Part shown: positions 1-64,000 of the stretch, one piece after another
Numbering within the stretch: the first letter of the stretch is position 1
Layout of the letters: each line of letters starts with the position of its first letter
Source: Blakeslea trispora
Lineage: Eukaryota; Mucoromycota; Mucoromycetes; Mucorales; Choanephoraceae
NCBI GenBank assembly: GCA_025331445.1
Contig: JAIWNE010000002.1
Span: 1 to 64,000 of the forward strand
Length of the DNA: 64,000 nt
Direction of reading: 5' to 3'
Notes under the pieces: model-generated
What the model was told of the DNA's origin: nothing
What the model saw: only the letters and a program-made list of their open reading frames with translations
The model's database searches: none
Made by a program: the position numbers and the translations under genes

Positions 1-897
1 TGTGAGAGAATAAAGGAAAAACAAGAAAGTCTTTGATAAACTCTTTATTCTTAAAAAGTGGAATAATGTTCTAAACTAAAATTACATGGTCTTTTTATAC
101 AATTTCTAAAGTCTGTGTCTACTCGAATGTGAATGGATTTTACTAATTCCTTATTCTCATAAATATAAGGAAAATAATCTTTATATGACGGTTGAGGTCT
201 TCTTCCAGTGTTCTACCATTGTCCTGTATTTTTACCGTTCCTGAATACAGTTGAATTAGGACTTTAAATTCTGGGATGGCTTGATTTGGAACTTGTGTAA
301 TTTTCTCGCTTTTTTCTTCTGAGTAAGCATTTACTGCTTACTTTGTTTTATGTGTATATTAGCTTTCCTCTTTACATATTTGAGCTCATTAGTTGAGTGT
401 ATTCGTTTTTAATAAGCAATTCTTTTATTTGATATCATTTTCAGTATCTATCTATTATCATATGGTGAAATCACCACACAAGCAGTTTGTTCATGATTTG
501 GCATTATTGTAAGTGGTAAAAATACTTTAAATGGTACTGTGCTACTTTGTAAGGTTGTCAACTTTACTTCAAATATAATTGTATAGAGAAGTAAATAGGA
601 AATTTAGATGGTTTGGGATAACAGTTTTTATAAATCATAATCAGAACCAGGAGCATTTGTATATTTCATTATGAGAGCTTGTAGTAACTTTTACTCGAAA
701 TCAAATAATTTTTCATAAGCAGTTTAATATCATTGAATTGTTATTTTATTGTATGTTGTCTTGAGCATACATTCATCATCATATATCTATCTCTTTGATT
801 TAAAGGTATACCTTTTTTAAGTATCTTTTAAGAAACTGGTCAACCATATTCCAGATTTTTAACTTTTGTTAACTAAGCAATCACTTTCAAGGTATTT
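1..897. other. AT-rich stretch without a recognisable gene
   Basis: I see no coding region, RNA gene or terminal repeat here. The sequence is strongly AT-rich with many short T and A runs. It may be the outer part of repeat A, because the other copy of that repeat is cut at the matching point (43591) by a retrotransposon and so gives no information about how far the repeat extends to the left. Confidence 0.5.
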
Positions 898-3800
898 GTA
901 GGTGCTTTTTATCTATTTTATTTTATTTTTTTCAACCTTTTGCGAGGTGACCTACCAACTTGCATGCTATATAAGTTTGAGATGTCGACATGCAGAACTG
1001 ATGAGCAGCGAGAAAGCTAACATGTGCTCATAGAAGTTAGCTTTTTAACTTAAGAGTTATATATTTCTTACTATTATAACTATTCTAGTCAGTTCTTAAT
1101 ATGAAAAGCAAGTCAGAGCACATGAAATCAATGCTTCATGAAAATGATATTTTTATTCAAAATCTAAGGATTGTGTCTTTTTTCTACTATTCAACTGTAA
1201 TTATCTTTTTGACTGCATCTCCTTCTTATAATTAAATAATTGAGTTCATCACTATTTTAAACACTATTTTATTTTTGATTGAAGCGTATGATGCAAAGAG
1301 AGGATGTAAACCCAATCCTTTTTCATAGTGATGGAAATTCGCTACTCTGATTGGCCGATTTAAAGAAGGTTCCAGGCTTATTCTCTCTTTACCTACATTA
1401 GGATAGCTGACATACTTTAAAAGCAAATTCACCCCCAAAGTTCCGTGTTATTTAGGGGGTGACATTATTCTCTTTCCTTTTTTTATCTCTTTTTTTCTCA
1501 CTTTTTTTTTCCTTCACTCTATTGAATACTAACCCTTTATTTTTCCTGAATCTCGGAGTGTTTCCTTTCCAAGTTAAGGTGTATTATTCAGGCCATGCTA
1601 CTGATTGCTAACTTATCCGTTCTTTATCTGTCTAGAAAGAGGCTTGTTTTTTAGGTTTGTTCACGATCAATTTGGGCAGCTCAAGTCTTTATCATACAGT
1701 ACTCATCTTACCATCACAAAGCAGACAATTGCAGTTTTTAAACACGCCCACTAAACCACTTGAAAAAGATCAATAATTACACTTTTTCAAATTATCAGTG
1801 ATGGAGATGCTTACATTAACATGAGAATCTTTTTAGTCGCGTCTAATATAAAGCAAAGGTAAGCAACTCGATGGTATTACATATGGCTTTATAATCTAAC
1901 ATTTTATGAAAATAGATATGTATTAGTCACACTGTTAGATGATTGTTTATGATGAAGCCCAATGGATTTTTGAAGCATGGTAAGGTATTGTTCAATTCTA
2001 CAATTGATTACCTGACTCACATATAACCTTTAAGATAGTATGGAGTCATTACTATTTCTGATTGAATCAACCTAAACATTCGGATTGCACCTTCAGCTTG
2101 TGATAACAGTCTTTTATTTCTTCAACTCATTGAAGAGACTACTTTCACTCTCCAAACAACAATACCTAGCCGAATTTACATCTGATTTACTAGAGATCAA
2201 TCCTATGAATGACAAAATGGAATTAAGAGGTAAAGTTATAAGTAAAAGTTGGCAGTTTATTCAAAGAAAGATGCCATCATTGTCAACATCATTTCTGGTG
2301 AAAGAATCAATTCAAGTTACATATCAAACGCACTTTGGATGATCAAAGGTTCTTTAAAAGGTATCATTTTTTGAAAGGTAAGCATCTATGAGGGGATTGC
2401 ATTGAAGCTAGTTGGACTATTTTTTTATCTTTGGAAATAAAAACGTATTATGATGGATCAACTGGAAAGCGAATCTTGGATTATTGCTAGCATTGCGAAA
2501 ATGGTGATGATTGTTGATGATATACTCATTTCGATAAACATGTACAACAACCAATTGTCTTGATAAAAGAAGTGAATGGATCCCTCTTCTAAAGCCTACA
2601 ATTGATCCTTCTGTTCCTCTTTTATGACTTCTCAACCAGGCATTCTGATTCATCATTCAGTCCAATATCAATTTCAAAGCTTTTAAAGTTGTTTGTCTAC
2701 ACTGTTAATTTGCCTAGTCTCAAAGTTGACTTCCAATGTTCAAGACCAACAGTTCTTAAAAGAGATTATAAACATTCCATCCTTATTTAGTGAGAGTCAT
2801 TAGTTGAAAAAAAAATAGCGATTAGGTAGGAATCATCATTACTTTTCTTTCTTTTTTCACTTGCTTCAAAGTAGTATTTGTTTCTTTTCTCCTTTATACT
2901 TCTCTTTAAGTTGTTGCTCATAATCTTACACCAGCATCTATCTTTTCAGGTTTTCTGAGCACTGCTTATTCTCATACAATGCGATTTGATTCAGCCCAAA
3001 CTACATCATCTCACTTTATACAAAGATGAGTGCAGTTTTTTATTTTACCTAACTGCTGGAATGTCTGTTATTCATTTTGCCAGTCATTATTTAACTTAAA
3101 GACACTTACAGCAACAACGAGTCCTTCTCCATGTGCTCATGTTGCTTCAGTGATGGTGATGAGAGATCTCAAGATCGACATTCAGTCATGATCGTAACTT
3201 TCTTGTACTACTGTCTTAAAATTCAAAAGTATGAATGGCAAACTTTCTCTAACCATGCTATTTTATTTTTCACCTTTTTACACTTCTTTAGCTTTCTACA
3301 CCTTGTTATGATTACACAAAAATTAAAAATTAGCTCTTTGGCCTTTGGCTTTATAAATTTAATGGCTTATGCTTCTTTATCATCTCTTTCAGCTTGATAT
3401 CTTTATTTTGTCATATATCTGAGTTTACTTTAGGATTCCTTCCAAATACCTCTTCTTTACCTTTAAATTAAATTTGCATACATCTTTACTTTTACCAGAC
3501 TGTTTCACCTCTTTTAGCCTATCCCCCCATTTACCATTTTTGTACATATTTTTGCATAAAATCTGAAATTGATCCCCCATTTGATTATCTCTTCATTTTC
3601 ACTGCTATTTTTTTCCCTTTTCAGCCAAATCTTTTCTCACAGATTATTTTTCTTAGTCTTTTTATTATTTTATGGCCTTTGACATGTAAAAAAAACCGAG
3701 ATCAAGTCATCTCTTCAGATCAGCTTCAAATTCAAAAACTAACCTCCTTAAGTCTCTATATTACATTTCAACAAAAAATCCATTACTTTAATCATTTCAA

Positions 3801-6082
3801 AGTCAATACAGCCATGCCTATAAGTGAATTGACCTCAATCAGAAAAAGTCACTCCAATATTTTTAAAACTATACGCCGTGTGTATTATTATCCATCATTC
3901 AAGTCAATACAAAAGTGTTAAGTTGGTGTTCAATCATTTAACTGTCAGTTAAATAACTTTTTTCGTTTTCAACTTTTAATCTTGTCTAACAACCTTTCTT
4001 TTAAATCACAATAAGCAACACTTTACAGTGGAATGGTGATAATAACTTATACTAAGCATTTACTCTCATTAGTGAATTGTTTATCATATCCATCTTCGGT
4101 CTGCTGCAAGTTTGGGTTACACTTTGTTTGCACAATGTCTTCTGAAGACCTCTTTCGAACCTTTTATTAAAGAGTTCCTTTAATTAATGACTAATAAATT
4201 TGTTTATGCAAATCAAGACATTTCTTTTCAGTATGATTTTAACTTGAATCTATCAATGAATCATACTTTCTCCATCATTGCCATATTTCTCATATATATA
4301 GCCATTTTTTTTAATCCCGCATTTTCTTTTTCTCTTTTTTTTTTCATTAAATGCACAGCAAAAGGTAAGACTTTTATTTTTTTTTTTTTACAATATCATA
4401 TAATCCATCAACATCACTAACTCTTTTATTTCACAATAGCTACATGTATATCCCTTATATGACAACATCTAAAACTCGACTACGCTTTTTTCTTTGTTTT
4501 TTTTGTTCTTCCAATCCCATCTGTATAATCTGTTTATTATCCAATTTCATATATTAGTGTAGATACTCATCATTGACTTTGATAGACAATCCTTTTATCC
4601 ATGTACACTCTTCTGTATTGCTTTCTGCCAATCATCATGACTTTTTTATCCAAACTGCCTGCTCTATACCATCTGCTCAAACTTATCCTTTTTGATTTTT
4701 CTGATACCATCTTTAAAGGGCTGCCTATTTGGATTGATGCGTCTTTTTCAAGTTACTCTTGTCAAGGTCCTTCGATTTCTCCATTTATGTGTTCAAATGC
4801 TTTTGTATACATTGCATTCACTAACTTGCTCTGTTTGTAGTCATTGTCTTGAAACCCTTTGACAATCGTATATCAATGCCTACCATGCTTCCATCCTATG
4901 CTGATTATTCATGTCTATTGTCTTTCTTGTGTGTTTTGTGTCTGCCTGTTCCATCATTGTCACTATCATATCCAAGCTTCAAGAAACACTTTCCTCTCAG
5001 ATATACCGTCGTTCAGGATACTTGGTCTCTTCTCATGTCGCCATCTCTCTACCTCATCTTCAAGAAATGCTCTTTATCCGCCTATTCTCCTTCCACTACT
5101 ATGGTCTGTGCTTTTGAAGGTTGCCGAATCTCTTTTGATTGAATTGGGGTTCCTTCCAACTTTACTGCTTGTGTTTTTCTTCTTTTTGTGTCTTCTGCCT
5201 TTGCTCATGCTTACATGGGTGCTCCATCTCAGATGAGTTGCTCATCGCTTTGAATCTCTTTCGTGACAAGTGAAATACCGCTTCCAGACTATTTTTACTT
5301 GCTATCTTACAAGTGAATTCCTTTTTTATCAATTGTTCACGTCTGACTGTTGCTCTCAGCGCTGGCTGGAGCCATGAGGTACCTAATCACAACTAAAGGA
5401 CACAACATGCTGATGACAAAGTACAGGTGTAAAGGATCGCGTCTCATCTTTATTTTTTCGTTTTTTAGATTTTCTTTGCTATTCACTTTCTTCCTCTATT
5501 GTTTCTGACTCTTGTGTATACTGGTGACTAGTGATCTCTCAGTTGGTGTTGCTCATGACCTTGCATGTTGCTTCAAGATGGCTGTCAAGAAAAAATTAAT
5601 TTTGAAAAAATTACTCTCGATTAAGGCTGTATATTTTTTCAAGCGCAGCTATTGCAAAGCTTATTGAAGGCTCTAGTCATGGAAATTAACTCATTTCTGC
5701 TTTCTATACTGCTTCTCATGGTTCCAAAAGGTACCTGTATCAAAGCCAAGCATGCCAATCAATCTGAGTACACCCGATGCAGCATCCCTGTTACAAAAAA
5801 GGACATCTGAGCTACAAATCAGCCTAAAGAAGAACCCATATATAGCATATATTTGATTCTAATCAATAAAAATAAACAAGCTTGATTTGCCCATAATACC
5901 TAAATAATCCAATCGTATGCCAAGCTTATCCAAAATCAAAGCAATGCCATTTGCTCATTTATTGTTTATACATGTAGAACATGTTAAATTACTATCGCTT
6001 TATACGCTGAAGGCAATTTGTCACTATAACTCCACTTCGAGACCTAAGTTAAATATGATTCGACTATAAACAACTCCTATTT
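898..6082 (+). repeat. Repeat A, longest copy (about 5.2 kb, non-coding dispersed repeat)
   Basis: This is the most complete copy of a repeat family seen at least four more times in the window. Positions 898-2447 match 41991-43591 in inverse orientation, 2448 to about 3880 match 27532-29008, about 4190-5895 match 17285-19035 in inverse orientation, about 5395-6082 match 30738-31446, and about 5695-5850 match 32578-32735. Frames in it are short and not shared between copies, so I regard it as non-coding. It has no obvious TG..CA ends or terminal inverted repeats that I can define. It could be a large non-autonomous element or a decayed segment. The point 2447/2448 is the empty site for Helitron 2, which interrupts the other copy. 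Confidence 0.75.
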
Positions 6083-6122
6083 AAAAAAATCCGCAAAAGG
6101 GTTTTGCCTCTCAACAAAAAAA

Positions 6123-6214
6123 TGTCAGATTCTGACAAAAAACATGGTAGATTACTCCAAAAAACCTTAAACCGCCTTAATTAAATTTCAAGGTTTTCGT
6201 GTCAGATTCTGACA
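6123..6214. repeat. Pair of identical 15-bp palindromes
   Basis: TGTCAGATTCTGACA occurs at 6123-6137 and again at 6200-6214, each followed by a run of A. Each is a perfect inverted repeat around a central T. The two copies are 77 bp apart, between the end of repeat A and MULE 1. The function is unknown; a paired binding site or a short element end are both possible. Confidence 0.6.
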
Positions 6215-6580
6215 AAAAATAGTGTAAACTCAACATCTTTTAAGCCGTGGTGAATGATATGTAATAAATATCAAGGGAACTAATAACAATATGTGGATTT
6301 AGGTAGTGAATATGTCAAACTACAACCAAGCGTAAAGTAAATAAGAGAAGATTAAAGAGTTTATATACTACTCTAAAAGAAGGAACGATTATATCTCCTG
6401 GTAACTTAAAAAATTTAAACACCGTTTGTGGCTTGCAAAATTCTGTTGTTTAGAAAAATGGCTTAAGATTCTGAACAAAATAATTGCTAAGTGTTTTTGA
6501 AGAAAAAAATGTTATATTATTTATTGAAAAAAAAACGACTATTGTCTTTGTGTGTTCATTCTAGTGAGGCTGTTGTATTT

Positions 6581-6611
6581 ATCCATGAATGCTTTACAAG
6601 CATTCATGGAT
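6581..6611. repeat. Perfect 14-bp inverted repeat after the MULE 1 gene
   Basis: ATCCATGAATGCTT at 6581-6594 is repeated inverted at 6598-6611 around a 3-bp loop. It lies just downstream of the transposase stop and inside the element. A 3' UTR hairpin is the simplest reading. Confidence 0.7.
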
Positions 6612-6627
6612 TTTTGCATGTTGCTTT

Positions 6628-8730
6628 TTAGAAGTTTTGCTTCTTCAAGTGTTGTAGAGTTTTAGGCTTGAGCAGATCGTTTCGGTTATGGTACAAAGTT
6701 GATATGATGCTACTTGCTTGGGAAAGTTCGTATTGAATTTGTGAGAGTTCTTCAGCAGCACTATCGTGATTTTGTTCAACGATAGGAGCATCATTAGAAA
6801 AGATGTTGATTGTTGTAGGTTGAGGGAAGCTCAAGTGAGGAATATGAAGCCTCAACAAGTGCAAATGTTTACAGAGCCTTTTGTTTTTTTTTGGAAATAG
6901 TAGCATGTACAGCTTCTGATAACTTGGTCGTTATCAATTGAAGCAGTGTACAGCACATCCTCAGAATTAAATGATTGAATCATATAAAACTTTTCTACCT
7001 CAGCATCACTTTCTACTTCAACTTCTTCTTCAAAGAATGTAACCATTCTGCTTCTCATTTCTTCTGGAATTTTCTCAGCTTCCAACTCAACTCTTCTTCT
7101 TTCTCTTTGACCACGAGTTATTGCACCTGTGTTTTGGAAAATTCTGATCTTCTCCTTCTCAAGATCGTACTCGACTTCTTCTGTTAAAACATAGACCAAT
7201 CGATCCAATCTCTTGTTTCTGCTTCTCAACAAATACACAGTTTTGAGCTGGTTGTGCCAGGACTCAATGTAGTTGTTGGTAAGCATATGGCTGAACTCAA
7301 GAGGATGATACGCACGACTCCAAATCTTGAACTTCTCCTCACTGCACCACTCTTTCTCAAAATAATCAAGAAACTCAGGAAAGTTTGAATATTCATAAAA
7401 AAAAGCCTCAATCTTGCGATGAAACTCATCCAAATCTTCTTCAAACAACAGCGACTTCAGCTCAGTCATCATTTCACCTCTCATGACACGGTTGTCTGCA
7501 GGTCTTTCACCATACTTCACCTTGAGATTCAGCTGTCTGCTCCATGCCTGCGAAACATGAAACAGACAGTACTGAATCTCACAACCAGGAAAGACGTTCT
7601 TGATATCTGTAGTTTCAGCATCACTACAATCGATGGTTATTTGCTTAGGATCAACCATCAAACCATTGTCTTTCAAGTGCCTCAACCACTGAGTGACAGG
7701 ACCCAATGTATGATCATTGGTAATCATGTAGGCAACAGGATGACCACGATCGATCAATTCATCACGCACAACAATGCTATACAAGATGTCATTGACTCTT
7801 CTTGAAATGCCATAAGTGGCATCCAAACAGAAGGTATGACATTCCTTGATAGTTGACTGTTGTGCAGGGGAAGAAAAGCCGTACGCAAAGAGAGTGCTAT
7901 CATCCGAGTATGATGCAAGATCTCCGTGAAAGATCACATAGCCTTTAGCAGGAAGAATCTCATTTAACCAGATGCTGAGAGAAGACATGTCATCATCGTG
8001 GAACAAAAATAACTTTTTGTTGATCTAAAATAAAGGGGCAAACTGTCAGAATATAGCGGCCAATGCAGTTTTTATTACTTACCTTCTTCAACTGGTTCCA
8101 TACATCATGGTAGGAAATGCTTCTACCATGCAGTCTGGACTCTTGACAATCTAACTTGCGAAGAAGATCGATCCTAACTTGTCTAGGAAGCTTAGACGAG
8201 TTCATAAGCTGCTGCTCAATTTCATTAATGATGGGAAAGGCAAGAGGCAAGGTGCGCAAGTCTTCGGCTCTGTCACCAGGGGTGTGGTTGGCATGCGAGT
8301 TGACGGGCTGGAAGAAGTAGAAGGAAGGCGTCTTAGTGTAGCAGACAACCTTCAGTTGAGCAGGACAGCCGCACTTCTTGGACTTCTTTTGAATCAAGCG
8401 ACCATCTACTTTGGCTGTTGATTCATATTTGCCTGCACGATGACACTCATATGATTGAGCAAATATAACACGCTTAGCGCGAGTCTTCTTGGCTGAATTC
8501 TCAACAGTTTCGGAATCCTTAACTCTTCTTTTCTTTTGCTTGTTGTAAACGTTCCACTTGACTGAACATTCCTGCTCGATTTTCTCAAGACATTCTTCCC
8601 AAACAGAGGCGTCAACTTTAATTGTTTGGTTAAAAGCTCTAACACCGTTAACTTCGGAGGCACTAAAAGCAGTGCTAATGTTTTCAAGATTGAATACGGT
8701 TTCGATTGCAGAAGTAATAACTGATGACAT
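6628..8730 (-). pseudogene. MULE transposase with SWIM zinc finger, one frameshift
   Basis: Exon 1 is 8730-8083; a 58-bp intron (8082-8025, GTAAGT..TTTTAG) separates it from exon 2. The N-terminal part has a Cys/His-rich segment of the FAR1 kind. Exon 2 carries the DDE-type core: LDATYG with the first Asp, TIDCSDAE with the second, then CLFHV, and MLTNNYIESWHNQLK. The C-terminus should be a SWIM finger (CxC..CxH). The frame is shifted in a run of nine A residues near 6885-6893, so CTC and CKH lie in different frames, and the true tail continues to 6628. The protein is about 690 residues if the shift is ignored. MULE 2 (50416-52351) is a close relative with an intron at the same place. The shift may be real or a homopolymer sequencing error. 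Confidence 0.85.
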
Positions 8731-8888
8731 TTTTGGTAACTAGAAAGTAATAGGTTTTTATGAAAAATAATGTATAAAGCCTAGGTCTGTAAAAAATAAA
8801 TAAAAATAAAAGGAAGAGAGGAAATCGAGTCACGCAGACGGATATTGAATCCTTAAGTTACCAGGAAATAGAGGATTTCTAAAAGAAG

Positions 8889-9823
8889 TCATGTTGGACT
8901 TGCAAACTAATAATTAAAATAGTCAAGTTATTGAGTCATCATGTAGGATTATTAATACATGTCTAAAAGTTCTATTCATTATGATATAGAGAGTCAGAGA
9001 ATGATTCTAATAAGGTTGTTGTGTAATAAGAGATCAAGAGGAGCTGTCAAATGAGTAAAATATCTAATAGAAAATATAGGGTCGGATTCAAAGCAGCGAA
9101 AAGAAATCAGAAAATAATTGAGTACTAGGAAAATTTCTGTGCGTAATACCACTCCAATCAATGTGGCGAGTATGAGATGTCGGTCAGACATAGGTGAGAC
9201 GGTCTCATCACCGTCTCATCCATAGTGTGTGTCATATACAAGCTACCGTCTCATACTTTTTAATGATTCGCCCTTCTTAAAGACAAACCTTTGGCTGACT
9301 ATCCTTAAACGGATGTTTGATTTTAGTTTATACATCCCTCGGGACATACTTTTTTTCTTTAACCTTGTTCCACGTTACAATTTACATTTATGAGACGCTT
9401 CCTTTCCTTTTGCTATTTGCTCATCTTTCTAACGATGATATCTTTATTTGGATGCTTCTTTAGCTTTAGGTAGTACTAATTCTTTACTTTTTTCACTTTA
9501 TATGCTTAAAATAGATTTTTGCGCTTTTTTAAATGCTTTTTAATTGGGCTTTTTATTTGAAATATTGAAAGGTTATGTTAAAAAATTAAGCGGGGACACT
9601 GTCCAGGTTTCCCAGCTAAAAGGTGTCTAGAATAAAATAATTGAAATCCAGATTCCTAGCATATCATTGGATATAAGCTTGAAATGTGTTTGAATTCTTA
9701 CATAAGCATTAAGAATTTATAGCATAAGCAGATCATAAATTGAACAATCTACATAGCCTTTGAACATACAGCTTGCACCTTGTCAATTTATACAAATTGT
9801 TAGACAAGAAAAGTATATAGTAA
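8889..9823. other. Spacer between MULE 1 and Helitron 1
   Basis: No gene is evident. It holds a short inverted repeat, TGAGACGGT / ACCGTCTCA, at 9195-9203 and 9210-9218, with a third half-site (ACCGTCTCA) near 9244. A similar word (GTGAGACGGTGGTGAGAC) occurs near 35087. The stretch may include the end of a small undetected element. Confidence 0.45.
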
Positions 9824-12800
9824 CTAGCATATTACAAACCGAACCTACGTTCGTTAACAAAATTAGCACCTTCGCTGCGCTACGGTTAACTTTGTTGACC
9901 CCCACTTCGGGTCGGTACGCTGCGTTTTGTAACATGCTCGTGCTGCCGCAGCCTTGCTAATCCGATGAGAGAAGTAGAAAGCTAAGTATGTCATACGTAT
10001 TTGAACTGATAGCAATGATGAACGATGCATTAGTATCACTTTGTAGATTAATAATTGAGCGATTTATTTAGTCTATTAAGAGTTCAGGATATACAATGTT
10101 TCTTGTTGTCTCTTCTTCATTATCTTCACTAAATAACACTGTGATGTTCTTCCAACTTGTTGCTCGCGAAAAGGCTACATAAAGCTGACCGTGGGCAAAC
10201 GCTTCATACCTTAGGTCAATTCCAACGTTTTGAAGTGACTGTCCTTGAGCCTTGTTTATGGTCATGGCAAAACACAAACGAATTGGAAACTGCTTTCTTG
10301 TTAAAATGAAGGGTAGCTCGCCTTCCAGTGTTGATTATTTGATTCTGGGTATCAGGTGATACTCAGGAGAAAAATTGCTAGACGGTTGCAGTATTGAAGT
10401 GACTAATACATGCTGTTTTATTTCGCGTACAATTAACCGCGTCCCATTGCATAGTCCCTTTTTTTGGTTGAGATTTCGGAGTAGCATCACGACGGCACCT
10501 ACTTTCAGCTTCAACTTGGATGGAGGAGAATTTCCTGGGTTTAAAGATCTCATGTATTCTTGGGATACTTGAAAGGCCTCTCCACAGTCATCTGTGTTGC
10601 TCACATCCGCTGTATCCGCCGAGTTAAACACATAAGAAGAGCCGGGTAGTCGATCTAACACAATTTGATTGACTTGATCTACAGTATAGTTGTGTGTTGT
10701 AAGGATTGCAGCTTTTGCAAATACTGTAGGATTTTGAATGGCCTGAGAGAGGAGTTGAGAAGGACAAATCCTTGAAACCATGCTCATCAAATCATGTGGT
10801 CGATAAATGTATTTGGGGATTTGAATCATCATGTTTTGAAAGTATGAATCTGTCGACAATTAGGTCAACCATTCCAAAAACAGTTGAGATTCTTGATTAC
10901 TCCAGTTTTGGATTCGCATGTTTTCTGTGAGTTTTAATACGTGACATTTTGACCATATATATGAGTTTGAGATCGAAGCATCTACGGTTAAAGAGTGCGA
11001 GCCATTTTTTACTACAGGGGGTATCTGAGCAAAATCACCGCCCAAGACCACCAGAATGCCACCAAACAGTCTATCAGGACAATCCCGAATATCACGTAAA
11101 GCTCTGTCTACTACTTCAAAACACAATTTATTCTGCATGGGAACCTCATCCCAAATTATTATATCAACCTTCCTTAAAAAATTTGCAATTTCGCTATTCT
11201 TGTTGGGAAGAGATGATGAATGAGGATTAAGAGAAAGAGGTATCTTAAACAGATAGTGAGAAGTCATGCCATTTGGTAACAGAAGCGAAGCAATACCGGA
11301 AGAGGCAACACAGGCCGTTATTTTATCTTTAGAACGTACATAATAGTGAAGGGTATTGTAAAGGAATGTCTTGCCAGTTCCAGCTGGACCTTGGATAAAG
11401 ACACATTCTTTGTCACCCAAGCTAAGCTCAGTACTATCTATAAAGCCAATGATGCAGTCTATGGCATTTTTCTGTCCTTGATTGAGTCTTTGATAGTTTA
11501 ATTCAAAAGAATTCCTTGCTTCTTCTAAACTGAGTTGTTCATTAGCTTGCAAAAATGAATTCGAAGAACCATTTGGACTCTGAAGAGCAGCTTGCCGGTT
11601 GTAACAAAAAGAAGGCATATCAGCAAAGTCTTGCAATGACATGTTCAAAGCTTCAAGTTCTTTATTAATCAAAAACAGACCATAGTCTAAGGCTGGCTCA
11701 CCCAAATGAAATTTTGCAGTTTCGCTATACAGATAATTGATTTGATTGGGCAAAAGCTGATGGAGCTTATGGTCCAAGTCATCACATATTTCGTAGCAGA
11801 ATTTGTTCCAAATTGAGCTTGGCTGAGATAGTTGATCATATACTAAAGCAATGACAAAAAGAGATCGCAGGCTTGACCCTGTAGTAAAGAGAGCAGCTTC
11901 TCTGAAACAGTTAGACCACCTATCGTCAGCCTCGATAAGGTGGAGTTGCAAACAGGCCTCCTCAAAAGTTGAGCATAATTCACCATCCACCGTTCTTAGT
12001 TGATCAAAAGAGCACATTCCCTTTCTGGTTGCTAAGAGTAGTCTAAGATAATACGCTTCGCCACACACAGGACTAATGTAAAGCATTCGACCGATTGCAA
12101 ATCCTTTTTGTCTTGGCTTCCAAGTCTTGTCTTAGTTATTGAAAATAAAATGTTCAGGGAACTCTTGATAGAGATAGCATCGACCATCTTCATTTTGCTG
12201 GTTGTATTCGAACCATGCCATCAACATTGTCTTGCTATTATTCAGTTTTTCTCTGATCTCATTATCACTGGCTTGAGGATCGAAGTAAACAGTCTGTTTG
12301 TCTGGCAAATGGACAGGTAAAAGAACAACCGTTGGATCTTCTTCATGAATAGGCAATTCAAAAAGGCGCCATACAGCTTCTGAAGGCCCTATGTATCGTG
12401 CCTGAAGATATTTTTCTACCTCGTTATTGCTGTTACTTATTTTTAATGTAGTACGGTCTTGGCCTTTATAAGTATACTTGTTTATGTATTTGATTGCATC
12501 TATTGATGCGCAGCACTCAACATTGATGTGGACTTTATATCTTTTGAGTAAATAGGAACTGTAGGGCACAACCCATTCATTTGTTGCTTCAAAAACCTCG
12601 TTCTTCCTTGTAAGGTGACGGAAAGAATAGCGATGAGCGTCATTGCTTGTTTGTGTACGTTTGTAGGAAGGATATCCGTTGGGCAACATCTTTGTTACGT
12701 CGTTGAACTCCTTGGGATACTTCTTTGAACACACCAGCTCGCCATCCTTGTTCCTGGTCAGACATGACGCTTTGGGGTTGATATCTTTCCAACATGGACC

Positions 12801-14822
12801 ATGAATCATGCAAGAAGTCACTACATCATAGAGTTCTTTGTCCTCTTCTTTTGAAGGGATACATGCACTTATGATGTTATCAACTTGATTGCTAGTTTCA
12901 GGTTGATCTTTTTTATCTAAGAACACCAAAAGATGAAGATGGGGCAATCCTCTTTTCTGGTACTCGATGGTTCTCACTAAACCCTTGTATTTACCAAAGA
13001 TGTTTTTGTATTTAATTTCATGTAAAAATTCTTTTATCTTTATATGGAATACTCGGGCCACCAAATCAGGTCGATCTCTTGCTGTTTGTCCAGGAAGTAA
13101 TTCGTCAGTGATTTCCTTCCAACGTGGGTTAGCTGTGAAAGTAATAAAAAGAGAAGGTTTTCCAAAGTATCGAACGATTGCCATAGCATTCTGATACGAC
13201 TTTGCCATAAAGCGTGGGCCATTTAAGTAACTGCTTGGGAGTATTACGCGACGACCAATTGAGTTCCTGTCGATATCTTCACGAATGAGTGCATCTTCAA
13301 CACTTTTGTAGTAGTCGGCTCTTATCTCATCTTGGTGCTGCTTAATCCAGTCTAGTTTGTTTTGGTCACAGATTGCCCAACAACCAACAACATACTGCTG
13401 AAAAAGCCGTTGCGACAGAAAGAGAGTAGGAAATTCAATTTCAGTTGGCCGTATGTGAAGGCGAAAGCGATAGTAGACTCTTTGATGCAGTCTTGTTTCC
13501 TTTCCTTCTGCAGTCTCAGTTCTCAGACTCCAATTCCATTCAAGGTCGCCCATGGGAAACAACAGAACATAATGGAGAGGCATGTACAATGAATGATTCT
13601 GAGAGTTTCTCGTGTAACCACCATCTTCTCGCAAAGAAATACGAATGTCTCTTTCAGGCCAACTATAATCATTGCTATCGGGAATAATTGCAGCAACTTC
13701 ATCTGAAGTAGGCAAGTTCTCAGTTCTACGGTCTGAACCAGCAATTAATTGAAGCGTGCAATTGTCAGAGACACTAACTACATCCTGATTCGAATCAGCA
13801 TTACTCAGATGCTCATATGCAGACTTGTACATGGCAACATATGGGTTGCATTCATGAATGACAGCCGTCAGTCCCTCTAAAATAGATTGACTGAGGTTGC
13901 TGTTCTGGAACTTTCTCAATTGTGCAGCAAATAAAGGGTCATAAATATACAGTTGCGCATACTTTGAATCGCTGACTGATTCATTCACTAATGGAACCTG
14001 AACATGATATAGACCACCTTGAATCTGAAATGGCATGAAATAGGTTGAACCTCCAACTGTATCTTTAAGGTTCAATTGTTCAGAACGAACCGAAGTAAAT
14101 ACAAGAGCAGAGTTGTATTGTCGAACATTCTCGCGATACTCAGTTCCTTCAGCTCCTGTGTCTGTTAAGAGATGCTGTAAATACTCAGGCGGTCTCTTAA
14201 TAAACTCAAGTTGGACCCTTCCATCTCTGCAGCATGAATTCCAAAACTCTTCGCCTTTCTTGCAGTCAGAGGGCAACTCGGCTAACCAATGCTTGGCTTT
14301 GCAGTGACGGCAAATTCTATCCATTCTTCCTAACTCGAATGGCTTCATGCGATGAAGTTGAGAAGTGTAAGCTGCTGGTAATTGCTTCTTACGTCCTCTT
14401 CTTCGAGAGTCATCGACTTCGTTTTCTGATCTAATACTGATTCTGATGGCTCTTATTGAATTCCAATTACGTTCCTTAATATTGATCAGGCAATTTAGTC
14501 AACATGACGTTGTATGTACGTATATTATCTAAACTTACTCTGCATTCATCACACGTCTTGTATTTGGAATTTGAAAATGTCTTTTGTTGACCACACCTAG
14601 AGCAAAATCGAACTTCAGCAGGCATACCAATGATCTAAATTTGCAAACTCAAAAATTTGTCTAATAACAAAGTATAAAAAAAAAAGCAAAAAGAAGGATA
14701 GTTAAGCGAGGATGGCTATTTATTTCTTTTCCATGAGTTTCCACAATTATTGCTTATTCAAAACGGCGAGGGTCACGTGACTGCAACTATTTTTTCTCAA
14801 ATTTCAGCAATATATGTTTTGA
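9824..14822 (-). mobile_element. Helitron 1 (5.0 kb)
   Basis: A rolling-circle transposon read on the minus strand. The proposed 3' end is CTAG at 9827-9824 followed by T, and the proposed 5' end is TC at 14822-14821 preceded by A, as Helitrons insert between A and T. The 3' end shares CGGTTTGTAATATGCT with Helitron 2. The segment 9840-9960 is markedly more GC-rich than its surroundings, with GCGCAGCG-type words also present before the 3' end of Helitron 2. The 5' region (14770-14822) shares TCACGTGA and AAATTTCAG with Helitron 3. The ends are inferred by comparison. Confidence 0.7.
10068..14625 (-). pseudogene. Helitron 1 Rep-helicase, three in-frame TAA
   Basis: This gene encodes the Helitron replication initiator fused to a PIF1-type helicase, about 1,497 codons. 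The start chosen is 14625: exon 1 (14625-14539, 29 codons) has a CxxC..CxxC motif, then a 64-bp intron (14538-14475, GTAAGT..TTAAG), then one frame to 10068. The Rep domain shows the HUH motif in RGLPHLHLLVF and the tyrosine motif KYINKYTYKG. The helicase shows Walker A GPAGTGKT, Walker B IIWDE, GGDFAQIPP and TINKAQGQS. The frame stays open apart from TAA at 12132-12134, 10860-10862 and 10335-10337. The end (YPELLID stop) matches that of Helitron 3, so the last TAA is a genuine stop. Helitron 3 is the closest relative here. Confidence 0.9.
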
Positions 14823-14995
14823 TAGTTGGAACTTTATATAGGTAACTTTTCTATAGATTTATCAATACTCTTACCAAATATATGTCAGTTTCTCTATTAT
14901 TCTCAAGATAATGTCTTAATCTATCTACTTACAAATCATTTGAGTTCAGAATATATTAGAACAATCGATTACAAATCATACTTAATAAAAAGAAG

Positions 14996-15003
14996 TATAT
15001 AAA
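14996..15003 (+). promoter_or_regulatory. TATA-like element before the Crypton gene
   Basis: TATATAAA lies about 76 bp upstream of the ATG at 15079, a plausible core promoter spacing. In such AT-rich DNA this match alone is weak. Confidence 0.35.
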
Positions 15004-15078
15004 GAGTCAAGCTGGACAATGGCTTTAGGAAAAAGATAAATTTTACTTTGTACTTTTTATATCATTACTTCAAAAACC

Positions 15079-16935
15079 ATGCACTCATCAGAAAATACTG
15101 CCGCACAAAGCCATTCTGCTCGTATTCAAGCCGAGTTAGCTATGAGACAGTCCATTGATAAGACCAATCAAGACAATATCACTGCACGTCCCCAGAATAC
15201 TAAGAATGTCTATGACCCCAAGATTAAAGAATTTGAAGAGTGGTGTGACATTAAGTTTGCCCATGAGCCTGCTCAATTGCGCTACATTGTTACAGGCGAA
15301 AAAGCTCATTACTTCTTGGATGATGCTGTAAGTAATCGAAATATGTCTTGTTCGTTAGACTAATCTTTTAATGCTTTAAAGGTTGTAAACAGAACAAGCC
15401 GTAGAAAGAGATATGATATTGCCGAAGAGCTTCCATTGCCCAAGATCGGATACTCCACTTTGTGCTTGTATGGTGCCGCCATTATGCATTTGTACCGTTC
15501 GCAGCAAATGATGAAGATTACTGCAAACCCCAACCCAAGAAGTACTTTTGCTGCATTGCTTCAAAGAGTCAGAAGAAAAGAAGAGCAAACCAAGAAGTTG
15601 AACTACGAGGATCGAGGTGTTGGCTCAATCATGGATGTCTACACCACCACTGATCAATTGGCTTCTGTTGTTGGTTATTACTTTCAGCAAGACACCATCA
15701 AGGATTTGCGCAACTCTTTTTCGTTCCTTTTGTCTCACTTTTGTCTCCTTCGTGGTGAGTCTGCTCGCCAAGCCCAATTGCCCAATTTGCAAGTTCTCGA
15801 TCTTGAAGGCGAAGGCTCTCAAAAATGCCCTGCTTTGATTTTGGTAATGAGACAAGGCAAGACCAACAAGTTCGGAAGAATGGAGAATGGAGCATGAATT
15901 CGTAATGTTCGGGTTGAAATCTGTCCATTTATGATGCTTGGTGTTTACTTTTTTGGAAGATTCCATGTTGAAAATGAGCCTTTTCCTCGTTTTGAAAACT
16001 CTTCTGACTGGTTTGACATTCAACTCTTGAAGCACAAAGCTGACCCCAAGGAGCAATGGACTTACCACAGTCATTGTGCAGCCATCGATAAAGCATTCAA
16101 AGCATGCAACATCACTTCTTCAGAGAAAACGCATGTTAGTCGAGGTGCTGCTGCTCGAATGACTGATATGCAAGATGTTGAGGAATCAGATAATCGAAGA
16201 ATGGGAAGATGGAACAACAGCTTAATGAATGGTGCTTATCTCACCAACTTGCCTCGTGGCATCATGCGTAGCTTGGCTGGGTTTACCGAACGAGGTACTA
16301 TCTTTCTCCCCCGCGCCACCATCACTCCTTCAGAAAATCTTCAAGCAATGGTGTTTCCTGAAGCAAGTCACTGGCTCTCAAAGCTTCATGATGGTACAGC
16401 AAGACAAACAGTTTCCGCAGAAGGCTTTCTTCAACTTATGATGACATTAAAAATCACGTTTCTACAAGATTCTGTATCCAGCACATTCATTGTGGAAAAA
16501 TCTTTTGTTCCGTCATCCCGAATACTTGGAATTCAAACGGTTTGTCAATTGATCTAGAGACATGAAATCATCAATTGAAAAGTTTAACTATATCCTTATT
16601 TTAGAGAGCTGCTACTCAAAGCCCATGAAGAAGAACACCCTGAGAACATCCTACTCCAGCGTGTCATTCCAGTAGTTGAACGAAGACTCACAAACATTGA
16701 AGAGAGTGTCCAACAGTCTAATCAGCAAGTTGTCCACCTGGTGAACCGCCTTTTGTTGAACATGTCCGACATCTCTACCGGTAGGGCCCCACTGAAAATC
16801 AACATTTCTTGGCTAGAAGGATCTGAAACTCCTCAGACAACGGTAAGAAATATGCCTTCCTTTCAACCAAGAACCGAAGAAGACATGGCCACGATTGAAA
16901 GTAGCTTGGATCAGCAAACCACTACGGCTCAAGCG
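15079..16935 (+). pseudogene. Crypton-like tyrosine recombinase (Ndc10-type domain), N-terminal and catalytic part
   Basis: The frame starts at ATG 15079. A 54-bp intron (15328-15381, GTAAGT..AAAG) and a second of about 69 bp (about 16540-16608) interrupt it; without them the frame is open except for TGA at 15895-15897. The protein shows the tyrosine-recombinase set: Arg in LLRGESARQ, then THVSRG (HxxR), and the candidate nucleophile Tyr in NGAYLTNLPRG. MRQGKTNKFGRMENGA and the following WFDIQLL belong to the Ndc10-like domain of fungal Crypton recombinases. From about 16606 an acidic, Gln-rich, probably coiled-coil segment follows. A DNA-binding GCR1_C-type domain normally ends such proteins; here it lies at 19552-19837, beyond a repeat insertion. 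The recombinase would catalyse integration and excision without terminal inverted repeats. Confidence 0.8.
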
Positions 16936-17040
16936 GGTGGGCTGATGGCCCAAAAATTGGGCCATCAGCCCAATCGGTCTACTAACAAATCGAATGGGCT
17001 AAAATGCATTTAGCCCAATTTTGGTAGATTGGCCCATTTT
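16936..17040. repeat. Cluster of palindromes built on GGGC/GCCC words
   Basis: A perfect 15-bp inverted repeat, GGGCTGATGGCCCAA / TTGGGCCATCAGCCC, occupies 16939-16953 and 16957-16971. A second, GGGCTAAA / TTTAGCCC, is at 16996-17003 and 17009-17016, and a further GGCCCA follows near 17030. The cluster sits where the recombinase coding sequence stops making sense and repeat material begins, so it may mark the end of an inserted element. Confidence 0.7.
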
Positions 17041-17284
17041 TTGACTGCTTAAAAACATTAGTATACCGCTTTGAAGGCCAATGATGATCGCTTGGATAAT
17101 TGAAGTGGAGCTTCAGCATCAAATGAAAATGCAAACATTAAAGAGGTTTAAATGATCATGTTCTATGTGGATAAATAATAAATTGACTAATGGTTTGTCA
17201 GTATTCCTTTAAGTAAGCTTGAATACTACTGGATCATCTAGTATTACAGGCCAATCATGTTCGTTACATTGCGTCTTTTTTATA
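17041..17284. other. Unassigned AT-rich spacer
   Basis: No gene or repeat is recognised between the palindrome cluster and the inverted copy of repeat A. Confidence 0.4.
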
Positions 17285-19035
17285 ATTGTAGGCAAATTAG
17301 GCTTTTTTAATTTTATTAATCTAAGTCAAATAAATGCTATATATGAATTCTTCTTCAGGCTGATTTGTAGCTCAGATGTCCTTTTTTGTAATGGGAATGC
17401 TGCATCGGGTGTATCCAGATAAATTGGCATGCTTGGCTTTGACAAAGGTACCTTTTGGGATCATGGGAAGCAGTATAGGAAGCAGAAATGAGTTAATTTC
17501 CATGACTAGAGCCTTCAGTAAGCACATTAATCGCTTTGCAGTAACTGCGCTTGAAAAAATATACAGCCTTAACCGAGATTATTTTTTTCGTGCTTATTAT
17601 TTTTTCTTGACAGCCATCTTGAAGCAACATACAAGGTCATGAGCAACACCAGCTGAGAGATCACTAGTAACCAGTATACACAAGAGTCAGAAACAATAGA
17701 GGGAGAAAGTAAATAGCATAGAAAGTCTAAAAAAAAAGAAAAAAATAAAGATGAGACGCGATCCTTTACACATGTAGTTTGTCATGAGCATGTTGATTCC
17801 GTTATATGCGATTAGGTACCTCATGAGTCCAGCCAACAGTGAGAGCAACAGTCAGAAGAAAATATTCGATAAAGAGAAATTCATTTGGTAAGATAGCAGA
17901 GTCAAAATAATCTGGAGGCGTTATTTCACTTGTCGCGAAAAAGATTCAAAGAGATGAGGCAACCTCTTCTGAGATGGAGCGCACATGTAAGCATGAGCAA
18001 CAACATGAAGACACTAAAAAAAGAAAAGCACAAGCAGTAAAGTTGGAAAGAACTCCAAGTTCAATCAAATAGAGATTCGGCAAGCTTTAAAAACACAAGC
18101 CATAGTAGTGGAAGGAGAATAGGCGGATAAAAAGCATTTCTTGAAGATGAGATAGAGAGATGGCGATATGGGAAGAGACCCAGTACTTAAACAACGGTAT
18201 AGAAAAGAGGAAAAGTATTTCTTGAAGCTTGGATAATGATCAGTGATAATGACGGAACAGGCAGACCAAATGAGCACACAAGAAAGAAGACAGACATGAA
18301 CAGATCAGACATAGGATGGAAATACAATAAGCAGTTGAATATCTGGTTACGAAGAGGTTTCATGTCGATGACTACGAATAGAGAAATTTAGTGAATGCAA
18401 TGTGCACAATAGCATTTGAACAGACAAATAAGGAAATCGAAGGAATTCGGGCAAGAAATATTTGAGCAGAGGCATCGATCCTGATAGGCAGCATAGATAG
18501 ACATGGTATTCAGGTTTCAGTCAAAGAAGTATAAGTTTGAGCAACATGGTATAAAGCAGACAGCATGGATAAAAAAGTCATGGATGAGGCGGTAAAAATA
18601 GCACAGAAGAGGGTGAGATGAATAAGGGATTGTCTACTAGAATCCATGATAAGTGGTTGTATGAGTGTATATAAAGTTGAAGACAAGCAAATGCATACTA
18701 ATGAGAAGATCGAAGCTGCAAATAAACGAGAAGAGAAGCGTAGTCGAGGTGTTAGGATGTTGTTATGATAAGGTGATATACATGTAACTATTGTGAAATA
18801 AAAGAGTCAGTGATGTTGATGGATTATAGAAAAAAATAAAGCAGAGATAGAAGTGCTTACCATTTACTGTGGATTAAATGAAAAAGAGAGAAAAAAGAAA
18901 ATGGGGGATTGAAAAAAAATAGCCAGTATATATGAAAAATATGACAGTGATGGGAAGAAAGTATGATTTCATTGACAGATTCAAGCTAAAATTGTACTGA
19001 AATGGGAAATGTCTTGGATTTGCATAAAGAGCAAT
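17285..19035 (-). repeat. Repeat A, copy 3 (inverse orientation)
   Basis: It matches about 4190-5895 of the longest copy in reverse. Shared landmarks include the segment around GGATCGCGTCTCATC and, near 18700-18830, the complement of the region at 4400-4500. It separates the catalytic and DNA-binding parts of the Crypton gene. Confidence 0.75.
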
Positions 19036-19551
19036 TTTTACTGTAGAAAGAATGGTAATTTTTGTCTATAAAGAGCTAAACACATTTAACAATGTAATAT
19101 AATGGTATTTAGTTCTTTTGCCTAAAACGATTCTCCCAAAATAGCCTGGCCCCCAACTTCCTAATTAGCATGCTTTTTGCATGAAGTACTCATTGTTTGT
19201 CCCCCATTTTAGCTCGCACTCATGCATGACTTTTTTTTTCTTTTGTTTTTTAATATTTCTGCTTAAAAGCAGCTTGTCTGATATTTTTTTTGGCACTTAA
19301 AATTTATTTTAAAGAAATTCAATGGATGAAAATAGCACGCACTTGGTCAACCTTTCCAATCTGCTTCAAACTTTTAACTAAACAACCTTGAACATGTAAG
19401 AGTACAATGAACTAAAAAAATCGAATCGTTTATTTACTAAATCCATCAAATCTGCTCTCCAAAACTTATCGTTTGGGCCAAACTACCACAAATTAAATTT
19501 TCTTGCGCTGTAGTGAACACCTTCAGCAAGTCCCAGCTCTTTCTCTCTTAG
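19036..19551. other. Unassigned spacer before the GCR1_C-like exon
   Basis: No gene is recognised. The last bases (a pyrimidine-rich run ending TTAG at about 19551) look like a splice acceptor for the following exon. Confidence 0.4.
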
Positions 19552-19837
19552 TGTCACTCTTCACTCTTTGGAAGAGTTGTATAGAGAGTGGACTGAAGGG
19601 CTAGGAGGCCTTCCATCGGTTGAGACTATGAATGTCGGCCAAAAGGGATGGTACACAAGAAATGGGCAGAAGACGTTGTACATGAGGAGAAACAGAATCA
19701 TGAAGACCATAAAGAATTATGCAGCTTCTAATGGTATAATCGTTGCAGATGCAGTCCGCATAGCTGAAAACAGAAGACAAGTAACCAAGAAGAGTTTGAG
19801 TCACTTGGACAAAAACTGCAATAATATTTTTGAATAG
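19552..19837 (+). CDS. GCR1_C-like DNA-binding exon, displaced C-terminus of the Crypton gene
   Basis: The frame reads LEELYREWTEGLGG near its start, followed by basic MRRNRIMKTIKNYA and a leucine-containing tail, ending at TAA 19835-19837. The LYREW..G..G pattern with later Arg/Lys helices is that of the GCR1_C family, a DNA-binding domain usually found at the C-terminus of fungal Crypton recombinases. No ATG precedes it; it starts after a likely acceptor near 19551. It lies on the same strand as the recombinase at 15079-16935, so I read it as the last exon of the same gene, separated by about 2.6 kb of repeats. Whether splicing can still join them is unknown. Confidence 0.6.
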
Positions 19838-20054
19838 CCTCATGGCTATTTTTTAAAGACTTATATGAATAAACAAACTCATCTACTTATGTACTTGTGC
19901 TATCTATTAGCCTTTGATCTCATCTGAAATTACACTCTACACTAGATCAAGTTTCTTTACTTAATAGAGTGTTTGGCAGTCTGCAGCAAGATTAAGTATA
20001 CAAAATCTCTTAAAAGAGGATCTACTACAAAGCTTATATAGCCCATAATCATCC

Positions 20055-21388
20055 TACAGTCAGAACGAAAAAAAAAGATAATTTTTTTAGACTCCGTAAA
20101 AGAAGGGTAAATGTATGACACGTCTTACATTCCCATCATTCTACCTCTCTTTCTTGATAAAATTCCTTAAAACTCACAATATGCCGCAATTATCCACTGA
20201 ACTCAAAGCTATCATCGTTGATCGTTGGCAAAGAAACCAACCACAGATCGAAATTGCCCAAGAACTTGGAATTAACCCAATCACTGTTAACAGGACCATC
20301 AAGAGATTTCAAGCCAGAGGTACTGTTGAAAGAGCTGGGGGCTCTGGAAGACCCAAATCTCTTGACGAACGTAGCAAGAGAGTCCTAAAGAGAGCCATCC
20401 AAAAGGACAGATCTGTTACGCTTGCTTCTTTGCAGCAAGAGCTGCCAGTAAAGGTGCACACCTAAACCATTGCAAAGGAGTTGCATGGTTTGGGTTACAA
20501 CCAGAGAGTTGCGGCAAAGAAGCCTTTTCTAAAGGAAGCACATATGGAGAAGAGGCTTAAATTTGCCAAAGCTCACCAAAACTGGACAATAGAGCAATGG
20601 AAGCAAGTCGTCTGGACAGATGAGTCCAGCGTGGAAATTGGCAAGGATATCTTGCAAAAAAAAGTCTGGAGATTGCCGCAGGAAAAATACGACAAGGACT
20701 GCCTGAAGCCTTCTTTCAAGAGTGGCCGAATCAGCATCATGGTTTGGGGGGCCATATGTGGTCGCAACAAGTCCGAGTTGGTGTTCCTGTCAAAAGACAG
20801 AAGAACAAGCCAAGATTTCGTAGACCTGGTCTACAAGCCTGTTCTTCTGGGCTTTCTCCAGAGCAATCCCGGATCGGTCTTGATGGAAGATAACGCCAGC
20901 ATCCACACAGCCAAAGCTGCCAAGGAGTGGAGGGATCTCAATGGGGTTGAGAAAATAGAGTGGCCTGCTCAATCTCCTGATCTCAACCCCATTGAGAACG
21001 TCTGGAGTGAAATGAAGCGACACTTCCATTAAGACTGGTCCAGGTTTAAAGGCCAGAAAAGCAATGAGGAGATGCTGGTGGATGCTTGGAACAGTATCAC
21101 TGTCGAATACCTCCACAAAACTGTTTCAAGCATGCCATCACGCATGAAAAAAGTGATTGCTGCCAAAGGAGGCTCAATTGACTCTTAGGCAAGCAATCGA
21201 AAAATAAAACACATCTTTTGCCCCAATTTTTTTTATAATTTTATTAATCAGACATTTAAAAGTGTATGATCTGAAAAAAGAAAGCTCGGTTAACTAAGAA
21301 GTATTGACTGAACAACAAGTAAAATGGTCCTCATCCCTCATGATGACCTTGTCGGAATTTAAAATTTTTTTTTTTCGTTCTGACTGTA
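20055..21388 (+). mobile_element. Tc1-like DNA transposon (1.33 kb)
   Basis: TA dinucleotides at 20055-20056 and 21387-21388 bound terminal inverted repeats that start CAGTCAGAACGAAAAAAAA. The element encodes one transposase on the plus strand. Its outer ten bases (TACAGTCAGA) are the same as those of the neighbouring pogo element. Confidence 0.9.
20181..21188 (+). pseudogene. Tc1 transposase, two in-frame TAA
   Basis: ATG at 20181 gives MPQLSTELKA, followed by paired helix-turn-helix regions (QPQIEIAQELGINPITVNRTIKRF, a basic GRPK hook). The catalytic triad is visible: VVWTDESSVE, LMEDNASIH, and DLNPIENVW, which is the DD34E arrangement of Tc1. The frame is open from 20181 to TAG 21186-21188 except for TAA at 20463-20465 (after KVHT) and TAA at 21030-21032 (after RHFH). 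Length without the stops is about 335 residues, normal for Tc1. The protein would bind the terminal repeats and cut and paste the element into TA sites. Confidence 0.9.
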
Positions 21389-21477
21389 CAAGAAATTATA
21401 GCAGTATCATTAGTTTTGGTAGTGGAAGATGCTATTTAATGAGTAATGCAAATCTTAAATTATTTTAAAAAACAGAA

Positions 21478-21594
21478 TTATTAATAGGTGTCCCAAACTT
21501 CAAATAATTGATCTTATTTAAGAGGACATTTAAAATAACAGCAATTTTCTCTATCGGATTTTAAATAAAAGGTGTCCATTATGTTTCCAGAGGT
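21478..21594 (+). repeat. Short repeat C (about 115 bp), copy 1
   Basis: It begins AGGTGTCCCAAAC and ends near AGGTGTCCATTATGTTTCC. The same sequence occurs in inverse orientation at 32966-33077. It may be a miniature element or a fragment of a larger repeat. Confidence 0.65.
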
Positions 21595-21950
21595 ATCCGA
21601 AATTTGTTATAATGATATATATATATACATATATACATCTTTTACTACTAAAAACGACCATTTTACTGGCCTAGATATGACTAAGAAGAGCGGAATTGGC
21701 ACGGGATGCCATGGATTTCCACCCTTGCGCTTACCTTCACCAGGCTATCATTACGGGGTTACTTTTTAGACAAATTCTCTAGAAAAGGTTCACAAATGTA
21801 TTTTTGACCAAAAATATCAGACCGTAAAACAAAGCAAAATAGAGAAAGCAGAGGGGTAAAAGCTTTAGAAATCAATGTGTTAGAAGACTTGTAAGAAAAA
21901 ACATAATGAATTCACTTACCAATTGTTGGCTCATTTGAAAGAAAACAATG
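21595..21950. other. Unassigned AT-rich spacer
   Basis: No gene is recognised. A short TA microsatellite-like stretch (ATATATATATACATATATAC) lies near 21615. Confidence 0.4.
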
Positions 21951-24034
21951 TACAGTCAGACCTCGATTTTGTCATAACCTCGATTTTGTCATAGGATTTG
22001 GCTCTACCAACTCTCGGTAGTATGTAAATATGACTGAATTTTGATTTTGTCATAGTCATAAAATTTACAGAAACCGTATAACAAAATCTTGATTTTTAAA
22101 AAAATATTATTGGCTATTTCGTATTTAAAATTCAGAAAAATAGAAAAAAATCGGATTTATTTTGAGAAAAAATCTGTAATTGTACTTTGTACTGTAAGAG
22201 ATTCTTGCTCTCGTCTTTTGAGCTTCTTGAAGACATTTGACATGGTAATCATCATGCTAAACTCCTCATCATCCGATGCCTCATATGTCTCCAAGAGCTC
22301 TTGCAGATGCTCCATCTGACGCTTTCTTTTTGTTGATGCATCAACTACTTCATCTGCTGTGTTGGCCTCTTAAACTTCAAAAATGCCATCATTCTCATAG
22401 AAGGAGTCATAATAAAAATCATCGAAAGTGGTGGCCAAACCACTTTCGGCAAGCACATCATTACAGCCCTCTAGGACGGGCTCGAATGTGCCGACATCTT
22501 GACCGGCGGCAGCGGCGGGAAGAATTCCAACGTGCTTCCAACAGTTGGAAATGGTACTTTGAGTTACCTTTTCCCAAGCAATTCTCACCCACTTCATAGC
22601 CTGAAGTTGATTTACTTCGTGAATCTTTTTCATGGCTGCGCTTGCCTCTTTTTCGGCCTGCTCCAAGCCAAAAGCCGAATCTCTCTCCTTCTTCTTGAGA
22701 ACAGCCAAGGACTTGAAGGCAGCATGTCTGTACTGAACTGTCTTGTACTGATGCTTAAAGTTGGCTATGATACCAGCATCCAATGGTTGTAAATGCGACG
22801 TGGTGTTAGCTGGTAAAAAGCCAAACTTGATGTTTGACATCTCCATGTCCTTTTCATGCACAGGAGCGTTGTCAACCAAGATGAAAATATTTCTATTTTC
22901 TCTGATCATCTTCCTGTTAAGAGCACGAAAGTAGGACTTGTAGATGCTTTTTGTCATCCAACTCTTCAAATTGAAGTAGTAATGCGGAAAGCCAAGTTCA
23001 GCCGCTAAAATTAAGAATTAGATATGCGTTTCTAGATGTCATACTGGATAAAAAGCCTACCTGTTTTGCGGTTGAAGCATCTTGGCTTTTCGTGCTTGTC
23101 AATGATGAGAGCATCATACTTGATGCTGCCATCAGCAATATAAAGAAGACCAATTGTCATTCTGGTCTTGTCGAACTTGATGCCAGAAACATTGTGGTCA
23201 GCAATGGTGCTAGTAGGAGAAGCACAATAAAACAATCCTGTTTCATCAAAGTTGAGAATGTCCTTCAACTCGTGCTTCTCCATCTCCTTCTTCAACTTCT
23301 CAGCTTGAGTAGCAACAGACTCAGCATCAATCTGGACAGATCCGGCCTCGCCATTCATCTGTCTTGATTTGAGATCATGACGCTTCATGAAGTTACTAAT
23401 CCATCCATTGGAGAAGAGGGGCTTCGCTTTGCCAGCAGTGAGCTCTGGTCTGGAGTTGACCAGGTGAGTTGCATATGCAAGCACCCTGTGCTTATTGATC
23501 GCAACATTTTCATTGCTCATTCGAACAATAAGCTTGCTTAGCTCCTCTTCCAATTCAGGGTAGTGAGCTTTCTTGCTGCTGCTAGCGCTCAATTCCTTGT
23601 CTGACATTTCAGACAGCTCTTTTGATTTCTTGATAATTTTGCTGATGGTGCTTTGGCTAGGCAAGCTATCCATGTTGAATTGGCGCTTTGCCCAATGACA
23701 CATCTGTTCTTGAGTTTTTTTGGGTCCATAAGCGGCCTCGAGACAAATATCCAAGCGCTGTTTCTGATTGAAAGCTGCACGATTGATCTTTCCGGATGCT
23801 TGCTGATCATTGACCAGAGCAAGAGGTGTATTGTTTGATGAATTATGCATACACATTTAAATGTTATAAGTTTATTATATATGACGAAGATGTAAACTAA
23901 TTTTGAATTTATGATTCAGGAACACTATGTGACTGCTAAATTTATACAGTTACATAATTTTATTTTGTCATAATTTGATTTTGTCATAGAATATGCCTCC
24001 ACCCATCGTATGACAAAATCGAGGTCTGACTGTA
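21951..24034 (-). mobile_element. pogo/Tigger-type DNA transposon (2.08 kb)
   Basis: Bounded by TA and by near-perfect terminal inverted repeats CAGTCAGACCTCGATTTTG at 21953 onward and, inverted, up to 24032. The subterminal region repeats the word GATTTTGTCATA two to three times at each end, probable transposase-binding sites. One gene, on the minus strand, fills the inside. Confidence 0.9.
22157..23856 (-). pseudogene. pogo-type transposase (CENP-B HTH + DDE_1), one in-frame TAA, C-terminal PIP-box
   Basis: ATG at 23856 opens exon 1 (23856-23061); a 56-bp intron (23060-23005, GTAGGC..TTTTAG) leads to exon 2. The N-terminus has two helix-turn-helix domains of the CENP-B type, including LSKLIVRMSN and NGWISNFMKRHDLKSRQMNGEA. 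The DDE_1 core shows ILNFDETGLF, FILVDNAPVH and LQPLDAGI, a DDD triad. A TAA at 22370-22372 interrupts, but the same frame then runs 70 further codons to TAA 22157-22159 and ends QSTITDFFSK. QxxIxxFF is a PCNA-interacting (PIP-box) motif; pogo-family transposases are known to bind PCNA. An intact tail past the stop argues that the TAA is recent. Confidence 0.9.
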
Positions 24035-25289
24035 TAGGGATGTTACTTGCACGAAACTACTTTAAGAATCAATAGAGCTAGTTAGATATAAAGATAAAAA
24101 AAAGGTTTTTTTTTTATTAATAGTAACTGTAGAAATATTAATGATCAATCACTTGGCGGAATAGTCTGGTATAAAAGAAATAAGTTAGTCAACTAAATTA
24201 AAAAACCATAAAGTAAACTACAAACCTCTCGTTGAAATACATTTAAATAACATGCAAAACAAAAGTAATGTGTGATGTGATAATATTAACATAAAGAACG
24301 AGATATTTTTTTCAAGTCAAAGTATAAAAAAAATGAAAGAAGAAAAAAAAGAAAAGAAGTAAAACTTAGAGAAACAAACAAGTGAAATAGCGCCAAGTTG
24401 AATAATCCATATTGTTTAATGTCAGAAATTTTGCTTTATACATTTTCTTTCTACTGTATTCGATTGCCAGGTTACTGCTGGTAAGACTGATTTGACATCA
24501 GAAAAAAAAGTTGCAAAAAAAAAACTCATTTAAAAAAGTATAAATGATCCTATATCATAAAATAAACGAAAAGTTGCAAAAAACCTTAAGCAGATATCGG
24601 ATAGTCAATTTTGTTTCCTTCAGAAAACATAAAATTAGTGTCAGAAAAAAGCTGCAAAAAAACCTTCATTAGAAACCAGTTAATTCCTCGTGTTGTATAC
24701 ATTGTCCTTTTTAGGAACAATAACAAATTATAAGGTCAGATTAGCCATCACGTCGTTAACATATATGGACATATTGATTAACGGTGAGATACGTTCTTAT
24801 ACAAATAAACAGAAAGTACGTTGTGATCCAACGTAAGGTAAACACTCAGTTAGGATGCGGGATCCATCATTAGTATAAATAGAGCTAGAAAATATATATT
24901 GAATAAGGACAACTTTCTTTTGGGTCTGATTGATTTATTATTGTTATCATTTGTACCGTGAATATCACACCTCGCAATAGATAAGTTTCAGTGCTTGAAA
25001 AAAATTGTAAAAAAAAACCCTCATTAAGAATCAACCAAAAAAAAGTCGCAAAAAACCTCTCAAAATGGACACGTCATATTAAAGGTATAATTAGGACAAA
25101 TACACTGTTTTTCGGTAAAAAATGAAAATGGTCAATAGCTACTATTACTTTATGAAAGATTGTTTACCTATTACTTCTTGCTTTTCTGATCATTTTGATA
25201 TCAAAAAAAGCGATATTGAGGTGAATGAAAAGGTACATCTTCAATTTTATTGAAAATATAACCTCTCGCATTTAAACAACGACAAGATA
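24035..25289. other. Gene-free AT-rich stretch with scattered short direct repeats
   Basis: No coding region is recognised. The word GTTGCAAAAAACCTT and close variants (GCTGCAAAAAAACCTTC, GTCGCAAAAAACCTC and others) recurs about five times at roughly 24508, 24572, 24650, 25002 and 25045, followed in some copies by ATTAAGAA. These could be decayed subterminal binding sites of an element. Confidence 0.45.
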
Positions 25290-26811
25290 TACTGGTTTTT
25301 AACTTAGAATTCCTGAATTGACCCAAATATTTCGTTTTTTAGCCAAATTGATTTTGGAGACTGCGCGCAATGATTTGGTTTTTTGACCAAATAGATTTCG
25401 GAAATGTGCACCATAAATTTTGTTTTTATGTACCGTTAATTTCGTTAAGGTAAATTATAGGTCTCTGATCAAAATAAAAATGCAAATAAAGAGAGACATA
25501 CGTTTTATGACCTTTGAAGTGTCTACACAAATTGAAATTATGATGTTGCTGCGTAAGGTGTTGCCGAAACACACTTAGTCAAATAAGCTTTTATTGGTTC
25601 CTGAATAGACGTATTACGGATCTCTTCATTATATATAAAGGAACACATTTAAGCGTCTTGATTTTGATCCGTTAAATACATTTTTGAAAAGATGAGCCAA
25701 GAAACTTATTACTCTGTTAACACTGTTGCACCCGTTGCTTTGACTTCTGAAAACCTTGAGTAGTACCTTGATGATTTCCATTTTTCTGAATTTGCTCCTC
25801 ACAACTTATAGCATCTCAAGTACCAGTAGCTCAACGTGTCACCAAGAGAGGTCCATACAAAAAATGACAGAAGAAATCTGGAAGTTGTTCGTTTCGCATT
25901 ATCTTGCAAGTGGAAAGAACGTCCCTTAAGCAGCTAAGGCCATTGGTTTCTCAACTTCTACCATGAGCGACTATATCAAGCGTTGCGAAGAAACTGATGA
26001 CTGGAGGATGCCAGCTTTAAAGTTTCGAGAAAGAATTGCACCTCCAACCATCAAAGAAAGACACAGCATCTTCATCGAAAGCCTTTTGGAAGACCGAGCA
26101 GAGATCACTCTTAGAGACATAAGTCTTCAACTTAAGGATGCATTTCCAGAGGATTTTCCCAGACCACTTAGCACCTCAGCAATTCCCAGATTCATGATCG
26201 ATAAGCTCGACTTCACTTTGAAAAAGGCCCAGATATACCCTTTTAGAAGAGGCTCCCAGGAGGTTCGAGACAAGCGACCTGAATACTGTACAAAGATCAA
26301 CGAAGAGCAACAAGTATGGTATTTGAAAAATTGCATTTTCGTCGATGAAACTGTGTTCAACTTGCATATCAACCGCACCCGAGCCAGAACAAAGCGTGGT
26401 GCTCCTGCATAAATAAAGGAGGACACTTCTTCCGAGGAACGAAACCTCACTGTCTTTGCCGTAATGAGCCACGTTGGTCTAGAGACCTCAGCTTGCCACT
26501 GTAATCGAGATACAACAAGCTCAGAGTAGTTCGAGGATTTCATCAACGTCTTAATCAAGCACATGAATCAACGAGGTATAAATGAGTATTATGTGATCTT
26601 AGACAATGCTCCTATACATAGCACAAGCACTATGAATAAGCTGACTGATGCAGAATACCATCCTCTAAAGCTTCCACCATAGTCTCCTTTCTTAAATTCT
26701 ATTGAACAACTCTTCTCCAAGCTGAAGCAAAATGTCAAGAAGCACCAATTGCGGCATCTTGATGAGCTGCTTCAGAGAGTTAGAGAATCTGCTTCTCTAA
26801 TTACTTCTGAT
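25290..26811 (+). mobile_element. Tc1-like element 2, left part (cut by a solo LTR)
   Basis: The left end is TA at 25290-25291 followed by CTGGTTTTTAACTTAGAATT. About 170 bp of this end match 35390-35525 in direct orientation, although terminal repeats should be inverted; the explanation is the inversion of 27222-35662. The element continues, on the opposite strand, from 35662 down to 35388. Rejoined, it would be about 1.8 kb with TA on both sides. Confidence 0.85.
25691..26811 (+). pseudogene. Tc1-type transposase 2, decayed and split by LTR insertion and inversion
   Basis: The likely start is ATG 25691. Early stops and a one-base slip in the A-run near 25860 break the N-terminal part; then a helix-turn-helix (YLASGKNVP, TAA, AAKAIGFSTSTM) leads into an open frame to TAA 26410-26412. 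Beyond it the same frame continues through TAG 26527 and TAG 26680. Catalytic residues are visible in IFVDETVFNLH, VILDNAPIH and LNSIEQLFSKLK. At 26811 a solo LTR interrupts codons reading SLITSD. The C-terminal codons (CKGWIRHSLTFYASCIREEE, then TAA) lie on the minus strand at 35662-35586. The protein would be a standard cut-and-paste transposase, now inactive. Confidence 0.85.
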
Positions 26812-27221
26812 TGTTATAGGCCAAGAAATCACAATGATAGAAATCAGAGAATTAATCAGACTAAAGATAATGTTTTATTTACTTCAAAATTGATGTGTTA
26901 TTTATACTTTTCATGAAGATGATATTTCAACTGAGATTGTAAAACTTTTCTAGAGGCTTGTAGATGATTATGATAATAACAACGAATCGGATGAGAGATG
27001 AATGATGACAATCTTGTAAAGAAGAATTACTAAAATAGAATGATTGGCCATCTGTACCTTAAACCCAGTAACTGGTAAATTATTGGCAAGATGTCAGTCC
27101 TGGCCTTGAATGAAGGTTTATCCGAATTGAATGTCAAATGAAACAAGCTGAAGTCGAATTAGAGAATGGTTGTGGATTCATAAGTGGCTAAATACTTGAT
27201 CCGTACAATATGAATACAACA
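26812..27221. mobile_element. Solo LTR, family gamma, left copy (410 bp)
   Basis: TGTTATAGGCC ... GAATACAACA, with TG..CA ends. The copy at 35663-36072 has the same length and is nearly identical but inverted. The flanks here are CTGAT on the left and CGCGT on the right; at the other copy they are ATCAG and ACGCG, the reverse complements in exchanged order. No internal retrotransposon sequence adjoins either copy. Confidence 0.9.
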
Positions 27222-27224
27222 CGC

Positions 27225-27365
27225 GTGAGGGGGAGGGACGACCCTCCCCTTAAACCCCCTCCCAGCTAGTTAAGGCTTAGTGTACTGATCCTAATTAGTG
27301 CTGGCTGTGCGCATAGGGGAGGGACAACCCTCCCCCAAACCCCCTCCCAGCTGGTTTATAGCTCA
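27225..27365 (-). repeat. Two G-rich hairpin units of the Helitron 5' region
   Basis: Each unit, read on the minus strand, has the plan CCAGCTGGGAGGGGGTT, then GGGGGAGGGT(C/T)GTCCCTCCCC, then CTCACGCG or a variant. The central part is a near-perfect palindrome with arms of about 10 G/C-rich bases. Further units are at about 36118-36170 and 50171-50223. Confidence 0.8.
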
Positions 27366-27415
27366 TAATTTGTTGCTGTTTGAAGCTCATTATCTATGTA
27401 AGTGAATTTTGTTCT

Positions 27416-27502
27416 AAGTGACTGTTTTTTACAATTCAATTTTAAGCGGGCGGTGACTGTTTTTTACAACTCGAATTTAAGCGGGTGGTGACTGTTTTTT
27501 AG
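27416..27502 (-). repeat. Tandem repeat with GTGACTGTTTTTTA core
   Basis: About three copies of a 35-44 bp unit, GTGACTGTTTTTTACAA plus ATTTTAAGCGGG(C/T)GG, in direct order. A related word occurs in reverse near 36205, also in the 5' region of Helitron 2. Confidence 0.65.
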
Positions 27503-27531
27503 GACACCTTATCTTTTTAATATATTACTGA

Positions 27532-29008
27532 TTGTGATGGATCTACTGAAAAGCAGTTCTTGAATTGTTGCTAGCATTGACCGAAAATGTTGATGATTGT
27601 TGATAATATACTCATTTCAATAAACATGTATAACAACCAATTGTCTTGATAAAAGAAAGGGAATGGATCACTCATATAGAGTCTACAATTGATTCTTCTG
27701 TTCTTCTTTTATGTCTTCTCAACTAGGCATTCAATATCACTATTAAGCCCGATATCAATTTCAAAGCATTTAAAGTTGTTTGTCTATACAGTTGATTTGC
27801 TTAGTCTCAAGTTTGGATTCCAATGTTTAAGACCAACAGTTCTTAAAAGAGATAATAAAACATTTCATCCTTATTAAGGGAGAGTTATTAGCAAAAGATA
27901 AAATAGCGATTTGGTAGGAAATGTAGTTGTCTCTCTCTTTTTATTATCTTTTTTCTTTTGACTACCTTTCAGTTTGCAAATTTGCCTTTCTTTGTTTTCA
28001 GACTTTTCTTGAGGCTATCACTCCTAGTCTCACACCTACATCTGACTTCTCCATCTTGTCTATGCTTAAGTTATACCCATGAATGGCAACTTTAATTAGT
28101 TCATCCTGTACAATTTCACTTTATACAGAGATGATAGCAGTTTTTTTATTTATTTAACTCTTAGAATCTCTGTTATTCATTTTACCAAATATTGTTTGCC
28201 TTATAGACACTTACAGCAATAACGGGTCCTTTTTTATGTGCTCATGTTGCTTCAGTGATGGTGATGAGAGATCTCAAGATCGACATTCAGTCATGAGGGT
28301 AACTTTCCTGGACTACTATCTTAAAAATTAAAAGTCTGAATAACAAACACCTTCTCTCAACCTTGTTGTTTTATTTTCTTGCCTCTTTTTACACTTCTTT
28401 AGCTTTCCACTCCTTGTTATGATTACACAAAAAATTAAAAATTGGCTCTTTAGCCTTTGGCTTTATGAATTTAATGGCTTATACTTCTTTTTCCTCTCTT
28501 TCAGCCTACTATCTTTATTTCGTCATTTATCTGAGTTTACTTTAGGATTACCTTCCAAATACCTCTTCTTTACCTTTAAATTAAATTTACATACATCTTT
28601 ATTTCTTACCCAGACTGTTTCACCTCACTTGCCCGATCCCCCCCGTTTACCATTTTTGTACATATTTTTTGCATGAAATCTGAAATCGATCCCCCCATTT
28701 GATTATCTCTTCATTTTCACTGCTATTTTTTTCCCTTTTCAGCCAAATCTCTTTCTCACAGATTATTTCTCTTAGTCTTTTTATTTATTTTATGGCCTTT
28801 GACATGTTAAAAAAACCGAGGTCAACTCATCTCTTCAAATCAGCTTCAAATTAAAAAACTAACCTCCCTCAAGTCTCTAGATTACATTTTAACAAAAAAA
28901 TCAATTACTTTAGTCATTTCAAATGCCAAAAGAACCATGTCTATAAAAGCTGAATATTGACCTCAATCAGAAAAAGCTCACTCCAATATTTTTAAAACTC
29001 CTATACGC
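27532..29008 (+). repeat. Repeat A, copy 2, inverted-segment part
   Basis: It aligns with 2448 to about 3880 of the longest copy. Its first base abuts the 5' end of Helitron 2. The rest of this repeat copy is 41991-43591, on the far side of the Helitron. The match stops at 29008, where the gag sequence begins. Confidence 0.85.
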
Positions 29009-30105
29009 CGTATTGCATGCTTCGAGCAGAAGAAGCGACGTCCAGAGCCAGAGGAGCTAGAGCGACCAGAGGAGCCAGAGCGACCAGAGGAGCGACCGCC
29101 ATCACCAGTCCGTCTTCTCTTGGAAGGGCCAGCTACAGAACCAGAACCAGAACCAGAACCACTTGCTTCCGAGGGCGCCCAACGGGACGACGAAGTACCA
29201 GCACCAAAAGCACCACCAGGCCGTCTGTCTCCAAAGACACTTTGGACAGCAGCAGCGATGTCTTGGAAAGACCAAGCAGTTTCACCATGGTGGATGGAGG
29301 CAAGAACAGTGTTGATCTGGACTTGCCAGCTCTCCGGGAACCCACACAAAAACACGTCGCCCAAGATGCTATCCATACGGTCATAGCCCGCATCAGCAAC
29401 CGCCCGACCAAAACGCAAACCATACTCGCTTACCGTTTCATTACCTCTTATGCGCATAGTCATAATGGCGCTACGGGACTCCAAACGGAGCAAAGAGCTC
29501 CCAAAAGTCTTGACAAAGGCGGCCTTGGCAGCCTCCCAAGAGCCACACAACAACAGATCGTTCCGCAACCAAGCGTCAAAGTCCTAAGACAAAGCCAAAG
29601 GGATATACTTTCTCCAGACCAGCTCCACATCATTGTCGGTGGAGTCCATAGCCTTTTCAAAAAATCCGCATGAGCCGTTCAACCGTGCTGAACGTCTTTT
29701 CACCAGGAAAGCGATTAGCACTCTGTGCCTTCAGCTGGAACTGGGAATATCTTTTTTTGTAAGCCAAACACCAGCACAACCTTCTTTATTTGCAGGGGTA
29801 GCACATGAACGCAACGCATCAACTCTCTTGTTGTTCAAATCAACTTCTCTTACCAGTGCATCCACATCATCACCGTCAGTTCCCTTGATTACCATGTTTG
29901 TGAGCAGATCCCTCTTGGCTAGTAATATTTCGATGGCAGTGCCCAGAGAGTCGGTGCGCTTGCCTGGATGATCATCGATCTCCATATGGTCAAGGCCCTC
30001 AGGACCAGCAGAGATTGGTGGCAATACGGTGGTAGAGGCTTCCGTATCTGACATGGTATCTTGATTGGCAGAGGTATTGGATGGGGATTGAGTAGGAATA
30101 GTCAT
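29008..30105 (-). pseudogene. gypsy-type gag, truncated, GC-rich
   Basis: ATG at 30105 opens MTIPTQSPSNTSANQDTMSD, with a SLGTAIEILLAKRDLL helical segment; after a one-base slip and a TAG near 29587 the frame DFDAWLRNDLLLCGSWEAAK follows, and then FVKTFG, MRIRGNETVSEYGLRF and LGDVFLCGFP, the retrotransposon gag core. It ends in Gly/Ser/Arg-rich low complexity (about 29030-29150) and stops at the junction with repeat A, so nucleocapsid and pol are missing. The 5' LTR (30128-30737) sits directly upstream on the same strand. GC content is much higher than anywhere else in the window. The gag of the large gypsy element (45067 onward) shares the N-terminal pattern. Confidence 0.8.
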
Positions 30106-30127
30106 AGTGATTTAAATCCAAAAAAAA

Positions 30128-30737
30128 TGTACTGTTTGGCAGCTAAAAAAAAACACAAGTAGATTTAAATGGGGTTTATTCCAATACAAAAGTAAAGTGA
30201 ATCTGATCTAATTTTATTCCTAAATTATCTCCTATTTATACTTTTCGAAAGCTAGAATGATTTATAATATCTAGATTATTGTTGATCGCATCTTAACATG
30301 ATTCCTTCGATGTCGATATCCAGAATCTATGATAGTTCAAAGTACGCATCTAAATTGTGGCGAGAACACTAACTTGGATAGCCTTGCAATGTTAGACTCA
30401 AAATTGGAAGCATAAAGAACAATTATTATTATATTGAAATAGAAGGATTTGATTGGCTGATTTAAGAATATAGGTATCTATAGTTATGTAGTTCACTACA
30501 CATTCATCTAATTAAGTCATATAAAGACAAGTAAATGATGATAGTGATGTAATCATATAGACTAAGTACACTAATTTAGTACAAGCTTTAAATGACTATG
30601 ACATGTATAAATAATAGTTGTAGTGATAACTTTTGAAACTCTTCTTCCAATCTTAACAAGAAATAAAACACTACAAACATTCTCAAAGTATTATCTTTAT
30701 TTTTTCTTTTATATCGCTACAACCCCCAAACACCACA
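30128..30737 (-). mobile_element. LTR, family alpha, 5' LTR of the truncated gag element
   Basis: The right edge ends CACCACA at 30737; 30480-30737 match, inverted, the solo LTR at 40181-40440. The inner edge is set at TG 30128 because a T-run and the gag ATG follow on the minus strand; that edge is uncertain. Right of 30737 repeat A resumes at once with GGAATC. Confidence 0.7.
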
Positions 30738-31446
30738 GGAATCAATAAGCTCATGACAAAGTACATGTGTAAAGGATCGCGTCTCATCTTTGGTTTTTTG
30801 TTTTTCTAGACTTTCTATGCTTTATGCTTTATTCCTTTATTGTTTCTGACTCTTGTGTATACTGTTAACAAGTGATCTCCCACTTGGTGTTGCTCACGAA
30901 CTTGCATGTTGCTTCAAGTTGGCTGTCAAGAAAAAAATAATTACGAAAAAAAATCACTCTCGGTTAAGGCTGTATTTTTTTCAAGCGCAGCTACTGCAAA
31001 GCGATTAATGTGCTTACTGAAGGCTGTAGTCATGAAAATTAACTCATTTCTGTATCCTATACTGCTTCTTATGATCCCAAAAGGTACCTTTATCAAAGCC
31101 AAGCATGCCAATCAATCTGAGTACACCCGATGCAGCATCCCTGTTACAAAAAAGGACATCTAAGCTACAAATCAGCCTAAAGAAGAACCCATATATAGCA
31201 TTTATTTGACTTAGATTAATAAAATTAAACAAGCTTGATTTGCCCATAATACCTATATAATCCAATCATATGCCAAGCTCATCCAAAAATTAAAGCGATA
31301 CAATTAGCCCATTTATTGCTTATACTTCTAAAACTTGTTAAATCATCATAACTATATACTCTAGAGGCCATTTGTCACTATACCTCCCCTCTGAGACCTA
31401 AGCTAGATATGATTCGACTATAAAGCACTCCTATTCAAAGTAAGCT
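30738..31446 (+). repeat. Repeat A, copy 2, right part
   Basis: It aligns with about 5395-6082 of the longest copy. The part corresponding to about 3880-5390 is missing and its place is taken by the gag and LTR segment. Confidence 0.8.
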
Positions 31447-31559
31447 CGTATAATACTTTACCCATGGCCCAATTCTTGTGTTTCTGCATCGGTTCTCACT
31501 GTGTTTCTGCCCATTTTCCTTTGAAACCGCATATGAAAAAAACAAATATTTCGCAAGGT

Positions 31560-32480
31560 TATTTCACAATTTTTTGAGTCACTATATACACCCTCTACGC
31601 CGTGGTGGTGGACTTCCGCACATATGGTAAAACAGCTCAAGGAGGATGCCATAGGGCTTTTCGAAAGTTTGCATCCTGATTGTACTGCTGTCTTCCTATT
31701 TGACAACAGTTCCAATCATGGTGCATTTGCTGATGATGCTTTGGTTGCGTCTAGAATGACACGTAATGAAAAAGAATGGAGTGACAAGCTAAAGTATCAG
31801 TTCAAAGATACTTTAGTTACTTTGGCTAACGGCGATACGCTGATTCAGTCATTTTACTGTGACAAAGAGATCCACACGTTGGATAAGAAGAATCGACCAG
31901 TCGTATTAAAGAAAAGATTCCTCAAAGGTAATTGCTTTAGGCATTTTACGCACTCAGTCTGACTTGTTAAATCATAGGAATAAAAAAAATCTTGGAAGAA
32001 AGAAGCCAGTGGTTTGGGCGTGATTTGCAAGGCAAAGCCTGGAAGCTGGATTGTGGCAAGCCAGCTTGTGCTCAATCTATGTGTTGTGCAAGGCACTATC
32101 TTGAAAGTTGCCCAGACTTCAAGGCTCAAAAAACCGCACTGCAAGAAACTGTCGAAGATGCTGGTCACATCTTTGAGCTTCATCCAAAGTATCATTGCGA
32201 ATGTAACTGGATAGAGTACTATTGGTCATATGCCAAGCGAGAAGCCCGTTTGAAGTGTGATTACACCTTCAAATTGCTTGAAGCCAATGTGTCGACCTTT
32301 CTGGATACCGCTGGCAATACAGCTCATATTAGAAAGTATTTCCAGAATTGTATGGATTACATTGAAGCATACAGTGAGTGTAGTGATGGCCGAAAGATTT
32401 CTCTAGAATTAGAGAAATTTGTTTACAAAAGATACCTATCACATAGAAAAGTGAAAGTGGACAATGAAATCACCCAATAA
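31560..32480 (+). pseudogene. DDE transposase, 3' half, with one intron
   Basis: Frame from about 31600 (WWTSAHMVKQLKED) through VFLFDNSSNHGAF to a 50-bp intron (31928-31977, GTAATT..CATAG), then IKKILEERSQW to TAA 32478-32480. The second part has CGKPACAQSMCCARHYLESC and HPKYHCECNWIEYYWSYAKR. FDNSSNH supplies the second Asp and NWIEYYW the Glu of a DDE triad. This arrangement, with a Cys-rich insert before HCE..IE, is that of a transposase group common in fungal genomes and distantly related to Tc1/mariner. The first Asp and the N-terminus are absent, so the copy is 5' truncated. No terminal repeats are found. Confidence 0.75.
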
Positions 32481-32577
32481 AAACACAAATTTTGGAAATT
32501 ACTATCGGATTTTTAATAATAGAGCGGGAGTTTAAATGATAGAAAATTTGAAAAGAAATTAAAGTTTATAAGATTTA

Positions 32578-32735
32578 AGACTGGAGGCACTGTACTGCTT
32601 CTTATCATCCCAAAAGGTATTAAAATCAAAGCCAACCATGCCAATCTATCTGGATACACCCGATGCCACATTCCTGTTACAAAAAAGGACATCATAGCTA
32701 GAAGTCAGTCTAAAGAGGAACCCATATATAGCATA
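32578..32735 (+). repeat. Repeat A fragment
   Basis: About 150 bp match 5695-5850 of the longest copy, including CTGTTACAAAAAAGGACATC and the following AACCCATATATAGCAT. Confidence 0.75.
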
Positions 32736-32965
32736 AATGTTATAGAACGGTCCTAATCTTTTGATTGTCTTAAATTCAAATATCCCTTCAACCTCCACAA
32801 GAGGTGTTCACCGGATGTATTACGAATCTTCTAATTAGAAGTCCTCAACTATTATCCCTGTAGCAGTTAAACGAATATTATAAATCCTTCTTCTCTCTCT
32901 GGAGTTTTAATAAAGCTACTAACAATCTCAAAAAGTAGTTAATAGTCTTTATAACAAATTTTGAA
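32736..32965. other. Unassigned spacer
   Basis: No gene or repeat is recognised. Confidence 0.4.
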
Positions 32966-33077
32966 TACTTCTGGAAACATAATGGACACCTTCATTATAA
33001 ATCTGATAGAGATAATTGCTGTTATTTAAATTTCCTCTTAAATGAGATTAGTTATTTAAAGTTTGGGACACCTACTA
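32966..33077 (-). repeat. Short repeat C, copy 2 (inverse orientation)
   Basis: It matches 21478-21594 in reverse. A mariner element begins immediately after it, at a TA. Confidence 0.65.
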
Positions 33078-33301
33078 GAGATATATGTCGAAAGTTTTAC
33101 CCCGCTCCGTTTTTAATTTATTGCGCTGTAATCATCAGCTTTTTGCAAAGGTAGTACCATTCGATCAGAAAAAAGTTGCGATTTTTTTTTGGGATAGATC
33201 TTGCTTCTTTCTGATCATTATAATTTGAGGAAGCTTAAAAAGTAGATTTCATCGATTTTGATAAAAAAAACCACTTTAAAACTCAGAAAGAAGTATGTTT
33301 T

Positions 33302-34525
33302 TTAATCATCTTTATCTTCAACTGATTCTAAAACTGCACAACTACCATCAAACTCCTTCGAATACTGTCTTGCTATGTTCGTTGTAGCCTTCCAAACCGA
33401 TATCAACGATTCTTCGTCGATGTTTCTGAGGGAAGTCTCATTCAGGTCAGGGTCATAGGCAATTAGGTTTTTTACCATTGACCATACCTTTTCAATTGAT
33501 TGAAGCTCACAGTGGTAGGGAGACGTGATCAGGATTCTGTGGTTGTACTTGGCTGCAATCTCGTACGTTGTGTATAGAGACTTTATATACAACTCCTTTA
33601 CCATCTTGAGGAGCTCTTTTGTTTTTTTTGGGTGTTGCATCTTGCTCTTGCAAGTGGCCGTTATCGATGATCCATTCCCCGTTTTCCTTTCTTTTTGATC
33701 CAGTTTTTGGAAAGGGGTTGTTTGTACGCTTATGGTAAGATGCACCATCCATATGGATGATGCAACTACCATAAGGAACCAAGGATTGACAAAGTCTTTC
33801 GAAGATGTCTTCAAAAATTTCCGAAGTAAAGTTTCCATGGTAATCTAAGTTCAGCTTTTTGCCATTCTTTGCTGGCCACACCTGAATACTGTCTTCAATC
33901 ATGTTTGCACGTAGCTTCCTTTCTGATTTAAAAACTACGAAAGCAGCAAACATGACTATCATCGGTTTTCTGTCCCTCTCATTGACCACGCCTCTTGCTG
34001 GTGCCCAAGTCTTTGTCGCATGGTGATCCAAGTGGCAGTATAATTCATCAAGAAATACTTCAGGTTGGACTAGCTGCATATTGCCATTTTGGTTCTTCAA
34101 TCGTTCATTTGAATACCTATATCTGTATTTAATGTTGGCAGGGCTGTCATGAAGAATGTTCCTCCTTTCACCCTTTTTGTAAGTTAATTTCAAAGCGTGT
34201 AAGTTCTTCAAGAGAACATCATAGCTCACTACAATGTTTTTCTGCTCTTCGAGTGCTGCTGTAGGACTTTTGACTGTAGATACTCGTCCTTCCTTGTTGT
34301 TTTTGTCAATTATTTTCTTTACGGCAAAAATATATTCCGGCTCCAATTGACGAGGAGGACGACCCATACGTTTTTTTTCGGAAGGTTCCAAACACTCACG
34401 ATATATACTAATCGCTTTCTGAGCAGCTTAGCCAGTAATGTTAAGGAGCTTAGTTAGAGCTTGGCGGAGCTTAAGCTTCGCGATCTTGTGTTGATTGAGT
34501 TTCTTATTAAGGATGACATCGACCA
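33302..34525 (-). pseudogene. mariner-like transposase 1, frameshifted
   Basis: From about 34525 downward the frame gives a Lys/Leu-rich N-terminal helix-turn-helix, a TAA at 34429-34431, then GRPPRQLEPEY and the core. Catalytic residues appear in VFLDELYCHLD, CIIHMDGASYHKR and ELQSIEKVW. A run of eight A near 33622-33629 has one base too many, moving the C-terminal part (MVKELYIKSLYTTYEIAAKY to ESVEDKDD) into another frame ending at 33302. The paralogue at 58334-59620 has the same plan. At the codon where this copy has CAA in RLCQSL, the paralogue has TAA. The upstream part continues past the LTR at 34526. Confidence 0.85.
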
Positions 34526-34952
34526 TGTTATATTCCAAGAATATAACAGGCACAAAATATAACAAAAGGTGAAGACAAATAAAGTCGATTAGAAACAGAA
34601 TGGCAAAAAAAGATAGATATGAATCTGATCCGCGTTTATTTCAAATATGTGCCTAGTATTTATACTTTTTACGATGACTGAGTAACAATCCTTAATTTAA
34701 CTGAGTGACATGGATAATAGCTTATTTTTGGTGTAATGGATAAAGAGTGAGTACCTCTTGTGTATAAACCATAATCCACTATTTGTGCTTCAATCCAAGT
34801 GTACTTGATACAAATGAAGTGTGATCCGATCTTTTATTTTAGACTGAGTTTAGATGACAATTAAGCTATAGCCAGTTATAACTGTAGAGCCGTGAGCACG
34901 TTTAGGTCTGTATTATAACTCAGATAGGGTAGAATGTAGGCTGTATACAACA
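34526..34952. mobile_element. Solo LTR, family beta (427 bp), in mariner 1
   Basis: TGTTATATTCC ... GTATACAACA, flanked by GACCA and GTCCA, a 5-bp target duplication with one mismatch. A second copy of the family is at 44141-44993, about 425 bp after removal of its own insert. Confidence 0.9.
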
Positions 34953-35010
34953 GTCCATTCGACTCAAAAGGGTAAAAGTTTCAGTTGTAAATTTTTTAAT
35001 GTCAGGAATG

Positions 35011-35387
35011 TCTTCTTTAGCGTAAAGTTCACTACAATCAATTGAATTTTTCTGCCGTCTTATCCACATTTTTTTATGTGAGTGAGACGGTGGTGAGACT
35101 GATAATTTTTTACTGCTTAGTTTAATTATCTTATTTTCTTTACGAAATTGCGCTCATTGTGGATAAAACTTTCTAGGATGACTCTTGAATCAATGTACTT
35201 TATATTTGTAAAATTGGACGTTGTGATTCCTTACAAAATCTTTCATAACTTGACGATTTTGTATTTACAACCTTTTTCAACCATTTTATTACAAATTCGA
35301 TTTTCGCCATTTTTTTCGAAATGACTTGCATTTATTTTTCTGAGTTGAATAGGCTGTAAATTGAGTGAGATTGCTTTCCAGGTTACG
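35011..35387. other. Unassigned AT-rich spacer
   Basis: No gene is recognised. It may include the decayed right end of mariner 1; GTGAGACGGTGGTGAGAC near 35087 resembles an inverted repeat at 9195-9218. Confidence 0.4.
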
Positions 35388-35662
35388 TACTGGTTTTTAA
35401 CTTAGAATTCGACAATTGGCCCAAAAAATTCGTTTTTTGGCCAAATCGATTTCGGATATGTGCACCATAAATTACGTTTTTAGGTACTGATGATTTTGTT
35501 AAGGTATGTTATAGTCTTTCAATAAATAAAATCAAGACAGTAGTCAAATGCAACAAAAGCAACTTCTTTTTATAATTGAATTTATTTACAGCATCTCTTC
35601 TTCACGGATACAGCTGGCATAAAAAGTTAGGGAATGTCTAATCCATCCTTTACAGTCATCAG
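35388..35662 (-). mobile_element. Tc1-like element 2, right end with the transposase C-terminus
   Basis: On the minus strand, 35662-35586 encode CKGWIRHSLTFYASCIREEE and a final TAA, exactly the continuation of the frame interrupted at 26811. The terminal repeat follows, ending at TA 35388-35389. It is displaced 8.4 kb from the left part by the inversion. Confidence 0.85.
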
Positions 35663-36072
35663 TGTTGTATTCATACAGTACGGATCAAGTATTTAGCCAC
35701 TCATGAATCCACAACCATTCTCTAATTCGACTTCAGCTTGTTTCATTTGACATTCAATTCGGATAAACCTTCATTCAAGGTCAGGACTGACATCTTGCCA
35801 ATAATTTACCAGTTACTGGGTTTAAGGTACAGATGGCCAATCATTCTATTTTAGTAATTCTTCTTTACAAGATTGTCATCATTCATCTCTCATCCGATTC
35901 GTTGTTATTATCATAATCATCTACAAGCCTCTAGAAAAGTTTTACAATCTCAGTTGAAATATCATCTTCATGAAAAGTATAAATAGCACATCAATTTTGA
36001 AGTAAATAAAACATTATCTTTAGTCTGATTAATTCTCTGATTTCTATCATTGCGATTTCTTGGCCTATAACA
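35663..36072. mobile_element. Solo LTR, family gamma, right copy (410 bp)
   Basis: TGTTGTATTCATA ... GCCTATAACA, inverted relative to 26812-27221 and of equal length. Flanks ATCAG (left) and ACGCG (right) do not match each other, but each matches a flank of the other copy. Confidence 0.9.
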
Positions 36073-36117
36073 ACGCGAAGCCATTATAGTCAGGAACGGT
36101 AGAATGAGCCTAGACCA

Positions 36118-36170
36118 GCTGGGAAGGGGTTCAAGGGGGAGGGTCGTCCCTCCCCCTCACGCGAAGCCAT
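36118..36170 (+). repeat. Third G-rich hairpin unit of Helitron 2
   Basis: CCAGCTGGGAAGGGGTTC, then GGGGGAGGGTCGTCCCTCCC, then CTCACGCG. It has the same orientation relative to the gene as the copy in Helitron 3. Confidence 0.8.
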
Positions 36171-36374
36171 CACTATTCATTCGTTAAAATACAGTTTGTA
36201 AAGAACAGTCACTAACTTTTAAATCATTTAAAATTGATGCGTGTTCTACTGCTGTTCTAAAATTACTTTTTTCTTCTTTTTATCTCCAATTAGTAAGTAA
36301 CTTGGCTTTGGACTTTTAGTTTCCTATACTGTTATTTGACTATTGAAACTTTGACAGATACATATAACAAAAAT

Positions 36375-39300
36375 ATGAATGATCCATCAACTATTTTCTG
36401 TGCAGCATGCAACGAGCCGGGACACTCTCGCAGAACATACCGATTTTGTCGAATGAACCCTCGCAATCAAGTAGATGAAGATGTGCAGATGGAAGAAGTT
36501 CAACAGAATCAACGTCAAGACAATATAGCTGTATGTTCAGCTTGCAATGAACCTGGACACTCACGCCGAACTTTTGCTGGGTGCAGAATGAACCCACGTT
36601 TTCAGAATATGGAAGTAGATGGGCAACTCCCTGCTGTCGAAGTTTGCGTCAGCTGCGGAAGGGAAGAACATTCTAGAAGTACCAGTAGACTTTGCCCTTT
36701 GAACACTCAAAACACTTTGAATATCGCAAGAGACTTGAGTGCTGTACCTTCTATGAGATTTGATTGTGGTTCAATGAGTTGTGTTTGCAATCATTGTGGT
36801 GCCTTGATGTGGATAAAGGAAAGAGCTTCTGGTAGTAGTATGACTCATCCTGTATTTTAGTTGTGTTGTTGTAAGGGCGAGTCAATCTTAAATTCTTTGC
36901 AACCAACACCGTTAGAAATTGCAAATCTTCTTAAGGGAAATGATGATACTTCCAAAGAGTTTCGAAGTAATATTAGAATGTACAACAGCTCTTTAAGCTT
37001 CACTTCATTTGGTGTAAACCTTGATTTGAACTTAGCTAATAGTCGAAATGGCTCCTACACTTTTCGAATTCAGGGCAGTCCATATCATTTGATTGGATCT
37101 GCTATTCCCTCAAGAAATGCGAGTCCTAAGTTTGCACAGATCTATATTTTTGATACTGAGCATGAATTGGAAAATCGATATGCAATTGCACAAAATGTAG
37201 ACCGTTCAACTTTGTTAGCAATTCAAAATATGATGCATCGAGTTAACCCCTTCATTGCTATCTTCAAAAACATGACGCAAATCACTGCTGAACAACAGGG
37301 TAACAGTAGTAATGTTGGTCAAAATGAAGGCATATCATCTATGGAAAATGTGAAGTTAGTCTTTAGAGCTGAAGGTGTGCCAGATCGTAGACGCTATAAT
37401 AGACCTACGAACGGATCTCACATCGCAGCTATAATTGTTGGTGGTGATAATGACGATAATGCTGCAAACACCTCTCGAGATATTGTCATTCAATACCAAG
37501 ACAGTTCTATTGTAAGAGTCAATGAGTCAAACCAATTCTATGGCCCATTACATTACGTTCTTTTGTTTCCCTTTGGAGAACCTGGTTGGAGCATCACCAG
37601 TTTAAGCACTTCGTCCAATGAAAAAATGACAATCATGCAGTTCTATAGCTTTAGGCTCATGTACAGACCATCTGATGACCATTTGTTACATCTTTTTGGC
37701 AATCTACATCATCAGTACATTGTCGATATGTATACTAAGATGGAGCAAAACAGACTCTTATACATTCGTTATAATCAAAACAGTTTAAAGTGTGAACTGT
37801 ATCAGGGTCTGCAAGATGCTGTAAATTTAAGTGATGGTTTGGAACCAGTCAATCAAGAAGAAAGAGAACGGTTAGGCAAAAAGGTAATCTTACCATCCAG
37901 TTTCATCGGCGGGCCTCGACACATGGCGCAATTGTATCAAGATGCATTGAGTATTGTCAGACGTTTCGGAAAGCCTGATTACTTTATCACCTTTACCTGC
38001 AATCCTCAATGGCCTGAAATCCAACGAGAACTTTTGTTTGGTCAGAAAGCATCAGATCGACCCGATCTTTGTAGCCGAGTTTTCAACATTAAGCTTCGTG
38101 AATTACTTGATGATTTGACCAAAAAGAATATTTTGGGGAAAGCTGTTGGGTTTGTCTACACTATTGAATTTCAGAAACGTGGACTTCCTCATGCTCACAT
38201 TTTGTTGATCGTTGATTCCTCAGATAAGCCTTTAGCTGTGGAGGAGTATGATAATATTGTATCAGCTGAGATACCAGATCCAGTTCGTTTCCCTTTGGCC
38301 CACCAAACAGTGATAAAACATATGATTCATGGACCATGTGGCTTAATTAACTCGCAAGCTGTTTGTATGGACAATGCGCATGGGTGTACTAAAAATTATC
38401 CCAAAGCCTTTTCCAATGAGACAACTGCTAATATCAACGGTGGCTATCCTGTGTATAGAAGAAAAAACAATGGAGTCACAGTCGCAAAGACTATAAACAG
38501 ACATACGTACAATATTGACAATCGTTGGGTTGTACCCCACAATCTCTACCTTGCTACGAAATATGATGCTCATATAAACGTCGAAATATGTTCATCAATT
38601 AACAGCATTAAATATGTCTACAAGTATGTCTACAAAGGTCATGATCGAGCCTCATTGTCTGTTGAGCAAAATGATGAAGTCCGCTCCTTTATCGATGCCC
38701 GATATGTCTCTGCCCCCGAAGCTTGCTGGAGATTATTCTCTTTCCCTATGCACAAGGAGTTTCCCGCACACCAACGACTGGCAATTCATCTCGAGGGCGA
38801 GCAGTCTGTGTATTTCAGCGAGAATGAAAACATCAATGCTGTATTGATGCAAGCTGCTGAACAAGACACAACGTTGACCAGTTGGTTCAAAACAAACCAA
38901 AACGATCCTGATGCAAGATCGATTTTGTACCCTAACTTTCCTGAGCAGTATGTCTGGCACACATCTGTAAAGCCAAGAAAATGGGCAAAAAGACAACGTG
39001 GTTTCGGTGCAACTATTGGCAGAGTTTATTCTGTATCTCCCAAAAGATCAGAATTATATCATCTTCGCATGCTGTTATACCATGTTTCTGGAGCAACCTC
39101 TTTTGCTCACTTGAGAACAATTGATGGCATATGCCATCCTACTTTTCAAGCTGCTGCTAGAGCGTTAGGCTTACTTGCATCGGATAACCAATGGAAGCAA
39201 TGTCTAGATGAAGCTGCTCATACACAAACGCCTGTTTCTCTTCGCAAGCTTTTTTGCATTATCCTGGTGTTCTGTTATCTTGCTGATCCATATCAGCTAT

Positions 39301-41534
39301 GGTTGGATTTCATAGATAAGCTTTTAGAAGACTATGTTCTTCAGCTACACAATGATTCTTCATTTGATTCAGTATTGAACAATGTCAACGATGAAGCCTT
39401 TGATCGTGCACTTTTAGATATTGAGAGTATCTTAACAAGTCACCATGGCTCAAGTCTACGATCATATGGGCAATTCAAATTACTTGTGTCTAACTCTGGG
39501 CAAACTAATCCTAACAGTTTGATCCAAGAACAGCTTCAATTGAATGCTATTGCAAGACAGACGACTTATCTTAAAGATGTTGCAAATTTTAATTCTGATC
39601 AACTTGAAGTTTACGAATCTATCATGCAATGTGTTGAAAGAGATGGATGTAATTCAACTGAGTTTCCCAAACTTTTTTTTGTTGATGGGCCTGGAGGTAC
39701 GGGTAAAACCTATCTTTTCAACACCCTCTTAAAAGCTGTACGATCTGGTCATGATGGTTTTGCTTTAGCTGTTGCTTCCAGTGGCACAGCTGCATTATTG
39801 ATGGCAGGTGGCAGGACAGCTCATTCCATGTTCAAAATACCTCTGGAGGCTTCCTCCACTACAATGTGTAAAATCACACCATCATCTAAGCAAGCTCAAT
39901 TATTAAGAAAGACGAAGCTGATCATTTGGGATGAGTCTTCAATGATTAATAAGTCTACTCTTGAGACAATGGATCGTACATTCAAAGATATTTTTGGTGC
40001 TCAAAATGATGCGCTAGAATCAGTACCATTTGGTGGCAGATTAATGGTTTTTGGTGGCGACTTTCGTCAAGTACTTCCTGTCATTTCTAAAGGCAGTAGA
40101 TCAGATGTTGTCAATGCATGCATAAACCGATCTTTTCTTTGGCCTTCCTTTGCTGTAAAGAAACTTCAATTAACATGCGTTGTGGTGTTTTAGGGTTGTA
40201 GTGATATAAACGTGTTAAAGAAGAATAGAGTGAGACAAAGAAAGTACTTTGAGAATGTTTGTAGTGTTTTATTTCTTGTTAAGATTGGAAGAAGAGTTTC
40301 ATAAGTTATCACTACAACTACTATTTATACATGTCACAGTTATTTACAGCTTGTACTAAATTAGTGTACTTAGTCTATATGATTACATCACTCTCATCAT
40401 TTACTTGTCTTTATATGACTTAATTAGATGAATGATGTTATGGAGTGATTGAGTCGGATTCTGTATATTGAGAACCTTATTGACTTTACTTCAGATGCTT
40501 TATTTAGTAAGGATTTACAGGGATTGATTTCATTATGTCTGATGTTATTATCCTTATGACTTATTTGGTTTACATGTTACCTTATTGTCATTGTTGAGAC
40601 TTAAATGTGCTCAGATCACCACATGCGTGTTCAGCAAGCTCAAAATAGCAATAATCCTTCTTTGTCCCATGAACTTGAACAATTTGCTAACATGCTTTTG
40701 GATATTGGTAATGGCTCAGCAGAAACTCTTCGAGTTCAAGTTTATCCAAGCTTTATTGCCACTGACACTGACTTTGTCAAGCTGCATGATTCAATGCTTA
40801 TAGCTGGAGATGATCTTTTGAATCTTCTCTCTGCTATTTATCCGGAGCTGTTCAATCCAAACATGAGGATTGAAAGCAGTGCATCCTACTTGATCAACTC
40901 TGCTATTCTGACGCCAATTAATGTGCATGTTGCAGAGATCAATCATTTGCTGATTGAAAAGCTTCCAAGTGAGCCTGTCATCTACTACAGTGCTGATGAG
41001 ACTTTGGATCAACAACAATCGTTGCAGTATCCTATGGAAGTTCTCAATGCAATCGAATCGGGCTCTTTACCTCCCCATGTGCTTACATTGAAAGTCGGAG
41101 CACCGATTATGCTTTTAAGGAATCTTGATGCACTAAATGGTTTATGCAATGGTACAAGACTCATTGTCAAGTCTTTAATGCAAAACTTGATTGAAGCAAC
41201 CATTGAAACAGGTACATTTGCTGTATCTATTGTATGCATTCCAAAGATAAAGCTCTTTTCTGCTGCATCTGATGCCATGCAGTTTCAACGGGTTCAATTT
41301 CCTGTAAGACTTGCTTTTGCTATGACAATCAACAAAGCTCAAGGACAAACGCTTGATCGAGCTGGATTGTATCTACCAAAACCAGTCTTCAGCCATGGGC
41401 AGTTATATGTTGCTCTATCACGAGTCAGACAAAAGGAATCTATCAAAATTCTCATTGGCAAATCAAACTCCATTCCAGCCCAATATGCAAAAAATCATAA
41501 AAGAAATGTTGTATACAAAGAAGTGTTCATATAA
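36375..41534 (+). pseudogene. Helitron 2 Rep-helicase with three N-terminal zinc knuckles; stop, LTR insertion, frame offset
   Basis: ATG at 36375. The first 110 residues hold three CxxC-x3/4-H-x7-C modules (CAACNEPGHSRRTYRFC and two relatives). A TAG at 36858-36860 falls where Helitrons 1 and 3 have Trp (FWxSCC). Then the Rep domain with RGLPHAHIL and KYVYKYVYKG, and the PIF1-like helicase with GPGGTGKT, LIIWDES and GGDFRQVLP. A solo LTR (40181-40623) splits the helicase; the frame NMRVQQ to VVYKEVFI resumes after it, including TINKAQGQT and YVALSRVR, and ends TAA 41532-41534. Removing the LTR and one target copy leaves the halves one base out of frame, so a small indel is also present. It lacks the N-terminal intron of Helitrons 1 and 3. 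Confidence 0.88.
40181..40623 (+). mobile_element. Solo LTR, family alpha (443 bp), in the Helitron 2 helicase
   Basis: TGTGGTGTTTTAGGG ... GATCACCACA, bracketed by the 5-bp target duplication TGCGT at 40176-40180 and 40624-40628. Other copies are 44211-44633 (inverse) and the LTR at 30128-30737. Confidence 0.95.
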
Positions 41535-41639
41535 AAATTTTACTTCCTCTGCACTTATTTTAATTATCACTATCATCATTGTTATTCTTACAGTCCTTAT
41601 CTTTCTTATACATATCAATAAAATTGCTTTTTAGAAATC

Positions 41640-41990
41640 CCTCAGATCTGATCCTAATCGAACCTATCTCATTTAGCTATAAACCAAATACTCGGATAAA
41701 CTTGAGTCTTTCTCACTGCCCCGGGACACATGTTTTTTTTTACCAGAGCGACGGTTTAAAATACACAAAGCGCAGCGAAGGGGTTATTTTATACAATAGC
41801 GAAGGTTCAAAAAAAATATGGGTGGGGCCCCCACATTGATCTTCTCATCGAATTAGTTGGCCTGCGGCAGCACGAGCATCTTACAAAGCGTAGCGTACCG
41901 TACCATAGTGAAGGTCAAGAAAATTAACCAGAGCGCAGCGGAGGTGCTAATTTTATTACCGCAATGGAGGTGCGGTTTGTAATATGCTCG
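41640..41990 (+). repeat. GC-rich 3' region of Helitron 2
   Basis: Contains GCGCAGCGAAGG, AGCGTAGCGTACC and GCGCAGCGGAGGTGC words; 41855-41990 match 9824-9960 of Helitron 1 in the same orientation relative to the gene. The shared block ends exactly at the proposed 3' termini, so it probably belongs to the replication termination region. Confidence 0.7.
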
Positions 41991-43591
41991 TATGTCTTTA
42001 TTTTCCAAAGGAGAAAAAATAGTCCAACTAGCTATAATGCAATCCACCTCATAGATGTTTACCTCTCAAAAACCATGACACCGTTTAAAGAACCCTTGAT
42101 CATCCAAAGTGCTTTTGATATGTAACCTGAATTAATTTTTTCACCGGAAATGATGTTGACAATGATGGCATCTTCCTTTGACTAAAACCGCTAATTTTAC
42201 TAATAACTTTACCTCTTAATTCCATTTTGTCATTTATAGGATTGATCTCTAGTAAATCAGATGTAAATTTGGCTAGAAGTTGTTATTTAGAGAGTGAAAG
42301 TATTGTCTTCAATAAGCTGAAGTGATAAAAGACTGTTATCACAAGCTGAAGGTGTAATCCGTAGGTCTAGGTTGATTCAATCAGAAACGATAATGACTCC
42401 ATACTATCTTCAAGGGTTATATGTGTGTCAGGTAATCAATTGTAGAAATGGAACAATATCTTACTCTGCTTCAAAAATCTATTGGACTTCATCATAAAAC
42501 AAACATTTAACAGTGAGACTAATACATTATCTATTTTCATAATATGTTAGATTATAAAGCCATATATAATGCCATCGAGTTGCTTACCTTTGCTTTATAT
42601 TAAGCGGGATTAAAAGGTATCTTATGTTAGAGTTATCATCTCCACCACTGATAATTTAGAAAATATTGTAATTATTAATCTTTTTCAAGTGATTTAGTGG
42701 TGGCGTGTTTAAATACTGCAATTGTCTGCTTTGTGATGGTAAGATGAGTGACTATATGATGAAGACTTGAGCTGCCCAAATTGATCGTGAACAAACCTAA
42801 AAATTAAGCCTCTTTCTAGACAGATAAAAGAATGGATAAGTTAGCGATTATGTAGCATGACCTGAATGATACACCTTAACTCGGAAAGGAAATACTCTCA
42901 AGATTCAGGAAAAATAAAGGGTGTAGCAATCAATAGAGTGAAGGAAAAAAAAAGGAGAGGAAAAAAGCCGAGAAAAAAAAAGAGATAAAAAAGGAAAGAG
43001 AGTAATGTCACCCCTATAAATAACATGGAACTTTGGGGGTCAACTTACTTTTAAAGTATGTCAGCTATTCTAATGTAGGTAAAGAGAGAATAAACCTGAA
43101 ACCTTCTTAGAAATCGGCCAATCAGAGTAGCGACTTTCCATCACTATGAAAAAGGTAAATGTTTATGATTTGGTTTATTTCCTCTCTTTGAATCATACGC
43201 TTCAACCAGGAATAAAATATTGTCTATGATAGTAATAAATCCAATTATTTAATTAAAAAGAATGAGATGTAGTCAAAAAGATAATTACACTTTAACAGTA
43301 GAAAGTAAGACACAATCCTAAAATTTCAATAAAAATATTGTTTTCATGAAGCATTGATTTCATGTGCTCTGACTTGCTTTTACATATTAAGAACTGACTA
43401 GAATAGTTATAGCCAGTAAGAAATATATAACCTTTTAGTTAAAAAAGTTAACTTTTATGAGCACATGTTAGCTTTCTCGCTGCTCATCAGTTCTGCATGT
43501 CGACATCTCAAAATTACATGAGCATGCAAGATGCTAGTTGATCTCGGAAAAGGTTGAAAAAAATAAAATAAAATAAATAAAAAGCACCTAC
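41991..43591 (-). repeat. Repeat A, copy 2, outer part
   Basis: It matches 2447 down to 898 of the longest copy. The first base follows the 3' end of Helitron 2 and the last base precedes the 5' LTR of the gypsy element. Confidence 0.9.
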
Positions 43592-44140
43592 TGTTGTGAA
43601 CATTTAGAATCTATGTACTGATTACGAAATAAATGATACAAAGTATCATTATACAGGCTATATCTGGACATAAAGTCTAGAATAAAATTAGAGTAACTGT
43701 TATAGATCAATGTCTACTTCATCTATCTATCCTTTAGAGATCGATTCTAATATGTTGCTAACTTGAGAGACAAATTGAATCATATATCAAATAGACCAAT
43801 TGGCTCTTGGGACTCAGGCCTTATCAATGTGGATAAACTATTGATATCAGCTATACCGAATCAGAATTGATGTGACAATGAAAATGACAAGATGGTGCTA
43901 AAGAATTTATTAAAACAATTTTTTTCTATCTTACCATCTCAGATCAGCTATGACCTGAGAGCTGAATAGACTAATTATCTGAGACATGGTCAATGATATA
44001 GAGTTCCGTATCCTCGATATTAAAATAGATTTTCTGATCATCTCTAGATGATAGAATCAGTTTATCCGAAAAGATATAAATACCTAGATAATACATAGCT
44101 ATAAACGACATCTTATCTTTCTCTAATAAACCATACGAGT

Positions 44141-44993
44141 TGTTATATCCGAGAATATAACAGGCACAATAAAATTGAGTAAAGTGTGAAAACAGAGAAG
44201 TGATTAGAACTGTGGTGATCTGAGCACATTTAAGTCTCAACACTGACAATAAGGTTACATTTGATATCCAAATAAGTCAGAAATATTATAACATCATAAA
44301 ATATAAATCCTTACTAAATCCAGAATGAATGAAGTCAATAACATTCACTTTAAATCATATCAAAAAGAAAGCATCACATCATTCTATAATCTAATACTCG
44401 GAATAAGGAATGATGAAATACATTATCTCATAAAAAGTACACTAAATAAGTACTATCAAATAATCTGTAATGACATAAATCCTCAAGTAGAAAACATATA
44501 AATAGTTGTTGTTAGAATAATTTAAAATCGGTAATCATCTTTGATCGAACAAATTCATAGTAAACAGTCTCACTGTATTTCTATCTGTCCCTTCTTCGCA
44601 TTTTATCTATTTCTCTATTTCAAAAACACCACAAGAACCTAACGGCCAAAAAGATAGATATGAATCTGATCTGCGTTTATTTCAAATATTTGCCTTCTAT
44701 TTATACTTTTATGATAACTGAGTAGCAATCCTTATTTAGACTGAGTGCAATTGATGATAGCTAATCGGGTGCTTTGGATAAAGGTTGATACCAATTGCGC
44801 ATTGACCAAAGGTTACCATTAGCGCAATTGTTTTGATCCAAATGTCCTGATGTAAATGAAGTGTGATCCGATCTTTTATTTAGACTGAGCTAAGTGTCAA
44901 TCTGGCTATGAATAATGAAGGGTCGTGTAACTAGGTACCCGCTTAGATCTAGATAATGTCTCAGATGGAGTAGAATGTAGGCTGTATACAACA
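44141..44993. mobile_element. Solo LTR, family beta, nested in the 5' LTR
   Basis: TGTTATATCC ... GTATACAACA with perfect 5-bp duplication CGAGT (44136-44140 and 44994-44998). It is itself interrupted at 44211-44633. Confidence 0.95.
44211..44633 (-). mobile_element. Solo LTR, family alpha, nested in the beta LTR
   Basis: TGTGGTGATCTG ... AAAACACCACA with perfect 5-bp duplication AGAAC (44206-44210 and 44634-44638); inverse relative to the copy at 40181. Confidence 0.95.
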
Positions 44994-45066
44994 CGAGTTC
45001 TAAAGGGTTTCTTTGTTTCTTCCTTTACCTTCACAACATTTTTTCATTTAATTGCTCAAAAACAAG

Positions 45067-45362
45067 ATGTCGGATAACGAAGAATAACGCAAGAAAACAA
45101 TGACTAATGCTGATGTACAAGGAGGCGCTCTACCCAAGGATACTTCTTCTAACATGGACATATCTGATGACTTCGAGTTGGAGGACTTCTCTGTTTCTGG
45201 TTCGGTTGCTGGCTCCATAATTCAAGAAAAAGACCCTGTGGGGGATAGCTTGACTGCTTTGAGAGGTCAGATGGCCAAGGTGATCGCTGACTATAGCAGA
45301 GCAAGACTAGCTCAAGATGACAAGAAGGCTGATGACTGTCTAGTTGAGATCCAAAAACGTAA
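45067..45362 (+). pseudogene. gypsy gag, N-terminal part
   Basis: ATG 45067 starts MSDNEE, a TAA follows at 45085-45087, then the frame RKKTMTNADVQGG to CLVEIQKRN. DSLTALRGQMAKVIADYSRA resembles the helical segment of the gag at 29008-30105. The frame ends at the left edge of MULE 2; the middle of gag (capsid core) is not found on the other side and appears deleted. Confidence 0.65.
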
Positions 45363-45537
45363 CTCTCTATTTCCTGGTACTTTTTAAACTAGCCAGCCTA
45401 CTCGCTACGCTCGTTTTACGGTCGTCGTCGCCTCACGGTTCGGATGCTGAATTAGTTCTGCTTTCTGAAGCACACATATATATTATTATAGATGATAATT
45501 TATTTTATAAGATATATTTTGTTGTTAAGTATGTAAA

Positions 45538-48500
45538 TTAGATCAGGAGTTCTGGATAGATTATATTATCGATGAGATTTTGTTGGTTAGAAGGATCAGA
45601 TTTATGCAAGACATGTATGCCTTGTAAGTTGGTGGAGCGAGAGAAAGCAACATATAGTTGGCCATGTATGAATGGTGAGGTACGGAGGTCAATCCCAACG
45701 TTAGAAAGTGATTGACCTTGCGACTTGTTGATAGTCATAGCAAAACTTAGTTTGACAGGAAATTGTTTTCTTGACAATATGAAGGGATACTCATCTTCTA
45801 AGGTTGCTAGTTCTATTCGAGGAATGAGTTCAATTTATTTTTGGTTGGATCGACTGTTGTTAAGGACAATGACTTTCAATATGTATTGACCAATTTCTTT
45901 GACTACCAATCTGCTACCATTGTAAAGACCTTTTCGAGGGTTGAGGTTTCTTAAGAGCATCACAATACAGCCTACTTTCAAGGTCAACTTTGCAGGAGGA
46001 AAGTTGCCTGGGTTCAGCGTTTGAAGATACTCGTTAGTTACTCGATAAACCTCGTTGCTGGCATTTTCTTCTTGAGAATAGTCGGCTTTATCTGCCGAAG
46101 CCAAAGTGACGGATTCACCAGGCATCAATTCGAGTACCTTTTCATTCAGCAAACCGACAGTATCATTTTTGAAGGTGAGTATAGCCGATTGGTACAATGA
46201 CGAAGGGTTATGAATGATTCGATCAAGAGATTGTTGAGGATACACTCTAGAAATCAGCTCGTCCAGCGAGTGAGTCTGAGAGATGTATTGGGGAAGAGGT
46301 ATCTTTGCATTTTGAATAATAGAATTATAGGTTATAAGATAGAGCCATTTTTTGAAGTGGACATCATTTGGAGTACTGCCTCTTACTCGCATATTCTGCT
46401 TCAAACGAAGTACTTGAGTTTTTCGCCAAATGTGTGAATGCTTAATTGAGGCTTCAACAATGTTAGCACGACTACCATTTCTGATTACTGGAGGTATTTG
46501 TGCAAAATCACCACCCAAAACAACTGGAAGGCCACCAAAAAGTGCATTATTGCTTCGAATATCTTTGAGCGTGCGATCAACAGCTTCAAAGCAGCCTTTA
46601 TTCCGCATAGGCACTTCATCGCAAATTAGCAAAGAAGTCTCACAAAGCAGCTTAGCCAGTTTACTGTTTTTAGGAATGTAGCAGGAGGAAGTTTCATTGA
46701 TCTTGATAGGTAATTTGAGCCTGAAATGAGATGTTCTACCACCAGACAAAAGCAAAGAAGCAATACCAGAAGACGCAACACACAATACAATTTTTCTTTG
46801 ACTTCTGAGGTAGCTGCTCAAAGTGTTGTAGACAAATGTCTTTCCTGTACCAGCTGGGCCGTGCAAAAAGAAGCATGTATCAATTTCTGCAGGGTCTGAA
46901 CTTGTATCAACTGCTGAATCAAGAGACTGCAATCGACTAACTATGGTATCAAAAGCTTGTTTTTGATCTGAATTGAACATGGCATAGTTTGAGCTATATG
47001 TAGCATTTTCTTCTTCGGAGTTGTAAGCTAGTTGCTCGCTTATCAATTCGTTATCATTGCGCTGTTCATTGCTATTACTGTTGATGGCAGAGATCCAATT
47101 GTGCTTGCATGATGGCAGGTTGAACTCATCAAGAGATTTACTCAGCCCATTCAATTTTAACTCAATCAGATGTAGTCCATAGTCGAGAGAGGGCAGTCTT
47201 TCATAAAAAGGATCATAGTCTATCGATCTGTACATCTGGTTGTCAGGGAATAGCTGCTGCAATCTGTGCTCAAGATCATCACAGATTGGATGGCAAAATT
47301 TGGTCCACAACAAAAGAGGATCTGCTAACTGACCGAAAGTCAATGCAATAACAAATAAGTTACGCAAATGAGCACCAGAAGCAAACAAACTTGCTTCTTC
47401 AAAGCATTTTGACAATTCTTGATCATCCTCAATCAAATGCAATTGGAGGCAGGCTTCTTTGAAAGTTGTGCAATGGACTCCATTAATTGTTTTAAGATCA
47501 TCAAAGGATTTTGATTCTGCAACATTTGTCAAAAGAAGTCTCAAAAAATATCTTTCTCCACATGTAGGACTACAATATGGAATTCTACCAATTGCAAAGC
47601 CTTTCTTACTTAGTGCCCAGCTCTTTGTGTCTTGCTTCCAAACATGATGTTTAGGAAAATCCTGATATAGATACTTTTCGCTATCTGGGTTACTTTGATA
47701 ATACTTGAAATAAGCAATGAGCATTGAGCTGCTCTTAGCTAAGATTTCTTGTATTTGAGGTGGAGATGCATCCTCAGGAAAGTATACAGGTTGTTCATTA
47801 GGTAAATGAAGGGCCAACGTTGTGACAGTGGGATCTTCTTCATGTACTTTGTATTCAAAAATACGACCAAATGCTTCTGTAGGGCCAATATACCTTCCCT
47901 GAAGATGTTTTTCAATTTCATCTTTTGTGTCACTTATTTTCAAAGTGGTGTGATCAGAGCCTTTGTATACATATTTGTTAATGTATTTGATGGCTGCAAC
48001 ACCTTGACAGCATTCAACGTTTATGTGAGCCTTGTACTTCTTTGAGAGGTAGGGATTATAAGGCACAATCCAGCTATTGTCAATACTTAAACGACTACTG
48101 CTATATCTCATAGGATCGGGTATCGTGTATGAAGATCGGACAGTTGCTGATCGCTTGTATGTGGGGTATCCGTTTTCATTCAAAACAGTTTTTTCAGAAA
48201 AAGCTTCAGGAAATCGCTTGGTGCATTTGAGACGACCATTGCTATCCTTAGCCATACAAGGAGACTTTGGATTAAGATCACCGTAAGGTCCATGTACCAT
48301 GTTTCTTGTGATGATTTCAAAAAGCTCAGGGTCAGATTCTTTGCATGGCAATTCAGCTGAGATGATTTGATCAATCTTTTCCACAGTGTCTATGTTTTGT
48401 GAGTGATCCAAAAACAAAAGCAGATGCAAATGAGGAAGTCCTCGTTTTTGATATTCAATAGTTCGAACTAAGCCTTTGTAAGGTCCGAATATTTGCTTGA

Positions 48501-50078
48501 CTTTTAGATCTTTTATCAGGGCTTTTACTTTCAAGTCAAAGACTCTTGCAACTAAATCAGGTCGATCTGAGGCGTTTTGTCCAGGTAGTAATTCTCTTTG
48601 AATTTCTATCCATCTAGGGTTGGCAGTAAAGGTGATAAACAACGAAGGTTTGCCGAAATATCTAACAATTGCCATTGAATCTTGATACAGCTTAGCCATA
48701 AATCGAGGACCGCCTGTATAACTACTGGGCAAGATAAAACGTCTTCCCAAAGAGGCAGGATCGACATCATCATTTATAAGAACATCTTGAAGACCGTTGT
48801 AAAGGTCAGCTCTTATATTGAATTGATGATTTCTAATCCAATCAAGCTTATTTTGGTCACAAATAGCCCCAACATCGACCAAGTACTGTTGAAACAACCT
48901 TTTGCTCAAGAAAAGAAAAGGATATTCAGCTGCCCTCTGGTGGAGCCTATAACGGTAATAGGCTCTTTGTGTTAAGCGAGTTGATCCATCATTCAATCTT
49001 AAACCCCAGTGCCAGCCCAAATCACCAATAGGAAACAAAAGAGTATAATGCAGAGGCATATATAAAGCATGGTTTTGAGATATATTTGTATGAGAATAAA
49101 CGCCTTCACTGCTACGAAGATAAATGCGAATATCTCTAAATCCTTCAGCACTATGCTCATTTGGAATGATTCCTGCAACTTCATCAGAGGTAGGAAGATT
49201 CTCAGTGCGTCTATCAGATCCAGCTACTAACTCGATTCTCATTGAAGGACAAATTCGAATAAAAGGAGTTTCAGTTTCACTAATCTCAGCACTCATGAGA
49301 AGCTCATGTGCAGTCTTATACAATCTAACATGAGGATTTTTTTCATGGATCATTGAAGACTGTTCCCTTAGAGTCCCATCATCCAAATCATTGTTGTTTG
49401 CTGCTCTAATGGATGCTGCATATTGAGGATCAAAAATATAAAGCTGCGCATATTTAGCATCGTTGTTGTTTTCTGCCAAAAGAGGTCCTTGAATGTGATA
49501 CATTTGGCCTTGAATTTGAAAAGGCATATTGCTTAAATTGGCATTACTAACTTCACATCTTAGGGAAGTGAAAGCAAATGCTGCGTTGTATCGTCTCAAG
49601 TTGTCCCTGAAGTGACGACCTCGAGTACTAACTTCTTCAAATAAAGTCTTCAAGAGAGCTGGAGGCTGTTGAAGAGCTTCGATTTTTACAGTGCCTGCCT
49701 TACAACAACTCATCCAAAACTTGTTTTGAGAGGTGCACTGCAAAAGTAACTCAGCTTCACAATGCTTAGCACCACAGTCAACACATATCTTGTCCATTGA
49801 ACCTAGATCAAAAGGCTGAAGGCGACTGAGCTCAGAAATAAAGCCTGCTGGAAGTTGAACAGATCGTCCTCTACGTCTACTGGTCTGTTCGTTTTGTTGC
49901 CTGTTGGCATATCTGGCGTTTCGTCGTGTCTAGTAAATAAGAGTTTAAAATACGATTAATTGGCTTGAGGCTAAAAACTGCTTACCCGACACAAATCACA
50001 GGTAGAGAATCTTGGATGTGAGTGCTCTCTTCGACAGGCAGAGCAGATGCGAGAAGTTTCGGTAGACTGGTTATTCAT
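45538..50078 (-). pseudogene. Helitron 3 Rep-helicase, one in-frame TAA
   Basis: The start is ATG 50078; exon 1 (50078-49986, 31 codons) encodes one zinc knuckle, CSACRREHSHPRFSTC. A 56-bp intron (49985-49930, GTAAGC..TACTAG) follows at the same place as in Helitron 1. Exon 2 runs to TAA 45538-45540, interrupted only by TAA 45835-45837. Rep motifs: RGLPHLHLLLF and KYINKYVYKG. Helicase motifs: GPAGTGKT, LLICDEVPM, GGDFAQIPPV, TINKSQGQS, YVAFSRSTN. It has about 1,494 codons, nearly the same as Helitron 1. Of the three Helitron genes it is the best preserved. Confidence 0.92.
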
Positions 50079-50170
50079 TGTTATTGTTATAAACTGTTTT
50101 AGTAAAAAAAGGTGAAAAATAATAATTAATTTTCAAAATTCAAGCTCATTTATTAGAAATTGAATCAATC

Positions 50171-50223
50171 TTGCATCGCGTGAGGGGGAGGGACAACCCT
50201 CCCCCTTGAACCCCCTCCCAGCT
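50171..50223 (-). repeat. G-rich hairpin unit of Helitron 3
   Basis: The same GGGGGAGGG..CCCTCCCCC palindrome as in Helitron 2, followed, on the minus strand, by CTCACGCG; about 95 bp upstream of the gene start. Confidence 0.8.
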
Positions 50224-50415
50224 GGCTTAGGCTCGATCCAAGTCGGGAACTGAATTCTTATATCACGTGATCGGACAATATTTAATTCGAAATTTCAGTA
50301 CATATATGATGTTTTTCCGAAATAAGACTGCTTTTACTTTTGACTAAACTTTCAAAAACCTTTTAACATTCCGGGAAAGAATACAATTAGTGTACTTTTT
50401 ACGCGTATATCAAAC

Positions 50416-52351
50416 ATGAACACTGCTAACAACGGCATCCTTTACACTGTAGGGTAGAGACTATTCATCAAGCTCTTGTACCCAGCGAGTTAACCGGCGT
50501 TTTTAAGCTGAACCGCACCATTAAGGTCAGGGAAGAAGATTGGAAGGAATGTCTTTTGGAGTTGAATAAACTTTGTGCCATAAAATGGATCTTATACAAT
50601 GGCAACAAGAAAGCCGTTATGAGCCCTGAAGAAGCTCAAATTAAAGGATTCCGCCTCAAGTTCTCGGCAAAATACCTTTGTCATCGCAGTGGCTCCTACA
50701 CCTCACGCTCTTCCAACGAAAGCCGCCCTATTTAAAAGAAGAGTAAGAAAGCTGAATGCTCTGCCTCTCTCAGCATCAAGTGCTTCTATCGTGCACCTGA
50801 GATCTTTGAGTTTGTCCCCGGTAATGAAGGCCATTCTCACCATCAACCCGGTGATTGTGCTGATGATTTGCGTTGTCTTCCTCTTTCTAGAAGATATTTG
50901 TTGAAGATTCAGCAAGAACTGGAGCATAGTTCCAAGTCTCCTAGACAGATCAGAATTGATCTTCTTCGCGACATGGATCGCTATGGAAAGAATGCTGAAC
51001 GTAGAGTCAACTACCATGACATCTGGAACATGGTCGCTAAGGTATTAGTTATATGAATCTATTATTTAATATCTTTTCTTATTATTTTGTTAAATTTAAA
51101 TAGGTCAATAAGCTGCTCTACCAATTTGACAGCGACCACATGGTCTCCTTCTTGATCTGGAAGAAGGAAAAGCTGCCCGAAAGAGGTTTCTTGGTGTTTG
51201 AGGCCAACCTTCAGGCCTATAGCAACGACGCAATTCTGTTTGCTCATGGATTTCAGTCCCCTCTTCAACAACAGAAGATGAAAAATGCTGTCTCTTTTTG
51301 TCTGGATGCTACTCACGGCATTTCTGAAAATGCATCTGTCATCATGTACACTCTGTTAGTTCACGATGAAGATATTTGCCGTGGGTGGCCCGTTGGTTAT
51401 CTCTTGACCAACGATCATTCAACTGGTCCTGTCGTTCAATGGCTCAGCTTCTTGAAACAGTCAGGTGTTTTAATGGAACCTCAGCAATTCACCATTGACT
51501 GTTGTAAGGCTGAGGTCAATGCTATTCGAGTAGTATACCCGGAGGCAACAATCCAATTTTGTGTCTTCCACGTTTTGCAGGCTTGGGGAAGAAAGAGTGA
51601 CACCACTTGCAAATCTTTGTCTGGTCTTGCTGCGGACAGCAAGGTTCTTCGTGGACAAATGTGTCGTGCTTTGTCTCACATCATCTATGAAGATGAGTTA
51701 TCTGCTTTTCATGAAAAGATTAACCAATTTTTCATAGATTATGTTGATCAAGCCGCTTTTGTTGACTATTTCAAGAAAAACTGGTGCAATGATGAACAGA
51801 TGAAGGTATGGTCCAGAGCATTCCACGAGAACCAATTCTCTCATATGCTCACCAACATTTTCATTGAAGCGTGGCATAACCAACTGAAAACTGTGTTTCT
51901 TGGGAGAGCAAGAAACAGAAGATTAGACAAGCTTGTTTTTGTTCTGGTGGAAGAGGTTGAGTATTTTCTCAAGTCTGAGTATGACCGTGTGATGGGGAAC
52001 AACGGTGCCATGAGCAAGTATAAGAAGGAGCAGAGAGTTCAAGAGATGGAGGCAGAGAAATTCTAAGCCGATGAAATCAGTAGAATTATCAGTCGCCCTG
52101 AAAGCGTGGCAAATAAAAAAGCAGGAGATTGGTACGTTTGTTCGTTCAACAACAGCGAAACTGTTTATACTGTTGTTTTAAACGTAGACTTCCTTGTTGC
52201 TTCGTGTTCTTGCTTAAACTTTGAGTATAGACGCCGTCCATGCAAGCATATGTACAGTGGGCTCCCAGAAATTTTTGAATTTTTCGAAGCCCGATGTAAA
52301 CACGTAAGAGATGCAAAATACTCTAGAACCTTTTTTCATCTCTTTTTATAA
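50416..52351 (+). pseudogene. MULE 2 transposase with SWIM finger; two TAA and an early slip
   Basis: ATG 50416 gives MNTANNGILYTVG, then the frame slips by one base. The main frame from about 50455 resembles MULE 1 throughout. TAA 50733-50735 lies in RPI(stop)KKSKK where MULE 1 has CAA in RLIQKKSKK. A 62-bp intron (51042-51103) is at the MULE 1 intron position. The DDE core shows FCLDATHG, TIDCCKAEV and CVFHV, then MLTNIFIEAWHNQLK. A second TAA (52064-52066) precedes the SWIM finger CSCLNFEYRRRPCKH. The tail ends TAA at 52351. Confidence 0.85.
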
Positions 52352-52362
52352 TAAAATGTCCA

Positions 52363-52512
52363 TCAGAAAGTTTTTAAACGACGAAGAAAAGCTTATCATA
52401 CTTGAAATGAGAAAACAAGGAATCAAAGTGTATCAAATTGCACTCACATTAGGGGTGAGAGAGGCCACCATCTATGCGGCTCTGAAGAGAGCAGAATTAT
52501 TGCCAGTATAGC
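52363..52512 (+). CDS. Small helix-turn-helix protein (49 residues)
   Basis: The frame opens 11 bp after the MULE 2 stop with ATGTCCATCAG and ends TAG. The sequence LNDEEKLIILEMRKQGIKVY then QIALTLGVREATIYAALKRA has the spacing of a simple helix-turn-helix, like the first DNA-binding unit of many transposases. It may be an accessory gene of MULE 2 or the 5' remnant of another transposon; MULE 1 has no counterpart. Confidence 0.45.
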
Positions 52513-53170
52513 TACAGACATCTTGGGAGATGATCCTGCCAAATACAATCCTGCTTTTCTTTGCTGCCTGGTGGTGCTGGTTTTAACTTTGTTGGTGCGA
52601 CTGGTCGTAGGTCCTATGCCCAAGCTGCCGAGAATACTACTGCTGGTACTAGTAACGTCCCTAGAGCTGAACAAAGAAGAAGACAAGAGAGAAATCAACC
52701 ATATAACAAGAATGACAAGAAACTTTTCTGCAATATGCATGGTAGCAACACTACACATGGAACTGAAAACTATTACACCATTACGATGCAAAAACAAGTT
52801 GGACAAGAGAAGCCTGCTGAGATCAAAACTATTCCTTGCCGTTATTGTGGTGAACCATATCGATCCGGACACAAGTGTGCCAGGAGAAATGTCCTTGCTC
52901 TCACTGCTTCTAAGGAAGACAGACGATGCCGCTGAAAAGATGGCCACGAATGATTGCTTTGACTGTAAGTATACAGACGAGAATTTGTTGAATGATGCAT
53001 GACTAAAAGACGCTTTTAACTCACATACATTCGTTATCGTAGAGAAGCAAAGATCAATAGCCAGGATTGATACTGGAAGTTCTAGTACATTCATTCATAA
53101 AAACTCTCTATTCGAAAAATTAAATATTTATAAATTAAATGAGAATGTTAGTAGTTCACACCAAACGATT
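52510..53170 (+). pseudogene. gypsy gag C-terminus (zinc knuckle) and start of protease
   Basis: DILGDDPAKYNPAF is followed after a slip by GGAGFNFVGATGRRSY and the knuckle CRYCGEPYRSGHKC near 52840-52885, the nucleocapsid. A further slip or frame change leads to a frame with TGA 52979 and then SIARIDTGSSSTFIHKNSLF; DTG near 53071 is the active-site motif of the retropepsin. Homology is lost after about 53170 where foreign sequence begins. Confidence 0.75.
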
Positions 53171-54309
53171 TTTCATACGTTTATAGTAGTTTTTATTGCT
53201 CTTCCGCCAAATATTAAAAAGCTATTGGCTAGATTGAGATTTCAGTCTAAAATAACAGAAAATTACACAAGAAAACAAGAAAAATCAAAGTCTAAAGATT
53301 ACACAAGTCAAAGAAGCCTTCATTACTGGCTGTTGAGAATAAAAAACCTGCAAAAAAATCTGAGAAAGAAACGGAGATACTTTTTGCGCAGATGCGGCAT
53401 CCCAAGTTCTACAAAAACACAAACGAGGATGAGTGATTGAGAGGGTGCGACAAAACTGGGGGTTAGCTAGGCTTGGATGTAAAATGATTGGAGGAGAGTG
53501 AGGAGTGTATGTGGGGGTAAGGTGAATTTTGAAGGAAAAAAGTACTTAGAAAAAATTATCTCTACTACCGGACACAACTTTTGAACTGATTTTTTGTGTC
53601 TTTTGGCTGTTATTCTCACTTTCTTTTTTCTTTCACTTTTAATCCTTCAAGGATGAGTTTGATGGTTATGTTTGCTGATGCTATGTTCTGAAGTGATTTA
53701 AGGTAAAGTATTTCTATACAAAAGATGCCTTTTAGTTCTGTTACTAACTATCTTCTCTTACTTGCTCTAGCTAAGTTACAGGCTAGGTCTTCTTGTTGCA
53801 AAGGTAAGTTATTCCCTCTGATATACACGTTTACTTATCAAGTTGACTAACATACCACTTATTCATTTAGAGAACTGTATGTGGGTCTACTCTTTCTGTT
53901 AGTCGTTCTTTGCTTCTTCTACTCCTGCTTCTCTGCTTGGGGCTATGTCTATTGCCTTGTATATAGCGTTTCTGCTGCCTGTATAGTAGCCATATTTCTT
54001 AGTGCCTAGCAGGGATGTGAGAGCCATTACGCGGCTCTGCCACTAGGCAGGAGCAGCGACTAATGAAATCTTTTTGAAATAAAACATTATTTTTTTAAGC
54101 CACATTTATTTGCTATTAAGCGTTTAGTCCAAAAAGGGAAATCTGAGTGCTCATTTAATGGGGGGAGAATGAGGAGCTCATATGCCCAAAAAAAGATTTT
54201 TTCGCTCCTCACTGGGGGGTGTGATACGAAAACCCCCAAATTTTTGTCAGATCTAAAAAAGGCGATTTTGCCTGCTCTCTAAATAAAGTTTGCTCTTTAC
54301 AAATGGAGT
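53171..54309. other. Unidentified 1.1-kb segment inserted in the gypsy protease region
   Basis: It separates the DTG half of the protease from the LLGTDIMSKMG half. No convincing gene is seen; a basic 71-codon frame (53225-53440) is not recognisable. It contains GGGGGGAGAATGAGG and GGGGGGTG before TGATACGAAAACCCCC near 54220, which looks like a polypurine tract followed by an LTR start, so a retrotransposon fragment is possible. Confidence 0.4.
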
Positions 54310-57300
54310 TTGAAATCCAAAAAAAATCGTTGGGTGTGTTACATTAATTGCTTATCAAAAGACAATAAGATTTCTCGCATCGGACTTACAGATCCTTTAA
54401 CAACAACATATACAAATGGAATTTCCTTCAAACATCAATTTGAAGTCATGGATTTTAACGATAGTTTTGACTTTGACATTCTTCTTGGTACGGACATTAT
54501 GAGTAAGATGGGTATTGCACTTACAGGTGTTGCTTACAATCTTGAAGACGATAGTGCTGATCCTAGTGATAAAGACTCTATCTTTTCAGGTGCAAACATC
54601 GTGACTACTGATATACCTGAACCTGATAACTCACCTGCTGGATCACAAAAGGATGTTGCATAGTTTATGGCATCCATCCAAAATAACATTGATAACTACC
54701 AAAAAATACCAGTAGAGTCGTATTGTCCTATTCCGGAATCCATTGTAAAGTTGCCCACGCCTGAAGGAGCAACAGCATATCGTCGTCAGTACAGTATTCC
54801 ACATATATTGAGACCTGTTCTAGATGAACAGATAAAAAAATGGCTTAAAACAAAAACAATAGAGAAGTGTGGTGTCAATACTTCCTTTAACAGTCCGTTG
54901 TTACTCGTACCAAAGAAGAACAAACAGGGTGAAATTGTAAGCCATCGTGCATGTTTGGATGTGAGACTATTGAATAAGATCCTACCACCAACATATAACT
55001 TTGAAGTGCCACTGGTAAGAAACATATTTGAAAATTTGAGAGGCAAGAAGGTATTCTCTACATTCGATCTCTCTAACGCTTACCATCGTTTTAAAATACA
55101 TTCTCCAGATGCACACAAGTTAACATTCTCTCATAATGGACAGCAATACTGCCTTATTAAGGGAAGCTTTGGTTTGAAGAGCTTGACTTTGCAATTCTGT
55201 AAGGTCATGGCCATTTTGTTTGAGGGTGTGGATTGCGTACAATCTTTTGTTGATGATTGTATAGTGGCCAGTGAAACACCCGAACAACATGCTAAAGACG
55301 TCGTAATGGTAATAGACAGATTGACTAATGCTAAATTGATATTGAATCCAAAGAAATGTGTATGATTTCAGCAATCAGTTAGGATGCTAGGATTTGTGAT
55401 CAATGCAGATGGGATTATGGTTGATAAAGCCAAACTCACTAACGTTGAATCATGGCTAGTGCCCAAGACAGCGAAACACATTCAGCAGTTTATGGGTCTA
55501 ATCAACTACTTCAGGAAATTCGTACCAATGATCTCTACTGTTGCTGAGCCATTAACTAGATTAAGCCATGCAAAGAATGTAGAAGAATTGTGGTCTGATG
55601 AGCAAGACAAGAGCTTCAATGCCTTGAAAGAAATATTGCACTCAAGCATGTTGCTTCACTATCCTGATTTTGCAAAAGAATTCTTCGTTGCTTCTGATGC
55701 TTCTCAATATGGAATTTCTGCTGTGTTGTTTCAACGAGATGATAAGGGTCGGGACAAATACATCAGTTTTGTATCCAATGCTCTATCATCCTCATAGCGC
55801 AGATGGAGTGTTACTCGTCGTGAATTGTATGGTGTTCTGATGGCCTTTCGTCGCTTCCATCAATATATTTGGGGACGCAGATTTACTTTGCACACAGATC
55901 ATAAAGCATTGACCTATATGCATACACAACGAGGTTGTAATCACATGATGTTGAATTGGTTCAAAGAAATTTTCACTTATGATTTTGATGCGGTGCATAT
56001 TCTGGGTATTCTCCTCAAACTGCCAGATTTGTTGAGTAGTTTGTATTCACCTCTTGAACATTTTCAGAGTGATCACAAACTGGTGGAGGGTAGCACTGGC
56101 AGTCAAAAACAAAAAGATCAAGTAGCAAAGATCAAGAGAGTTGCCGTTCGTAGAAAGAAATATAGCAGAGACAAGAACCTGCATGTTCTTACCACAAAAC
56201 TATTCGAGCAAACTAAAGATGCACTTGATTACTTCACTCCGCCTGAGACTGAAAGAGAAAAGCTCTTGCGAGAGACACATACTTTTGGACATTTCGGTAG
56301 TCATGCCATCGTTCGTGAACTACACTCTCAAGGACTCCATTGGACTAACATATATCAAGAAGCCAAGGAAATCGTAAGCTCTTGTCCTGAATGCCAAAAG
56401 AAAAACATATCCAAAAGAGGTTACCACCCATTGACAAGTATCGTTGCAATGAGGCCATTCGATCATGTATCTGTAGACTCTCTAGGTCCTTTACCGGTCA
56501 CTGATAATGGATATACTGAAATCTTAGTCTTGACTGACATCTGCACAAAATATGTAATCGTCAGAGCACTTAAGAATCAACAATCGGATACCATTGCTAA
56601 TACACTCATGCAGATCTTTGGTGATAATGGATTTCCTCGCATATTACAATCAGACAATGGCAGAGCTTATCATGATGCATTACTTGAATCAATATCTCAA
56701 AAGCTCGGCATTGATCGCAAATACTCCACACCCTATCATCCTAGAGGTAATAGAAGTACTGAAGCTAGTGTGAAAATAGTTGAAAGCACGCTGAGAAAGA
56801 TGTGTAAATCGAATAGAAAAGACTGGGATCATTTTCTACCTATAGTACAGCTTTCTATCAACAACGCTGTGAAAAACAAGACGTTGAGTTCACCCTTCTT
56901 ATTAATGTTTGCACGTAAAGTCGGCTTACCTAAAGACTATGAAGAAAAGAACAATAATCCACTCCCTAAGGATATGATGACGCGTGAAGATCTCGAACAG
57001 AGCATTGATCACATGGAGAAGTTGGTCTTCCCAGCTATCTTTGAAAGAACAAAGAAGATAAATGAGGAATGTAGCAAGAGGTTCGACACAAAGAACGTGA
57101 CGGTCGATATTGAACCGGGTACACATGTTATGGTAAGACTGCAAAAGAGACCAAGCAAACTTGCACCTATCTATGAAGGTCTTTATACTATAACAAGAAG
57201 AAATAAAGGCGGATCATGCGAATTAAAAGACGAGCAAAATGAATTATTGCATCGCAACTATGTACCTTCGGAATTAAAAAGAGTCACTATTGATGAATCA

Positions 57301-57654
57301 GCAATTGCAGATGAATACTTCACAGTGGAAGATATTCGCGATCATAGAGGCAAGCCAGGTAACAGAGAATTCTTGGTTAAATGGGCTGGATTCGGAGAAA
57401 GAGCAAACACTTGGGAGCCTATCTCTAGTTTCACTGATTCAACCATTATTGATCGTTACCGGGCCAAAATCGAAAAGCTGAAATTATTGGAGCAAGAAAG
57501 AAATGCCGAAAAAGTAAAGGACATTCCCGCATCCAACAAGAATCAGAAAGGTACAATAACAATGACAGGAACGAACAAGAGAACAACTCCTGCCTCAAAG
57601 AGCAGAGAGACAGCATCTGTTTCTACAAGAGCTAGTAAAAGTCGTAGAAAGTAA
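54310..57654 (+). pseudogene. gypsy pol: protease end, reverse transcriptase, RNase H, integrase, chromodomain; three stops
   Basis: One frame from 54310 to TAA 57652, broken by TAG 54661-54663, TGA 55363-55365 (KCV stop FQQSV, where Trp is usual) and TAG 55795-55797 (SSS stop RRWSVTRREL, where Gln is usual). The protease ends LLGTDIMSKMG. Reverse transcriptase: STFDLSNAYHRF and SFVDDCIV. RNase H: VASDASQYG and LHTDHKAL. Integrase: zinc-binding HTFGHFGSH..CPECQ, then VDSLGPLP, QSDNGRAYH and STEASVK for the D,D-35-E set. The C-terminus, about 57300-57460, is a chromodomain (YFTVEDIRDH, FLVKWAGF, TWEP), which in chromoviruses directs integration to marked chromatin. A basic tail follows. Confidence 0.93.
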
Positions 57655-57872
57655 TTTGTAATTGATAAGAGAAGAAAACAAAAGAAAAAAACTCCTTACA
57701 GCACATAACATAAAAATACTAGACTCTGATTAAAGAATGTTGCATACCATATGTCACAAGTCAATAATAGAGTTCAGCAAAAGTAAATTACTTTTATGCG
57801 CATGAATCAAAATGTTCACTTTTAAGAGCCGATTACAACTATCAAAGATAGATTGACTCTGGTGGAGGGTAA
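57655..57872 (+). other. Leader between pol and the 3' LTR with polypurine tract
   Basis: Non-coding; ends GGTGGAGGGTAA immediately before the LTR, a likely polypurine tract for plus-strand priming. Confidence 0.6.
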
Positions 57873-58127
57873 TGTTGTGAACATTTAGAATCTATGTACT
57901 GATTACGAAATAAATGATACAAAGTATCATTATACAGGCTATATCTGGACATAAAGTCTAGAATAAAATTAGAGTAACTGTTATAGATCAATGTCTACTT
58001 CATCTATCTATCCTTTAGAGATCGATTCTAATATGATGCTAACTTGAGAGACAAATTGAATCATATATCAAATAGACCAATTGGCTCTTGGGACTCAGGC
58101 CTTATCGAAGTGGATAAACTGTTGATA

Positions 58128-59835
58128 GAGATATATTCAAAATGTTTCGCCATAGGTCCGCTTTCATTTTCTCACGTCGTAGTGATCAGAAATTTATGAA
58201 AGTAATACCATTCACTCTGAAAAAAGTCGCCATTTCGTTTAATGTAAGCTTTGTTAAAATTGAACAACTTTAGCTCAAGCTATTATAAAAACATGGTTTT
58301 CAAAATATTGATATTTTATAAACAAATTTAAACTCAGGAAGAAGCCATTTCAGCATCATCCTTTTCTTCTTCAGGCTCAATTGTGAGATTGTTTCTCAAA
58401 AACTCGTCTTTGTACTCCTTTGCCTTGTTGACACAACTTTCCAAAGCGAAAGAAGACTTTCTTCTGGTACATTCTTTAAGCTGTTGTCCAATTTTTCTTT
58501 GAGTTTTTTGGCAGTTTCATTTAAATCTGGATCAAAGCTTATAGGTGTCTTCACTATTAACCATACCATTTCTAAAGGTTGCAACTCGCAGTGATATGGT
58601 GGTGTAATCGCCAGCTTGTGGTTGTATTGCCTGGCGATATCATACCAGGCATATACTGGCGTTATATGTAAGCCTTTGATCATTTCCAAAAAAGCTGCTT
58701 TGGTCATTTTTGGAATGGCAACCTCCTCATCCACCTCTAAATACCCTTTGTTTAGGAGCCACTGCTGTATTGTTTCTTTTCTATCTGCTGAGGTGGGCAC
58801 GGGGTTGATTCGACGCTTGTGGTAGGATGCACCATCCATATGGATGATACAGCTACCATACTCAGCAAGCGATTAGCACAATCTCTCAAATAGCTGCTCA
58901 AACTTCTCGGATGTGAAGTGACCATGGTAATCTGGGTTCACATCCTTACCCCCATTAACTGGCCATACTGTTACACTGTCTTCAATAACTTTGGCATTGC
59001 ATCTTCTGTCTCTTTTGAACACAATGAAGGCAGCAAAGATCATCATCATTGGCTTCCGTCCAACCTCATTCACAATGCCATTGACGGTAGTCCAGGCCTT
59101 TTGAGCATGACGATCCAAGTGACAATAGGACTCATCAAGGAATACTTCTGGCATAATTGGTTGACAGTTACCATTCAAGTTCTGAAGTCTTTGATCGACA
59201 TACACATAACGGTAACTGATGTTTTGTGGAGCATCATGTTTTATGTTTCTTCTTTCACCTTTCTTATATCTCAATTTTGGAGCATGAAGATCTCTCAGAA
59301 GAACTTGATGAGACACATCAATCTGGTAAGAGTCTTTCAATGCTTTTGCTGTAGATTTTACAGTGTTTGGATATCCAATCTAATTGTTTTCTTGGATAAT
59401 ATCTTGAACGGCAGAACTATATTCTGACGTAAGTTGACGATGAGGACGACCCATGGTCTTCTTTTCGGAAGGTTCCGAATTGCCATTGAATAAGGCAATT
59501 GCTTTTTTTGCCGCGTGCGTTGTGATGCCAAGAAGCTTGCAAAAAAGAACTCAGCGGTCTAGTTTTCTAGACTTACGATTTGAGAGTTTCTTGTTGACGA
59601 TTACATCGTACATGCGACTCAAAAGAACATAAGTTTCATCAGTGAATTCACGGGAATCTAAGATGGTTTCAGGAGAAAACATTTTGTAATTATTTTGCTT
59701 GTGATAAGATGAAAGAGAAAAAAGAGTTCTTTTCTACCATGGTATTCTTAACACTGTAAACACATTCCTTATGGTGTAGTCACAACAACAACAAAAAAGG
59801 TCAATTTTCGGGGCGAAACTTTTTGAATGTATCTC
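58128..59835 (-). mobile_element. mariner-like element 2 (1.7 kb) in the 3' LTR
   Basis: Terminal repeats GAGATATATTCAAAATG at the left and, inverted, GAGATACATTCAAAAAG at the right, bounded by TA on the left (58126-58127) and CA on the right (59836-59837, presumably a mutated TA). The uninterrupted LTR at 43850 shows the empty target, GATATCAGC. Confidence 0.93.
58334..59620 (-). pseudogene. mariner-like transposase 2, several stops and a frameshift
   Basis: Minus-strand frame with N-terminal helix-turn-helix, GRPHRQLTSEYSS, then the catalytic core: VFLDESYCHLD, CIIHMDGASYHKR and ELQPLEMVW. Defects are TGA near 59550, TAG near 59381 (NN stop IG, paralogue Lys), TAA 58870-58872 (RLC stop SL, paralogue Gln CAA) and a one-base shift near 58430 after which the tail reads EEEKDDAEMASS to TGA 58334. 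Otherwise it aligns along its whole length with mariner 1 at 33302-34525. Confidence 0.88.
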
Positions 59836-60174
59836 CATCAGCTATACCGAATCAGAATTGATGTGATAATGAAAATGACAAGATGGTGCTAAAGAATTCA
59901 TAAAAACAATTTTTTCTATCTTACCATCTCAGATCAGCTATGACCTGAGAGCTGAATAGACTAATTATCTGAGACATGGTCAATGATATAGTGTTCCGTA
60001 TCCTCGATATTAAAATAGATTCCCTGATCATCTCTAGATGATAGAATCAGTTTATCCGACCTAAAAGATATAAATACCTAGATAATACATAGCTATAAAC
60101 GACATCTTATCTTTCTCTAATAAACCTATACAAGTTCTAAAGGATTTCTTTGTTTCATTCTTACACTCACAACA

Positions 60175-60832
60175 GTATGCAACAATGGGTCATATTTTTA
60201 ATCAAGAAGTCAAGAACTTTTTGGAATACGTCAATAAGAGACACCGTTTTATAGCACCTTACCAGCCTCAGACAAATGGCGAAGTAGAAAAATTAAACGG
60301 AACATTGGTTAGAGGGATTAAAAAGACGGCCGATGACAATACAAAAACTTGGGATACCTTGATACATCCAATGTTGTATGCGTATCGAACTAAGATCCAT
60401 CAAGATCTGAAGATACCTCCCTACGAAGCACTCTTTGGAACGACGCCATTGTTGCCTGATATGGATCCATTGCAATTGCTGGGTAAAAAGATAGGTCAGG
60501 AAAGGCTGTTCTTCTAACTGGATCGTAGTTTAAGACAAGAGGATCGCATGTTGGCAAAAGTGTTGAAAGTGATTAAAGCAAGAAAGGGTATCGAGATCGG
60601 TGATCAAGTTCTTAGAATCAGAGCACTGAAATGTGAGAAACTGGACTCTAGCTACCAACACAAGCCATATACAGTCATAGGAAGATTTCATAAGAATACT
60701 TTTATTTTGATTGATTCACAAGGTAGAAAACTCAAATGTGTCATTAACGGAGCTCATTTAAAAATTCAACGTTCTAGATGGTTCAACATTGAAGTTTCTC
60801 GAGAATTGAAGGGGGATGATGAAATATATTAG
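60175..60832 (+). pseudogene. Integrase C-terminal fragment of another gypsy-type element
   Basis: The frame starts directly at the LTR edge (MGHIFNQEVKNF) and shows IAPYQPQTNGEVEKLNGTLV, the usual end of the integrase core with its Glu, then YAYRT and a TAA at 60515-60517. The same frame continues (LDRSLRQEDRM) through an SH3-like region (IGDQVLRIRALK) to TAG 60830-60832. The N-terminal part is missing. It differs clearly from the integrase at 56300-57200, so it belongs to a different family. Confidence 0.8.
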
Positions 60833-60835
60833 AAT

Positions 60836-61200
60836 TTTAAGCCACTATTGAATTTCCCTTCAAAATTTCATTACTATTTTTACAATTACACATAAATATA
60901 AATTCCACAAGTGTAACTCTTTTCTTCTTTCTTTGGTTCGCTAAAAAAGTTGTTATTACCAGAAGGATAACACTACGTCCACTCAGTTTGTCCACTCGAA
61001 ATTTCCCTACAGACACCCCAAAAACATTTTGTTCACTCACTCTTTCAAGTTACGATAGTAATAATCCTTGCTCCCCCCCCCCAATTTTTTTGTCCACTCG
61101 ATGTACAAATTTCTAATAAAGGAAAGAGGAGTGCTTGTCCACTCAAATTTAAAAATGATCACTTCAAGTATTGTTGTTTAGCGTTTGATAGTTAGTATTC
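60836..61200. other. Non-coding stretch with repeated TGTCCACTC
   Basis: TGTCCACTC or a one-base variant occurs five times between about 60976 and 61145, with a C-run near 61070. It lies downstream of the MULE-OTU gene and may be its subterminal repeat region. Confidence 0.5.
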
Positions 61201-61204
61201 GATT

Positions 61205-63985
61205 TTATTCAATTAAAATTGGGACAGGATGTGCATCATTTTTAGGCTTTTGGCGAAACTGGTGCCATTTGTTCCAGTACAATTCATATTCTTCCGACTT
61301 TCCTTCAATGTTGAAGTAAAACTGATAAACTGTAGGCAAGTTTGTCTGGTTGATGCCAAGCTTGATTGCATACCAGTGCCGATTGAGAGAATTTTGAATG
61401 TAAATGGCAACTGGCTTGGACTTTGTTTTTGGCATATTCAAAGGTAAATAGGTCAAAGCAGGATTTACAGAAGGATCCTCATCTTCTGATGAGAGATAGA
61501 TACAGACGGGGATGTTATAAGTGTCTGCTGCTAATTGAGCGCAATCAGGTCCATAGAACCATCCTGGTATGTCAGTTTTTCTGAGGCCTTCCCTGAGAGT
61601 TTGTTCCAGTCAATTAATATCGAAAGCGGGGAAATGTTCTGTATACATTTGCTTGTATCTCTCTAACGTTTCCAACATCTTACGTCTGACAGAGAGGTAT
61701 TGGTCTCCATCTTCGTATCTTGTATTGTTCGAATCAACAAGAAAAGCAATAGATCGAAATACACAGTTTCCGTCCGGTTTAGGATCAAGATATCCTACGA
61801 TATCTGATTTGTTTATAACTTTACTCAGAACATTGCTGATTGCTTGCGTAATTTTGCCTCTCGCACGCTTGTTAGCTCTGAATGATTTGTCATACACAAA
61901 ATTATTCTTTCCATAGCTGACATCAGGAGCTGCTCTCTTTCGACTTGTTTTAGCTACTGCTAGCAAAAAGGTAAGTAAGTCATTAAATTAACTTTACCGC
62001 AAGCTTTTACCTATAACTTCATCTGCGTTGCTCTTACTTTTCTTCTTGATCATCGATTTGCCAGCAGCTATCTTCATCTTCTCTTCTTTCTTAGCCATCT
62101 TGGCATCTTTCTTCTCTTTTTCCAAAACATGCTCATAATGAATCTTGCTTCGTTTTACATTTTTGGTCGCCCTTTAATGCTGATTTTTGTTCTTGGAGGC
62201 TCAACCTTTTCAATCCTATTAGACTCTATCTTTTTCATTGCATTTCGAACAGAGTCAATCAAATTATCTCTGTCTTGCTTTGTAGCAAGCGAGTCATGAA
62301 AGTCAACCAGGTCAGATGCAAGGGCAAGGATTGAAGCCTTTTCCGTTGAATTAACATTGACTTTTTTTGCCTTGCCTGCACTATGGATAACTTCATAGTC
62401 ATCGCCTGTTGCATCATTGACTGTGCAGTCATCACCCTCATCAACATCAGTCTCCCATAATTCTTCCTCTTCCTCTTCTTTTTCTTCTTTTTCTTCTTTT
62501 TCTTCTTTTTCTTCTTTTTCTTCTTTTTCTTCTTTTTTTTTTTCTTCTTTTTCTTCTTTTTCTTCTTTTTCTTCTTTTTCTTCTTTTTCTTCTTTTTCTT
62601 CTTTTTTCTTCTTTTTCTTCTTTTTCTTCTTTTTCTTCTTTTTCTTCTTTTTTCTTCTTTTTCTTCTTTTTCTTCTTTTCTTCTTTTTCTTTTTTTTTTT
62701 TTTTTTCTTTTTTTTCTTCTTTTTCTTCCTCCAAATAAACTACATCTAGTTAGACATTGGTTGGCTTTTATTCCATTGTATGAAAGGCTAACGTTTTTGT
62801 ATACAACATCAGGATGTAGTTACCATTATCGTTCTTGGAAGAACCAAATCTTTATCGACTGGCAACAATATCCAATGGTATCTGTCTATCATAGATACTC
62901 AAAATGTGCTTGCAGGGCAGATCATATTGTAATCTGACCGAACACAAACACGCGCAATAGCTAACTGGAGTTGTAGCTGATCGCAACTTCAGTAACTCCT
63001 TGAAAATCTTGCTGATAGCAAAAGAGTACAACTTTTGGAACAGTGGTCTGATTAATCTGAACACATGTTCTTCTTGAGTGTACAAGCTACGGTACGAGAG
63101 TACTTCTTGGCTTGCTTTTTCATTCATATCATCTTCCTATTAACAATGATTCAAATCTGAATTAGGTCTACATAATTTCAAAAGAAAGTTTTAAACTTAC
63201 TCTTCTTTTATACCATTGATCAATCTTCTCTGTTGTGAGAACAATAGTACCCGAAGATGACTTGATGTACCTTTTCAAAGATGAATGGCTGCTCTCAACT
63301 CTGTTTCAAGAGCGGTCTCCCATATGAGGAAGCTTGTAGGTGTGGAAAGCTGTCCACTTTTCAGCCTCTTCCATTTTGCTATAAAAGAGTTTAGTGGCAT
63401 CAATTGAAGGGCTGATTACTTTACCTTTCAATGAACAAAATTGCTTTTTTCTTGCCTTCCTCGCTTGCATAGTTAATGGGAGATTGACAACCATCATCTT
63501 GTGGTTTTATGCTTGCCTTAATTAATAGAATTTATTTTAGATAAGAGTCGTGTTTTTTGTCTTTCTTTACATTTGCTCACCTTGTCTTTTTCAGAAAAAA
63601 TATCTGGCTGATCAAGAAAAAAGTCCTTCAATGATTGCACAGCTATGTTCATTTCCTCCCTCGTAATAGTCTTTAAAGCAATAGCTTGAAATCTCATCTT
63701 GATCTCTTGTCTGATAGCGTGTCTTCTATCTTTGTCTTTCTCAGTAATGGAATTCATCAGCTTGGCTTCAAATCTCTTCTGCATATGTACATAACATAGA
63801 ATGTTATGTGCAGAAGGAAACACAGCTGCAATAGCATTTTTCAATGCTTGTTCATTGTCTGTAGTGACAGTGAGAGGACCACCAGCATTAGGCCAAACTG
63901 CCTTCTGTAAGCAACTGAGAACCCATTCATACTGGGTGTTGCCTTCTTCGCTGATGAATGCACCGGCAACTTCGAAGGTCATCAA
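61205..63985 (-). pseudogene. MULE transposase fused to an OTU-type cysteine protease (5' end outside the window)
   Basis: Minus-strand gene entering from the right edge. Exons are joined by introns 63580-63517, 63424-63379, 63200-63137 and 62010-61960. Domain order: end of the MULE DDE core (VTTDNEQALKNAI, ILCYVHMQKRFE, NRVESSHSSLK), SWIM finger (CACLCSVRLQYDLPCKHIL, near 62900), a long Lys/Glu linker from a microsatellite, an AT-hook-like KGRPK, and an OTU domain: PDGNCVFRSIAFLV (Asp/Cys), GWFYGPDCAQLAA, LNRHWYAIKLG (His), ending 61205. Defects: TGA 63304-63306, TAA near 62850, further stops and at least one shift between 62470 and 62850, one near 62165, and TGA near 61610. OTU domains are deubiquitinases; here the protease may process the protein or counter host silencing, which is inference. 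Confidence 0.8.
62459..62735. repeat. TTCTTTTTC microsatellite within the MULE-OTU gene
   Basis: About 275 bp of tandem TTCTTTTTC with slippage variants. On the gene strand it reads GAAAAAGAA units, encoding Lys/Glu repeats between the SWIM and OTU domains. Confidence 0.95.
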
Positions 63986-64000
63986 AGTACTGGGCTTAGT

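Follow-up and report, generated by a model that had tools for sequence, protein, structure and literature searches.

Exchanged target duplications at two solo LTRs and a probable 8.4-kb inversion in Blakeslea trispora

In a 64,000-nucleotide stretch of the Blakeslea trispora genome (hereafter the window; assembly GCA_025331445.1, contig JAIWNE010000002.1, positions 1 to 64,000 of the forward strand), ectopic homologous recombination between two inverted LTRs very probably turned an 8,441-bp segment around. This reading draws together the exchanged target duplications of the two LTRs, the base-exact continuity that two unrelated transposons regain when the segment is turned back, and the observation that no match crosses the joins in their present order by more than one chance base.

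Exchanged target duplications at two inverted LTRs

The segment lies between two LTRs of 410 bp on opposite strands, which differ from each other by 6 mismatches. The features that bear on the exchange are as follows.

26812..27221, minus strand: left solo LTR, assigned to a Ty3/Gypsy chromodomain family, 410 bp; strand taken from the direction of gag-pol in a full-length relative
35663..36072, plus strand: right solo LTR, inverted relative to the left one, 410 bp
26807..26811, plus strand: CTGAT, outer copy of the left target duplication
35658..35662, minus strand: CTGAT (ATCAG on the plus strand), exchanged second copy of the left target duplication
36073..36077, plus strand: ACGCG, outer copy of the right target duplication
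27222..27226, minus strand: ACGCG (CGCGT on the plus strand), exchanged second copy of the right target duplication
27222..35662, no strand assigned: inverted segment, 8,441 bp

On the plus strand the left LTR is flanked by CTGAT and CGCGT and the right LTR by ATCAG and ACGCG. Both are without a 5-bp target duplication of their own, and each carries one repeat from the other site. An earlier note on this DNA, made by reading the letters, had given the coordinates, lengths, opposite orientation and flanks just as we find them, and had proposed that reverse-complementing 27222-35662 in silico would give both LTRs perfect 5-bp duplications. This is what happens: the flanks become CTGAT/CTGAT and ACGCG/ACGCG, agreeing at 5 of 5 bases at both ends. 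Among duplication lengths of 1 to 11 tried on the restored segment, only 5 matches fully at both ends.

The strand assigned to the LTRs in that note (the TGTTATAGG reading) needs correction, as it is opposite to the gag-pol frame of the full-length relative. The direction of this frame, which is that of transcription, places the left copy on the minus strand and the right copy on the plus strand. Being symmetric, the inversion argument is unaffected by the change.

Of the six differences between the LTRs, four fall on the left copy, where one is shared with two other copies, and two fall on the right copy, where one is shared with one other copy. No difference is thus found in more than two of the family's 69 other copies. 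The six are private, or nearly so, to one window copy and provide no parental markers that would place the crossover point or reveal chimeric LTRs.

Tc1-type transposon at the left join

The left LTR element had a DNA transposon as its host, which is present in the window in two parts.

25290..26811, plus strand: first part of a Tc1-type (DDE_3) transposon, host of the left LTR element; 90.6-91.9% to 12 fetched copies
35388..35662, minus strand: rest of this transposon, now displaced and in reverse orientation; 91.1-92.3% to the same 12 copies

A 214-base query across the restored left join is covered whole or nearly so by 19 of 28 rows from the same genome, at 85-94%. The 28 include both halves from the window itself, which leaves 26 other rows. 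In all 12 copies fetched from the 19, the two window halves are contiguous and overlap by exactly 5 bp, an overlap that corresponds to the target duplication. The restored join lies at the end of the transposase gene, which is split in the window, and the transposase reading frame continues through it, with an in-frame stop upstream of the join.

In the fetched copies the element is about 1.84 kb long with inverted ends, and a 339-aa frame of one of them (L019) matches DDE_3 at 3e-24 (Pfam). TA stands at both exact ends in 9 of the 12 copies, as well as in the window's restored element; each of the remaining three has one exact end missing. The DDE_3 transposase, inverted ends and TA target together identify the element, as judged by its sequence, as Tc1-type. 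The expectation of the earlier note that this element (its Tc1 element 2) becomes whole once the segment is turned back agrees with its contiguity in the other copies in the genome.

Helitron at the right join

The host of the right LTR element is a Helitron, and its parts are likewise separated.

36073..41990, plus strand: main part of the Helitron, host of the right LTR element, with Helitron_like_N, PIF1 and Pif1_2B domains
27222..27531, minus strand: 5' end of this Helitron, now displaced and in reverse orientation; 97.1% to C29:80779-81089, where it is contiguous with the main part

We observe a relative on another contig (C29) that is contiguous where the window's Helitron is split, matching 27223-27532 (reversed) at 97.1% and 36073-40180 at 97.7%, with the five duplicated positions present once and one base different. 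It is the only other Helitron copy that covers the whole right join (best 40 of 127 candidates): a 217-base query across the restored join finds a whole-length match at C29:81009-81226, at 94%, in one of 55 rows (best 40 of 127 candidates). In 40 of the 55 rows the match extends 30 bases or more past the restored join in both directions (best 40 of 127 candidates); these rows weigh less because many sit within a short dispersed G-rich repeat. The same earlier note had a second element, its Helitron 2, made whole by turning the segment back, and the C29 copy, in which both halves are contiguous, bears this out.

With the LTRs taken out, neither join in its present order is crossed by more than one base, in 46 rows for the left join and 63 for the right (best 40 of 144 candidates in each case); 23 rows at the left join and 21 at the right extend over it by one single base. 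Within each split transposon, both halves are also about equally diverged from the other copies (90.6-91.9 and 91.1-92.3% for the Tc1-type element, 97.1 and 97.7% for the Helitron), which fits one split element at each join.

Pfam places Helitron_like_N and PIF1 in 36861-40190 and Pif1_2B in 40605-41531. The limits of the Helitron, set by similarity to the C29 copy as the one comparison, fall between A and TC at 27531 (reversed) and between CTCG and T at 41990. Helitrons usually end in CTRR after a hairpin at their 3' end. At the 3' end placed here from two copies only (41940-41990), the final four bases are CTCG in both, and a short palindrome can be seen by eye. About 440 bp of the window's Helitron (40181-40620) are absent from the C29 relative; within the same region, 40237-40434 is 96% alike, in inverted orientation, to 30501-30698.

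Members of the LTR families

A full-length relative of the window LTRs on contig C54 has one long gag-pol frame, pieces of which match Retrotrans_gag, RVT_1, rve and Chromo (Pfam), and carries the same LTR at both ends of this gag/RT/integrase/chromodomain element. On this sequence comparison, we assign the LTRs to a Ty3/Gypsy chromodomain retrotransposon. The family has TG...CA ends and 5-bp duplications; it was gathered by its end motifs, so copies with other ends are missed. The initial search scored the best 40 of 91 candidates. Of 80 places fetched, 11 scoring 600 or less were dropped, and the 69 scoring above 600 make up 71 rows with the two window copies.

Exact 5-bp duplications flank solo LTRs in 37 of the 71 rows, while 34 rows have unequal flanks. 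Twelve of these 34 are the ends of six whole elements, whose outer flanks match exactly and whose LTRs are more than 5 kb apart. A two-way exchange occurs in the window pair alone, out of the 71 rows and their 34 with unequal flanks. Three other pairs of inverted neighbors less than 60 kb apart (11.0 kb on C43; 13.3 and 39.9 kb on C79) retain their own duplications. For a second LTR family, 81 places were considered, and the 40 with scores below 600 were left out; 25 of the 40, with scores of 350-470, probably represent a related LTR type. Exact duplications are present in 18 of the 41 usable rows of this second family, and no exchanged pair was found among the 41.

One whole element of the first family, at C36:13516-13926 and 19382-19792 (L036 and L037), has unequal outer flanks (GCTTT and GCAAG), and this element is possibly another product of recombination between elements. 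Identical 12-base flanks occur on two contigs each for L049/L052 (C122 and C127) and L074/L101 (C43 and C139). These insertions would represent either segmental duplications or haplotypes that the assembly contains twice.

Proposed course of events and alternatives

The arrangement would be accounted for if two copies of one Ty3/Gypsy chromodomain retrotransposon had inserted in opposite orientation about 8.4 kb apart, one into the Tc1-type transposon with duplication of CTGAT and the other into the Helitron with duplication of ACGCG, each of them surviving today as a solo LTR. The inverted LTRs would then have undergone homologous recombination that reversed the 8,441-bp segment, split both host transposons and left each LTR flanked by a duplication copy of its own site and one of the other. 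We take the exchange of duplications and the restored continuity of both split transposons as demonstrated by the alignments above. The earlier note had described the outcome of one crossover between LTRs that were already solo; its inversion between the LTRs is upheld by the swapped duplications and the restored joins, whereas the single reciprocal crossover, as the precise pathway, and the formation of solo LTRs before the inversion are our inference.

Several other histories would give a similar picture. The recombination may have taken place when at least one of the elements was still full length, with shrinkage to solo LTRs afterwards, a sequence of events that we hold possible, if doubtful. 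The flanks would look alike, and full-length copies are present in the same genome, yet this order needs later LTR-LTR deletions, and the excess of solo LTRs with exact duplications (37) over whole elements (6) in the 71 rows suggests that solo LTRs were probably abundant by then. The same product could come from template switching at a stalled fork, or from a different replication-linked exchange between the inverted LTRs, in place of a reciprocal crossover, and inverted repeats in budding yeast are described as recombining near a replication barrier (PMC8748988). The two junctions are base-clean; their sequence fits both pathways and does not call for template switching, which we regard as rather unlikely. 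The two LTRs might also be unrelated, their own duplications lost and their flanks alike by accident. Thirteen other rows classed as solo are likewise without exact duplications, so the loss of a duplication alone is nothing special. However, both 5-mers would match by chance in a given pair with a probability of 2.4e-6 (from the window's 5-mer frequencies), an exchanged pair of this kind arose between any two rows in 22 of 20,000 simulated sets of 34 rows, and contiguous copies were found through both restored joins, which leaves chance a negligible explanation.

A flip by the assembler at the two LTRs, with the real genome in the restored orientation, would produce identical exchanged flanks. 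There is a precedent in the account of a re-assembled maize centromere, where elements with mismatched duplications and solo LTRs in the earlier reference turned out to be assembly faults (PMC4806543). Such a fault is very unlikely here: the same assembly has the 37 solo LTRs and six whole elements with exact duplications, the inverted neighbors on C43 and C79 are unexchanged, the repeat is merely 410 bp long and contains six differences, contig C112 measures 874,853 bp, and the window is free of N. Ordinary decay of the duplications was considered and rejected. Aberrant transposition, the other route named in PMC2775673, was set aside, as it would be expected to leave no clean two-way swap of both duplications.

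The segment could be a live flip-flop, with both orientations present in the population or even in one culture and the LTRs still recombining. We consider this improbable; were it true, the locus would offer a natural way to measure how often inversion between 410-bp repeats takes place in Blakeslea trispora.

Comparison with known systems

Both the process and its signature have been published for other transposable elements (PMC2775673 and PMC3355041). For Galileo in Drosophila buzzatii, exchanged target duplications at inversion breakpoints are presented as proof of ectopic recombination (Delprat et al. 2009, PMC2775673). As described there, two oppositely oriented copies stand at the breakpoints with exchanged target duplications, and each uninverted site has a single copy of the target, as is the case here. 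However, Galileo is a DNA transposon with 7-bp duplications, whereas we find Ty3/Gypsy solo LTRs with 5-bp duplications; chimeric copies were shown for Galileo, whereas the LTR differences here are without parental markers; and the uninverted chromosome was sequenced in that system, whereas other copies of the split transposons stand in for it here (PMC2775673).

The 9-bp duplications of BuT5 at inversion 2s of D. mojavensis, in an exchanged, reverse-complement arrangement, are likewise given as proof of ectopic recombination (PMC3355041), and the same kind of evidence is used here. That case concerns remnants of a DNA transposon and a chromosomal inversion fixed in the species, in contrast to a segment of 8.4 kb. 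Within fungi, LTR retrotransposons act as substrates of rearrangement in the Ty-mediated events of Saccharomyces cerevisiae (PMC3102749), where the account is of introduced Ty1 and gross rearrangements scored in the laboratory, whereas the one described here is small, natural and read from sequence. For crapaud in Podospora, 7 of 150 full copies are reported to have unlike LTR ends, with gene conversion or ectopic recombination invoked (PMC10787394). A literature search, not an exhaustive one, found no fungal LTR case with exchanged duplications.

The Blakeslea case is an unusually clean example of a well-known process, and it differs from the published cases in having solo LTRs, in spanning 8.4 kb and in relying on other copies as a stand-in for an uninverted chromosome. 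It suggests that LTRs of 410 bp are long enough to invert a chromosome segment in Blakeslea trispora. It also illustrates how exchanged duplications, together with unbroken copies of both split transposons, can provide base-level proof from one assembly. Applied to all repeat families of a genome, the same test would count such events without a second genome; its yield here is one exchanged pair in 71 rows of the first family and none in 41 of the second.

The inverted segment and its surroundings

The 8.4-kb segment is set in a stretch rich in mobile elements. It contains five frames of 150 aa or more, all scanned with Pfam, and no host gene was recognized among them. One frame has a Retrotrans_gag match just under the Pfam cut-off, and another has relatives with DDE-transposase domains, yet no Pfam family of its own; the three other frames have no Pfam family. 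The protein search behind the DDE-like relatives returned 56 matches, the named ones including Rhizopus, Rhizophagus, Glomus and Mortierella-type fungi, as well as the oomycetes Aphanomyces and Phytophthora. No near-identical duplicate of the junctions, nor of two stretches taken from the segment, turned up among the matches in the same genome.

Also within the inverted segment, a 427-bp solo LTR of the second family lies at 34526-34952, with the flanks GACCA and GTCCA alike at 4 of 5 positions. Further along the window, direct repeats of 258 bp at 43589-43846 and 57870-58127 are 98% alike and may be the LTRs of another element. The stretch enclosed by them has a Helitron frame (45835-49797), followed by frames for reverse transcriptase and integrase (54667-55365 and 55825-57654). 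Finally, a 9-bp tandem repeat, TCTTCTTTT, occupies 62474-62728 in about 28 copies.
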